Source: Mugil cephalus
Taxonomy: Eukaryota > Chordata > Actinopteri > Mugiliformes > Mugilidae
Length of the DNA stretch: 64,000 bases
Assembly: GCF_022458985.1 (NCBI RefSeq)
Contig: NC_061771.1
Location: forward strand, 31,325,764-31,389,763
Direction of reading: 5' to 3'
Part shown: one piece after another, positions 1 through 64,000 of the stretch
How positions within the stretch are numbered: the stretch's first letter is position 1
How the letters are laid out: each line of letters opens with the position of its first letter
The notes under the pieces: generated by a model
Database searches by the model: none
What the model was told of the DNA's origin: nothing
What the model saw: only the letters and a program-made list of their open reading frames with translations
Translations under genes and position numbers: made by a program

Positions 1-185
1 GGGTGTTTGTGGATTATGAGGAGGGTCTGGTCTCCTTTCATGATGTAAATACTGCAGCTCTTATCTACTCCTTTACTGGCTGCTCATTCAGTGGCAAACT
101 TTACCCATTCTTCTGTCCTGAATTGAACTATGGTGGTAAAAATTCTGCACCTCTGATCATCTGTCCTGTCAATCAAACTGTCTGA
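1..185 (+). pseudogene. 3' end of a TRIM (bloodthirsty-like) gene, B30.2/SPRY C-terminus
   Basis: This open frame of about 60 residues ends in TGA at 183-185. It matches the last part of the B30.2/SPRY domain of the two full TRIM genes in the window, including the GVFVDYEEGLVSF and IYSFTGCSF stretches and the C-terminal LIICPVNQTV. The following 3' UTR (186-333) matches that of the gene at 1920-3590. The window edge cuts the 5' side and a 500-N gap cuts the 3' side, so it may be the end of an intact gene or a relic; both are possible and it is only partial here. It is the first of five TRIM copies or copy fragments in the array. Confidence 0.8.
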
Positions 186-333
186 TCCATTTAATGGTGA
201 AGCTTTGAGATCAATGAATGAACTTATTGATCTTCACTCTTTATTCACACTCTGTACATATATGCTTTAATACTACAATACTGGTACAGCTGAGAACATA
301 AAGATATCAATGTATTAGAGAGATACGCTACAA

Positions 334-833
334 NNNNNNNNNNNNNNNNNNNNNNNNNNNNNNNNNNNNNNNNNNNNNNNNNNNNNNNNNNNNNNNNNNN
401 NNNNNNNNNNNNNNNNNNNNNNNNNNNNNNNNNNNNNNNNNNNNNNNNNNNNNNNNNNNNNNNNNNNNNNNNNNNNNNNNNNNNNNNNNNNNNNNNNNNN
501 NNNNNNNNNNNNNNNNNNNNNNNNNNNNNNNNNNNNNNNNNNNNNNNNNNNNNNNNNNNNNNNNNNNNNNNNNNNNNNNNNNNNNNNNNNNNNNNNNNNN
601 NNNNNNNNNNNNNNNNNNNNNNNNNNNNNNNNNNNNNNNNNNNNNNNNNNNNNNNNNNNNNNNNNNNNNNNNNNNNNNNNNNNNNNNNNNNNNNNNNNNN
701 NNNNNNNNNNNNNNNNNNNNNNNNNNNNNNNNNNNNNNNNNNNNNNNNNNNNNNNNNNNNNNNNNNNNNNNNNNNNNNNNNNNNNNNNNNNNNNNNNNNN
801 NNNNNNNNNNNNNNNNNNNNNNNNNNNNNNNNN
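334..833. other. Assembly gap 1 (500 N)
   Basis: A run of exactly 500 N, a placeholder length. The left side ends inside a TRIM 3' UTR and the right side starts inside a Penelope-like element. Confidence 0.99.
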
Positions 834-1400
834 CAAAACAACCCATCTACAAACACATGGCCCAACACAGGAGAGCCAGCTCATCAGGGAATGACACAGC
901 AGTCCACCTCCACCTGAAGGACAAAGGACACTCCTTTGAAGATACAAACATCAAAGTCCTGGCCAGAGAGGTGAGTTTGAGAGAGGAGTAAAGGAAGCCA
1001 TCTTTGTCAAAGTGGTAAAACCTTCTCTAAACAGAAGAGGTGGCCTGAGATTTAATTTACTATCTATTTACAATTCAGTTTTGACTTCTATCCCCAAGAA
1101 ATTTCAAAACCATTCACACATTGAGCCTCCAGGCACCCGCTCACAACAGCAAGTAGCCTAGGCACACAGCCCCCTCTTATTGACAGCCATTATGGAAATA
1201 GTGGCACCAGTTTCTGGTCAGGCAGGTTTCTGTTTTTTACCCACAGAGTTATTTAAACCTCAAGTTTCCACTAGTCTCTCAGAACTGAAGAAGCTACTTG
1301 GATGAGTGGCAAAACGTCTTCAAGAAAATTCTACAAGTTCAGTTGCCATTATACAATTCCTTTTGGATTACCACGACCTGGATGACTGAGAACCTTCACA
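834..1400 (+). mobile_element. Penelope-like element relic, GIY-YIG-type 3' part and tail
   Basis: One frame reads HLHLKDKGHSFEDTNIKVLA, then a stop and a frameshift to VKEAIFVKVVKPSLNRRGGL, about 834-1070. This is the end of the polyprotein that I associate with fish Penelope-like elements carrying a GIY-YIG endonuclease. The non-coding tail (about 1200-1400, with AACGTCTTCAAGAAA and CCTGGATGACTGAGAACC) is shared with the relics near 29415-30020 and 60070-60680. The stop and frameshift show it is dead. Its family assignment is from memory of protein signatures; a database search could reassign it to another retroelement. Confidence 0.6.
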
Positions 1401-1439
1401 GACATACTTTGTCCATATACAACACTCTGAAAACCAAAA

Positions 1440-1910
1440 CACATCCACAGCCTTTTTATGAGCTGCAATAAAGTCACACCAGGACATAAAGTCAGTAATG
1501 ATCTCATTGCAGTTACATGTCTGAATGTTAAGCAGGAGACAAACTGTGATAAACAGAGCTGCAGTCAGAGGACAAGTCAAAATGCAAAGACCAGATGCAA
1601 CGTCAGTTTACTACAGTGAAAGACAAACTGTGTGAGAGCGACGACAGACCTGGAGTCCAGACAAATCTCTGTGTTTCTATCATCTGGGTTCATCTGCTCT
1701 TTTGTCAACATCTGACTCAAACACTGGTGAGTACAGCTGACAATATTCACTGCGTTTTAACAACCAGCATCAAAACTTAGAGCTTCAGTCCAACAGGAAG
1801 TTCCACTCTTTCCTCTTCACACTGACTCAGCATGTTTCTTTACAAGTTCAATAACTCATCAATGATCAATAAATCTCTGCTTAAACTGTGTTTTTCTCTC
1901 TTGTTGTCAG
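1440..1910 (+). promoter_or_regulatory. 5' flank, 5' UTR exon and intron of TRIM gene 1
   Basis: This block is conserved upstream of all four visible TRIM 5' ends (also 12121-12625, 20386-20880 and about 25990-26290). A splice donor (CTG|GTGAGT, intron from 1727) and an acceptor (TTGTTGTCAG, ending 1910) flank a short intron, so the coding exon is preceded by a non-coding exon. At 1618-1629 the sequence GAAAGACAAACT occupies the place of a consensus interferon-stimulated response element in TRIM gene 2 but has C in place of the second block's G. The transcription start is not visible from sequence alone. Confidence 0.6.
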
Positions 1911-1919
1911 TGTGTAGAC

Positions 1920-3590
1920 ATGTCTGCTGCCAGATGTCTGAGATCTGAAGATCAGTTTCTGTGCTCCATCTGTCTGGATGTGTTCACTGATCCAATCACT
2001 ACATCATGTGGACACAACTTCTGCAAACACTGCAGAAGTTGTGTAAATCTCTGTGTCCACACTCAACACTGGGATCATAATGACACGTTCCAGTGTCCAA
2101 TGTGTAAAAAAGTGTTTGAGACAAGACCTGAACTAAACATCAACACTTTGTTCTCTGAGATGGTTGCTGAGTTCAGACATGAAGCTCAACAGAAAGCCAG
2201 CAGCAGCAGCTCAGAGCAACAAGCTGCCAAACCAGGAGAAGTTCCCTGTGACGTCTGCACTGGAACCAAACTGAAGGCCCTGAAGTCCTGCCTGGTGTGT
2301 CTGCTCTCCTACTGTGACTCTCACCTGGAGCCTCATCTGACAATGTCACGTCTGAAAAGACATCAGCTGATCCACCCTGTGGACAACCTGGATGACAGGA
2401 TGTGTAGGAAGCACGATAAACCTCTGGAGCTGTTCTGTAAGACCGACCAGACATGTGTCTGCATGTTCTGCTCTGTTTTAGACCACAAGACACATGATGT
2501 TGTTCCTCTGAAAGAAGAATATGAAGGAAAGAAGGCAGAGCTGGGGAAGACAGAGGATGAAATTCAGCAGATGATCCTGAAGAGACGACTGAAGATTGAG
2601 GAGATGAAAGAGTCAGTGAAGATGAGTAAAGATGCTGCAGACAGAGAGAAAGCAGAAGGTGTTCAGGTCTTCACTGCTCTGAAGGAGTCTGTTGAGAGAG
2701 GCCTGGATCAGCTCATAAAGGAGATCGAAGACAAACAGAAAACAAGAGAGAAACAGGCTGAAGGTTTCATCAAAGATCTGGAACAGGAAGTCTCTGAGCT
2801 GATGAAGAGGAGCTCTGAGGTAAAGCAGCTCTCATGCTCTGAAGACCACCTCCACCTCCTCCAAAGCTTCTCCTTCCTGAAAGCTGCTCCACCCACCAAG
2901 GACTGGACAGAGGTCAGCGTCTGTCCACCATCATATGAGGGGACTGTGGTGAGAGCTGTGACTCAGCTGACGGAGACACTCAGGAAAGACGTGAAGAAGC
3001 TTCTTTCTGAGGCTGAGCTGAAGAGGGTCCACCAGTATGCAGTGGATGTGACTCTAGATCCTGATACAGCACATCCTGGACTCATCCTGTCTGATGACGG
3101 AAAACAAGTGAATCATAGTGACGTGAGGAAGAAACTTCCAGACAACCCAGAGAGATTTTCTAAATGTGCCTGTGTTTTAGGAAAGAACAGTTTCTCTTCA
3201 GGTAGATTTTACCATCAGGTTCAGGTTAAAGGAAAGACTGACTGGGATCTAGGAGTGGCCAGAGAGTTAATCGACAGGAAGGGAGACATCACTCTGTGTC
3301 CTCAGAATGGTTTCTGGACTGTAAGGTTGAGAAATGGAAATGAATACGAAGCCTTTGCTGGTCCTCCAGTGCGTCTCTCTCTTGGTTCTCGTCCTGAGAA
3401 GGTGGGGGTGTTTGTGGATTATGAGGAGGGTCTGGTCTCCTTTCAGGATGTAGATACTGCGGCTCTTATCTACTCCTTTACTGGCTGCTCCTTCAATGAT
3501 AAACTTTACTCATTCTTCTGTCCATGTGTGAATGATGGTGGTAAAAACTCTGCACCTCTGATCATCTGTCCTGTCAATCACACTGTCTGA
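1920..3590 (+). CDS. TRIM E3 ubiquitin ligase, bloodthirsty/TRIM39-like (TRIM gene 1)
   Basis: A 556-residue protein encoded in one exon, probably a cytoplasmic RING E3 ubiquitin ligase with a B30.2 recognition domain; fish TRIMs of this type expand quickly and several are linked to antiviral immunity. Domains in order: RING, C15-x2-C18, C30, H32, C35-x2-C38, C59-x2-C62; a B-box1-like zinc finger about 110-139; B-box2 about 162-195; coiled coil about 200-330; PRY about 375-430 (LDPDTAHPGLILS); SPRY to about 550. The start at 1920 lies 10 bases after a splice acceptor and gives the full RING. Unlike TRIM gene 2 it has eight extra residues between C38 and C59 of the RING. The 3' end carries AATAAA at 3753-3758. 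Substrate and ligand are unknown. The exact fish paralogue cannot be named from sequence alone. Confidence 0.9.
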   Translation: MSAARCLRSEDQFLCSICLDVFTDPITTSCGHNFCKHCRSCVNLCVHTQHWDHNDTFQCPMCKKVFETRPELNINTLFSEMVAEFRHEAQQKASSSSSEQQAAKPGEVPCDVCTGTKLKALKSCLVCLLSYCDSHLEPHLTMSRLKRHQLIHPVDNLDDRMCRKHDKPLELFCKTDQTCVCMFCSVLDHKTHDVVPLKEEYEGKKAELGKTEDEIQQMILKRRLKIEEMKESVKMSKDAADREKAEGVQVFTALKESVERGLDQLIKEIEDKQKTREKQAEGFIKDLEQEVSELMKRSSEVKQLSCSEDHLHLLQSFSFLKAAPPTKDWTEVSVCPPSYEGTVVRAVTQLTETLRKDVKKLLSEAELKRVHQYAVDVTLDPDTAHPGLILSDDGKQVNHSDVRKKLPDNPERFSKCACVLGKNSFSSGRFYHQVQVKGKTDWDLGVARELIDRKGDITLCPQNGFWTVRLRNGNEYEAFAGPPVRLSLGSRPEKVGVFVDYEEGLVSFQDVDTAALIYSFTGCSFNDKLYSFFCPCVNDGGKNSAPLIICPVNHTV

Positions 3591-3752
3591 TCCATTTAAT
3601 GATGAAGCTTTGAGATCAATGAATGAACTTATTGATCTTCACTCTTTATTCACACTCTGTACATATATGCTTTAATACTACAATACTGGTACAGCTGAGA
3701 ACACAAAGATATCAATGGATTAGAGAGATACGCTACAAACTGATTATTCTGG

Positions 3753-3758
3753 AATAAA
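3753..3758 (+). terminator. Polyadenylation signal of TRIM gene 1
   Basis: AATAAA about 163 bases after the stop codon, in a 3' UTR shared with the fragment at 1-333 and with TRIM gene 2 (AATAAA at 14441-14446). Confidence 0.6.
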
Positions 3759-3759
3759 A

Positions 3760-4345
3760 TGATTTCATTGTGAATTATGATAAAAATGTTTATATCAACT
3801 TGTTTTCTTTCATTAATGTTCTCATTCCTTAATTCTTCAGTTTAGATTTAATGGTTGTTGGACTTTTACCTTTTACTTGTTTTAATGGTTTTATTGATTG
3901 ATGAAACTCTTGTGTGGAATTTGTGATAATTGTGAAATGAGCTACAATTAAAACAAACAATTAAACAATTAAACAAAGACCTATAACTGTGAACTAGATC
4001 GTGTCTGTGTCATCAGGAGAGTTTGTTGAAGACAAGAATCTCAAACTATTCTCCTATTGTTATATTACACAAAGCCCTCTGACATTATTAGACAAGATTC
4101 CACAGTGTTACACATGAATGTACTACACAAATCTAGAAGTTTATAGGAGAAATAAAATGAGTGATGTAACTTTATTCTGAATGTGGGATTGACCCAGAGC
4201 TGTAAAAGACTGTAACATGAAGATGAGTTCCTGCAGATTGAAATAAAGTCACACTGTAAAAGAAAAGATGGACCAAACACAAGTCCTCTTGTTCTATGTT
4301 TGTTAGAATAATAATCACATATAAACCTGAAGGAGAAAACAAAAC
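3760..4345. repeat. Non-coding part of the tandem unit downstream of TRIM gene 1
   Basis: AT-rich sequence without a credible gene. It recurs, with visible substitutions and small indels, at about 14450-15050 downstream of TRIM gene 2, which shows it belongs to the duplicated unit. Confidence 0.7.
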
Positions 4346-4348
4346 TTA

Positions 4349-5018
4349 TCAAGGAGAGTTGAAGATATATAAATTAAATAGAACGGACCGAACACCGAGA
4401 GCAGAGGTCACTGCTGCAGTGTTGTTAAAATCAGGACCAGCCACATTCAGAGTCGTCCTTAGTGTGGTGGGAGCAGTGGAGATCAGGACATGTGTGAGAC
4501 CTGCTAAGGATCTGTCCTGAATGTCCAGCTGGGCCCCATGAATCAGAGGTTCCTCCAGCAGCCAGTGTAGGGACAAAGTGGGCTCCAGTCTCTTCTATAA
4601 AAACAGTCTCCAGGTTTTAAAAAGGCTCTGATAAAAGGCAGACAGGTTGAAAACGTTTAAACAGTCAGTGTCATTAAAACAGGGGATAATCCAGTCCAAG
4701 TCCATTCACTTTCTTTAAAATACTACTTGTAATGCGTCTCCAGACCACATCAATGGGGCCAGTGAGGAGCTTTTGTATGAAGTTGAGTCTAAAGGCGGCC
4801 TCTCTACTAGGCAGGTGGACCAGTCCCTGTCCCCCTTCTTCCTTTGGCAGGAATAGCACACACTGAGGAACCCAATGAAGCTCATCCCAGAAAACGTTTA
4901 AAAGGATGGTCTGTAACTGTTTCCCAAGGCCTGCAGGGGGCTCCACACAGGCCATCTTATGGCACAGAACATATAAGACCAGGTAATTAGTGACCAGTGC
5001 TCTTCCTCTGTAGGACAT
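4349..5018 (-). mobile_element. L1/Tx1-type LINE ORF2 C-terminal relic (unit 1)
   Basis: On the minus strand a frame at 5018-4674 carries FWDELHWVPQCVLFLPKEEG and VWRRITSSIL, and a second frame at 4576-4349 carries SLHWLLEEPLIHGAQLDI. Both are typical of the region after the reverse transcriptase in Tx1-like L1 elements of fish and frogs. A frameshift and stops separate them and the catalytic RT domain is absent, so it is a dead 5'-truncated copy. The same relic lies at 15059-15714 in the second unit. Confidence 0.7.
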
Positions 5019-5039
5019 CTGTGGTAGCCATAGACATTA

Positions 5040-5600
5040 ATACGTAAACGCCCTATAGAGCGCTGAACGGCATTCCTACGTCACCGCCATCTTTGTGGAG
5101 TCAGGAATCGGAGATGGCAAAATGCCTCGTACGGTGCTGTTTGGAAATGTTCTAACCGTTTAGGTATCCAAACCAAATCAATTGTAATTACCTATTGATG
5201 AAGATATTATGGATAAAGCTAAAAATTTGAAGGGCTCCAGCATCTTCATCAATGAGGATTTCCCTGAAGGTGTTCGGCAAAAGAGAAAAGAACTTCTCCC
5301 AGAAATGAAGACAGCTCGAGGGAGAGGTGATATAGCATACTTGAGATATGATAAACTTATTGTTCATTCACCTAGTCATAACCCACCACAACAAAGGAAG
5401 GCCAACACTCAGAGTTTGGCTCACTAGCTTTCATCAGTTTGTAGCGTCCTTAGTCTGGATTGACAAACCACTAATTGCACCTACGATCTCTAGGTTCGTA
5501 AGAGTTGGACTCCTGAATCAATCAGGAGAGAGCATGAAAGTTGACAATTTATTGTTTCACAATAACCATCAGGTTTCTTTAGTGAATTAAAATGACAAAA
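5040..5600 (+). mobile_element. L1 ORF1-like relic and flank (unit 1)
   Basis: The frame 5209-5427 contains LKGSSIFINEDFPEGVRQKR and AYLRYDKLIV, resembling the C-terminal domain of L1-type ORF1 RNA-binding proteins. It is only about 70 residues long and lacks the coiled-coil half, so it is a fragment. It begins about 190 bases from the ORF2 relic but on the opposite strand, so the two are not one element in original order. It is repeated at 15740-16300. Confidence 0.5.
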
Positions 5601-6364
5601 ATAGAGCTCTTTCATAGAAACAAAAAATAAAAATGTTTTATTGTCCAGGGTCCAGTGTGTAAGTGTTCAGTGTGTTCAGTTCAGTTTTTTACTACCCGGG
5701 TAGATTGTGTGTTTTGTTCCTTATCTGTGAGAAAGTAAGTGAATGTCCAGGTTAAAGCGTATCCCACAAATGGCCATGCTGTGCACCTCTCCGTCCCTGT
5801 CCATGTCCTTCTGGCTCGCCACTGAACCTCCAAGGCTCGGAAATCTCGTTTCTAATCCACACCGGAAAAAGAAACCTACACACAGAGTGCAGTACTAATA
5901 TTACTCTCTATTCAATCACCAGTATCAAGCGTTAGCATTCAAGCTAGCGATCTTTTTACTGTTTACAATGATACACACAGCACCAAAATAGTTTCAAACA
6001 TTGGGAAACATTCCCGTAACCCCGACTGGTTTCACAATAAGGACTTAATACAAGTATTTTCAACACAATATATGTTACAAGCCGACCACAAGGCTTTAGT
6101 CTCTAGCATTTAGCCACCATGCTTACCGGAGCATTTCTTCCCAGAGGGCTCGCTTGTTATAATGGCTCCTCTCATGAATTCTCAGAACCACGTTTATTCC
6201 GAAGCTCATCAGCCTGGTAGCACCGTGTCTCTCTGCTCAGTGTCTCGGGTCAGAAAGAAAGAGTGAACTCTGTGCACTTGGCAATGAGCAGGGGCCTGAT
6301 GCGCCACCCTGTGGCGCGGCACAGCAACACACACTGCAAATGAATTGAATGGCTTTCTAACCAT
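5600..6364. repeat. Unidentified interspersed repeat between LINE pieces (unit 1)
   Basis: There is no long reading frame. The block is nearly unchanged at about 16280-17060 in the second unit. On the minus strand it resembles a 5' exon with a donor: a GC-richer stretch ends in CTCCG|GTAAGCATGG near 6120-6135. A short palindrome GCGCCACCCTGTGGCGC is at about 6301-6317. I cannot assign it to a family. Confidence 0.4.
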
Positions 6365-8745
6365 GTGGGTTACAAATGCATATGTATGTCATTTTTTGAC
6401 TACTTTGCCACACATAGTTTTTGTTGTTATTTTACTTATTTTATGGATTACAATACATCTGTTTTTAATAGTCAGACATTTAACCCCTTTGATATTTCTG
6501 CAACTGACACTTATAATTTAGATGTTGACCCAGACCAATTTTTTTTCCCATCATTTAAGCTTTTAAATTTCTGTAGTTTCTATAATGAATCTCAATTTAA
6601 TAATTTATGTGAGTCTATGCCTCCTGATGTATTTTCTACTTTTCACTTGAACATAATAGATAAGAAATATGAAAGCTTTAAACTGCTGTTTCAATGATTG
6701 TTTTCCAATTGGCAAATTCTTTAAGAAGAGTCATAACTTGAACAAACCCTGGTTTACAAATGATTTACTTAAACTTCTAAGGAAAAAGAACAAATTGTAC
6801 AGAAAATATGTGTTAAATCCTACTCCTCTTACTCATGGTGTTTATAAATCCTATAGAAATAAAAACACTCATTACATAAGATTTGCAAAAAAGGAATATT
6901 TCAGTGAAAAACTAAAATAAACATTCAAATGATATGAAAATCGCATGGAAAGTGATAAATAGGTTGTTGCAAAGAGGTAATACTGTATCAGAGCTGCCTT
7001 CTGTCTTTCTGGATTGTGAAAAGTCTTCCAATAGTCCACATGATATCGCTCAAAAATATTATGATTTATTTGTTAATATTGGTTATGAACTAGATAACTA
7101 GATAAAATTCCTCCTTGTCATGGTAATCCATTGGACGAAATTCCCCTAGTTTCTCTTCTTTTAAGCCTCCTGATATTCAAGAAATAAGTACCATAATTGA
7201 TGAGCTAAAACCATGTTCCGCTGGTCACAATAATATTACTGCTTTCCTTGTTATTACAACCACTTCTTCACATATATTCTTTGTTTTTGAAAACAGGCAT
7301 TGTACCAGAGGATCTAAAAGTTGCTAGAGTTACTCCATTATTTAAAGCAGATGATCCATGTTGTTTTAGCAATTATAGACCCATATCTATCTTGCCATGC
7401 TTCTCAAAAATATTACAAAAGATTATATACAAAAGGGTTTTTCATCTAGATTCAATTATTTATAAACACCAGTATGGTTTTCAGAAAAATCACTCCACTT
7501 ATATGTGTCTGATTGACAAAGTTGCCTCTGCTATTGATAATAATGAATTCACTTGTAGTATTTTTCTTGACTTTTCCAAAGCGTTTGACACAGTTAATCA
7601 TCATATTCTATTAGAAAAGTACAAATATGGGTTTCATGATACTACATAGAAATGGTTAAGAAATTATGTTTTGAACAGAAAACAGTTTGTTTGTTTTAAG
7701 GGTTACTGTTCTAGTAAAGCCACATTACTCTGTGGAGATCCACAAGGGTCCATTCTTGGACCATTATTATTTCTTATTTATATTAATGATTTGTTTAATG
7801 TTTCTAATATCCTTTCTCCAATAATGTTTGCAGATGACACAACTTTGGTTCTCTCTAATTCAAACATCTACATTTTGATGAAGGATGCAAATGCTGGTTT
7901 AACTGCCTGCAACACATGGCTTAGATTAAATAAATTATCACTGAATCTAAAAAAATCAAACTTTATTATTTTCAGTGGTAAAAAATCATACTCAAAGGAT
8001 TTATCTAAAATTATACTAGAGTCTGTTGAGTTGCCTCAGGTGTCAAGCACAAGATTCTTGGGAATTATTGTTGATGAAAGTTTGAATTGGAGAGATCAGA
8101 TTGATTGTGTACACAGAAAAATAATTAAATCCATTGGTATTATAAGGAGGATTAGACATTTTGTCACTACAAATGTCTCCTTGCTCTTTATTATAGTTTA
8201 ATTTTTCCCCATCTTTCATATTGTAATATGAATAATATGAGTAATATTTGGGCAAGTACATTTCCTACTACTCTCCACAAAACTTTGAAAAACTCCAGAA
8301 ACGTTTTATTAGGATTGCTACACGATCAAGGTTACACATTTCATCTGCCTCTCTATTTCAAAAACTTTAAATTCTAACTATTTATGACATTAACATCTTT
8401 CAAATATGTGTTTTTCTTTACAAGATCATTTCAAATGAAGGAAATATTCCTAAGCAGTTCAAGACTTATTTCAAAGAAAACTCACAGGTTCATTCGTATT
8501 CAACGCGTCAATCTTCAAATCTTCATCCTCTCCATCTTCATGTAGTCGTACTTTTTGAAGTTTTGTGTTTTATAATAACATGAAATTGAAATATCAGTTT
8601 ATTACTATAAGTTGGAGGGTTCAAATAAGCCCACTATGGTTTTTTGCCTCTCCCTGCACTTATTCTTAGTATCCTTATTATCATGTCTGTATTATTTAAT
8701 TTTAACTGTGCAAAATAATAAACTATAAACTATAAAACTATACCT
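6365..8745 (+). mobile_element. Non-LTR retrotransposon (CR1/L2/jockey-group) relic with RT domain (unit 1)
   Basis: Frames at 6365-6697, 6669-6920, 7248-7649 and 7671-8201 together give an endonuclease-RT linker and a reverse transcriptase. RT motifs seen: NYRPISILPCFSKILQK, FLDFSKAFDTVNHHILL, GDPQGSILGPLLFLIYINDL and the FADD catalytic box. A TAG stop at 7647-7649 and at least two frameshifts inactivate it. The 3' end near 8700-8745 has the tandem AATAAACTATAAACTATAAA often seen at LINE tails. Both copies in the window share the TAG stop, so it was dead before the tandem duplication. Exact clade not determined. Confidence 0.85.
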
Positions 8746-8959
8746 TTCACATTTAAGTCTTAACAAGTACTCCTGAATGTATTTCAGCCATATTCTGCAT
8801 AATTTTTAACCTTTATAACAGTGTTTTCAGAGTGTAACTTATCAACATTATGGAAAATACCATGGATTCCCGCGCAGAATTAATTTTTTCGTTTAATGGT
8901 ATTTATTTTAGTCTGCTCATGGTATTATATCTAATAATCAAAATATAACGTATAGTTAA

Positions 8960-9335
8960 TAACAACTAGGGTTGCCCCCCGTCCCATAAAATACAGAATC
9001 GTCCTTTATTTTGCAATTAAATGTTGCGTCCCGTATTGAACGGATACAGGACGCAATTTGTGCCGTATTTTCATAAATGTCCAATACATGTGTCCGTCTC
9101 ACACATATACACTAAATCTAACAATAATGACCAAAATAAGACGGGAAATACTACGTTGTGGTTATACTTTGTTGTGCCTGTGGCGCTGTCATGGTTGCCT
9201 AGAGACAGACACTGCTCAAAAAAATAATAAAAAAATATGCCTCTTAAAAATGTCCGCTGCACCCGGGACTCCACCACGTCCTCAAAAGCGAGTAACAAGA
9301 AGGACACTTGGAAAAAGAAGTGAGGGAAATCTGTG
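8960..9335. mobile_element. DNA-transposon-like relic with internal hairpin (unit 1)
   Basis: The stretch TTGCGTCCCGTAT ... ATACAGGACGCAA at about 9022-9057 forms an inverted repeat with one mismatch. The motif belongs to a widespread fish interspersed repeat starting GGGTTGCC; I think it is a non-autonomous cut-and-paste element, but I cannot give its superfamily. A short frame near 9250-9390 shows no domain that I recognise. The same element lies at about 19500-19900. Confidence 0.4.
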
Positions 9336-9339
9336 GACT

Positions 9340-11085
9340 GTTTACATCTGGTCCACTCCACAGACAAGAGAAACACAACAGTTTCGCCTGTGATGTGCAA
9401 CACCAGGAATTCGGTGCTGCTGATCACCTCCACAGCTGAGGTGTTGATGAGCAGTGGAGTGTGGCTGGGCTGGTTCTTCCTGAAGTCAACAATGATCTCC
9501 TCGTCTTGTCCACGTTCAGGATCAGGCTGTTGTCTCTGCACCAGCCCACCAGCTGCTCCACCTCCTCTCTATAGTCCAGGTCGCTGTTGTCTCTGATGGG
9601 GCCCACCACCATTGAGTCATCTGCAAACCTCACAATGTGATTGGTGGCGAACCTGGGGAGCCTGTGCTGAGGGTGATCGGAGGTGTGATGTCTGACCCGG
9701 ACTGACTGAGGTCTGTCGGTGAGGAGGTCTAGCAGCCAGTTGTGAAGGGGGATACTGAAGCCCAGGTGTCCCAGTTTTCCTACCAGATGCTGTGGGATGA
9801 ACGTGTTGAACGCTGAACTGAAGTCCAGGAACAGCATCCGCACATGGGTATTCTTCTCCTCCAGGTGTGCCAGATTCAGGTGAAGAGTGGAGGAGATGGT
9901 ATCCTCAGTGGAGTGGTTCCGCCGGTGGAAGTCAGCACAACAGGCCAGTAATCGTTGAATGAGGTGACTTGAGGTTTCTTCGGCACTGGAATGATGGAGG
10001 CAGTCTTGAAACATGCTGGCAATGTGGCTTGGTCCAGCGAGGTGTTAAAAATGTGCATTAGAACAACAGCCAGCTGACCTGCACATTCCCTGATCACCCG
10101 CCCAGGTATGTTGTCGGGGTCTGGGGCCTTCTGTGGGTTGACTTTCCTCAGAGTTTTCAACACGTTGGCTGTGTCAAGGCAGAGTGCCTCCTCTTCCTGG
10201 TGGGGAACAGCTTTCTCTGCTGGAGTACTGTTTAGTGCCTTGAACCTCCCAAAGAAGTTATTGAGTCCGTTGAGGAAGTCAGCATCAACTTCTCCCACCA
10301 GAGGGGAGGGTGGATTGTAGTCTGTAAATGCCTGTATGCCTTGCCACATACTCCTGGTGTTGCTGGTGTCTTGGAAAAAGGTCCTGGATTTTCCAACTGT
10401 GGCTCCTCTTTGCTAACCTGATGGCACGATTCAAGTTGGCTCTCGCTGTCCTCAGTGCCTCCTTGTCGCCGGACCTGAAAGCTGAGTTCCGTGCTTTTAG
10501 CGTTTGTCGTACCTCCTCAGTCATCCAGGGTTGTTGGTTGGCCCGGGTGATGATGTTCCTACTGGTGCTGACGTCCTCTGTGCATTTATTGGTGTAGGCT
10601 GACACAGTCATGGCATACTCATCAATGTTGGTCTGGTTGTCATATGTGGCTGCTGCCTTGAACATGTCCCAGTCAGAGCACTCAAAACAGACCTGGAGTG
10701 CCTCCATGGCCCCCTCAGTCCACACCCTCACCTGCTTCACTGTGGGTTTCGCTCTGATCAGCAGGGGCTTGTATGCAGGAATTAGCATTACAGATAAGTG
10801 GTCTGAAGAGCTGGGGTGGGGGCAGGGGGCTGCTCTGAATGCGTCTGATGTCGGTGTAAACCAAGTCTAGAGTATTCTCTCCCAGAGTTGGAAAATCCAC
10901 GTATTGGTTGAAGTGAGGGAGAACAGTCTTCATGTTGGCCTGGTTAAAATCCCCAGCGATGATGAAAACGTCCTCTGTGTGTGCGGATTGCAACTCACTG
11001 ATGGTCCGGTAGAGAACACTCATAGCCTCTTTAGTGTTAGCACTGGGGGTCACATACACAGCAGTGATGCTAACAACTTTCACCT
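9340..11085 (-). mobile_element. Non-LTR retrotransposon (Rex1/CR1-like) relic, minus strand (unit 1)
   Basis: Read on the minus strand from 11083 downward, frames give the end of an AP-endonuclease (FIIAGDFNQANMKTVLPHF), a linker (10788-10285), RT N-terminal motifs (NPQKAPDPDNIPGRVIRECA, 10349-9876), then [25 protein letters not shown] and [20 protein letters not shown]. Frameshifts occur between the blocks, and the stretch that normally carries the PQG motif between the SSAFN and FADD boxes is missing. The 5' endonuclease half is also missing. A shorter copy is at 19920-20371. Clade name is tentative. Confidence 0.8.
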
Positions 11086-12035
11086 GTTTCTTCCTCTCCC
11101 ACTAGAGTCCATTCATCAATATTACCTTCCTCCTCATCATCTAATCCTACCTCCTGAGTCTGTAACACTCAGCTTGGGTCTACAAGCCGGGTCACAAACA
11201 TAAATCTGGAGCCACTGCTACCGGATGAAAACTGGTTCAATGCTCCTCAAATCATCAACAGAAAAGTCCAAACGGAGGGAATGAATGTACCAACTTATAA
11301 TGAATTCTATCAAAACTGGTTCATATAAAAGTCCAGGGTAACGTATCCTTTGGCTTCTGTCTGTTGTCATATCAGTATTTGTCCATTGAGAAAAAAACAA
11401 AAAACGAACAAACTTACACAAGCAAAAAGAAAAAGTAATCCACAATGGGAAAATGCTTCTCCAATTCACACAAAAGAGGAGGAGGAAGTCTTGTGATGTG
11501 ACACTCTCTGGGTCCACAGTCACCTTTTCATCATGCCTCAAACTAACATCGACAGAGGAGGTGAGGCGTGCAGGTCAGAGGTTGGAAAAAGTCAGAAGCA
11601 GACACTGGTCTGCTCTCTGTCCTGACACTAACGAGAAGAAGCCAACCAGATTGTTCTCCCCTCACTGCCTTTGTCACCTCCTAGTTACCCTCCCCCACTG
11701 CTCACCTGTGGCTGCAGATCACCTGACCAGACAACCAGCAGCTCTGAAATGACAGCTCTATGACCTGTTACCTGCCTTCACTTGTCTCCAGTCACAAACC
11801 AGTTTATGTCAACCACCAAGACACTCAGGGTTCTGTCCTCTTCACCAACTCAACTGTAATCGTCTGAACTGTTTTCTGGGTGCTCTCTCTCCAACCACTT
11901 CCACCGACCGACACCGTAGAAGAGGTCGAGTGAGTTTTAGAGTAAATGAAAAGAGAGAGCTGTGGTGGAGAGAAAACTGTGTTGAAGTAAATCAGAGAAT
12001 ATTTAATGTTATTTTCCATGTGTTTTTGTTCTAAA
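11086..12035. other. Intergenic stretch without recognised gene
   Basis: About 950 bp between the LINE 5' break and the TRIM gene 2 flank. It has only short frames without family signatures. This stretch is absent from unit 2, where a deletion joins the minus-strand LINE directly to the next TRIM flank. Confidence 0.5.
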
Positions 12036-12039
12036 GCAG

Positions 12040-12625
12040 TCTGGTGAAGTCTGGTGTAGTTCTTCTCTGTGTCCAGCAGAGGTCAGAAAAGACAACAACT
12101 ATCAGAAGAGTTTGAAGTGAAAAACAAACACACTGAACTCTTTTTATGAGCTGCAATAGAGTCACACCTGGTAATAAAATAAGTAATAATCTCAGTGCAC
12201 TTTAAACTGATCACATCTGAACCTGAAGGAGGAAACAAATTGTGACAAACAGAGCTGCAGTCAGAGGAGGAGCTAAACTGGAAAGACCAGATTCAACGTC
12301 ACTTTACCGAAATGAAAGTGAAACTTAGTCAGAGCGACGGCAGAGCTGCAGTCCAGACAGATCTCTGTGTTAATGTCTGAAGAAAATTCATCTGAGTTCA
12401 TCTGTTCTTTCTCAACATCTGACTCAAATACTGGTGAGTACAGCTGATAATATTTACTGTGTTTCAACAACCAGCATCAAAACTTAGAGCTTCAGTCCAA
12501 CAGGAAGTTCCACTCTTTATACTTCATGCTGACTCAGCATGTTTCTTTAGAAGTTCAATAACTCATCAATAATCAATAAATCTCTACTTAAACTGTGTTT
12601 TTCTCTCTTTCTCTCTTGTTGTCAA
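12040..12625 (+). promoter_or_regulatory. 5' flank, 5' UTR exon and intron of TRIM gene 2, with consensus ISRE
   Basis: Homologous to the flank of TRIM gene 1. At 12314-12325 the sequence GAAAGTGAAACT is a full match to the interferon-stimulated response element core GAAANNGAAACT (bound by ISGF3/IRFs). It lies about 110 bases before the splice donor at 12434 (CTG|GTGAGT), so it is promoter-proximal if the first exon is short. The acceptor used by the other copies (GTCAG) reads GTCAA here at about 12621-12625; the next AG is at 12631-12632, two bases before the ATG. Confidence 0.6.
12314..12325 (+). promoter_or_regulatory. Interferon-stimulated response element (consensus match)
   Basis: GAAAGTGAAACT fits GAAANNGAAACT exactly. 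The aligned sites are GAAAGACAAACT at 1618-1629 and GAAAGTCAAAGT at 20580-20591, both broken in the second GAAA block. This predicts type I interferon induction for TRIM gene 2 in particular. Function is inferred, not shown. Confidence 0.55.
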
Positions 12626-12634
12626 TGTGTAGAC

Positions 12635-14278
12635 ATGTCTGCTGCCAGAAGTCTGAGATCTGAAGATCAGTTTCTGTGCTCCATCTGTCTGGATGTGTTC
12701 ACTGATCCAGTCACTACATCATGTGGACACAACTTCTGCAAACACTGCATCACTCAACACTGGGATCATAATGACACGTTCCAGTGTCCAATGTGTAAAA
12801 AAGTGTTTGAGACAAGACCTGAACTAAACATCAACAGATTGTTGTGTGAGATGGTTGCTGAGTTCAGACATGAAGCTCAACAGAAAACCAGCAGCGGCAG
12901 CTCAGAGCAACAAGTTGCCAAACCAGGAGAAGTTCCTTGTGACATCTGCACTGGAACCAAACTGAAGGCCCTGAAGTCCTGCCTGGTGTGTCTGCTCTCC
13001 TACTGTGACTCTCACCTGGAGCCTCATCTGACAATGTCACGCCTGAAAAGACATCAGCTGATCCACCCTGTGGACAACCTGGATGACAGGATGTGTAGGA
13101 AGCACGATAAACCTCTGGAGCTGTTCTGTAAGACCGACCAGACATGTGTCTGCATGCTCTGCTCTGTTTTAGACCACAAGACACATGAGTTTGTTCCTTT
13201 GAAAGAAGGTTATGAAGGAAAGAAGGCAGAGCTGGAGAAGACAGAGGATGAAATTCAGCAGATGATCCAGAAGAGACAACTGAAGATTGAGGAGATGAAA
13301 GAGTCAGTGAAGATGAGTAAAGATGCTGCAGACAGAGAGAAAGCAGAAGGTGTTCAGGTCTTCACTGCTCTGAAGGAGTCAGTTGAGAGAGGCCTGGACC
13401 AGCTCATAAAGGAGATCGAAGACAAACAGAAAACAACAGAGAAAGAGGCTGAAGGTTTCATCAAAGATCTGGAACAGGAAGTCTTTCAGCTGATGAAGAG
13501 GAGCTCTGAGGTAAAGCAGCTTTCACGCTCTGAAGACCACCTCCACCTCCTCCAAAGCTTCTCCTCCCTGAAAGCTGCTCCACCCACCAAGGACTGGACA
13601 GAGGTCAGCGTCCCTCCACCATCATATGAGGGGACTGTGGTGAGAGCTGTGACTCAGCTGGAGGAGACACTCAGTAAAGACGTGAAGAAGCTGCTTGAGG
13701 CTGAGCTGAAGAGGGTCCAGCAGTATGCAGTGGATGTGACTCTAGATCCTGATACAGCACATCCTGCACTCATCCTGTCTGATGATGGAAAACAAGTGAC
13801 TCATAGTGACATGAAGAAGGAACTTCCAGACAACCCAGAGAGATTTTCTGAATGTGCCTGTGTTTTAGGAAAGAAGAGTTTCTCTTCAGGTAGATTTTAC
13901 TTTCAGGTTCAGATTAAAGGAAAGACTGACTGGGATCTAGGAGTGGCCAGAGCGTTAAGCAACAGGAAGGGCATCATCATAGCAAGTCCTCAGGATGGTT
14001 ACTGGACTGTTTGTTTGAGAAATGGAAATGAATACAAAGCTCTTGCTGGTCCTCCAGTGCGTCTCTCTCTTGTTTCTCATCCTGAGAAGGTGGGGGTGTT
14101 TGTGGATCATGAGGAGGGTCTGGTCTCCTTTCATGATGTAGATACTACAGCTCTTATCTACTCCTTTACTGGCTGCTCCTTCAATGACAAACTTTATCCA
14201 TTCTTCAGTCCCTGTAATAACAGAGGTGGTAAAAACTCTGCACATCTGATCATCTGTCCTGTCAATCAAACTGTCTGA
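12635..14278 (+). CDS. TRIM E3 ubiquitin ligase, bloodthirsty/TRIM39-like (TRIM gene 2)
   Basis: A 547-residue single-exon paralogue of the gene at 1920-3590, with an intact RING (C15-x2-C18, C30, H32, C35-x2-C38, C51-x2-C54), B-box1-like finger about 102-131, B-box2 about 154-187, coiled coil about 190-320 and a complete PRY-SPRY to the C-terminus. It lacks the 8-residue RING insertion of gene 1 and one Ser in the coiled-coil end, which accounts for the 9-residue length difference. The PRY-SPRY differs most at residues about 439-463. Probable role: RING-dependent ubiquitin transfer to a target picked by B30.2, perhaps in innate immunity, given the ISRE upstream. No internal stop or frameshift is seen. 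Target unknown. Confidence 0.9.
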   Translation: MSAARSLRSEDQFLCSICLDVFTDPVTTSCGHNFCKHCITQHWDHNDTFQCPMCKKVFETRPELNINRLLCEMVAEFRHEAQQKTSSGSSEQQVAKPGEVPCDICTGTKLKALKSCLVCLLSYCDSHLEPHLTMSRLKRHQLIHPVDNLDDRMCRKHDKPLELFCKTDQTCVCMLCSVLDHKTHEFVPLKEGYEGKKAELEKTEDEIQQMIQKRQLKIEEMKESVKMSKDAADREKAEGVQVFTALKESVERGLDQLIKEIEDKQKTTEKEAEGFIKDLEQEVFQLMKRSSEVKQLSRSEDHLHLLQSFSSLKAAPPTKDWTEVSVPPPSYEGTVVRAVTQLEETLSKDVKKLLEAELKRVQQYAVDVTLDPDTAHPALILSDDGKQVTHSDMKKELPDNPERFSECACVLGKKSFSSGRFYFQVQIKGKTDWDLGVARALSNRKGIIIASPQDGYWTVCLRNGNEYKALAGPPVRLSLVSHPEKVGVFVDHEEGLVSFHDVDTTALIYSFTGCSFNDKLYPFFSPCNNRGGKNSAHLIICPVNQTV

Positions 14279-14440
14279 TCCATTTAATGATGAAGCTTTG
14301 AGATCAATGAATTAACTTATTGATTTTCACTCTTTATTCCTACTCTGTACATATATGCTTTAATACTACAATACTGGTACAGCTGAGAGCACAAAGATAT
14401 CAATGGATTAGAGAGATACGGTACAAACTGCTTATTCTGG

Positions 14441-14446
14441 AATAAA
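14441..14446 (+). terminator. Polyadenylation signal of TRIM gene 2
   Basis: AATAAA about 163 bases after the stop codon, at the same place as in TRIM gene 1. Confidence 0.6.
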
Positions 14447-14449
14447 ATG

Positions 14450-15050
14450 ATTTCATTGTTAATTATGATAAAAATGTTCATATCAACTTGTTTTCTTTAA
14501 TTAATGTTCTCATTCCTTTATTCATCAGTTTAGATTTAATGGTTGTTGGACTTTTACCTTTTACTTTTTTGTAAAATGTTTTTACTCTGTTGATTCATGA
14601 AACTCTTGTGTGGAATTTGTGATAATTGTAAAATGAGCATTAATTAAAGTCCTAGAGCTGTGAACTAGATCGTGTCTGTGTCATCAGGAGAGTTTGTTGA
14701 AGACAAGAATCTCAAACTATTCTCCTATTGTTATATTACACAAAGCCCTCTGACACTATTAGATTCCACAATGTTACACATGATTGAAGTACACAAATCT
14801 AGAAGTGTATAGGAGAAATGAAATGAGTGATGTAACTTTAGACTGAATGTGGGATTGACCCAGAGCTGTAAAAGACTGTAACATGTAGATGAGTTACTGC
14901 AGATTGAAATAAAGTCACAGTGTAAAAGAAAAGATGGACCAAACACAAGTCCTCTTGTTCTATGTTTGTTAGAATAATGATCTCATGTAAACCTGAAGGA
15001 GAAACAGAACTTATCAAGGAGAGTTGAAGATATATAAATGAAATAGAACA
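14450..15050. repeat. Non-coding part of unit 2 downstream of TRIM gene 2
   Basis: Counterpart of 3760-4345 with scattered substitutions and indels; no credible gene. Confidence 0.65.
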
Positions 15051-15058
15051 AAATGAAT

Positions 15059-15714
15059 TCAAATTAAATTCCACTCCACCAAACGAGCAGACCGGACACC
15101 GAGGGCAGAGGTCACTGCTGCAGTGTTGTTAAAATCAGGACCAGCCACATTCACAGTCGTCCTTAGTGTGGTGGGAGCAGTGGAGATCAGGACATGTGTG
15201 AGACCTGCTAAGGATCTGTCCTGAATGTCCAGCTGGGCCCCATGAATCAGAGGTTCCTCCAGCAGCCAGTGTAGGGACATAGTGGGCTCCAGTCTCTTCT
15301 ATAAAAACAGTCTCCAGGTTTTAAAAAGGCTCTGATAAAAGGTTCAAAAAGTTTAAACAGTCACTGTTCATTAAAACGGGGATAATCCAGTCCAAGTCCA
15401 TTCACTTTCTTTAAAATACTACTTGTAATGCGTCTCCAGACCACATCTATATGGCCAGTGAGGAGCTTTTGTATGAAGTGGAGTCTAAAGGCGGCCTCTC
15501 TACTAGGCAAGTGGACCAGTCTCTGTCCCCCTTCTTCCTTTGGCAGGAACAGCACACACTGAGGAACCCAATGAAGCTCATCCCAGAAAACGTTCACAAG
15601 GATGGTCTCTAACTGTTTCCCGAGGCCAGCAGGGGGCTCCACACAGGCCATCTTATGGCACAGACCACATGAGACCAGGTTATTAGTGACCAGTGCTCTT
15701 CCTCTGTGGGACAT
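15059..15714 (-). mobile_element. L1/Tx1-type LINE ORF2 C-terminal relic (unit 2)
   Basis: Minus-strand frames 15714-15361 (FWDELHWVPQCVLFLPKEEG) and 15280-15059 (SLHWLLEEPLIHGAQLDI) correspond to those at 5018-4349. No catalytic RT region is present. Confidence 0.7.
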
Positions 15715-15739
15715 ATGTGGTAGCAGCCATAGACATTAT

Positions 15740-16300
15740 AGAAGTAGACGCCCTATAGAGCGCTGAACGGCATTCCTACGTCACCGCCATCTTTGTGGAG
15801 TCAGGAATCGGAGATGACAAAATGCCTTGTACTGTGCTGTTTGGAAACGTTCTAACCGTTTGTGTATCCAAACCAAATCAATAGTAATTACCTACTGATG
15901 AAGGTATTATGGATAAAGCTAAAAATCTGAAGGGCTCCAGCATCTTCATCAATGAGGAATTCCCTGAAGGTGTTCGGCAAAAGAGAAAAGAACTTCTCCC
16001 AGAAATTAAGACAGCTCGAGAGAGAGGTGATATAGCATACTTGAGATATGATAAACTTATTGTTCATTCACCTAGTCACCACAACAAAGGAAGGCCAACA
16101 CTCAGAGTTTGGCTCACTAGCTTTCATCAGTTTGTAGCGCCCTTAGTCTGGATTGACAAACCACTAATTGCACCTACGATCTCTAGGTTCGTAAGAGTTG
16201 GACTCCTGAATCAATCAGGAGAGAGCATGAAAGTTGACAATTTATTGTTTCACAATAACCATCAGGTTTCTTTAGTGAATTAAAATGACAAAAATAGAGC
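15740..16300 (+). mobile_element. L1 ORF1-like relic and flank (unit 2)
   Basis: Frame 15909-16283 starts with the same L1 ORF1-like stretch as 5209-5427. A four-base deletion after LIVHSPSH lets it run on to 124 codons, so the longer frame is accidental. Confidence 0.5.
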
Positions 16301-17060
16301 TCTTTCATAGAAACAAAAAATAAAAATGTTTTATTGTCCAGGGTCCAGTGTGTAAGTGTTCAGTGTGTTCAGTTCAGTTTTTTACTACCCGGGTAGATTG
16401 TGTGTTTTGTTCCTTATCTGTGAGAAAGTAAGTGAATGTCCAGGTTAAAGCATATCCCACAAATGGCCACGCTGTGCACCTCTCCGTCCCTGTCCATGTC
16501 CTTCTGGCTCGCCACCGAACCTCCAAGGCTCGGAAATCTCGTTCCTAATCCACACCGGAAAAAGAAACAACCTACACACAGAGTGCAGTACTAATATTAC
16601 TCTCTATTCAATCACCAGTATCAAGCGTTAGCATTCAAGCTAGCGATCTTTTTACTGTTTACAATGATACACACAGCACCAAAATAGTTTCAAACATTGG
16701 GAAACATTCCCGTAACCCCGACTGGTTTCACAATAAGGACTTAATACAAGTATTTTCAACACAATATATGTTACAAGCCGACCACAAGGCTTTAGTCTCT
16801 AGCATTTAGCCACCATGCTTACCGGAGCATTTCTTCCCAGAGGGCTCGCTTGTTATAATGGCTCCTCTCATGAATTCTCAGAACCACGTTTATTCCGAAG
16901 CTCATCAGCCTGGTAGCACCGTGTCTCTCTGCTCAGTGTCTCGGGTCAGAAAGAAAGAGTGAACTCTGTGCACTTGGCAATGAGCAGGGGCCTGATGCGC
17001 CACCCTGTGGCGCGGCACAGCAACACACACTGCAAATGAATTGAATGGCTTTCTAACCAT
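16301..17060. repeat. Unidentified interspersed repeat (unit 2)
   Basis: Counterpart of 5600-6364, differing by only about four substitutions and one 3-base indel by eye over about 720 bases. Confidence 0.4.
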
Positions 17061-19290
17061 GTGGGTTACAAATGCATATGTATGTCATTTTTTGACTACT
17101 TTGCCACACATAGTTTTTGTTGTTATTTTACTTATTTTATGGATTACAATACATCTGTTTTTAATAGTCAGACATTTAACCCCTTTGATATTTCTGCAAC
17201 TGACACTTATAATTTAGATGTTGACCCAGACCAATTTTTTTTTCCATCATTTAAGCTTTTAAATTTCTGTAGTTTCTATAATGAATCTCAATTTAATAAT
17301 TTATGTGAGTCTATGCCTTCTGATGTATTTTCTACTTTTCACTTGAACATAATAGATAAGAAATATGAAAGCTTTAAGCTGCTGTTTCAATGATTGTTTT
17401 CCAATTGGCAAATTCTTTAAGAAGAGTCATGACTTGAACAAACCCTGGTTTACAAATGATTTACTTAAACTTCTAAGGAAAAATAAATATAAATAAATAA
17501 ATAAATAAATACACTCATTACATAAGATTTGCAAAAAAGGAATATTTCAGTGAAAAACTAAAATAAACATTCAAATGATATGAAAATCGCATGGAAAGTG
17601 ATAAATAGATTGTTGCAAAGAGGTAATACTGTATCAGAGCTGCCTTCTGTCTTCCTGGATAGTGAAAAGTCTTCCAATAGTCCACATGATATCGCTCAAA
17701 AATATTATGATTTATTTGTTAATATTGGTTATGAACTAGATAACTAGATAAAATTCCTCCTTGTCATGGTAATCCATTGGACGAAATTCCCCTAGTTTCT
17801 CTTCTTTTAAGCCTCCTGATATTCAAGAAATAAGTACCATAATTGATGAGCTAAAACTATGTTCCGCTGGTCACAATAATATTACTGCTTTCCTTGTTAA
17901 GCAGGTGAAGCAGGCAATATTACTACCACTTCTTCACATATATTCTTTGTTTTTGAAAACAGGCATTGTACCAGAGGATCTAAAAGTTGCTAGAGTTACT
18001 CCATTATTTAAAGCAGATGATCCATGTTGTTTTAGCAATTATAGACCCATATCTATCTTGCCATGCTTCTCAAAAATATTACAAAAGATTATATACAAAA
18101 GGGTTTTTCATCTAGATTCAATTATTTATAAACACCAGTATGGTTTTCAGAAAAATCACTCCACTTATATGTGTCTGATTGACAAAGTTGCCTCTGCTAT
18201 TGATAATAATGAATTCACTTGTAGTATTTTTCTTGACTTTTCCAAAGCGTTTGACACAGTTAATCATCATATTCTATTAGAAAAGTACAAATATGGGTTT
18301 CATGATACTACATAGAAATGGTTAAGAAATTATGTTTTGAACAGAAAACAGTTTGTTTGTTTTAAGGGTTACTGTTCTAGTAAAGCCACATTACTCTGTG
18401 GAGATCCACAAGGGTCCATTCTTGGACCATTATTATTTCTTATTTATATTAATGATTTGTTTAATGTTTCTAATATCCTTTCTCCAATAATGTTTGCAGA
18501 TGACACAACTTCGGTTCTCTCTAATTCAAACATCTACATTTTGATGAAGGATGCAAATGCTGGTTTAACTGCCTGCAACACATGGCTTAGATTAAATAAA
18601 TTATCACTGAATTTAAAAAAATCAAACTTTATTATTTTCAGTGGTAAAAAATCATACTCAAAGGATTTATCTAAAATTATACTAGAGTCTGTTGAGTTGC
18701 CTCAGGTGTCAAGCACAAGATTCTTGGGAATTATTGTTGATGAACATTTGAATTGGAGAGATCAGATTGATTGTGTACACAGAAAGATAAATAAATCCAT
18801 TGGTATTATAAGGAGGATTAGACATTTTGTCACTACAAATGTCTCCTTACTCTTTATTATAGTTTAATTTATCCCCATCTTTCATATTGTAATACAGTTT
18901 GGGCAAGTACATTTCCTACTACTCTCCACAAAACTTTGAAAAACTCCAGAAACGTTTTATTAGGATTGCTACACGATCAAGGTTACACATTTCATCTGCC
19001 TCTCTATTTCAAAAACTTTAAATTCTAACTATTTATGACATTAACATCTTTCAAATATGTGTTTTTCTTTACAAGATCATTTCAAATGTAGTCGTACTTT
19101 TTGATGTTTTGTGTTTTATAATAACATGAAATTGAAATATCAGTTTATTACTATAAGTTGGAGGGTTCAAATAAGCCCACTGTGTTTTTTTGCCTCTCCC
19201 TGCACTTATTCTTATTATCATTATTATCATGTCTGTATTATTTATTTAATTTTAACTATGCAAAATAATAAACTATAAACTATAAAACTA
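17061..19290 (+). mobile_element. Non-LTR retrotransposon relic with RT domain (unit 2)
   Basis: Copy of the element at 6365-8745: frames 17061-17393, 17905-18315 and 18337-18867, with the same SKAFDTVNHH, GDPQGSILGP and FADD motifs and the same TAG stop. It differs by an ATAA-repeat replacement at 17484-17511, a small extra segment near 17898-17925 that restores the frame start, and loss of about 100 bp in the 3' part. Confidence 0.85.
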
Positions 19291-19499
19291 TAACTTTCAC
19301 ATGTCTTAACAAGTACTCCTGATTGTATTTCAGCCATATTCTGCATCATTTTTAACCTTTATAACAGTGTTTTCAGAGTGTAATTTGTCAACGTTATGGA
19401 AAATACCATGGATTCCCGTGCAATGGTTTAATGGTATTTACTTTAGTCTGCTCATGGTATTATATCTAATAATCAAAATATAACGTATAGTTAATAACA

Positions 19500-19915
19500 G
19501 CTAGAGTTGCCACCCGTCCCATAAAATACAGAATCGTCCTTTATTTTGCAATTAAATGTTGCGTCCCGTATTGAACGGATACAGGACGCGATTTGTGCCG
19601 TATTTTCATAAATGTCCAATGCATGTGTCTGTCTCACACATATACACTAAATCCTAAATCTAACAATAATGACCAAAATAAGATAGGAAATACTACGTTG
19701 TGGTAGTACTTTGTTGTGCCTGTGGCGCTGTCAGGGTTGCCTAGAGACAGACGCTGCTCAAAAAAAAAAAAAAAAAAAATACGCCTCTTAAAAATGTCCG
19801 CTTCACCTGGGACTCCACCACGTCCTCAAAAGCGAGTAACAAGAAGGACACTTGGAAAAAGAAGTGAGGGAAATCTGTGGACTGTTTACATCTGGTCTAC
19901 TCCACAGACAAGAGA
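19500..19915. mobile_element. DNA-transposon-like relic with internal hairpin (unit 2)
   Basis: Counterpart of 8960-9335, with the same GCGTCCCGTAT/ATACAGGACGC inverted repeat and an A-run of about 19 at 19761-19779. Confidence 0.4.
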
Positions 19916-19919
19916 AACA

Positions 19920-20371
19920 CAACAGTTTCGCCTGTGATGTGCACCCCCAGGAATTCAGTGCTGCTGATCACCTCCACAGCTGAGGTGTTGATGAGCAGTG
20001 GAGTGTGGCTGGGCTGGTTCTTCCTGAAGTCAACGATGATCTCCTTCGTCTTGTCCACGTTCAGGATCAGGCTGTTGTCTCTGCACCAGCCCACCATCTG
20101 CTCCATCTCCTCTCTATAGTCCAGGTCGTTGTCGTCTCTGATGGGGCCCACCACCATTGAGTCATCTGCAAACCTCACAATGTGATTGATGGCGAACCTG
20201 GGGAGCCTGTGCTGAGGGTGATCGGAGGTGTGATGTCTGACCCGGACCGACTGAGGTCTGTCGGTGAGGAAGTCTAGCAGCCAGTTGTGAAAGGGGATAC
20301 TGAAGCCCAGGTGTCCCAGTTTTCCTACCAGATGCTGTGGGATGAACGTGTTGAACGCTGAACCAAAGTCC
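19920..20371 (-). mobile_element. Non-LTR retrotransposon (Rex1/CR1-like) relic, truncated (unit 2)
   Basis: The minus-strand frame 20397-19897 carries [25 protein letters not shown] and [20 protein letters not shown]. It lacks the same PQG-containing stretch as the unit 1 copy and stops abruptly at about 20371, where TRIM 5' flank follows. Confidence 0.8.
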
Positions 20372-20385
20372 AGTGCACCCCCAGG

Positions 20386-21427
<1,042 letters not shown>

Positions 21428-21535
21428 TCCATTTAATGATGAAGCTTTGAGATCATGAATGAACTTATTGATCTTCACTCCTTATTCACACTCTGTACAT
21501 ATATGCTTTAATACTACAATGCTGGTACAGCTGAT

Positions 21536-24500
21536 CTCATAAAGAGGTGAAGAAATTTCAACTCCTCTATAGCCTCGATGACAAGGTTGCCAAACATCTA
21601 CGCCTGTCAACATACAACTCATCAGATGAGATCTTCTGAATCTTGGACGACTGGTTCAGGGACCAAGCCACCATCGCTCTTGAGATTGTCAAAGAATTGC
21701 AAGAAACTTCAACAGCCAACCAGGGAAAGTCATAGAGCCTATCTAAGCTGTGAAAAAAGGCCCTTTATGATTTAAATGAAGTGGGAAGTGCAAACGCCAT
21801 AAATAATCCACTAGTAACTAAATCCATCAAGAACAAGCTGCCAGAGACTATGAAAAAAGACTCATGTATGCTGCAGATGAGGAAAACACTGGTAACAGAA
21901 GAGAGTCCATATAAGAATCCATATAATAACAACTAGATCAGTTGAGAGATTTCATTGAACCCTCCAAGGAGAAGACCAAGTTCCAAAAGTACGCCACAAC
22001 AAAGACAACCAAGGTTTAGGACCAACCTAAAGCCATTGGCGAAGAGGGACGCAGCGCAACAACTCAGTGCCTGCATGAGATGTCTTGATGTTCACAACGG
22101 CGACTACTGCAGAAAAACTACTCACCTGATATCTAGAGTGAACCAACACCACTGTCTTCTCTGTCTACTTGCCAGACCCCAGTCCCAAAGAACAACCAAA
22201 TCTAGTCCAGGGAGAGCTGAGGGCAAACGATACACTGAAGCCCAAGAAGAGTTCCTCTCCAAACTTCCACATGAACCAGATGTTCCCCTCAAAGACTTCG
22301 CAAGACTTGGCAAGACCATCGGAGGCACACACTCTGACCTCTTTGAAGAAGTGATTTTTAAGGCCCACTTCATCCCCAGATTCATGAGAACTGCAGCAGT
22401 CAAGTACAGTGAGCTCACCTGTAAAGATCCAGTCTCCCGCCAGTTTCCCAACCATTCAGGCACCCAGTCCAATACCACCACCAGCAGCAGAGACTTTCTA
22501 AAGTGGCGGGAGTGGGAAAGCATTGGCACTGCCTGTGAACTGAGGTGTGGAGGATGACGCTGCGTGAATTGCCAACCTGGGGGAAAAGAAATGACACTGG
22601 CCAAAGAAAAAGAGATGGAGATGGTGAGAAATGGCTAGACATATGTAAACGGAGACCATCACAGCTCTGAACCACACTGGCACGCCAAGTATCCATGGAA
22701 AGAAGATCCGGCATCTCTACCCAACAATAAGAGAGCGGTTGAGGTCACATTCCTCAGAACGAAGAAGCAGCTGGCAAAAGAACTAGAGTGGAGGTTGGCC
22801 TACACTTCACAAGTCCATGAAATGGTTACTGCCAAGGCTGCAGTGAAGCTGTCTAAAGAAGTTCTGCAGAGCTGGACCAGGAGGGTGTGGGACATAAATC
22901 ATCTGATTGCACCAAATCCGCACTCCGTCTCCACCCCAGTGAGGCTAGTGTGGAACAGCAGCCACAAGTACAGAGGCCTAAGCTTGAACAACATGCCAAT
23001 CAAAGGTCCTGACGTGCTCAACCCGATCAGAGCTGTCCTACTGAGGTTCCAAGCTGGTGTCTTTGCTTCCCTTGATGACATCCTCAAAATGTATAATTCC
23101 GTCTTGCTGGAGGAGGTGCACCTGCACATATTCCTATGGCGTGACACTGAGGATGCTGAAATAGAAGATTTCGTCATAACAAGAGTTAACATTGGAGACA
23201 AACCTGCTGGTTGTATCGACCACGTTGCCATGTGAGAGACCATCAACTTGCCTCAATTCAGGAACTTCAAAGAACAGAGACATGTGCTAGATGAAGACAC
23301 GTATGTCGAAGATATCCTGACCTCTCATAACAACCTTGACCATCTGAAACTCCTCACGTCTAACACTGAGTAGATCCTTAAAGCTGGAGGGTTCTTCATG
23401 AAGCCCTTGGTCTACTCCAATCAAAGTGGGAGGAAAGAGCCAAGAGGTGGAAACATGGAGTGAAAGACCATGATCCTGCCAAACCAGCTCACAGTTGAAG
23501 ATAACAAAGCCCTCGGCCTGGGTTACACCATTGAAGATGACAAGCTACACATCATGGTTGCAGTAAACTTTTCCAAGAATAGCAAAAAAATGCACCTCAG
23601 TCAGAACTTACAGAGAGAAGAAGTAAGAAGTCAAACCCCTGATCCACTCACCAGAAGATAACTGTTAAGCCAAATCTCTGATCTCTATAATCCACTCAGT
23701 CTTGTGGCTCCTGCAAAGCAGAAGGGAGCCATCCTGATTCAAAGAGTTTTTCAAGAAGCAAAAGTAATGTACTACAGAAAAGATACCTGGGATGCCACCC
23801 TGTCCAAAGGATTCAGAGAAGATGCTATAAAGCTCCTCAAAGAGTACGCTGATCTGAACCAACTCCGATTCACCAGACCTCTGACGCCGCTAGATCCATG
23901 TGCAAGACCTAATGGCGTCACCGTTTCTGATGGCAGTGAGCATCCATACGGTGCTTACTGTACCTATGCTGAAAGTGCAGTCATGGTGTTGTTGTGAGCT
24001 AGTTGAGTCAAAGGCCAAGCTGACCCCCCTCAACTGCAAAGGTGACCATGTGAAAGCAAAGATGTGTGGAGCATTCTTTGCAGCCTGGTTTAAGAACCAC
24101 TTCCAGAAACACTGCCGAATTGCAGTTGAGAGGTGGTACCGTCTCATCGACAGTCAGACCGTCTTTGGTGCAATACAGTGCGAGAGTTACGGCTACCAGA
24201 CGTTTTTCGCAAACTGGGTTGGCGAGATCCAGAGCGGCACCAACGTCCACCAAGATTGGTGGTGGATTCCAGGGCCTGAAAACATTGCAGATATCATCAC
24301 CAGAGGGGCCAGTCCTAATGGCCTAAATGAGGAGTCAGAGTGGTAGTTAGATCCAAAGTTTCTTCAACTTTCTGAAAGTCAGTGGCCAATGAAATCTGCC
24401 AAAGATGTCGCTGTACAATCAAGAGACAATATCATAAAAATACAGACGAAAACATATGCCGCAGTACTCACCCAAAGTCAACTGAGACAGCAAGATCCAA

Positions 24501-25080
24501 TCAAAGTCCAAAAGACCACCTGCGATAGCATCAGTCCAGATGCTAGTGGATGAAAGGCACTTCAGCAATCTAAGATGGCTGGTTGGGACGATAGCACCGA
24601 CTTGGAGAGCAGCAAAGAAATTCCTTCATGTCAAAAATGGAGATGAAGAAAAGTGGGAGGCAATCCCTTCACTTGGTGTAATCACGGTCAACGAAAGAGA
24701 GGATCCATTTCGAGACCTATGCCTGGCAGCACAAGAGGGTGTACAGTTTCCGAACACAACAACTGACAGACTGGTAGTGTACAAAGATGGAACAAGTGGA
24801 CTGCTGATGTGTGGAGGCAGGATCCAGACCTTCAGAAAGGACCATAAAGCTGTCCCCCTGCTACCTTTCCAAGCCTGGATCTCCACCCTTCTAGCCTGAG
24901 CAGCACACAGTGAGAGACACAACAGACTGGCAGGAACAATCCTGACTTTGTAAATGACAAAGTCTCTCTTCATCTCAGCGCTTGGGAGCAGAAAGTAATC
25001 ACCCACCTCCATCACCTCTTCAGGAGACACTTCTGAAACACACAGATTTATTTGAGACTTTTGATGCCTACCAATACCTA
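21536..25080 (+). mobile_element. BEL/Pao LTR-retrotransposon relic (gag-pol, no LTRs seen)
   Basis: Blocks in order: Gag-like (about 21540-21960; VAKHLRL, DDWFRDQATIALEIVKELQ), CCHC-like remnant near 22535-22580, RT (22795-23460; PVRLVWNSSHKYRGLSLNN, GPDVLNPIRAVLLRFQAGVF, NIGDKPAGCIDHVAM), RNase H (about 23890-24346; KLTPLNCKGDHVKAKMCGAF, DWWWIPGPENIADIITRGA), and an integrase zinc-binding start (24540-24899). The RT box reads YVED at 23302-23313 where BEL/Pao usually has YVDD. Stops and frameshifts interrupt the frame throughout, the integrase core is missing and I see no LTR pair, so the copy is long dead. Confidence 0.85.
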
Positions 25081-25099
25081 CAGGTCAGCAAGACAAACT

Positions 25100-25190
25100 T
25101 CCAATGGAATTTGACAAATTGTCCAATTCCTTGTATGTGTTCACATACCTGGTCAATAAAGCTGATTCTGATTCTCATGCTCCAGAATAC
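25100..25190 (+). mobile_element. Fish LINE 3' tail fragment
   Basis: The stretch CAATAAAGCTGATTCTGATT preceded by TTGTCCAATTCCTTGTATGT is the recurrent 3' tail of a fish LINE group. Only the tail is present. Confidence 0.45.
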
Positions 25191-25985
25191 CATACAGCCT
25201 CTGGCATTGGTCAACAGCATCAAAAAGGTTATTATCATCCACCCATTCTATACATCTCTTAATATCAGAATGGGAAGGAGACTTGTCCTTGTCCACCGAC
25301 TTCGACATCTGGACCCAGATCTGCCAAAATATATTTGAAATCACAAAAAAAAAAAAAAATCAAATTTACTACTAAGCTGAAGTACTTCACAGATCACACA
25401 CAGCTTTACACAACATGCGTAGATTTGGCTTCTCTCAAACAATAATATACAAGCAATGCACCCAAAACAAATCAGATTCCTGTCTCCATGCTCTCGGATT
25501 CTGTTGCAGCACTTCTGGTCATTGGCAACACAGAAACTTTGCTCGGTTGTGGATTGCAGAAACCCATTTACCCCTAACTTTCACCTTATTGATGACCTCA
25601 CAACAACCGATCTACTTCACCATCTATCCCAGTTTGACCCCCTGAACCTTAATTTACATCTTGACTTTGTCTGTTAGCTAATTCCATCTTTGCTCATACA
25701 TTGACTTTCAACGCAATACCATATTGGTCTCTTTCTCAAACTGCTAAGTGTTGTTATAGCAAATTTTTATTACCCTCCACATCCAGGTTCACAACATCAG
25801 ATCCCCGGACCACAACACCTTGAGCAGGGGTGCTCCTGGACTGTTCTTTCATTCTACAGAGTAGTATAGAGTCCACATATAGCTCTACAAGTATCCTCAA
25901 GCATGTCTGTCGTTTCCCACATGTAGCTATTCTGCACATGCTGCAGTTTAATACAGTCTTTCCCTTTCCAGTGCGTTTGTTGATG
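25191..25985. other. Intergenic stretch without recognised gene
   Basis: Contains an A-run at 25346-25359 and short frames without recognisable domains. Nothing further could be supported. Confidence 0.5.
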
Positions 25986-25989
25986 TTAA

Positions 25990-26290
25990 TGTAAGTGAAG
26001 TGAAGTCTGATGTAGTTCTTCTGTGTGTCCAGCAGAGGGCAGAAAACTACAAGTTTCAACTGGTGGAGCTTCTGAGGACTGAAAAGCACACATTTACAGA
26101 CTTTTTATGAGCTGTAATAAAGTCACATCAGGAAGAAAAACAAGTTATAACCTCAATTTCACGACTGAAGTTGAAGCAGGCAACAAACTGTGATAAACAG
26201 AGTCAGAGGAGGAAGTAACCTGGATATCCAACATAACATAACTTGACAGAGAGGAGCAAAGGTCCAGACAGACATCTTTGTTTCTGTCTG
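25990..26290 (+). promoter_or_regulatory. 5' flank of a fifth TRIM copy, cut by a gap
   Basis: TGTGTCCAGCAGAGG, CTTTTTATGAGCTG and AACAAACTGTGATAAACAGA align with the flanks of TRIM genes 1 to 3 in the same order. The sequence ends in the run of N just before the expected 5' UTR splice donor. The ISRE position has been replaced (ACTTGACAGAGAGGAGC). Confidence 0.6.
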
Positions 26291-26790
26291 NNNNNNNNNN
26301 NNNNNNNNNNNNNNNNNNNNNNNNNNNNNNNNNNNNNNNNNNNNNNNNNNNNNNNNNNNNNNNNNNNNNNNNNNNNNNNNNNNNNNNNNNNNNNNNNNNN
26401 NNNNNNNNNNNNNNNNNNNNNNNNNNNNNNNNNNNNNNNNNNNNNNNNNNNNNNNNNNNNNNNNNNNNNNNNNNNNNNNNNNNNNNNNNNNNNNNNNNNN
26501 NNNNNNNNNNNNNNNNNNNNNNNNNNNNNNNNNNNNNNNNNNNNNNNNNNNNNNNNNNNNNNNNNNNNNNNNNNNNNNNNNNNNNNNNNNNNNNNNNNNN
26601 NNNNNNNNNNNNNNNNNNNNNNNNNNNNNNNNNNNNNNNNNNNNNNNNNNNNNNNNNNNNNNNNNNNNNNNNNNNNNNNNNNNNNNNNNNNNNNNNNNNN
26701 NNNNNNNNNNNNNNNNNNNNNNNNNNNNNNNNNNNNNNNNNNNNNNNNNNNNNNNNNNNNNNNNNNNNNNNNNNNNNNNNNNNNNNNNNN
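26291..26790. other. Assembly gap 2 (500 N)
   Basis: A run of exactly 500 N. The left contig ends in a TRIM 5' flank; the right contig starts in sequence that is GLRA3 3' UTR in the other copy. Confidence 0.99.
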
Positions 26791-29379
26791 AAGCCCCGGC
26801 ATGGACCAAAGGAAGGAGAACGACGTCAGGACGAGGAGGCTCCTCCTTCTCTTCAAAGTCACGAGAACAGACGTTCAAACTAATCGACGATGGGGAGTTC
26901 AGGTTCTCCGTCTGTGATCTGCTGTAAAGATCTGAGACTATTTCTGCTCTGATCACTGATCACAAAGTCTTCAAAATATATTTATTTCTATTCATAGTGT
27001 GCTTCCAATAAGAAGAAGTTATAATAAAAAACAAACAAACATCACGTACAGCAAAAAACTTTATAAAAGCAGAACACATATGGCCACTCTTCCCTCTGGA
27101 GTAACATGAGTTTTTAATAAGATATATATTTAAAAAAAAAGGTACAAAGCACCAACAAAAGAAATATTATTTCCTGTAATATTAGAAACAAAAAACCTCC
27201 AGAACTTCACTGTACAATGCACTATTACAGAGGACACAGGCAAAACTAAAGCAAATCAAAACAGGCCTTCAGCTTGGATCTGAACGTCGTCACCAAACAT
27301 GTGACCTTGACTCAGCCTCGCCTCCGAGACCTCCCGCTTCTTCACTCACTTTAAGTTTCTACCTCCTTCAAAATCTTAAACAAAACCAGCTGCAACCACC
27401 AACAGATGCATTTATTTTAGTCTTAGCTGACACTTACTCAAATGGCAACGTTCAGAGGAGGTTTCTGAGTCATTCAGGGCGGATCGTGTTTAACTTCACA
27501 CCTCCGTAGCGAAGTGTTGAGGCGTGAAGTGTGGTTCGATCTGATATGACGAGCCTAAAATAAATTCAGAGACATGAACATGTGGTTAGCCAAAACTGTC
27601 CTCAGCCTCTGAACAACATTTGCAGTTCATGTTTCACGTCTTTCATTTTGAGTTATTGCCACAGTTAAATACTTCAGCGGGTCGAAAGTTAGCGTATTGC
27701 CACTGCCGTAGATAAAAGTTTTGGGGGGTCCCTAGGGAGGTCCTCTAACGTCATGAAAATTTAGCACAGTGCCACTGCTTTAGTTTAAAGTTTTTCAGAG
27801 CTGCCTCTTGAAGCTACTCGTCTGTGGTCAGCTGAGAAAGAGGTTAGAAACTCCCCTCAGTCTCTGAACAACACGTGTATTTCGATTTTCACCTCTTCTC
27901 ATTTTGAAGTATTGTCACATTTAAATACTTTAACGGGTCAAAACTTTGCACGTTGCCACTTGTTGTAGTTTAAGGTTTGGGCCTCAGTCAGGACTCCTAC
28001 TGTCACTAGCTGTGTTTCCATTCCCCCCAAAAATGCCTAAAACCTAAATATCACAACAAAAAACTGGCAAACCCCTCAAATATCTAAAGCTAAAACATTT
28101 TTACTCTCTAGTGAGGTGGTTTTTCAGACGTATTGATATGAGTGCAATGGAAACACTTTTTTTTTCATTTCCCGTCACCGGAAACGATGCCAGGGGTCAT
28201 GTGACCAGTTCATCTGAAGTCGATCTTCCTCGAAGTGAAGTCAATTTACGAGAGTTACAGCTCGTCCGCAAAGCACTTTTCAATGGAAACACGTACATTC
28301 GTATTTCGCAAAAAAACTGAAATGGAAACGCAGCTAATGAAAAATTAGCTCATTGCCACAGTTTAAAGTAGTTTTTCAGCCCTTGGGGGCCCCCTACTGG
28401 CCTGGCGCCCCTCACAGCCTGACAGCTGCTCCTCTGGTCATAGTCTTTTCTCTAAAAACAAATGCCGTCCCTTTAAGAACATCCCTCCCTTTTCCAACGA
28501 GAGAGCAGGAACGTGAAAACACTGTTTACAGACGCCGAGCTGAAACAGTTTTTGTCTTAGTGCTCCCAGCTCACCCTCAGGAGTTCAGACTGGACATAAA
28601 AAAGAGAAAAAGAACAGATGGAAATTCTTAAAACTCAGAGAAATGAGCTGTTAAACAAAGACGGCTTTCATTGTGTGTTTCATTATGTGAAGGAAAGGAA
28701 ATCCTTCCCCCATGTGTCGGTGATAAAGTTTTCACTGATACTTTGGTCTTTTCTCTGAATATTTCTCTCTGTGTTCTGTCTGTTTTGTTGTGCTGGTGAT
28801 GAAATGTCAAACCTCAGCGTTTATTATTAACGTGTTTCCCTTGGCTCCAGATTCGACCTTCAGATCTGTATCTGTAGCATGACGTCGTGTGTTTTCTCTC
28901 TTCAGCCACGAGTGCTTTAACTCCTCGAAAGATTCCTGCAGCGTTGCAGGTTTCCAGGCTCGTATATGCCAATAGAAAAAAAAAGCGTCTTTAAACATCC
29001 ACAAACACCAAAGCAGTGGGATCATGCAGGACCCCTGCCAAGTGTTTCCTTTCGCACAGTTGGCCCCGACCCAGGATCTGCATGTAGCACTGAGTAGCAG
29101 CAGCCAGCTGGACTCTAACCTCACATATCCTCAGTTACTCTCTCTGGCCAGATCATTAGGTACACTAGTGAAAACAGCCCTGCTCTAAACTCCTCTAAAC
29201 TCTTTGTGACAGTTTTTCAGTTTTTAAAGACAACACACCAGTAGACGGATGATTTATTTTGGACATCAGAGCATATCTGAGAATATCTTTTGAGCTACTT
29301 TTAACATTTAGGAGGTTTTATGTCTGTAAATAGTTGTGGGGCCATTGCTGTATTTTAAAGTTTGTCCTGATCCAGAGGG

Positions 29380-29410
<31 letters not shown>

Positions 29411-29414
29411 ACTG

Positions 29415-30020
29415 TTAGATTTTGAGCAGACGTTTCATCTGAGCAGCTTCTTCGGTTCTAAGCGACTGGTGGGAAGTTGAGGTTTGAATAGGGAACTCTG
29501 TGGGTAAAACCATCAGACACAGTTCAGTTCATTTCAAACCCGGTGAAACACTTAGACAAACTGGTCCACCCCAAACACAAAAGACCCAGGTGGAAACAGA
29601 GTAATGTAGCTTACGCTGTTTAGTGCAGTGAGGAAGGAGTTTTAATCTGCCACTGATGTACAACACAGTACTTCTGTTTCCAAGAAGTTTCAAACCGATT
29701 CACTTGTTGAGCCTCTCACAATGGCTTCTTTAGAGCACCATTCAAAGGTAAAGTGGTTTGCCACACATAACGACAGGTTAGTATCCAGCCGTTACTGGAT
29801 TAGTGGCACCAGTTTCTGTGTTTTACAGAAACAAGTCAAACAAGTTTCTGATGGGTTTCAACCACAGAGTTCAGTATTTAAACCTCCACTTCCCACAAGT
29901 CTCTCAGAACTGAAACTACTCGGATGAAACGTCTTCAAGAAACGCTGCAGGTCCAGTTTCCTTTTTAAAAAACACCTTTTGGATAAAAACCATGACCTGG
30001 ATGACTGAGAACCTTCACAG
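29415..30020. mobile_element. Penelope-like element tail flanked by inverted copies (copy A)
   Basis: The segment 29425-29515 (GACGTTTCATCTGAGCAGC ... GAACTCTGTGGGTAAAACC) is the reverse complement, with mismatches, of 29848-29940 (TTTCAACCACAGAGTTCAGT ... GATGAAACGTCTTC). Between them lies sequence matching the tail of the element at 834-1400 (GTGGCACCAGTTTCTG). It is preceded by an A-run of about 21. Inverted terminal copies are known for Penelope-like elements; the family call is tentative. Confidence 0.5.
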
Positions 30021-30898
30021 ACGTTTCTCCTGATGAATATTGTTTAGGAGTCAGAACTCTAGTGAACGATTTCTTTGGAACCTGTTTATCAGCTTTTAGT
30101 TTTGCCCAAATGATGAATCCAACAGGTTTTATTTTGAAAGTCTCACCAGAAATATAGCTATGCATTGCCTTCCCGCAGACCACAAGGTGGTCCACTTGGT
30201 AGTAGTATGTTTCCTATTTATGGCTACTTCTTCGTCTCCACAATTTTGAAATTGATTATTTTGATTCGAAGGTTATGGCGTGTGTGTCCCGCAGTAACCT
30301 AAAAGCGATTTATAATCTGACATATACATCGTCCCTGCTGTTGGCCTCTGGTAGGTAATGCCTCCTAAAACAACAGCCGAGCAGTAAATCTCATCTTGGA
30401 GTTCCGCAAGGCTCTAGTTAAGTTCCTCTTAAATTTATATTATATCTTATAGATTTTGGCTGTTTTTTGTCAGTTCCTTCCTTAAACCAAATATGTATAG
30501 TTTTTACACAGTTTACAACAAACCAACAACCTACATACACTCACGGGCCAAAACATTAGGTACACTAGTGAAAGCAGTCTAGTAGTAAATCTAGTCTTCA
30601 TGAACTTCCTGGGATTCAGAAGTAGTTTATAATTGGGATGTTGGTTCAGTTGTGTTTTAAAGTCTCTGAGTTGAATTTTTAAAGCAGCCCGTTCTCTAAT
30701 ACATATAATAAATAACTGATGATGCTGTGAAGTGTTTGAAGGCTGAAACACTGAAAATATACAAGATTTCAGTTCCACAAGGCTCTATTTAAGTTCCTCT
30801 TGTTTTTACTTTTAGAGAGATCTCACTATATTTTCCTTCCTTCAACCAAAGCCTTGTGTATTACTTACACGTTTTAAGACAAATTGACAACCTATATA

Positions 30899-31135
30899 CA
30901 CTCACTGGTCAGATCATTAGGTACGGTAATGAATGCATTTCAATATAAAAGTCCCGCTCCAAATAGTCTTCATTAAGGTTCTGGTATTCAGGAGCAGCTA
31001 ATAGCTGAGAGAGATGTTGATTCAGCCGTGTTTTCATTGTGGAGGCTGTTGTTTGTTGAGTTATTGAACTGTAGCTTGTCCCAACATGTGTATCAGTCAG
31101 TCCAGACTTCACTAGTGTACCTAATTAACTGGCAT
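30899..31135. mobile_element. Short Tc1/mariner-like MITE (copy A)
   Basis: The left end CACTGGTCAGATCATTAGGTAC and right end GTACCTAATTAACTGGCAT form imperfect inverted repeats about 237 bp apart. The CATTAGGTACA end resembles the termini of fish Tc1-type elements. No reading frame remains. The same element is at about 61552-61788. Confidence 0.4.
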
Positions 31136-33354
31136 GGCAGGATGTGAGAAGCCAAATTTACAGTAAGTTAGTTGAGAAAACATCATTAAGTGCATATTTT
31201 TCTCTTGCCAAACTTCCTCAAAGAAGTTTCACTTCTCTAAATCCTGCTTTTTATAATCTAGTTCTCTAAAGTGAAAGAAATCTTCATTGATGTCTTTCAG
31301 AAACTGTTTCCTGGAAGGATTTAGTCACGCCAGTGATTCCTATAAGGTTTTCAGAGCGTTGTGGTGTCCTCATCCAAGCAGCCAGATCTGTCCAGAAGTT
31401 TAATTCATGTACAAGAAATTCTGTTCCTTTTTTAGTATTATTTTTTTTTTGAAGCACTACCACTGCACTTAAACCTCTCATGAGCTACAAAGTTCCTCTT
31501 TACAGCAGTCACTGTTTTGTGTTGCCTGGCCAGCAAATTCTGTTTGTGACTTTTTCTACTGTGAGCGAACACACTGCTGTGTATTTGGAATTATGACAGT
31601 TTGTCCATAAAACAAGTGTTTTGGGAATCTATCGCCACTCGCATATTGAATTTATTTTAATGAAGTTTATCGGGCAGATTTGAAAAGCATGTACTTATAA
31701 CGGTAATGTCACAGAGGCCTGTAGGGTCAGATGTCACATCAACATCCAAATCATTAGTCTCCAGGTTAAAGGTCCTTCCTTCCTTCCTTCCTAAATCTGG
31801 ATCATCATCTCCAAGTCAACATCCATGTGTTCTTGGTTCTGGTCCAGTGGGTAGGTAGAGATCCATCAGACAGCAGCTGATACAATATTCTACTGACCAC
31901 ATGGTGGCGCTGCTTCTGATTTACACACAGACTGAGATCAGATCTTTAGTTCTGGCTGGGGACGCATGAAGAGACACATTTTAATTAACACACAGGGACT
32001 TAAGGAGCCTGAACTTAAAGTAAGACCAGATGTTAATGTGAGGACGATGCGTTGACATCCTGATGACGGGAAACTCTACTCTGTTTCTGTTTTAACTCAA
32101 CGACGATTCATTCTGTAGGAAAAGATTTGACGTGTATCGCTTGGAAAACTTTCCGTCTTCAGTAAGATGCTGAACCCTGATCATGTTTGTTTTTATGTGC
32201 AGGTTTTCTCAGACCAAAGCTGCAGCACTTCTTTCACCAGGTTTTCATTTCAGATTTTCAACAAACTGCATGTAAAAAAATAAACAAAAAAATTGCGGTT
32301 AAACTCTGCTGCTGTGGAGAAGACGTCGTTAAACTGTGAAAATTACTAGTCAGAGTTCACTGAGCCGTACATTGACAATTATTTTGTTTTGTAGCTACAC
32401 ACCTTAACCACATCAGTTGAGTCATTGTACACAGTGCTCTGTTTGCAGTCTTTTTGTAAAACAAGATGTGCATATTTTACATTATCTAATTAAAATTTCT
32501 TGATTTAAAATAAACATTGACACCACGTCTTAAAGTTGGTCGTTTTTCTTTTAGTTTCTCAGTTCCACCGTCTCCCAGGGAGTTCTAGGTTGTCGGTTGA
32601 CACATGTTCTTGTGAAACATCACCATCTTTGTCCAAGTTCTGTTCCAGTTCAAATACCCAGATGCTTTCTCGACCTGCCGGTTTCCTTGAGGACACATCT
32701 GGAGATAATTTGGATGGACTTGGCGCAGCCAGGTATCCCAGAATGCATTTCAAGTGCAAATTCCAGAGTAACCTAAACAAGAAAACTGTGTTGCCTGAAT
32801 ATGATACAAAAAGGTAATTAAGTAAACATTACTCATCTATGTTGTTAGGTATTCTTAACGTCTTGTGTTGCCAGTTTGTCTTTTAGTCTCTTGGTTACGA
32901 TATCTTGTGGTGCTGCCATGACTGTGATAAAAAAAAAAGTCACATTAAGCTCCATCCAAACGATCTGATTGGCCCACTAGATTCTTTCTGGAGCAGAATC
33001 AATTCCCAACACAGTGACTTACATGCTTAAAAAAAACAAAAACCTGACGGAGTTTGAGCAGTTTTGTAAATAAGAATGGAGTAAAATTGTACAGATGTTC
33101 AAACCGTGATTGAGATCATGATTGCATCTACGGAGAATTGACTTGAAATAACGAGCGTTACTTGTAATACTTGTGGCGTAAATGTAAATAAGCTAAATAA
33201 GAGAAAACATGTCAGATTGTCTCCATATGTTTTCATCAAACTCCCACAAAACAAATACAGTTGTTATTGATTTTTATTCAATTTTAAGCCTACCATCCGC
33301 CTAAAATAAGTTCTTTTGTAGTCACCTAGACGGCTGGAATGGTGATACAACAAA

Positions 33355-34680
33355 CACAATACAGACATCTTGTGCTCATCTTGTAATTAGCACTGATATG
33401 TAGCCTGTCTTGGTGACAGGTTTCCCAGGGCAGGTATATGTGTGAACGACAGCCATATGAAGGAAATATTAATATTTTTTATGAATTCTATAATGTGCAC
33501 AAATGTAGAATGCAAAGATGTACAGGCTAAACAAAATGTCCAAAGGTTGAATTGTGTTTATGTTTCCTCCTGGTTCTATTTTTACTAAAACCTTCGGTTC
33601 CACAAGGCTCGGTTTGAGGTCCCCATATATTTTACGTTTAGAGAGATCTTACTGTATTTCCTTCCTTAAGCCAAAGCTCTGTGTATTATTCACACGCTTA
33701 AAGACAAATTGTCAGCCAGATCATTGGGTACACTCATGAATGCTTTTCAGTATAAAAGTCACACTCTAAATAGTCATCATTAAGGTTGAAACCTTTGCAC
33801 AATATGTGAGATTTGTGGTATTTCTATAAGCTCTTGGTCCACTCCTGGTCAAGGCGTTGATGAATGACTTCAGAATGATGTCATTATCCGATCTAGAGAG
33901 TTGGCCTGGCTCGACCTTCAGTATCTTGGAGAGATTTCCGTTTCTTGAAGTTCCACAGGGCTCTATTTAAGGACCCCATATTTTTAATGACTTAAACCAA
34001 AGCCCTGTGTATTATTTACACATTTTAAGACAAACTGACAGCCAGATCATTAGCTACACTAATGAACGCATTCATCTGGCCCATTCTTAGAGACCAGGGT
34101 CTTGATTGTAGACCTGATATTTTCGGAGCTAGTCCTGATTTGTTTGGTCTTATTTATTTATTTATTTAGACGAGCTTCACCTCCCAGCATCCTAGAGCTG
34201 AAGAGGTCAAAAGGAGGCAGCTGGAAACATTAATGACATTAATGCATCTCCTCCCGAACCAGACTGTGATGGAGAAATCTAGACCTCACCTGGATCAGGA
34301 AGTTCCTCATCTCGGTCATGGACGCTTCTCTGCAGACTGAGCGAGCGGAGGAAGGATGTCCGATAAGAAGGTCATGGGGAGGATGGGCTGCGAAGGAAGG
34401 GAGAGAGAGAGGGGGGACGAAAGGAAGCGTAGGGGATGTTCCTGGAGCTGGGCTATCAACACAGAGCTTTATTTTCTAAGAATCATCACACTAATGTATT
34501 TTTTAACTCCTTTGGTATCGCCACGAGTCGACGTGCAGAGACCTGAGTCCCGGTTGTAATGTGCCTCTGCTTTGATGTTGTGCAACAGCTGCAGGACTCG
34601 GATCAAAACCTGTAATTATTATTCTACAGTTTACTTAGCCTCCCTCTCTCTCCCTTTGACACACATGTTTGTATAGACTG
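33355..34680. other. Upstream region of HPGD; degraded repeats only
   Basis: Contains two degraded repeat units that start GGTTCCACAAGGCTC (33595) and AGTTCCACAGGGCTC (33949), each followed by a CAGATCATT(A/G)G-type end. No gene could be supported. Confidence 0.5.
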
Positions 34681-34686
34681 ATAAGC

Positions 34687-34819
34687 AGAGAGAGAGAGAG
34701 GGAGAGAGAGAGAGAGAGAGAACAGAGAGGGAGGGGAGAGGGGAGGGTAAACAGTGAAAACTCTAGAAAACCTCTGCGAGAACACATATGTGCATGAGGA
34801 CTCGGTGCAGAGAAGTAGT

Positions 34820-34850
<31 letters not shown>

Positions 34851-34873
34851 AAAGAAGAAGAGGCGCCGAGATC
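34687..34873 (+). promoter_or_regulatory. HPGD: HPGD 5' region: GA and GAA microsatellites
   Basis: A (GA)n/(GGGGA)n purine tract at 34687-34747 and a (GAA)n tract at 34820-34862 lie directly before the HPGD start at 34874. No TATA box is evident. GA tracts of this type are GAGA-factor-like, open-chromatin candidates, but that is inference. An in-frame upstream ATG lies at 34754. Confidence 0.5.
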
Positions 34874-37800
34874 ATGTCTCTGGATGGGAAGGTGGCGCTG
34901 GTGACCGGAGGCGCTCAGGGCATCGGCAGAGCCGTGGTCAAGCTACTACTGGAGAGCTCGGCTAAGGTCAGTGGGTCATCTCCGACACCAAACTCTCACA
35001 GCTCCTGCATCAGCCTCCCCGACTTAGTGTCCTGTTGTGTCTCAAGAAGTGTTGCTGAGAACTTGCTTTATTCTGTGGGACGAGGAGCTCAGGAAGCCGC
35101 CAAAGCTGTCAACGAACTGAGCGCTGCAGAAACGCAGAGCAGAGCAGAGCGTCATTATTGTCACTGCAACGAGTAGAGCGGAACTACAAGGACTAGTATA
35201 AGAATAGATAGGAACAGCAGCAGCGCTCTGTGAAAAACAGTCTCATAAAACTAAACGAAAGTCAAACAGTGTTTAGTGCAATAATAATCCGCCGTGAAAA
35301 TGTCTGCCAGAGGGTCACCGTTCAACTCCAGCTGCAGCTCAAGCCCTTCTCACCGGCTCGAGTCTCGTCCTGCAGGTGGCCGTGGTGGACCTGAACGAGG
35401 CCGGCGGCGAGGAGTGCAAGGTGCAGCTGGACGCCGAGTTCGGAGAGGGTCGCTGCGCATTCATCCAGTGTGACGTGTCCAACGGAGACGCTCTGAGAGG
35501 TGAGAGACGCAGCGCGGAGCTTCGACACTGATAAACAAACAAACAAACCGGTAAGTGGTTTGTTTGTTTGTTTGTGTGGCTGTTTCTGCTCCTGGACACA
35601 GGCTCTGTTTCCCGCGGGTGTCGGTGCTGGTTTATTTCTGGGCGTGTGAGAGTGTGAAGAAGCATTAGTAAAGAGTAAACTAACATTTTTAATCTGTCCC
35701 AGAGAGACAAGGAACAAGGTGTCTGTGGCTAAACCCCTGCAGGCAACGCTGAGGAATGTTGTTGCTGTTTCGTCTGACTAGAGGTAGTGAGTGGTTAACC
35801 CTTCACGAGCCAAGGGACCATATTTGATAACTTCAGCATATTTTTAAATTGCGTCTTTGTTCCACTCAGTGAGGTTTATTGTCATGTGATTTTCATTGAG
35901 CCAGTCAGAGAAGATCAAGGAAACATTCTCAGGTCTAATCAGGCTCTAATGTGGTCTACGAGGTCCACCTCTGCATGGAAACACATTTATTAGGTACTAA
36001 GAGGAAGAAGTGTCCTAATGTTGTCTAACGTGATAATATTGACAAGTGTGTCCATCAGCTCTGATGTTCTAATACTCTAAATATGATGTTTGCATTTGTT
36101 TAAAGACTAGGAACCAAATATGGGAAATTCTATCTAGGACGTAGCCAAAGTAAACGTTTTGGAGCTCATTCATGGTCTCGGTCTCTTTTTAAAGCCAAGA
36201 CTCTGAAGTTTCATTAAAGTCAGAATCACTCGTAAGTGGTTTAGTTGCTATCTGATGGCGGCTGCGTTGGTTCAATCCTATTAAGGCTTTTAGGAATGAA
36301 ATCAGAAGAAAACTAACTTCCCAACGACACATTGCATACAGCATTTACTCAAACACAACTCATGTCCAGAGCGCTGATTGGTGAAAGGGAAGCTGCTGCT
36401 GTCCCATAGATCACCCAGGGGAATCAACTTTTACCATGAAAATTTAAGTAATTGAAAACTGTTTTCTTACGTCCTACGCGTCACTCCAGGGTTGACATTT
36501 AGAGTTTTTTTTCAATGAGTGTTGACATTGAGAGTTTATTTCAATGAGTACCCTATAAAGGGTTAATATTGTTTACAGGTTGCTCTGCACTTTTCTTGTG
36601 TAAACGTTGTTGCACGTTTGTTGGTTTGTAATTGCAAGGCTCTTGGATAGGAATGCAGCAGGTGGTGAGAGACATACAGGTTTCAACCACTGATTTGTAT
36701 CAGAGAACAACCTGCCCAAGGCCTCATTGTGTAACTCCACTATTACGGTAGGCAAGGCGAGACGAGTTTATTTATACAGACACAATGCAACTCGAAGAGC
36801 TTTTAATTAAAAACAAGATAAGATGAGACTTAAACGACGATAAGACACAGATAAAACAGGAGCTTGTTTAGGCTAATGTTGCAGCTAAACAGCATTTTGT
36901 TTAGGCTAATATAGCAGCTAACAATATTTTGTTCATGCTTATAGAGCAGCTAATAATATTTTGTTTAGGCTAATGAAGAAATTAACATGATTTTGTTAAG
37001 GCTAATGTAGCATCTAACATTTTGTTTAAGCTAATGAAGCAACTAACATTATTTCTTTTAGGCTAATCGAGAAGCCAACAATATTTTGTTTAAGCTAACA
37101 CAGTAGCTAACAATGTTTTGTTTAAGCACTATAGCAGCTAATATGATTTTGTTATGGTTAACATAACGGCTAATAATATGTTGTTTAGGCTACTAGAGCA
37201 GCCAACATCATTTTGTTTAGTGTAATGAAGCAACTAACATTATTTTGTTTAGGCTAATGTAGCAGCTAACATTGTTTTGTTTATGCTAATGTAGCACCTA
37301 ACATTGTTTTGTTTAGGCTAACATAGCAGCTAACAATATGTTGTTTAAGCTAATAAAGCAGGTAAAATTATTTTGTTTAGGCTAATGTAGCAGCTAAAAT
37401 TATGACATAAAGCAGCACAAGGAAGTTTAAACAAAACATTAGAGGTCAAATTAAAAAGATCATAACACAGAGAATAGATAAAACAGGAGAGTAAAAGTTG
37501 CAGTGAAGTGTAAGATATTGATAAAATAGACTGAACTAAAAACAGCAGCAGAGAGGAAAGTTTTCAGCCTTGAAGAGCTGAGAGTTGGAGTTTGTTCCAG
37601 GTATGTGGGGTATAAAACTGTACTGTACACCCCCCCCCCTTCCCAAACACCACCTCCATTCTCACTGTTTATATCCAGCCAACATGTCTGAAGTCAGTTT
37701 GGCCTCATATACGAGGAAACTAAACACGCTGGCTTCAGGAATGGGGAAAAAAACCAACACAAATTCTTTCATAAATATTTTAGAGAGAGATTTTCCTCTC

Positions 37801-40800
37801 TGCATGTCGAGACTAAAACATGTTTGTTTAACCCGAGGACAAAGAGTTTTGTAATGTTGAGTCACTTTTAGCTCAGTTTTTGTTCTGTGTATCTTGAGTT
37901 TTAACATCAGTGCTCAATTGTTCATAATGACCAAGTGAAAATGTGTATTTTGACAAGTGAAAAACTGAAAAACTATCATTTACAATTAAAAATAATTTTC
38001 AGTTCATGCAGTTTTTTTTCAAGGACCAACTTATAAGGCCTTTAAATGTCTTACTGTTGGGAATTGATTCTGCCTTCTAATCAGAAAGTGTGGATGGGGC
38101 TTAATGTGATGATGTAACAGTAGTCATCCACATCATTTCAGATGAAAGAATTATTTGACCTTATTATATGAAGCTAACATTATTACAACATAATAGCTAA
38201 TATTACCTTGTGTAGGCTAATATAACTTATAGCATAACATTAATTTGTTGAGCTTAAATAAAGCAGTTAACGTATTTGGTTCAGGTTCATTTAGCATTAT
38301 TTTGTTTGTATTTTGTTTTGGCTACTATAACAGTTATAACAGCTAACATTATTTTGTTTAGGCTACTAATCTTTTTTGGGCTGCCATTAGCTTGTATAGG
38401 CTAGCGTAGCAGCTAATGTTACTTGTTTAGGCTAACATAGCTATCTTTATTGAGCTACCATTAGCGTGTATGGGCTTGAGCAGCTAACAATATTTTGTTT
38501 AGCCCAACATAGCAGCTAATGTTATTTATTCAGGCATATATAACATAGCTATCGTTCTTGGGTCAATATTGGTTGTACAGGCTAACATAGCAGCAAATGT
38601 TACTTGTTTCGGTTAACATAGATGTCTTTATTGGGCTACTGTTAGAGTGTTTAGGCTAATACAGCAGCTATCAATATTTTGTTTAGGCTCATAAGCAGCT
38701 AACCTTTTTGGCTAATGAAGTGGCAGCTTGCAGCTAAATTGGTCGCTCAGGGGAGAAGTGATATGTGTTGATCGATCTCCTTTAAACCACAACAACACCC
38801 TGTAGCGTCAAAACTTTTTCTTCATGAAAATGTTTACACTAAACAACTGTCCTTTTAATTTGGGCACATTGCTGCCACCTGCTGTTTAGTTCTGAATCAC
38901 AGTGTTCAAACAATCAATCAGTCATATAGTACTTTTCATACAAAATGTACAATAATTCCACCTGTGCCCGAAGCAAACACAATGCAGCTGACTACAGTCT
39001 GGAGTCAGAATACTTTACTAAATGAGACAAATGTGTTTTTTTGTTTTCTGAGAGGATTTGTTCAGTCAATGATTGATGAGGAGGATGTTTGGTACCGTCG
39101 GTGTGGACCCTCTGACATGTGGTTTGTGAATGAATACAAATAAATGAAGTCTTGTCGTCTTTGTGCAACAGAAACCTTCCAGAGGACCGTGGACCAGTTC
39201 GGTCGCCTGGACATCGTCATCAACAACGCCGGCATCAATAATGAAAAGGACTGGGAGAAGACCATACAAGTCAACCTGGTGAGACGACACAACAACGACC
39301 TACTGCTATGCAAGAAAAAAGAAAGAAAGTGTTTTAAAATAAGGAATATACATGTTATTACTAATACTGTGTGGTCTTCTGACGGTGTCAGTGGGGGGCC
39401 TTTGAGGGGAGGGGTCTTTTTATTCTTTCTTTATTAGGATCCCCATTAGTGGTCGCTAGTCTTTCTCTGGTCCATACAACAAATTCAACAAAAAAAACAG
39501 ACAAAGGTTAAAATTGTACTATATAAATAAAACAGAAAACACATAACAGATAAAATATAAGAATCAACAAGTAAGTGAAGTCACTCTGAAGTCAAACAAC
39601 AAAATGATAAATTTATACTTACCTACAGTCGGGCTGCACTATTCTGTGCAATCTGAAATTTTAGTTAATTAAGTCAGTGATTTTAACAGCTCAAGGTGAG
39701 TCTTTTATGAAGATAGAAAATAAAAGTGGACCCAAACTACTTCCCTGCGGAACTCCGCAAGGTATGTTCACGTTGGCAAAAAATGTGCCGTTAAAAAAGA
39801 AATGTTCAGCCAAAGAAGCATCCTACAGATACAGTTTGATCAGTTTGAGATGTGGTGAATTTGAAGACCGGGGTACTTGGTCTGGTCTAGGTGGGTGCTA
39901 CATGTCTAAGTAACATCGACATGAATGAATCCCAAAAAAAAGAAAAAAAAAAGAAAAATTAAGAGACATAAAACATCTGTAACAGCTATGTAATATATCA
40001 CATATATATCACACAACAGTAAATATATGTGGAGGTCAGAGAACCCCCAGCTTTCTCTAAACAATATTAAGCAATATTTGTGACTTTACCATCAATACTG
40101 ACACTAAATCAACGAATTACATTTTGTTTTTAATACGTTCACAGATGAAAAGGAGGAGAATTGATTGTTCCACTTGTCTTTGTTCATCTGAAAAATGTAA
40201 GACCTATAAAAAAAAAAACAAGTTTATTAAGAATCACACAGGCCTTGATATCAGATATTTTATCTTCGTTATATCTTTGCAGAAATGCGTTTCTTCGACT
40301 CTTTTCTAAAGTCTATGAAGGTAATGGAGTGGTCACGACCTGAGTTTATATCAGAATGATCTGAGACAGAAGAAGAAGTCAGACATTCCTGGGGAGCAGC
40401 CGTAGAGAGATGACAGTCATTGATGCCAAAACATGTCGCTCCACACGGGAGTTTAAACAGAGATAAAGTCACGATTCTCTTCTTCTGTCCTGATGCTCCA
40501 GATAAAGAGTTTCATGCAAAATCAGAACAAACTCGTCCTTTTATCAGAAGAGTGAAGCAGAAGAAAGAGAAATAAAGTTTCATATTTGATCATCTTATAC
40601 TTCTCATATTTACCACATCAGAGAAGAAACTCAAAGACACAGACATTAACTCTTTGGTCCGTCTTTGCCCCAAAAAGGACAGAAACTGATTTTATTAGGT
40701 CATGAAACCAGCACAGAAGAAACGTTTAAAAAAAGGTTCCTATAAGCACTTCAGTTTTGAAATGATTAGTGGTCAATAGCCAGTCCTCTAGTTTATACAC

Positions 40801-43800
40801 AATCATAAAACTAAGCTGAAACAAGCTGGACCCGTTGAGTTTCTGGAAGACATTTCCTCCAAATCTTCAAACTAAACCTGTGCTGCATTTACATTCTTAC
40901 TGGACAGAATCAGAGCAGGAAAAACGCCCGAGCTTTCTGAAGGAAAAGATCTCCTGCTGTTTTATTTGCTGACGTGAGTCACCTGAGGCGGCCTTACCCG
41001 AGTCCTAAGTCCAGACAGTGGACAAAGAGAGCCCAGCCTTGTGCTTTCATTTATTTATTCAAGTAAATTAATGATCTGTTCATATCAGTGAGTTATTAAA
41101 CTAGGGGAAGGCTTGTGTCCAGTGTGTGAGTCATAACTAAATGTTTGTGGTAACAGCTGATCATCTGGAGGAATCTGATCCCATTAATCAGAACAGAACC
41201 AGTTGAGTTGTGAGATGTTGGTGGTTTCCTCTCATCAACTGATGCTACAACATTTCTGTTGGATTCAGGTCAGGACTTTGACTTGTTCCTAAACATTCAT
41301 CTGGTTCTTCTTTAACTGTTCTTCTTTAGAGCCACAGTTCTAAGAGACTGGAGGGAAGTTGAGGTTTAAGTAGGAAACTGTGGGTAAAAAACAATATTGT
41401 ATATAGCTATATATAGCTCTGCTTTTCCCTTTGTTCTGTGTCGTGTCATTTTTGTCCCCATGACTTTGTCTCATGTTACAGTCATCTTGCCACCCTGGCG
41501 AGTTGGCGTTTCCATGCTCAGCTTAATGGAGATAAATTTGACTTTCTGAATGTGGTCCTTCTCCCTGTTTACATGCAACGGAGAAAATGGAATAACTGAC
41601 GGGAACATGTCCTCCTCCACACTAGGGGGCGATATGTGTCTTGTCAGCCGGTTAATACGGCCCACTTTCTGGTTGGCCTATTACATCACATAATAAACAA
41701 GAGTCGTTCATGCAGCATAATAGTTTCTTTAATCTTTTTTTATGTAATATACGTGCTGCTTATGGTGCAGATAGATGGCGCTATCCCTCGGGTGGTTCTT
41801 CTACTGGCTCTGTTTAACCTTCTTCTTCTACTGTGACTGACTCACTTGGATGTTTTTGCTCTGGGGTCATACGCCAGCTCAGCGGTTGTGGAGAATGTGT
41901 TTTTCCAGTTAAAGTCGGATTAAGGCGTATACATGCCGGAGACACTCGATTTCTAATCTCATTATCTGTGTGTCTTAACGTAACGTGTTTACATGAACTT
42001 AAGTTGTCCAGTTAAAGTCGGATTAAGGCAATAATTTGTTTATTTTCACGTGCATGTAAACGAGAGTGATGACGTGGTCCAGATGCGTTCTACATAAATG
42101 AACAATAAACCAGGACCTGAACCACACTCTGATTGGACCTTGAAATCCTAGAGGTTCACCTCACTGACATGTAATATTGGCTCATTTTTCCAAACTGAAC
42201 AGACACCAGAGTATAGTATTTCTGTTTAATGTTATTTCTGTGTTCTACTAAACTCTTTTCCTCTGCAGCTTCTCTCACAACCAAAATTCACAAAATGATT
42301 TAATAACTGATCATCAGATGATTTAGTTTGAATGAAACGTGGCTTCAGGATGAGGAAGTTTAAATGAATCAGCTCCGTCCACAGCTCTAGCAGCAGAGGG
42401 CTTCCACTTTAATTTATTCATTAATCCTGAATGAAAACGTCGTTTTTTTTCCGTCTCCACCCAGCCGACCTCAAGCAGATGTTTCCTCCCATATGAACTG
42501 CTCAAGGTTTCTCCTCTTAAAGGGGAGGTTTCTGTCGTCTTTGTGCTGCTTCGAAGGTTTCAGCCCCCCAACGTCAAATGTACTGAGCAGACTGACAGGA
42601 TCTTAACTGTGGTTGTTGTCTTTGAAGACATTCCTCCCCATCTAAGATCTTATCCTGTCCTCGCCTCTCGGACTGAATCGCCGCTCTGATCTCAGATACT
42701 CGAAGCACCACTATCCGGAGTAGACACGAGTTTCCTCCGTCAACTTCTTCTAATCAACAACAGATGATCGTTTACAGCTGGTCATTTAAATGTCGCAAAA
42801 ATCACAAGGACTTTAGAAAGAAACGATTGAAGTTTGTTTAATCTGAGAACAATGGGAAGCTTTATGGAGGTGGAAGAGGAGTTTCATGATCAGTTTAATG
42901 ATGATATATATATAAAAACAGCAAATATAAGGATACACATTCTGATTGAATGGAATGAGTAGGTATATCATATATATATATATATATGTATAACTTCCTG
43001 GTTCCGAGCTGATCTGTTGTGGTTCCTGTGTCCTGATCCTCAGACGTCGGTGATTAAAGGGACCTACTTGGCTCTGGAGCACATGAGTAAAGAATACAGC
43101 AAAGAAGGAGGCACCATCATCAACGTCTCCTCGATGGCAGGTAACAAACATGTGGAGCTTTTACCTGGAAACTCACGAGCAAAATGATTCATTCATCTGG
43201 TCGGACCACAGGTTATGTGGTTATTAAGGAAGGAAGGAAGGAAGGAAGGACATTTAGATGGGGAAGGAGGGAAGGATGGATGAAGGAAAGTTGCAAGGAA
43301 GGAAAGAAGGATGTTTAGATGAGGAAGGATGGAAAGAAGGAAGGTTGCAAGGAAGGAAGGAAGGCAGGACGTTTATATGAGAAAGGAAGGAAGGATGGAG
43401 AAAGGTTGAAAGGTAGGAAGGAAGGTTACAAGGAAGGAATGAGGGAAGGATGGATGGATGGAGGAAGGTCCCTATGAGACTTGTCACTTCCTGTCTGAGA
43501 GGACTGACTCGGTGGTGGAGCTCTAGTGGACGTTAGAGGAACTGCAGGTTTTGGGTTCATGCTGTTGTGTTTGTGTCTCATGTTCCAGCCTTCATGCATT
43601 CCCCCCACCAGCCCGTCTACACCGCTACCAAACACGGAGTCATTGGCTTCACTAGAGCGATGGCGGTAAGACGCTAACACACAACAGGAAGCGCTCTGGA
43701 GGCGGAGGCGGAGGCGTAGGTGTCTCATTGTCGTGTTGTTGCAGGACGCGTCCTCTCACTGCGACTACGGCGTCCGCATCAACGCCTTGTGTCCGGCCTT

Positions 43801-45968
43801 CGTGGACACGCCTCTGCTGCACTCGGTGGATAATGAGGACAACATGGGCAAGTTGGTCAAGTTCAAGGACGAGTTCAAACGCAGCATGAGCAAGTTTGGA
43901 GTCTTACAGTAAGTCCTTGTGAACGTCTGGGAGGAGGTTCTCCTGGTGGAGTAGGTGGTTTGTTTAGGACCTGATGAAAGCTACTCGTTTCACTCTATGA
44001 TACCATCAGCTAGGGTCAAACACAAACACTAACGAGACACTTGAAACCCCCTTACACACTGCAACGACAACACACTGGGAGTCTCCCTGATGGGGCCCCA
44101 CCTACACTGGGCAAAATGAAGCTAGCTTACCTTTCAGGACACACAAAAAGAGAAAAAGAAAAAACAGGAGGACCAGCTTGAAGCTTTTAAACTCTTGAGA
44201 CAAACTTGTCTGAATTTGTTTGAACAGAAAAAGGTGTATTACAAAATTATGACATCACTTTTGTTGCCAATAGTGACACAATGCACTTGTGTGTGCAATA
44301 GGTTAGTACTGCCAACGACGATGTTAATTTCTCCTTAGTAATTTATTAATGCATTTGTTATTAACGATGATGAAACCAGCGTCACATGTGCTCTCAGTAG
44401 AAAACCTCATTCTGTCCAAACTGTGACTATGTTGTTATTAGAAGAGGAAGATATTATACATGTCCGTGAATTTTCCTGAAGGTTCCTCTGGTTCCTCTCC
44501 CACTATGATGGAGTGATGTTGTCATCTTCAGTCTGTCTGACTCTCTGTGGATTATTTGTGGCTTCCAGACTCTTTAGAGATGTTTGTGGAACCTTTTCCA
44601 GCCTGATGAGCAACAACAACTCTTTATATCTGAGCTCCTCACAAAGCTCCTTTGATCTGTTGTCATCACACACTTCAACACAAACATGTGTTGTTGAAGA
44701 TAAGACTGAGACAAATCCCTGATTTATAGAAACTAAACCACCCCACTGATGTGTGATATTGGCTCATTTCCTGCCTAAATAAATACACAAGTATAATATT
44801 TCTATTTCACGTGTTTGATCAGTTTTGGACTTTGTGAACCTCGATCCACGACGACCTTCCGTCTTTTTACTGAAGCAGAATGATTTTATTTTTTTCTCTG
44901 GATCTTTTCAGGATGATTAACGCTCTTTTGTTCCAATGAGGTGCCAACTTAACAGTCCTCCTCTCTGGGTCGTTGGTTTCCTTGTGTAGTTTTCTAAACA
45001 GCTCCAGGTCTGATTACAGTACATTCTTGTTGGGCGTCAGGAAACGTCACGACAGTTTATTTGGAGCAGCGAGAGTCATCAGGAGTTCGTTAGAGTCGAT
45101 AATAATCAGAGGCCCTGGACCGAAGAGGTGGCGCTGGGAAGTTATGACCCAAGGACTTCCTGATAACACAAACACAGACTAGTGTTTCTATCGTTGTGAG
45201 GACTTTCCATTGACCTCCCTAACACTGGAACCAAGGGTGAAGGTTTATCTGTCGACTGTTATTTCCTTGGCTCCTATTTTTGAACTAAAATGTTCAAATT
45301 AGTAACAAACACCTTTTTTCTGGGATTGTTTTCTTTCTCCTTTTTGACCTACGTTAATAACATCTCGTATTTTTGGATGCCCTAAAAGTCTTGGTTGGGG
45401 ACAACAGCTGGAAATTAGCTTAATTAGCTAAAGCTCCCCTATTTACTGATAAACTGATAAAGTAAACTTTAGGGTAATGGGTGGTTTATATTTATGTACT
45501 GATGCAGAGTTTAAGAGCTGATTGGTCCTCTTGGTAGTCGCATGTTTCCTCTTTAGTATTTCCGGCTTCTTTTCCATCTCCGCATTTTTCTAATTGATTG
45601 TTTTGGATCAGTAACGAATCAGTAACTGAGGAGGTTTGGAGACACAGACATTTGTACGACTCGTGTTCGGCCAAACTTTCTGCAAAAGTTTCAGTCGCTA
45701 CTGTTGAAAGTGAAGCAGGACGTAGAAACAAAAATGAACGTGGCTGGTAAAAAAAAAGACACAGCGCCGCCTAGTGGTTTGGAGGAGTTGTGCCACAAAG
45801 ACAGAACTGTGACGCTGTTGTTGGTGTCGTTTTTCCGCCTCCAGGCCGGAGCTGATCGCCGAGGGGATGATGAAGCTGATCACAGACACCAGTCTGAACG
45901 GAGCAGTGATGAAGATCACCTGCTCCAAAGGGATCCACTTCCACACCTATGAGCCCATGTCGGCCTGA
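34874..45968 (+). CDS. HPGD: 15-hydroxyprostaglandin dehydrogenase (NAD+), 7 exons
   Basis: Cytosolic short-chain dehydrogenase that inactivates prostaglandins by oxidising the 15-hydroxyl group with NAD+. Coding exons: 34874-34966, 35376-35499, 39172-39278, 43044-43140, 43589-43665, 43745-43908, 45845-45968. Their lengths sum to 786 bases in one open frame, 261 residues (human 266), and all introns are GT..AG. Visible motifs: TGGAQGIG (11-18) for the cofactor, NNAG (90-93), catalytic S138, Y151 and K155 in YTATK, and Q148 as in the human enzyme. The C-terminal SKGIHFHTY matches the family. The gene is complete with no damaged residue. It is convergent with WDR17. The start was chosen by alignment to the family; an upstream in-frame ATG would add 40 residues. 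Confidence 0.95.
36865..37410. repeat. 32-bp minisatellite in HPGD intron 2
   Basis: About 17 imperfect copies of TTTGTTTAGGCTAATGTAGC plus AGCTAACATTAT. Units vary mostly by single substitutions. A more decayed relative of the array lies at 38165-38710 in the same intron. Confidence 0.85.
38165..38710. repeat. Decayed minisatellite of the same family in HPGD intron 2
   Basis: Repeats of AGGCTAA..TAGCAGCTAA with irregular spacing, matching the 36865-37410 unit but with more indels. Confidence 0.7.
39415..39870 (-). mobile_element. LINE reverse-transcriptase fragment in HPGD intron 3
   Basis: On the minus strand around 39765-39700 the frame reads [20 protein letters not shown], the RT motif B block. 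The plus-strand side near 39425 has TTATTAGGATCCCCATTAG, a common fish LINE end read in reverse. The FADD box and most of the RT are missing. Confidence 0.6.
41577..42061. mobile_element. MITE-like element with terminal inverted repeats in HPGD intron 3
   Basis: GTTTACATGCAACG at 41577-41590 is an inverted match of CGTGCATGTAAAC at 42049-42061, about 485 bp apart. Inside, AGTTAAAGTCGGATTAAGGC occurs twice (about 41907 and 42011). No transposase frame is present, so it would be non-autonomous. The superfamily is uncertain. Confidence 0.45.
42962..42992. repeat. (TA)n microsatellite
   Basis: TATATATA run just before HPGD exon 4, with a related short run near 42904. Confidence 0.8.
43228..43472. 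repeat. (GGAA)n-rich repeat in HPGD intron 4
   Basis: GGAAGGAAGGAAGGAAGG interrupted by GATGGA and TTGCAA variants over about 245 bp; the Lys/Glu/Ser/Phe-rich frames it creates are not genes. Confidence 0.8.
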
Positions 45969-46033
45969 CGCCGGGGGCTGGACTCAGCGCTCCGACCCGT
46001 CTCAGGGCAGGAGACCCATAGGAACTGACCCCA

Positions 46034-46088
46034 GGACCAGTTGGACCATTTGGTTGGACCAGTTGGACCAGTTGGACCAGTTGGACCA
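46034..46088. repeat. 9-bp minisatellite in the HPGD 3' UTR
   Basis: About six copies of TTGGACCAG, 66 bases after the HPGD stop codon. Confidence 0.8.
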
Positions 46089-46643
46089 CCGTCCGCCAAT
46101 GAACTGTAGCAGCTGTTTGATGGGACGGAGGAACTGGTTTTCCAGACTCTCAGACAAATTTTAAAATGTTTAAAGACTAAAACTGATCTTTGTTTTCTTT
46201 CACCTTTGACCTTCATTTCTTCTTCCATTTCCCTCTATTTCCTTCCCTCCTTTAATTTCCCTTCCTCCCTTTTTTATTCCTATTTTATAATTCTTTGAGA
46301 GCACTGAAGTCTCTGCTGAGGACCATGAATGTTGTGATTTTATTTCGTGTCAGATTAGAAACAGCCTTTATTTTTTTATTGATCGATCGGTTTCCAGAGA
46401 ACCCGGTCGTCGTTCGCTGTGATCAGCTGCAAAATGTGAGTCACGTCAGAACTGTCCAACATCTGGACCGAGACTTTTCTGTGACAGCAGATGTAAATAA
46501 AAGTGGTAATTTATATTTTTATCAGTTAAAGTTTTTGTTTTGCTCAAACAGGGTGATATTTTTATCTTTATCTTCTTCAGGGGAAAAACAAACATGTTGG
46601 TGTCGACGCGACCACAGTCGAGTGTTAACTGTTTGCATTTTTA

Positions 46644-46665
46644 AATAAAAGAGCCATAAAATAAA
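46644..46665 (+). terminator. HPGD: HPGD polyadenylation signals
   Basis: AATAAA at 46644-46649 and 46660-46665; a further one lies upstream at 46496-46501. The predicted 3' UTR is about 700 bases. Confidence 0.6.
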
Positions 46666-46716
46666 CTGATCTCTGTGGTGTTGTGACCATCAACCTTTAT
46701 TTCTTCTTTCAATATG

Positions 46717-46749
46717 CCCTTCCTTCCTTCCTTCCTTCCTTCCTTCCTT
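46717..46749. repeat. (CCTT)n microsatellite
   Basis: About eight CCTT units just downstream of HPGD. Confidence 0.85.
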
Positions 46750-47049
46750 GTTCCGGGTAGAGCACCAGTATTGGCAGCAGCTGATACAATATTCTACTGA
46801 CCACATGGTGGCGCTGCTGCTGCTTTACACACAGACTGAGATCAAACCTGGTTCTTGTTTTATTTCTCTGTGACTCTGAGAGTTTCCGAACTCGACGTGT
46901 TGCAACATGTCGACCGGTTTCATCTGACTTTGTTTTCACAGCTCAGTCGACTGTGAGTCAGATCAGTTCAACATGTTGGACGTTTTCCAGAGACGTCTCT
47001 CCAGGAACCAGAAGTCATAGTCTGTTCATCTACACCCTCATCAACCCTT

Positions 47050-47278
47050 CCTGCCTTCCTTCCATTTCCTTCCTTCCTTCCTTCCTTCCTTCTTTCCTTC
47101 CATTTCCTTCCTTCGTTCCTTCCTTCCTTCCTTCTTTCTGTTCTTTCCTTCCTTCCTTCAATCCTTCCATTTCCTTCCTTCCTTCCATTTCATTCCTTCC
47201 TTCCTTCCTTCCTTGCTTCCTTCCATCCTTCCTTCCTTCCTTCCTTCTTCCTTCCTTCCTTCCTTCCTTCCTTCCATT
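47050..47278. repeat. (TTCC)n-rich repeat
   Basis: TTCC units with TTTCC, TTCG and TTCAA variants between HPGD and WDR17. Frames of the KEGR and SFLP type on either strand are by-products of the repeat. Confidence 0.85.
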
Positions 47279-47549
47279 AAGACGAGGACCTAGTTTTTCA
47301 GTTTTATCCATCGTTGGAGTTTAAAAACATTTTGGTGAATCAAGTTTGTGTCAAAGTTTTTCATTTAATTCACTCACAGTCTGAGACACTGATGAAAACT
47401 GTAACTGTTGGAACATTTAAATCAAATATGACTTTTTCAGTTTGTAGAACCAGACGTGAAACAAAAGCTTTGTTACGGTTTGTTGTTGGTGTTTTTTTTT
47501 TTTTTTTACAAAGAAACTCTCAAGTCTGGTCTAAATATTCTGTGGTAGT

Positions 47550-47555
47550 TTTATT
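47550..47555 (-). terminator. WDR17: WDR17 polyadenylation signal (candidate)
   Basis: TTTATT on the plus strand (AATAAA on the minus strand) about 200 bases past the WDR17 stop codon; the nearest such signal seen. Confidence 0.5.
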
Positions 47556-47753
47556 CCAGTGTTTTCTTTTTACAGCAGTAGAAGAGTTCGGCTTCATTCT
47601 CCAGTTAAGTCCCATCAGCCACAGACCATCCTCCCGTCCCGTCGCCTCAGGTCTCGTCACGCTAACCGCTACGCTAACCAACGCGGAGCTCTGCAGGCGC
47701 TGCCGACCCTGGAGGCCCAGTGTTCCACCTCTGCTTTCTCTCTAACCTCTGCG

Positions 47754-50700
47754 TTAGAAGGGGTTGATGCGGAGTCCTGTTCCCAGCGGAGAGAAGGGGT
47801 TGACCTTCGCCCACATTAAGGCGTCGTTGAGGGAGATCGCTGATTTACTGTCCTCCAGCAAAAACACTGGACCCTGCAGGAGCAAACAGAAACACACACA
47901 GACTCATGGTTCTGAGTTAAAGGACACGACGCGTTCCACCGCTTAGAGTCTGAACTGATGAGAGGAACCACAAACCTGTATCCTGTGTCCGGTGAAACAT
48001 GAAAGCTGAAGGTCCGAGTGGCTCGGGAGGTTGGAGCCGGTCACGTAGTCGGCACCGCACAGAACCAACGAGGCTGAGACAGGAAGACACATACGTATAT
48101 ATCTATATATAAACCCACTGGCCAAATCATTAGGTACGTTATTAAACACCACAGACAAGTAGAAAGATGATTTACTTATTTTTAAGAATAAGAAGTTTTT
48201 ATTGTCGTTGTCCAGTGAAAACTACTTTAAATATTTACAAGCTTTTATCGTGAAAGTTTAGCCTACAGTACTTCCAGGCAATGTTGTCACTTCCTGTAAA
48301 CATTTGTTTTATTTAAATATTTAGTTGTTTTGTATTTTGAAACTGCAACAGACACAAAGCCGCTCCCATCTGTTTATTATTTAGTTTAGGCTGGTTGGTC
48401 CCCTGCAGTCGGTCTCTGTATTCATCCTCATCCAACAGTAGAGCACAAATATTGTCTTGGAGTTCCACAAGGCTCTAGTTAAGCTCCTCTCATTTTTCCT
48501 GAAACCAAACACGCTGGCCAAATATTTAGGTTACACTAATGAAAAGAGCCCTGATCTCGAAGTATTCAGCTTTTAGTTTCAAATAACTGTGATAACATAA
48601 TGACAGAGACGTTGAGTTCTGAGGTTTGTTGAACTACTGAACTGGCTTCACATGTGTCCCCAATGAACTGATAAGTCACAGCGAATTTAACTGTTACTGA
48701 TAAAAGTAGGTTAAGAGTCTTTACCAGAGTCCGTCGGCTGGATTCTCCTCTCGAGGCAGCTGAACTCTTCTCTCTGATATTCTGACGGAGGACTGTTAAA
48801 AATAGACAGAGATGAGCCAACAATAAAGAGACAGAAACTCTAATGTTCAACCATACGACTGTATAAATATGGACAGTGGAACAGCTCCTCTAAAGTGAAG
48901 ACAAAGCAAGCAGAGCTCCCCCTGGTGGCTGGAGGCTGCAGTATAGGTCATTAGCGCCAACAAACTAAAACACTGAAACACACGTCAAATAATTTTTTTC
49001 TTTGACGTTTCTATCCTTTTAGGTAGTTGATATAAAGTTGATGAATGTCCAAGAGTCAATTATTTTTTTGGATAAGTTTAGTTTTGGTTTGTTGTTTGAT
49101 GTTAGAGAAACAGGATGTGACATGATGGCGACCATCATTTGCCATGTCATCCACTCCGTAAAGAATTCCTGTCAGACCGTGAGAGTTATAAAAACTATTT
49201 TTAAAAATAAGTCCAGTGAATAATCAAACGTTTCCTACAGTAGAGTGTGGTATTTATTAAACAGAAAGGAAGTGGGGATACGTTGTCCATGTTTATATAC
49301 AGTCTATGGGTCACACTTATTATGTGTTCACCACTTTGTATTGATGGAGACATTGGTACTGTCTAGAGCCGTGGTTCACAACCTGACATGGTTCAGTGAA
49401 GTCAGGCAAGATGGAGACACCAGAGTGAGCTCCAAAACCTACGTATGGGTTCAGTCACTACAAAATGTTTCTACACAAAGTACGGAGGTCTTGACCTACA
49501 TGCCGTTGGTTTGTGTACAGGCTCGCCAGGCGTCCAGCTCCACTGAAAGCTGCTCGATCTTCAGAGGAACACATACCTCCCTTCGCTTCAACAGCTGACT
49601 GGAAAACACAAATATTTAAACAATTACCACTTATCGGTTTATCGGTCTTATCGGCCAACTGAGGTGATTTTTTGTTTGTAAGAAGCAAACAAACCAAGTT
49701 ATTCCACTCAACTAGTTTTAATTTCCTTATCACAGTAGCGCAGAATTAGGCAAGAATATATAAAAAAAATCAAATTGTAAAGAATATACAAATAATAACA
49801 GCACTCTGACATTCTGTAAATACAGTGTGGGCTTGGAATTAATAATATAATAACAACAACATAAATTTGCTTAAAGCATCATTTTGTCCACTCTCATGTT
49901 GATAAAAATTAGCACAATGTCCCTTTAAGATCAAAACTGATTTTAAAAAAGTGTGAGTTAACCATGCGATTAATTGCGATTAATTAGATTAATCTATTTA
50001 CAGTAGGGCTGTGTTTTAAAAAAAAGTTTTAAGATTTGAAAGATTTAATATCAATATCAATTCCTAATTAATTCTTCTTTTTTTTTTTAAATACACGCCA
50101 GTTTTCCCTTAGAAACGACATCACAAGACAATAAGATTCGTTAAAGAACATGACAGAAGCTCCAACTTCATCAGGACTGAAGATGATTGGATTTAAAAAG
50201 TCGGGGGACAGAGAAGAGCTGGACGAAGACACATGAAAGACGAGAATCTGGAGGGAGAAGATGGAGGAGACACCAGAAAACCTCTGGAACCAAAATGATT
50301 ATGAATTGTTATCGAGTCAGGAAATCACACCCAGTCTACATCATCAGGCCAAGCAAAAATTATTTTTTTTAAAAATAAAACACTAGACTGCAGTGATCCC
50401 ACAAACTACCTGGAGGTATTTAAATGATCTGCACCCTTTACCTGGTGTATTCGTAGAGTGCGGGTACGATGCTGGAGTATTGTCTCCTGATGGCCAGTAG
50501 AGCTCCAATATAACCACAGAGGATGAGCAGCTCACTCCGGGCTCTAGGGACGAACGCACAGGAACGTTTAGTGTCTAATACAGTATGGATAAATGAATGA
50601 ATACTGACAATAAAGTGATCGGTTACTCTGTGAGCTTGGCCACCAGGAGTCTGTCGGTCCTGATGTAACTCATCAGGTCCAGGATCGGCTGGACGCTGTC

Positions 50701-53700
50701 CACCGTCCAATCAGAGCCCGCCAGCTGTTCTGGTGAGGAGGACACATTATGGAGACGCCGTGTTAGCTGGTTGCTCTTTCTCGGACGTCCCTAACATCTC
50801 GCGGCGTACCTTTAACGTGATCGATGCCGATGTTCAGGGCGTTTTCAGGCTCGGAGCTCAGCAGGTGGAATTTAACCGCCGAGAATAAATCTCCTTCACC
50901 GACGGCTGCTTCCGCCAAGGATTTACACTCCTCCACCGAAGGGAGGCCGCACTTCAGCGACAAACAAGAACATGTTGATATCGTTAACGTAATCAGTCAT
51001 AACATTATGACCAGCTTCATGACCAGTGGAGGCCTGGACTCCTCGATAGTGATGTCCAGATCGACACTGAAAGGTCGATACTTGCGATACCAGGCTGTAA
51101 AATCGATTCTCAAATCAAAATATCGTTATTTTTGATACTTCAGTCATTGGAGGTAATGTATTAACTCAGTGGAAAGCAACTAAGCTGTTGAGTCGTGGCA
51201 ACACAACAAACCTTGTGAAACACCTCAGGTTAAACCATAACACAGAATACGAGGCGTTTATGATGAGGAGGACAGAAGAGGAGAGAACAGGGTCAGGTTT
51301 AAGATGAAAGGTTTCATTTCATAGTAACGATGCTGAGGTAGGAGCTACGAGTCAAAGGAACATCCACAAGAACAGAAGGAACCAAGGTCTCAATGCATCA
51401 CAATGTCTCCACCGGTTTGTTCTTCTTCCCATAATGCATCCTGGTGTCATGTGTCCATTCCTGGTCCAGTTAAGTTTCTCCAAACTAAACAAAGTGTGAT
51501 CCACTGAGAAAGGTGCCAGATAAATAAAGTCATACACCTTATAGTGTCAAAACTGATAAAAAATATCCACAAAGAAGAAAAAAGTATAAAAGAGAGATGG
51601 GTCTCTGCATAAAGACTTAAGTTATCTCAATGTAAATCAAGTTAAACCGTTGGTTAAATGACAACAGAGACGATTGAAGAAGAATATTCTGGAGAGTATT
51701 TGTCTTTGATTTGATTTGTTTCGCTAAGATAAATTTGCATTATTTGAAAAAAAAAAAAACGTCCCTTTGAAAAAAATGTGATTAACGCTGAAAATCATAC
51801 GATTAAATATTTCAATCTATTGACATTAAGGCTTAGTTTACAGAAAAAGATTTCTGGTTTAAATTAGTCTTGATTGGAAACTGAAAACAGACTAATATTA
51901 TTAGTCATAGTGGTCATAATGTTATGGCTGAGCGGTGTAACACTGCACTCACCCGTTCATGTAGCTGGTTGATTTCAGAGGCACTTCCTGGGTAGAACGC
52001 ACACAGCTTGGCCAGTAGAACGTGGTTGTCGGGAATCATCCCCAGCAGGTCGGCCGACAGCTCCCTGCGAGAACAAACACACCAGGAAAGGTTTGTTTCA
52101 TGTGACGTCAGGTCAACGTGTTCACACCAAAACAAACACACACTCATGTCCCTGGACAGACCACAACGAAAGGCCGTTATCATGACAACGCAAAAAGTAA
52201 TCAAGATTAGGCGTGTGCATGTCGATGCAGAAATACTGGTATCGCACATTCCTAATCGAGATCAAAGCAGAACGCGGTCGTACCATGTGGGCGTCGTCAT
52301 GTACTTCCTGGCCAAGAGCTCCAGGCAGTAAGCTGTGCTCTGATTGGCTGCATCTCCGAGGACGAGGCCCACGCACGCGGCCAGCTCAAGCTCGTTGCCT
52401 CTGATCAGACTGGACATGGCTAGCTGGAGACAGACACACTTTTTAAAGCTTTTTTTTTTTTTTTTCTCGTGGGTGGACCCTAACACGCTTCGGTACTAAA
52501 GAGACGGTGGTGATGTTCACCTTGATGTCGTCCACAGCCAGGTGGCAGCACGCCGCCAGCACCGAGCATCCGTCCTGGAAGTACCACTCAGCCAGTTCCT
52601 TACAAACTTTATGGAGGAGACTGGAGGGAAAAAGAAAAAAGAAAAAACGTTTTATGGAGACAGTTATCGAAGGCGTCCAAGATTAAATCCTCAAATCTGA
52701 GTCTGATCCACACGTCTGGGTGTCGGTGCATCTTTTAGAGCTGAAACCTCCGATGAAATGTCTGCTAGAAACTTTATAAGTCCAATTGTCTTTGTTCCAG
52801 GTTTGTTTTCAAACCGTCTGGTTCTGAAAGGACATCGTGTTGGTTCGTAGCTTTTGCAAAATGTCGTCTTCTGCAAAACTGGAATAATAATGTTGACGGC
52901 AAGAAATCAAACTTGCAAAAATACAAAAGACATATATTTAATTCTATAGGTAGAAGATTAGTTGTATTAACACTAGATGAATATTGCACATATTGATTGT
53001 TATTACTTATCCTACACAGTGTAAATCTACAGCTGTAATATAAACCTCCTTAGCTATTAGTTATTAGTAGTTGGAATCATATTTATTGTAATGAAGTTGA
53101 CGGATTGATGGTGTATATCATAGGTGGTACAAAAGGGGGGTCGCAAAATCTTTGGTTGATTAGACATTTTTTTGTATATATCTTTTAATTTTCTATAAAT
53201 TATCAATTTTTAAACACACAATAACATGAATCCTACATATTTCAATTCAGCCCTCGAGTCTTTCAACGCACTGTTTCATACAGAGCGCCACCTGTCAATC
53301 TAAGCCGCCTGTACACAGTAAGCCCCGCCCCTATCGCTGCTGAGCCAATCACAAGGCCGCATATTACACATTGACTCTGTCAGGTTCCCCACGATTGGCT
53401 GAGAGTCTCCTTAAGTGAAATCCAGAAGCACTCTGCAATTTATATATATATATATACATGTACAGATGTATGTATGTTTATGTTTAGGGCAGTTGCACGG
53501 CCACCCTAATGTTGCACGTTCAAAATTTTAAAAAATGCATATTTGAACCTGTGTATTATTTTAGTAGATTAATATTAAAATGATAATGATGTATATTTAT
53601 AAATAGAAGTTTAGTAGAGTTTAATATAAAACACATATAATAGGTGAGGGGAGTCCCTACTTAATTTCTCCATCAGTTTGGGGCCCTTGACCTGAAACAA

Positions 53701-53880
53701 GACCCCTGATGTTCATGGTATGATTATAAGCTGTATATTGGCGCCGTCATTCAACAGTCATTCGTCACTGTTGTGTTGCGGTTGGTTTTACCTCTGGTAT
53801 TGCTGCCTGTTGTCCACGTCATTAGTCGTGTGGTTGACGGACGAACTCGGAGGTGCACGGATGTTTCCCTCACACGCTCC
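47754..53880 (-). CDS. WDR17: WD repeat-containing protein 17, C-terminal part (11 exons)
   Basis: Exons on the minus strand, 5' to 3': 53880-53792, 52620-52521, 52423-52284, 52064-51953, 50951-50810, 50729-50627, 50543-50442, 49598-49500, 48792-48725, 48073-47976, 47873-47754. Every junction is GT..AG with matching phase and the sum is 1173 bases, 390 codons plus stop. Marker stretches are KELAEWYFQDGCSVLAACCH, LDLMSYIRTDRLLVAKLTE and CGYIGALLAIRRQYSSIVPA. I recognise this as the alpha-helical C-terminal region of WDR17; the N-terminal WD40 propellers would lie beyond the gap at 53944-54443 and are not in the window. The protein's molecular role is poorly known. The gene symbol is from memory of the family and could be confirmed by one protein search. 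Confidence 0.8.
50993..51931. mobile_element. TIR-bounded element filling a WDR17 intron, with hAT-like relic inside
   Basis: TCAGTCATAACATTATGACC at 50993-51012 is the inverted match (one mismatch) of the sequence at 51912-51931, about 939 bp apart. Inside, the frame near 51190-51300 reads NTTNLVKHLRLNHNTEYEAF, like the second half of a BED zinc finger of hAT transposases. The ends look Tc1/mariner-like, so this may be a nested insertion. The element occupies about 94% of the intron 50952-51952. Confidence 0.5.
52882..53791. other. WDR17 intron; no feature beyond a short TA run
   Basis: The intron between the exons at 53792 and 52620 contains AT-rich sequence with a (TA)n at 53443-53455 and no recognisable gene. 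Confidence 0.5.
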
Positions 53881-53943
53881 CTGAAAATCATTGACAGCCC
53901 TCATCATTCCTGACGCTGACGTATCCATCATTACCGCCTCATT

Positions 53944-54443
53944 NNNNNNNNNNNNNNNNNNNNNNNNNNNNNNNNNNNNNNNNNNNNNNNNNNNNNNNNN
54001 NNNNNNNNNNNNNNNNNNNNNNNNNNNNNNNNNNNNNNNNNNNNNNNNNNNNNNNNNNNNNNNNNNNNNNNNNNNNNNNNNNNNNNNNNNNNNNNNNNNN
54101 NNNNNNNNNNNNNNNNNNNNNNNNNNNNNNNNNNNNNNNNNNNNNNNNNNNNNNNNNNNNNNNNNNNNNNNNNNNNNNNNNNNNNNNNNNNNNNNNNNNN
54201 NNNNNNNNNNNNNNNNNNNNNNNNNNNNNNNNNNNNNNNNNNNNNNNNNNNNNNNNNNNNNNNNNNNNNNNNNNNNNNNNNNNNNNNNNNNNNNNNNNNN
54301 NNNNNNNNNNNNNNNNNNNNNNNNNNNNNNNNNNNNNNNNNNNNNNNNNNNNNNNNNNNNNNNNNNNNNNNNNNNNNNNNNNNNNNNNNNNNNNNNNNNN
54401 NNNNNNNNNNNNNNNNNNNNNNNNNNNNNNNNNNNNNNNNNNN
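53944..54443. other. Assembly gap 3 (500 N)
   Basis: A run of exactly 500 N. The left side is WDR17 intron (minus-strand gene, 5' part missing) and the right side is a glycine-receptor gene (plus strand, 5' part missing). Confidence 0.99.
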
Positions 54444-57403
<2,960 letters not shown>

Positions 57404-57443
57404 AGGAGCGTTCACACCAGGACCCTGCACCTCCCGCCCTCTA

Positions 57444-60400
57444 AAGCCCCGGCCTGGACCAAAGGAAGGAGAACGACGTCAGGACGAGGAGGCTCCTCCT
57501 TCTCTTCAAAGTCACGAGAACAGACGTTCAAACTAATCGACGATGGGGAGTTCAGGTTCTCCGTCTGTGATCTGCTGTAAAGATCTGAGACTATTTCTGC
57601 TCTGATCACTGATCACAAAGTCTTCAAAATATATTTATTTCTATTCATAGTGTGCTTCCAATAAGAAGAAGTTATAATAAAAAACAAACAAACATCACGT
57701 AGAGCAAAAAACTTTATAAAAGCAGAACACATACGGCCACTCTTCCCTCTGGAGTAACATGAGTTTTTAATAAGATATATATTTAAAAAAAAAGGTACAA
57801 AGCACCAACAAAAGAAATATTATTTCCTGTAATATTAGAAACAAAAAACCTCCAGAACTTCACTGTACAATGCACTATTACAGAGGACACAGGCAAAACT
57901 AAAGCAAATCAAAACAGGCCTTCAGCTTGGATCTGAACGTCGTCACCAAACATGTGACCTTGACTCAGCCTCGCCTCCGAGACCTCCCGCTTCTTCACTC
58001 ACTTTAAGTTTCTACCTCCTTCAAAATCTTAAACAAAACCAGCTGCAACCACCAACAGATGCATTTATTTTAGTCTTAGCTGACACTTACTCAAATGGCA
58101 ACGTTCAGAGGAGGTTTCTGAGTCATTCAGGGCGGATCGTGTTTAACTTCACACCTCCGTAGCGAAGTGTTGAGGCGTGAAGTGTGGTTCGATCTGATAT
58201 GACGAGCCTAAAATAAATTCAGAGACATGAACATGTGGTTAGCCAAAACTGTCCTCAGCCTCTGAACAACATTTGCAGTTCATGTTTCACGTCTTTCATT
58301 TTGAGTTATTGCCACAGTTAAATACTTCAGCGGGTCGAAAGTTAGCGTATTGCCACTGCCGTAGATAAAAGTTTTGGGGGGTCCCTAGGGAGGTCCTCTA
58401 ACGTCATGAAAATTTAGCACAGTGCCACTGCTTTAGTTTAAAGTTTTTCAGAGCTGCCTCTTGAAGCTACTCGTCTGTGGTCAGCTGAGAAAGAGGTTAG
58501 AAACTCCCCTCAGTCTCTGAACAACACGTGTATTTCGATTTTCACCTCTTCTCATTTTGAAGTATTGTCACATTTAAATACTTTAACGGGTCAAAACTTT
58601 GCACGTTGCCACTTGTTGTAGTTTAAGGTTTGGGCCTCAGTCAGGACTCCTACTGTCACTAGCTGTGTTTCCATTCCCCCCAAAAATGCCTAAAACCTAA
58701 ATATCACAACAAAAAACTGGCAAACCCCTCAAATATCTAAAGCTAAAACATTTTTACTCTCTAGTGAGGTGGTTTTTCAGACGTATTGATATGAGTGCAA
58801 TGGAAACACTTTTTTTTTCATTTCCCGTCACCGGAAACGATGCCAGGGGTCATGTGACCAGTTCATCTGAAGTCGATCTTCCTCGAAGTGAAGTCAATTT
58901 ACGAGAGTTACAGCTCGTCCGCAAACACTTTTCAATGGAAACACGTACATTCGTATTTCGCAAAAAAACTGAAATGGAAACGCAGCTAATGAAAAATTAG
59001 CTCATTGCCACAGTTTAAAGTAGTTTTTCAGCCCTTGGGGGCCCCCTACTGGCCTGGCGCCCCTCACAGCCTGACAGCTGCTCCTCTGGTCATAGTCTTT
59101 TCTCTAAAAACAAATGCCGTCCCTTTAAGAACATCCCTCCCTTTTCCAACGAGAGAGCAGGAACGTGAAAACACTGTTTACAGACGCCGAGCTGAAACAG
59201 TTTTTGTCTTAGCGCTCCCACCTCACCCTCAGGAGTTCAGACTGGACATAAAAAAGAGAAAAAGAACAGATGGAAATTCTTAAAACTCAGAGAAATGAGC
59301 TGTTAAACAAAGACGGCTTTCATTGTGTGTTTCATTATGTGAAGGAAAGGAAATCCTTCCCCCATGTGTCGGTGATAAAGTTTTCACTGATACTTTGGTC
59401 TTTTCTCTGAATATTTCTCTCTGTGTTCTGTCTGTTTTGTTGTGCTGGTGATGAAATGTCAAACCTCAGCGTTTATTATTAACGTGTTTCCCTTGGCTCC
59501 AGATTCGACCTTCAGATCTGTATCTGTAGCATGACGTTGTGTGTTTTCTCTCTTCAGCCACGAGTGCTTTAACTCCTCGAAAGATTCCTGCAGCGTTGCA
59601 GGTTTCCAGGCTCGTATATGCCACTAGAAAAAAAAAGCGTCTTTAAACATCCACAAACACCAAAGCAGTGGGATCATGCAGGACCCCTGCCAAGTGTTTC
59701 CTTTCGCACAGTTGGCCCCGACCCAGGATCTGCATGTAGCACTGAGTAGCAGCAGCCAGCTGGACTCTAACCTCACATATCCTCAGTTACTCTCTCTGGC
59801 CAGATCATTAGGTACACTAGTGAAAACAGCCCTGCTCTAAACTCCTCTAAACTCTTTGTGACAGTTTTTCAGTTTTTAAAGACAACACACCAGTAGACGG
59901 ATGATTTATTTTGGACATCAGAGCATATCTGAGAATATCTTTTGAGCTACTTTTAACATTTAGGAGGTTTTATGTCTGTAAATAGTTGTGGGGCCATTGC
60001 TGTATTTTAAAGTTTGTCCTGATCCAGAGGGGGTTTAAAAAAAAAAAAAAAAAAAAAAAGGCAACTGTTAGATTTTGAGCAGACGTTTCATCTGAGCAGC
60101 TTCTTCGGTTCTAAGCGACTGGTGGGAAGTTGAGGTTTGAATAGGGAACTCTGCGGGTAAAACCATCAGACACAGTTCAGTTCATTTCAAACCCGGTGAA
60201 ACACTTAGACAAACTGGTCCACCCCAAACACAAAAGACCCAGGTGGAAACAGAGTAATGTAGCTTACGCTGTTTAGTGCAGTGAGGAAGGAGTTTTAATC
60301 TGCCACTGATGTACAACACAGTACTTCTGTTTCCAAGAAGTTTCAAACCGATTCACTCGTTGAGCCTCTCACAATGGCTTCTTTAGAGCACCATTCAAAG

Positions 60401-63400
60401 GTAAAGTGGTTTGCCACACATAACGACAGGTTAGTATCCAGCCGTTACTGGATTAGTGGCACCAGTTTCTGTGTTTTACAGAAACAAGTCAAACAAGTTT
60501 CTGATGGGTTTCAACCACAGAGTTCAGTATTTAAACCTCCACTTCCCACAAGTCTCTCAGAACTGAAACTACTCGGATGAAACGTCTTCAAGAAACGCTG
60601 CAGGTCCAGTTTCCTTTTTAAAAAACACCTTTTGGATAAAAACCATGACCTGGATGACTGAGAACCTTCACAGACGTTTCTCCTGATGAATATTGTTTAG
60701 GAGTCAGAACTCTAGTGAACGATTTCTTTGGAACCTGTTTATCAGCTTTTAGTTTTGCCCAAATGATGAATCCAACAGGTTTTATTTTGAAAGTCTCACC
60801 AGAAATATAGCTATGCATTGCCTTCCCGCAGACCACAAGGTGGTCCACTTGGTAGTAGTATGTTTCCTATTTATGGCTACTTCTTCGTCTCCACAATTTT
60901 GAAATTGATTATTTTGATTCGAAGGTTATGGCGTGTGTGTCCCGCAGTAACCTAAAAGCGATTTATAATCTGACATATACATCGTCCCTGCTGTTGGCCT
61001 CTGGTAGGTAATGCCTCCTAAAACAACAGCCGAGCAGTAAATCTCATCTTGGAGTTCCGCAAGGCTCTAGTTAAGTTCCTCTTAAATTTATATTATATCT
61101 TATAGATTTTGGCTGTTTTTTGTCAGTTCCTTCCTTAAACCAAATATGTATAGTTTTTACACAGTTTACAACAAACCAACAACCTACATACACTCACGGG
61201 CCAAAACATTAGGTACACTAGTGAAAGCAGTCTAGTAGTAAATCTAGTCTTCATGAACTTCCTGGGATTCAGAAGTAGTTTATAATTGGGATGTTGGTTC
61301 AGTTGTGTTTTAAAGTCTCTGAGTTGAATTTTTAAAGCAGCCCGTTCTCTAATACATATAATAAATAACTGATGATGCTGTGAAGTGTTTGAAGGCTGAA
61401 ACACTGAAAATATACAAGATTTCAGTTCCACAAGGCTCTATTTAAGTTCCTCTTGTTTTTACTTTTAGAGAGATCTCACTATATTTTCCTTCCTTCAACC
61501 AAAGCCTTGTGTATTACTTACACGTTTTAAGACAAATTGACAACCTATATACACTCACTGGTCAGATCATTAGGTACGGTAATGAATGCATTTCAATATA
61601 AAAGTCCCGCTCCAAATAGTCTTCATTAAGGTTCTGGTATTCAGGAGCAGCTAATAGCTGAGAGAGATGTTGATTCAGCCGTGTTTTCATTGTGGAGGCT
61701 GTTGTTTGTTGAGTTATTGAACTGTAGCTTGTCCCAACATGTGTATCAGTCAGTCCAGACTTCACTAGTGTACCTAATTAACTGGCATGGCAGGATGTGA
61801 GAAGCCAAATTTACAGTAAGTTAGTTGAGAAAACATCATTAAGTGCATATTTTTCTCTTGCCAAACTTCCTCAAAGAAGTTTCACTTCTCTAAATCCTGC
61901 TTTTTATAATCTAGTTCTCTAAAGTGAAAGAAATCTTCATTGATGTCTTTCAGAAACTGTTTCCTGGAAGGATTTAGTCACGCCAGTGATTCCTATAAGG
62001 TTTTCAGAGCGTTGTGGTGTCCTCATCCAAGCAGCCAGATCTGTCCAGAAGTTTAATTCATGTACAAGAAATTCTGTTCCTTTTTTAGTATTATTTTTTT
62101 TTTGAAGCACTACCACTGCACTTAAACCTCTCATGAGCTACAAAGTTCCTCTTTACAGCAGTCACTGTTTTGTGTTGCCTGGCCAGCAAATTCTGTTTGT
62201 GACTTTTTCTACTGTGAGCGAACACACTGCTGTGTATTTGGAATTATGACAGTTTGTCCATAAAACAAGTGTTTTGGGAATCTATCGCCACTCGCATATT
62301 GAATTTATTTTAATGAAGTTTATCGGGCAGATTTGAAAAGCATGTACTTATAACGGTAATGTCACAGAGGCCTGTAGGGTCAGATGTCACATCAACATCC
62401 AAATCATTAGTCTCCAGGTTAAAGGTCCTTCCTTCCTTCCTTCCTAAATCTGGATCATCATCTCCAAGTCAACATCCATGTGTTCTTGGTTCTGGTCCAG
62501 TGGGTAGGTAGAGATCCATCAGACAGCAGCTGATACAATATTCTACTGACCACATGGTGGCGCTGCTTCTGATTTACACACAGACTGAGATCAGATCTTT
62601 AGTTCTGGCTGGGGACGCATGAAGAGACACATTTTAATTAACACACAGGGACTTAAGGAGCCTGAACTTAAAGTAAGACCAGATGTTAATGTGAGGACGA
62701 TGCGTTGACATCCTGATGACGGGAAACTCTACTCTGTTTCTGTTTTAACTCAACGACGATTCATTCTGTAGGAAAAGATTTGACGTGTATCGCTTGGAAA
62801 ACTTTCCGTCTTCAGTAAGATGCTGAACCCTGATCATTTTGTTTTTATGTGCAGGTTTTCTCAGACCAAAGCTGCAGCACTTCTTTCACCAGGTTTTCAT
62901 TTCAGATTTTCAACAAACTGCATGTAAAAAAATAAACAAAAAAATTGCGGTTAAACTCTGCTGCTGTGGAGAAGACGTCGTTAAACTGTGAAAATTACTA
63001 GTCAGAGTTCACTGAGCCGTACATTGACAATTATTTTGTTTTGTAGCTACACACCTTAACCACATCAGTTGAGTCATTGTACACAGTGCTCTGTTTGCAG
63101 TCTTTTTGTAAAACAAGATGTGCATATTTTACATTATCTAATTAAAATTTCTTGATTTAAAATAAACATTGACACCACGTCTTAAAGTTGGTCGTTTTTC
63201 TTTTAGTTTCTCAGTTCCACCGTCTCCCAGGGAGTTCTAGGTTGTCGGTTGACACATGTTCTTGTGAAACATCACCATCTTTGTCCAAGTTCTGTTCCAG
63301 TTCAAATACCCAGATGCTTTCTCGACCTGCCGGTTTCCTTGAGGACACATCTGGAGATAATTTGGATGGACTTGGCGCAGCCAGGTATCCCAGAATGCAT

Positions 63401-64000
63401 TTCAAGTGCAAATTCCAGAGTAACCTAAACAAGAAAACTGTGTTGCCTGATACAAAAAGGTAATTAAGTAAACATTACTCATCTATGTTGTTAGGTATTC
63501 TTAACGTCTTGTGTTGCCAGTTTGTCTTTTAGTCTCTTGGTTACGATATCTTGTGGTGCTGCCATGACTGTGATAAAAAAAAAAGTCACATTAAGCTCCA
63601 TCCAAATGATCTGATTGGCCCACTAGATTCTTTCTGGAGCAGAATCAATTCCCAACACAGTGACTTACATGCTTAAAAAAAACAAAAACCTGATGGAGTT
63701 TGAGCAGTTTTGTAAATAAGAATGGAGTAAAATTGTCCAAATGTTCAAACCGTGATTGAGATCATGATTGCATCTACGGAGAATTGACTTGAAATAACGA
63801 GCGTTACTTGTAATACTTGTGGTGTAAATGTAAATAAGCTAAATAAGAGAAAACATGTCAGATTGTCTCCATATGTTTTCATCAAACTCCCACAAAACAA
63901 ATACAGTTGTTATTGATTTTTATTCAATTTTAAGCCTACCATCCGCCTAAAATAAGTTCTTTTGTAGTCACCTAGACGGCTGGAATGGTGATACAACAAA
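57444..64000 (+). repeat. 6.56 kb block, copy B (GLRA3 3' UTR and downstream DNA)
   Basis: Starts 40 bp after the GLRA3 stop and matches 26791-33354 to the end of the window, so the match may continue beyond. It contains the GLRA3 poly(A) candidate AATAAA at 57676-57681, the Penelope-like relic at about 60065-60680 and the MITE at about 61552-61788. No protein-coding gene is credible. Confidence 0.95.
57676..57681 (+). terminator. GLRA3: GLRA3 polyadenylation signal (candidate)
   Basis: AATAAA about 273 bases after the GLRA3 stop codon; the first such signal seen after it. Confidence 0.45.

Follow-up and report, generated by a model that had tools for sequence, protein, structure and literature searches.

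The stretch studied here (the window, 64,000 nucleotides of Mugil cephalus, C2:31325764-31389763) holds near-identical DNA in two places, which raises the question of whether part of a gene has been duplicated in this fish or whether one locus has entered the assembly (634.8 Mb in 24 contigs) twice. We put the second answer at a probability of about 0.8, namely that one locus was assembled twice, probably as two alleles that stayed unmerged and were misordered in scaffolding, and that there is no real gene duplication. For the analysis, flanks of 100 kb were added on each side of the window, and later 50 kb more downstream; positions are given in window coordinates, and the pieces between gaps are called contigs 1 to 7.

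When the window was aligned against itself with megablast, positions 26791-33354 matched 57444-64000 on the same strand at 99.65% identity, with 14 mismatches and 4 gap openings, in agreement with the twofold block and the 15-20 or so differences that an earlier note had described from the letters. The size of 6.56 kb given in that note did not hold, since the match is truncated by the window edge; with the flanks included, it runs from 26791 to 40689 (copy A, plus strand, 13,899 bases) and from 57444 to 71338 (copy B, plus strand, 13,895 bases), with 99.45% identity by BLAST and 30.7 kb between the two copies along the scaffold. A chance origin of the match is excluded. A 401-base probe from the block gave two full-length matches at 100% among the 44 listed (40 of 1615 candidates scored), and a 501-base probe over the first HPGD exon also gave two, at 100% and 99% (39 of 39 candidates scored), the other 78 of the 80 matches listed being short stretches.

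The position of the block edges is informative. Copy A opens directly behind gap 2 (26291-26790), with base 1 of contig 3, and copy B opens 40 bases past the stop codon that closes the GLRA3 frame at 57403; both points had been stated in the earlier note and hold. The final base of copy B is the last base of contig 4, directly before the gap at 71339-71838; in contig coordinates, copy A takes up bases 1-13899 of contig 3 and copy B bases 3001-16895 of contig 4. The outer limits of the repeat are therefore two contig ends, one left and one right, in the same orientation, which is the geometry expected of overlapping contigs from one locus; what is directly seen is that the right end of contig 4 equals the left end of contig 3, in an exact dovetail. 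The overlap starts exactly at base 3001 of contig 4, which we take as a coincidence. Gap 3 (53944-54443), between contigs 3 and 4, separates both copies on the one scaffold, and this gap and the end-to-end overlap agree with a false haplotypic duplication.

The surroundings of the block are fragmented. Three gaps of exactly 500 N lie within the window, and further 500-N gaps were found downstream at 71339-71838, 90376-90875 and 105927-106426. Contig 1 (more than 100 kb) bears a TRIM array, contig 2 (25,457 bases) holds TRIM and transposon sequence and is joined to contig 3 (27,153 bases) by gap 2, contigs 4, 5 and 6 have 16,895, 18,537 and 15,051 bases, the last being the smallest, and contig 7 (more than 107 kb) carries an array of Ig-like genes, as judged by eye from its open frames. 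Contigs 2 to 6 are thus flanked by pieces of more than 100 kb, every gap being of 500 N, and the stretch between the TRIM array and the Ig-like array is poorly assembled. According to PMC6952475, both 3D-DNA and SALSA2 insert gaps of 500 N by default; the default input cut-off of 3D-DNA is 15 kb, and SALSA2 has a cut-off of 1 kb. The uniform gaps and the five contigs of 15.1-27.2 kb match the defaults of 3D-DNA, which is a candidate for the scaffolder used.

The HPGD gene was located by tblastn with the human sequence as the query, and its 5' region belongs to the block. Its first three exons are present in both copies on the plus strand, and their coding DNA (333 bases) is identical in all three: the coding part of exon 1 at 34874-34972 in copy A and 65525-65623 in copy B, exon 2 at 35376-35498 and 66027-66149, and exon 3 at 39171-39281 and 69824-69934. 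For exon 3, 15-hydroxyprostaglandin dehydrogenase was the best match in the PDB (8.8e-15). The later exons, as four tblastn stretches on the plus strand between 43047 and 45953, were found on contig 3 only, in such a manner that contig 3 has HPGD stretches spanning residues 1 to 257 and contig 4 the first three exons alone. Copy B, therefore, directly presents an HPGD truncated by the end of its contig. The second HPGD that was to be looked for after position 64000 is in fact there, with exons 1-3 and nothing beyond the contig end.

The part of contig 4 to the left of the overlap (54444-57443, plus strand) contains the region of the TM3 exon and the last exon of GLRA3, for which the best PDB match was the glycine receptor alpha-3 (E 8e-23); the Pfam transmembrane model scored 22.7 bits on this short piece, below its cut-off of 28.1 bits. 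The first 1000 bases of this contig had themselves as the sole full-length match (1 of the 40 listed; 40 of 457 candidates scored), and a search of 100 kb to the left of copy A found no GLRA3. Neither Pfam nor an exon-4 query from a paralogue located the 5' exons of GLRA3: among the matches listed for the ligand-binding domain (150 of 197 candidates scored) none was on C2 near 31 Mb, and the exon-4 query gave 30 matches in the genome, four of them at 89-100% (on C5, C15, C5 and C12) and a single one on C2, with 65% at 11.05 Mb, which is presumably GLRB. GLRA3 and HPGD are neighbours in human. They are also listed, together with GPM6A and HAND2, within a 4q deletion/duplication region in PMC10061865, which makes no statement on the adjacency of GLRA3 and HPGD, and the one paper listed for GLRA3, HPGD and WDR17 together did not deal with synteny. 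With respect to the wider linkage, SPC22 (SPCS3) is placed on C2 at 11.13 Mb, consistent with human 4q linkage, and SAP30-type exons are on C6 and C15, not on C2, which is inconsistent with it. Another near-identical pair was met by chance in the SAP30 region on C6.

The order of the contigs was examined through WDR17, whose assignment and exon placing rest on the match to the human protein sequence; Pfam found no family in four WDR17 pieces. The C-terminal exons (around amino acids 916-1195 of the human protein) lie at 49508-52625 on contig 3 and the first exon (amino acids 1-44) at 72575-72706 on contig 5. Both pieces read on the minus strand, and contig 4, which lies between the two, gave no match to WDR17, so that the gene should run from contig 5 into contig 3. 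Contig 4, with GLRA3 and HPGD, is unrelated to this gene and directly interrupts it, as a misordered contig would, an argument that the earlier note did not use. The middle part of WDR17 was not found in the 264 kb around the locus. In the whole genome, its search gave 18 matches (72 of 84 candidates scored), two of which were the contig 3 exons again (75% and 68%), the other 16 being of WD40 type with 30-43%, so that sequence missing between these true neighbours was not found elsewhere in the genome, at variance with a simple mis-order. This middle part appears to be absent from the assembly rather than misplaced, and sequence is hence missing between contigs 3 and 5.

Contig 4 fits at the opposite end of contig 3, the end at which the two overlap. 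The earlier proposal, in which contig 4 (GLRA3) comes before contig 3 (HPGD, WDR17) with no less than 6.5 kb in common, is upheld: the overlap measures 13.9 kb and falls exactly on one end of each contig. Its doubt on whether the TRIM array lies beside HPGD was reasonable, since contig 4 is the left neighbour of contig 3 that the sequence supports. No sequence linking the end of contig 2 to contig 3 was found. In the search for further overlaps, the last 1000 bases of contig 2 and of contig 3 each gave one full-length match, to themselves (40 of 187 and 40 of 5306 candidates scored, respectively); for the end of contig 1 and the starts of contigs 2, 5, 6 and 7, the comparison covered the 264 kb around the locus.

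A second overlap was directly detected next door. The stretch of contig 5 that begins at 81738 and runs to the contig end matches contig 6 in inverted orientation, from the last base of the latter inward to 97512. BLAST splits this match into two pieces, one of 4.76 kb at 97.9% and one of 3.58 kb at 95.4%, and a probe search with this overlap gave two near-identical copies, at 100% and 97%. A phosphomannomutase gene lies in it, with PMM2 as the best PDB match, and its later exons are on contig 6 alone; the gene would be made whole if contig 6 were turned around and set behind contig 5. The local order supported by the sequence would be contig 4, contig 3 (overlapping), missing sequence, contig 5 and a flipped contig 6. 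In a global alignment of this overlap, 308 of the 8,378 aligned bases (3.7%) were substituted, and there were 35 indels. This divergence is higher than that of the 13.9 kb block, is a poor match for ordinary allelic difference and counts against our reading; it may come from divergent alleles, from errors in reads close to the end of a contig or from a paralogue that is truly inverted.

The nature of the differences bears on how the two copies arose. An alignment of the 13.9 kb block with MAFFT showed 36 substitutions (19 transitions and 17 transversions) and 15 indels, with two stretches of more than 3 kb each free of substitutions, and at least 7 of the 15 indels occur within homopolymers or short tandem repeats (GA, GAA, AAAC or TTAT, for example). 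One alternative is a false 'homotype' duplication, in which reads with errors were not fully collapsed and the same haplotype yielded a second contig. Single-base indels make up 7 of the 15 in the block, 211 of the 308 substitutions between contigs 5 and 6 are concentrated in two of nine 1-kb blocks, and a phosphomannomutase exon has amino-acid changes in the contig 5 copy relative to that of contig 6, all of which would suit such an origin. However, substitutions outnumber indels in the block (36 vs 15), and several of the indels comprise entire repeat units, as would be seen between alleles, so we regard this explanation as unlikely.

A real and recent tandem duplication was also weighed, in which the true order would be GLRA3, block, block and the rest of HPGD, with the junction lost in a gap and the scaffold order still wrong. 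It can be reasoned that an unassembled junction would give the same dovetail geometry, and the level of substitutions between the copies (around 0.3%) would be the same if the duplication were very young. By contrast, no contig crossing the junction of the units was found among the matches listed for the two probes, which yielded only two copies; the block edges have one base (A) in common, with no repeat or clear microhomology to mark a breakpoint; and contigs 5 and 6 repeat the end-to-end pattern next door without needing a second duplication. On these three grounds, a tandem duplication is less likely than an artefact, and we hold it to be quite improbable that a young one, or a duplication carried as an allele by the sequenced animal, involves the GLRA3-HPGD intergenic region and HPGD exons 1-3; if true, it would create an additional, truncated start of 15-PGDH controlled by a duplicated promoter. 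That the duplication is real exactly as scaffolded, with an extra GLRA3-HPGD fragment sitting between contigs 3 and 5, is hardly credible, for although it agrees with the present scaffold order, which presumably comes from Hi-C contacts, it would lodge half of HPGD and exons of GLRA3 within WDR17, needs both repeat edges to fall on gaps by accident, and leaves contig 3 without a GLRA3 of its own, as the search of 100 kb to the left of copy A found none.

The account that we prefer, one locus assembled twice, can be laid out as follows. A single locus, comprising the end of GLRA3, the intergenic space and HPGD exons 1-3, would have been put on two contigs by the assembler, most likely because the alleles differ, and these contigs, overlapping end to end by 13.9 kb, would have been left unmerged. 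A Hi-C scaffolder would then have misordered the two contigs, putting a fixed gap of 500 N between them. Contigs misplaced with their overlap unmerged would give both an apparent duplication 30.7 kb apart and a contig 4 inside WDR17. The practical consequence is that annotation would otherwise record an additional HPGD that is cut short, a WDR17 in two parts and a TRIM cluster next to HPGD, and none of the three should be used; the order and orientation of about 106 kb of scaffold (contigs 2-6) need to be re-examined.

We compared the locus with three known situations. It resembles a tandem segmental duplication as a direct repeat of gene-bearing DNA with low divergence, but both outer edges of the repeat fall on contig ends and no junction is seen. 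Closer is the false heterotype (haplotypic) duplication as defined in PMC9516828, with which it has in common near-identical copies on one scaffold with assembly gaps between them, as well as truncated genes and another gene interrupted. That category also comes with depth and k-mer criteria in PMC9516828; the likeness here is one of sequence layout. In addition, the contigs here are misordered, each copy lying on the far side of the other contig. This last trait is that of the mis-orders and inversions of small contigs reported in PMC6952475. SALSA2 has the 500-N default in common with this locus, but its cut-off in that source is 1-kb, whereas the contigs here are just above the 15-kb cut-off of 3D-DNA and are joined by 500 N, and, as in those small-contig errors, one pair is misordered and one contig is apparently flipped.

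A second overlap between contigs, the pieces delimited by runs of 500 N, lies downstream of the window and carries a PMM2-like gene. It is inverted and end-to-end, and joins contig 5 (81738-90375 in window coordinates, C2:31407501-31416138) to contig 6 (97512-105926, C2:31423275-31431689), with a divergence of 3.7% that is mostly located within about 2 kb. Contig 6 probably has to be flipped and placed behind contig 5. When human WDR17 was used as a tblastn query, no match to residues 45-915 was found in the 264 kb around and including the window, and part of this same segment was also without a WDR17-grade match elsewhere in the genome among the 72 of 84 candidates scored. Sequence that belongs between the right end of contig 3 (53943) and the left end of contig 5 (71839) appears to be absent from the assembly.

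On C6, two SAP30-type zinc-finger exons were detected on the same strand about 14.49 kb apart (regions C6:29194001-29206000 and C6:29208001-29211000), with 99.7% identity across 2.5 kb and 2 mismatches. No N run was present in these two regions, and the pair is possibly another false duplication in the Mugil cephalus assembly, or a real one.

Window positions 1-26290 and the 100 kb upstream contain a TRIM cluster, with 13 copies of the RING motif CGHNFC. Contig 1 holds ten of these, including one in minus-strand orientation, and contig 2 the other three. Inside contig 2, a unit of around 8 kb composed of a TRIM gene and reverse-transcriptase frames is found twice (1452-9828 and 12140-20373, 91-97% identity), and this arrangement on a single contig looks like a real tandem duplication. 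A fragment at 23894-24346 resembles the Pao retrotransposon peptidase model, slightly below the cut-off (21.8 versus 22.3 bits).

At chromosome level, a GLRB-like exon (C2:11050392-11050619) and SPC22 (SPCS3; C2:11134282-11135238) are close together on C2, 20 Mb away from the HPGD contigs. Without giving an exact place for contigs 3-6, this linkage agrees with their assignment to chromosome C2, since human 4q carries both GLRB and SPC22 (SPCS3).
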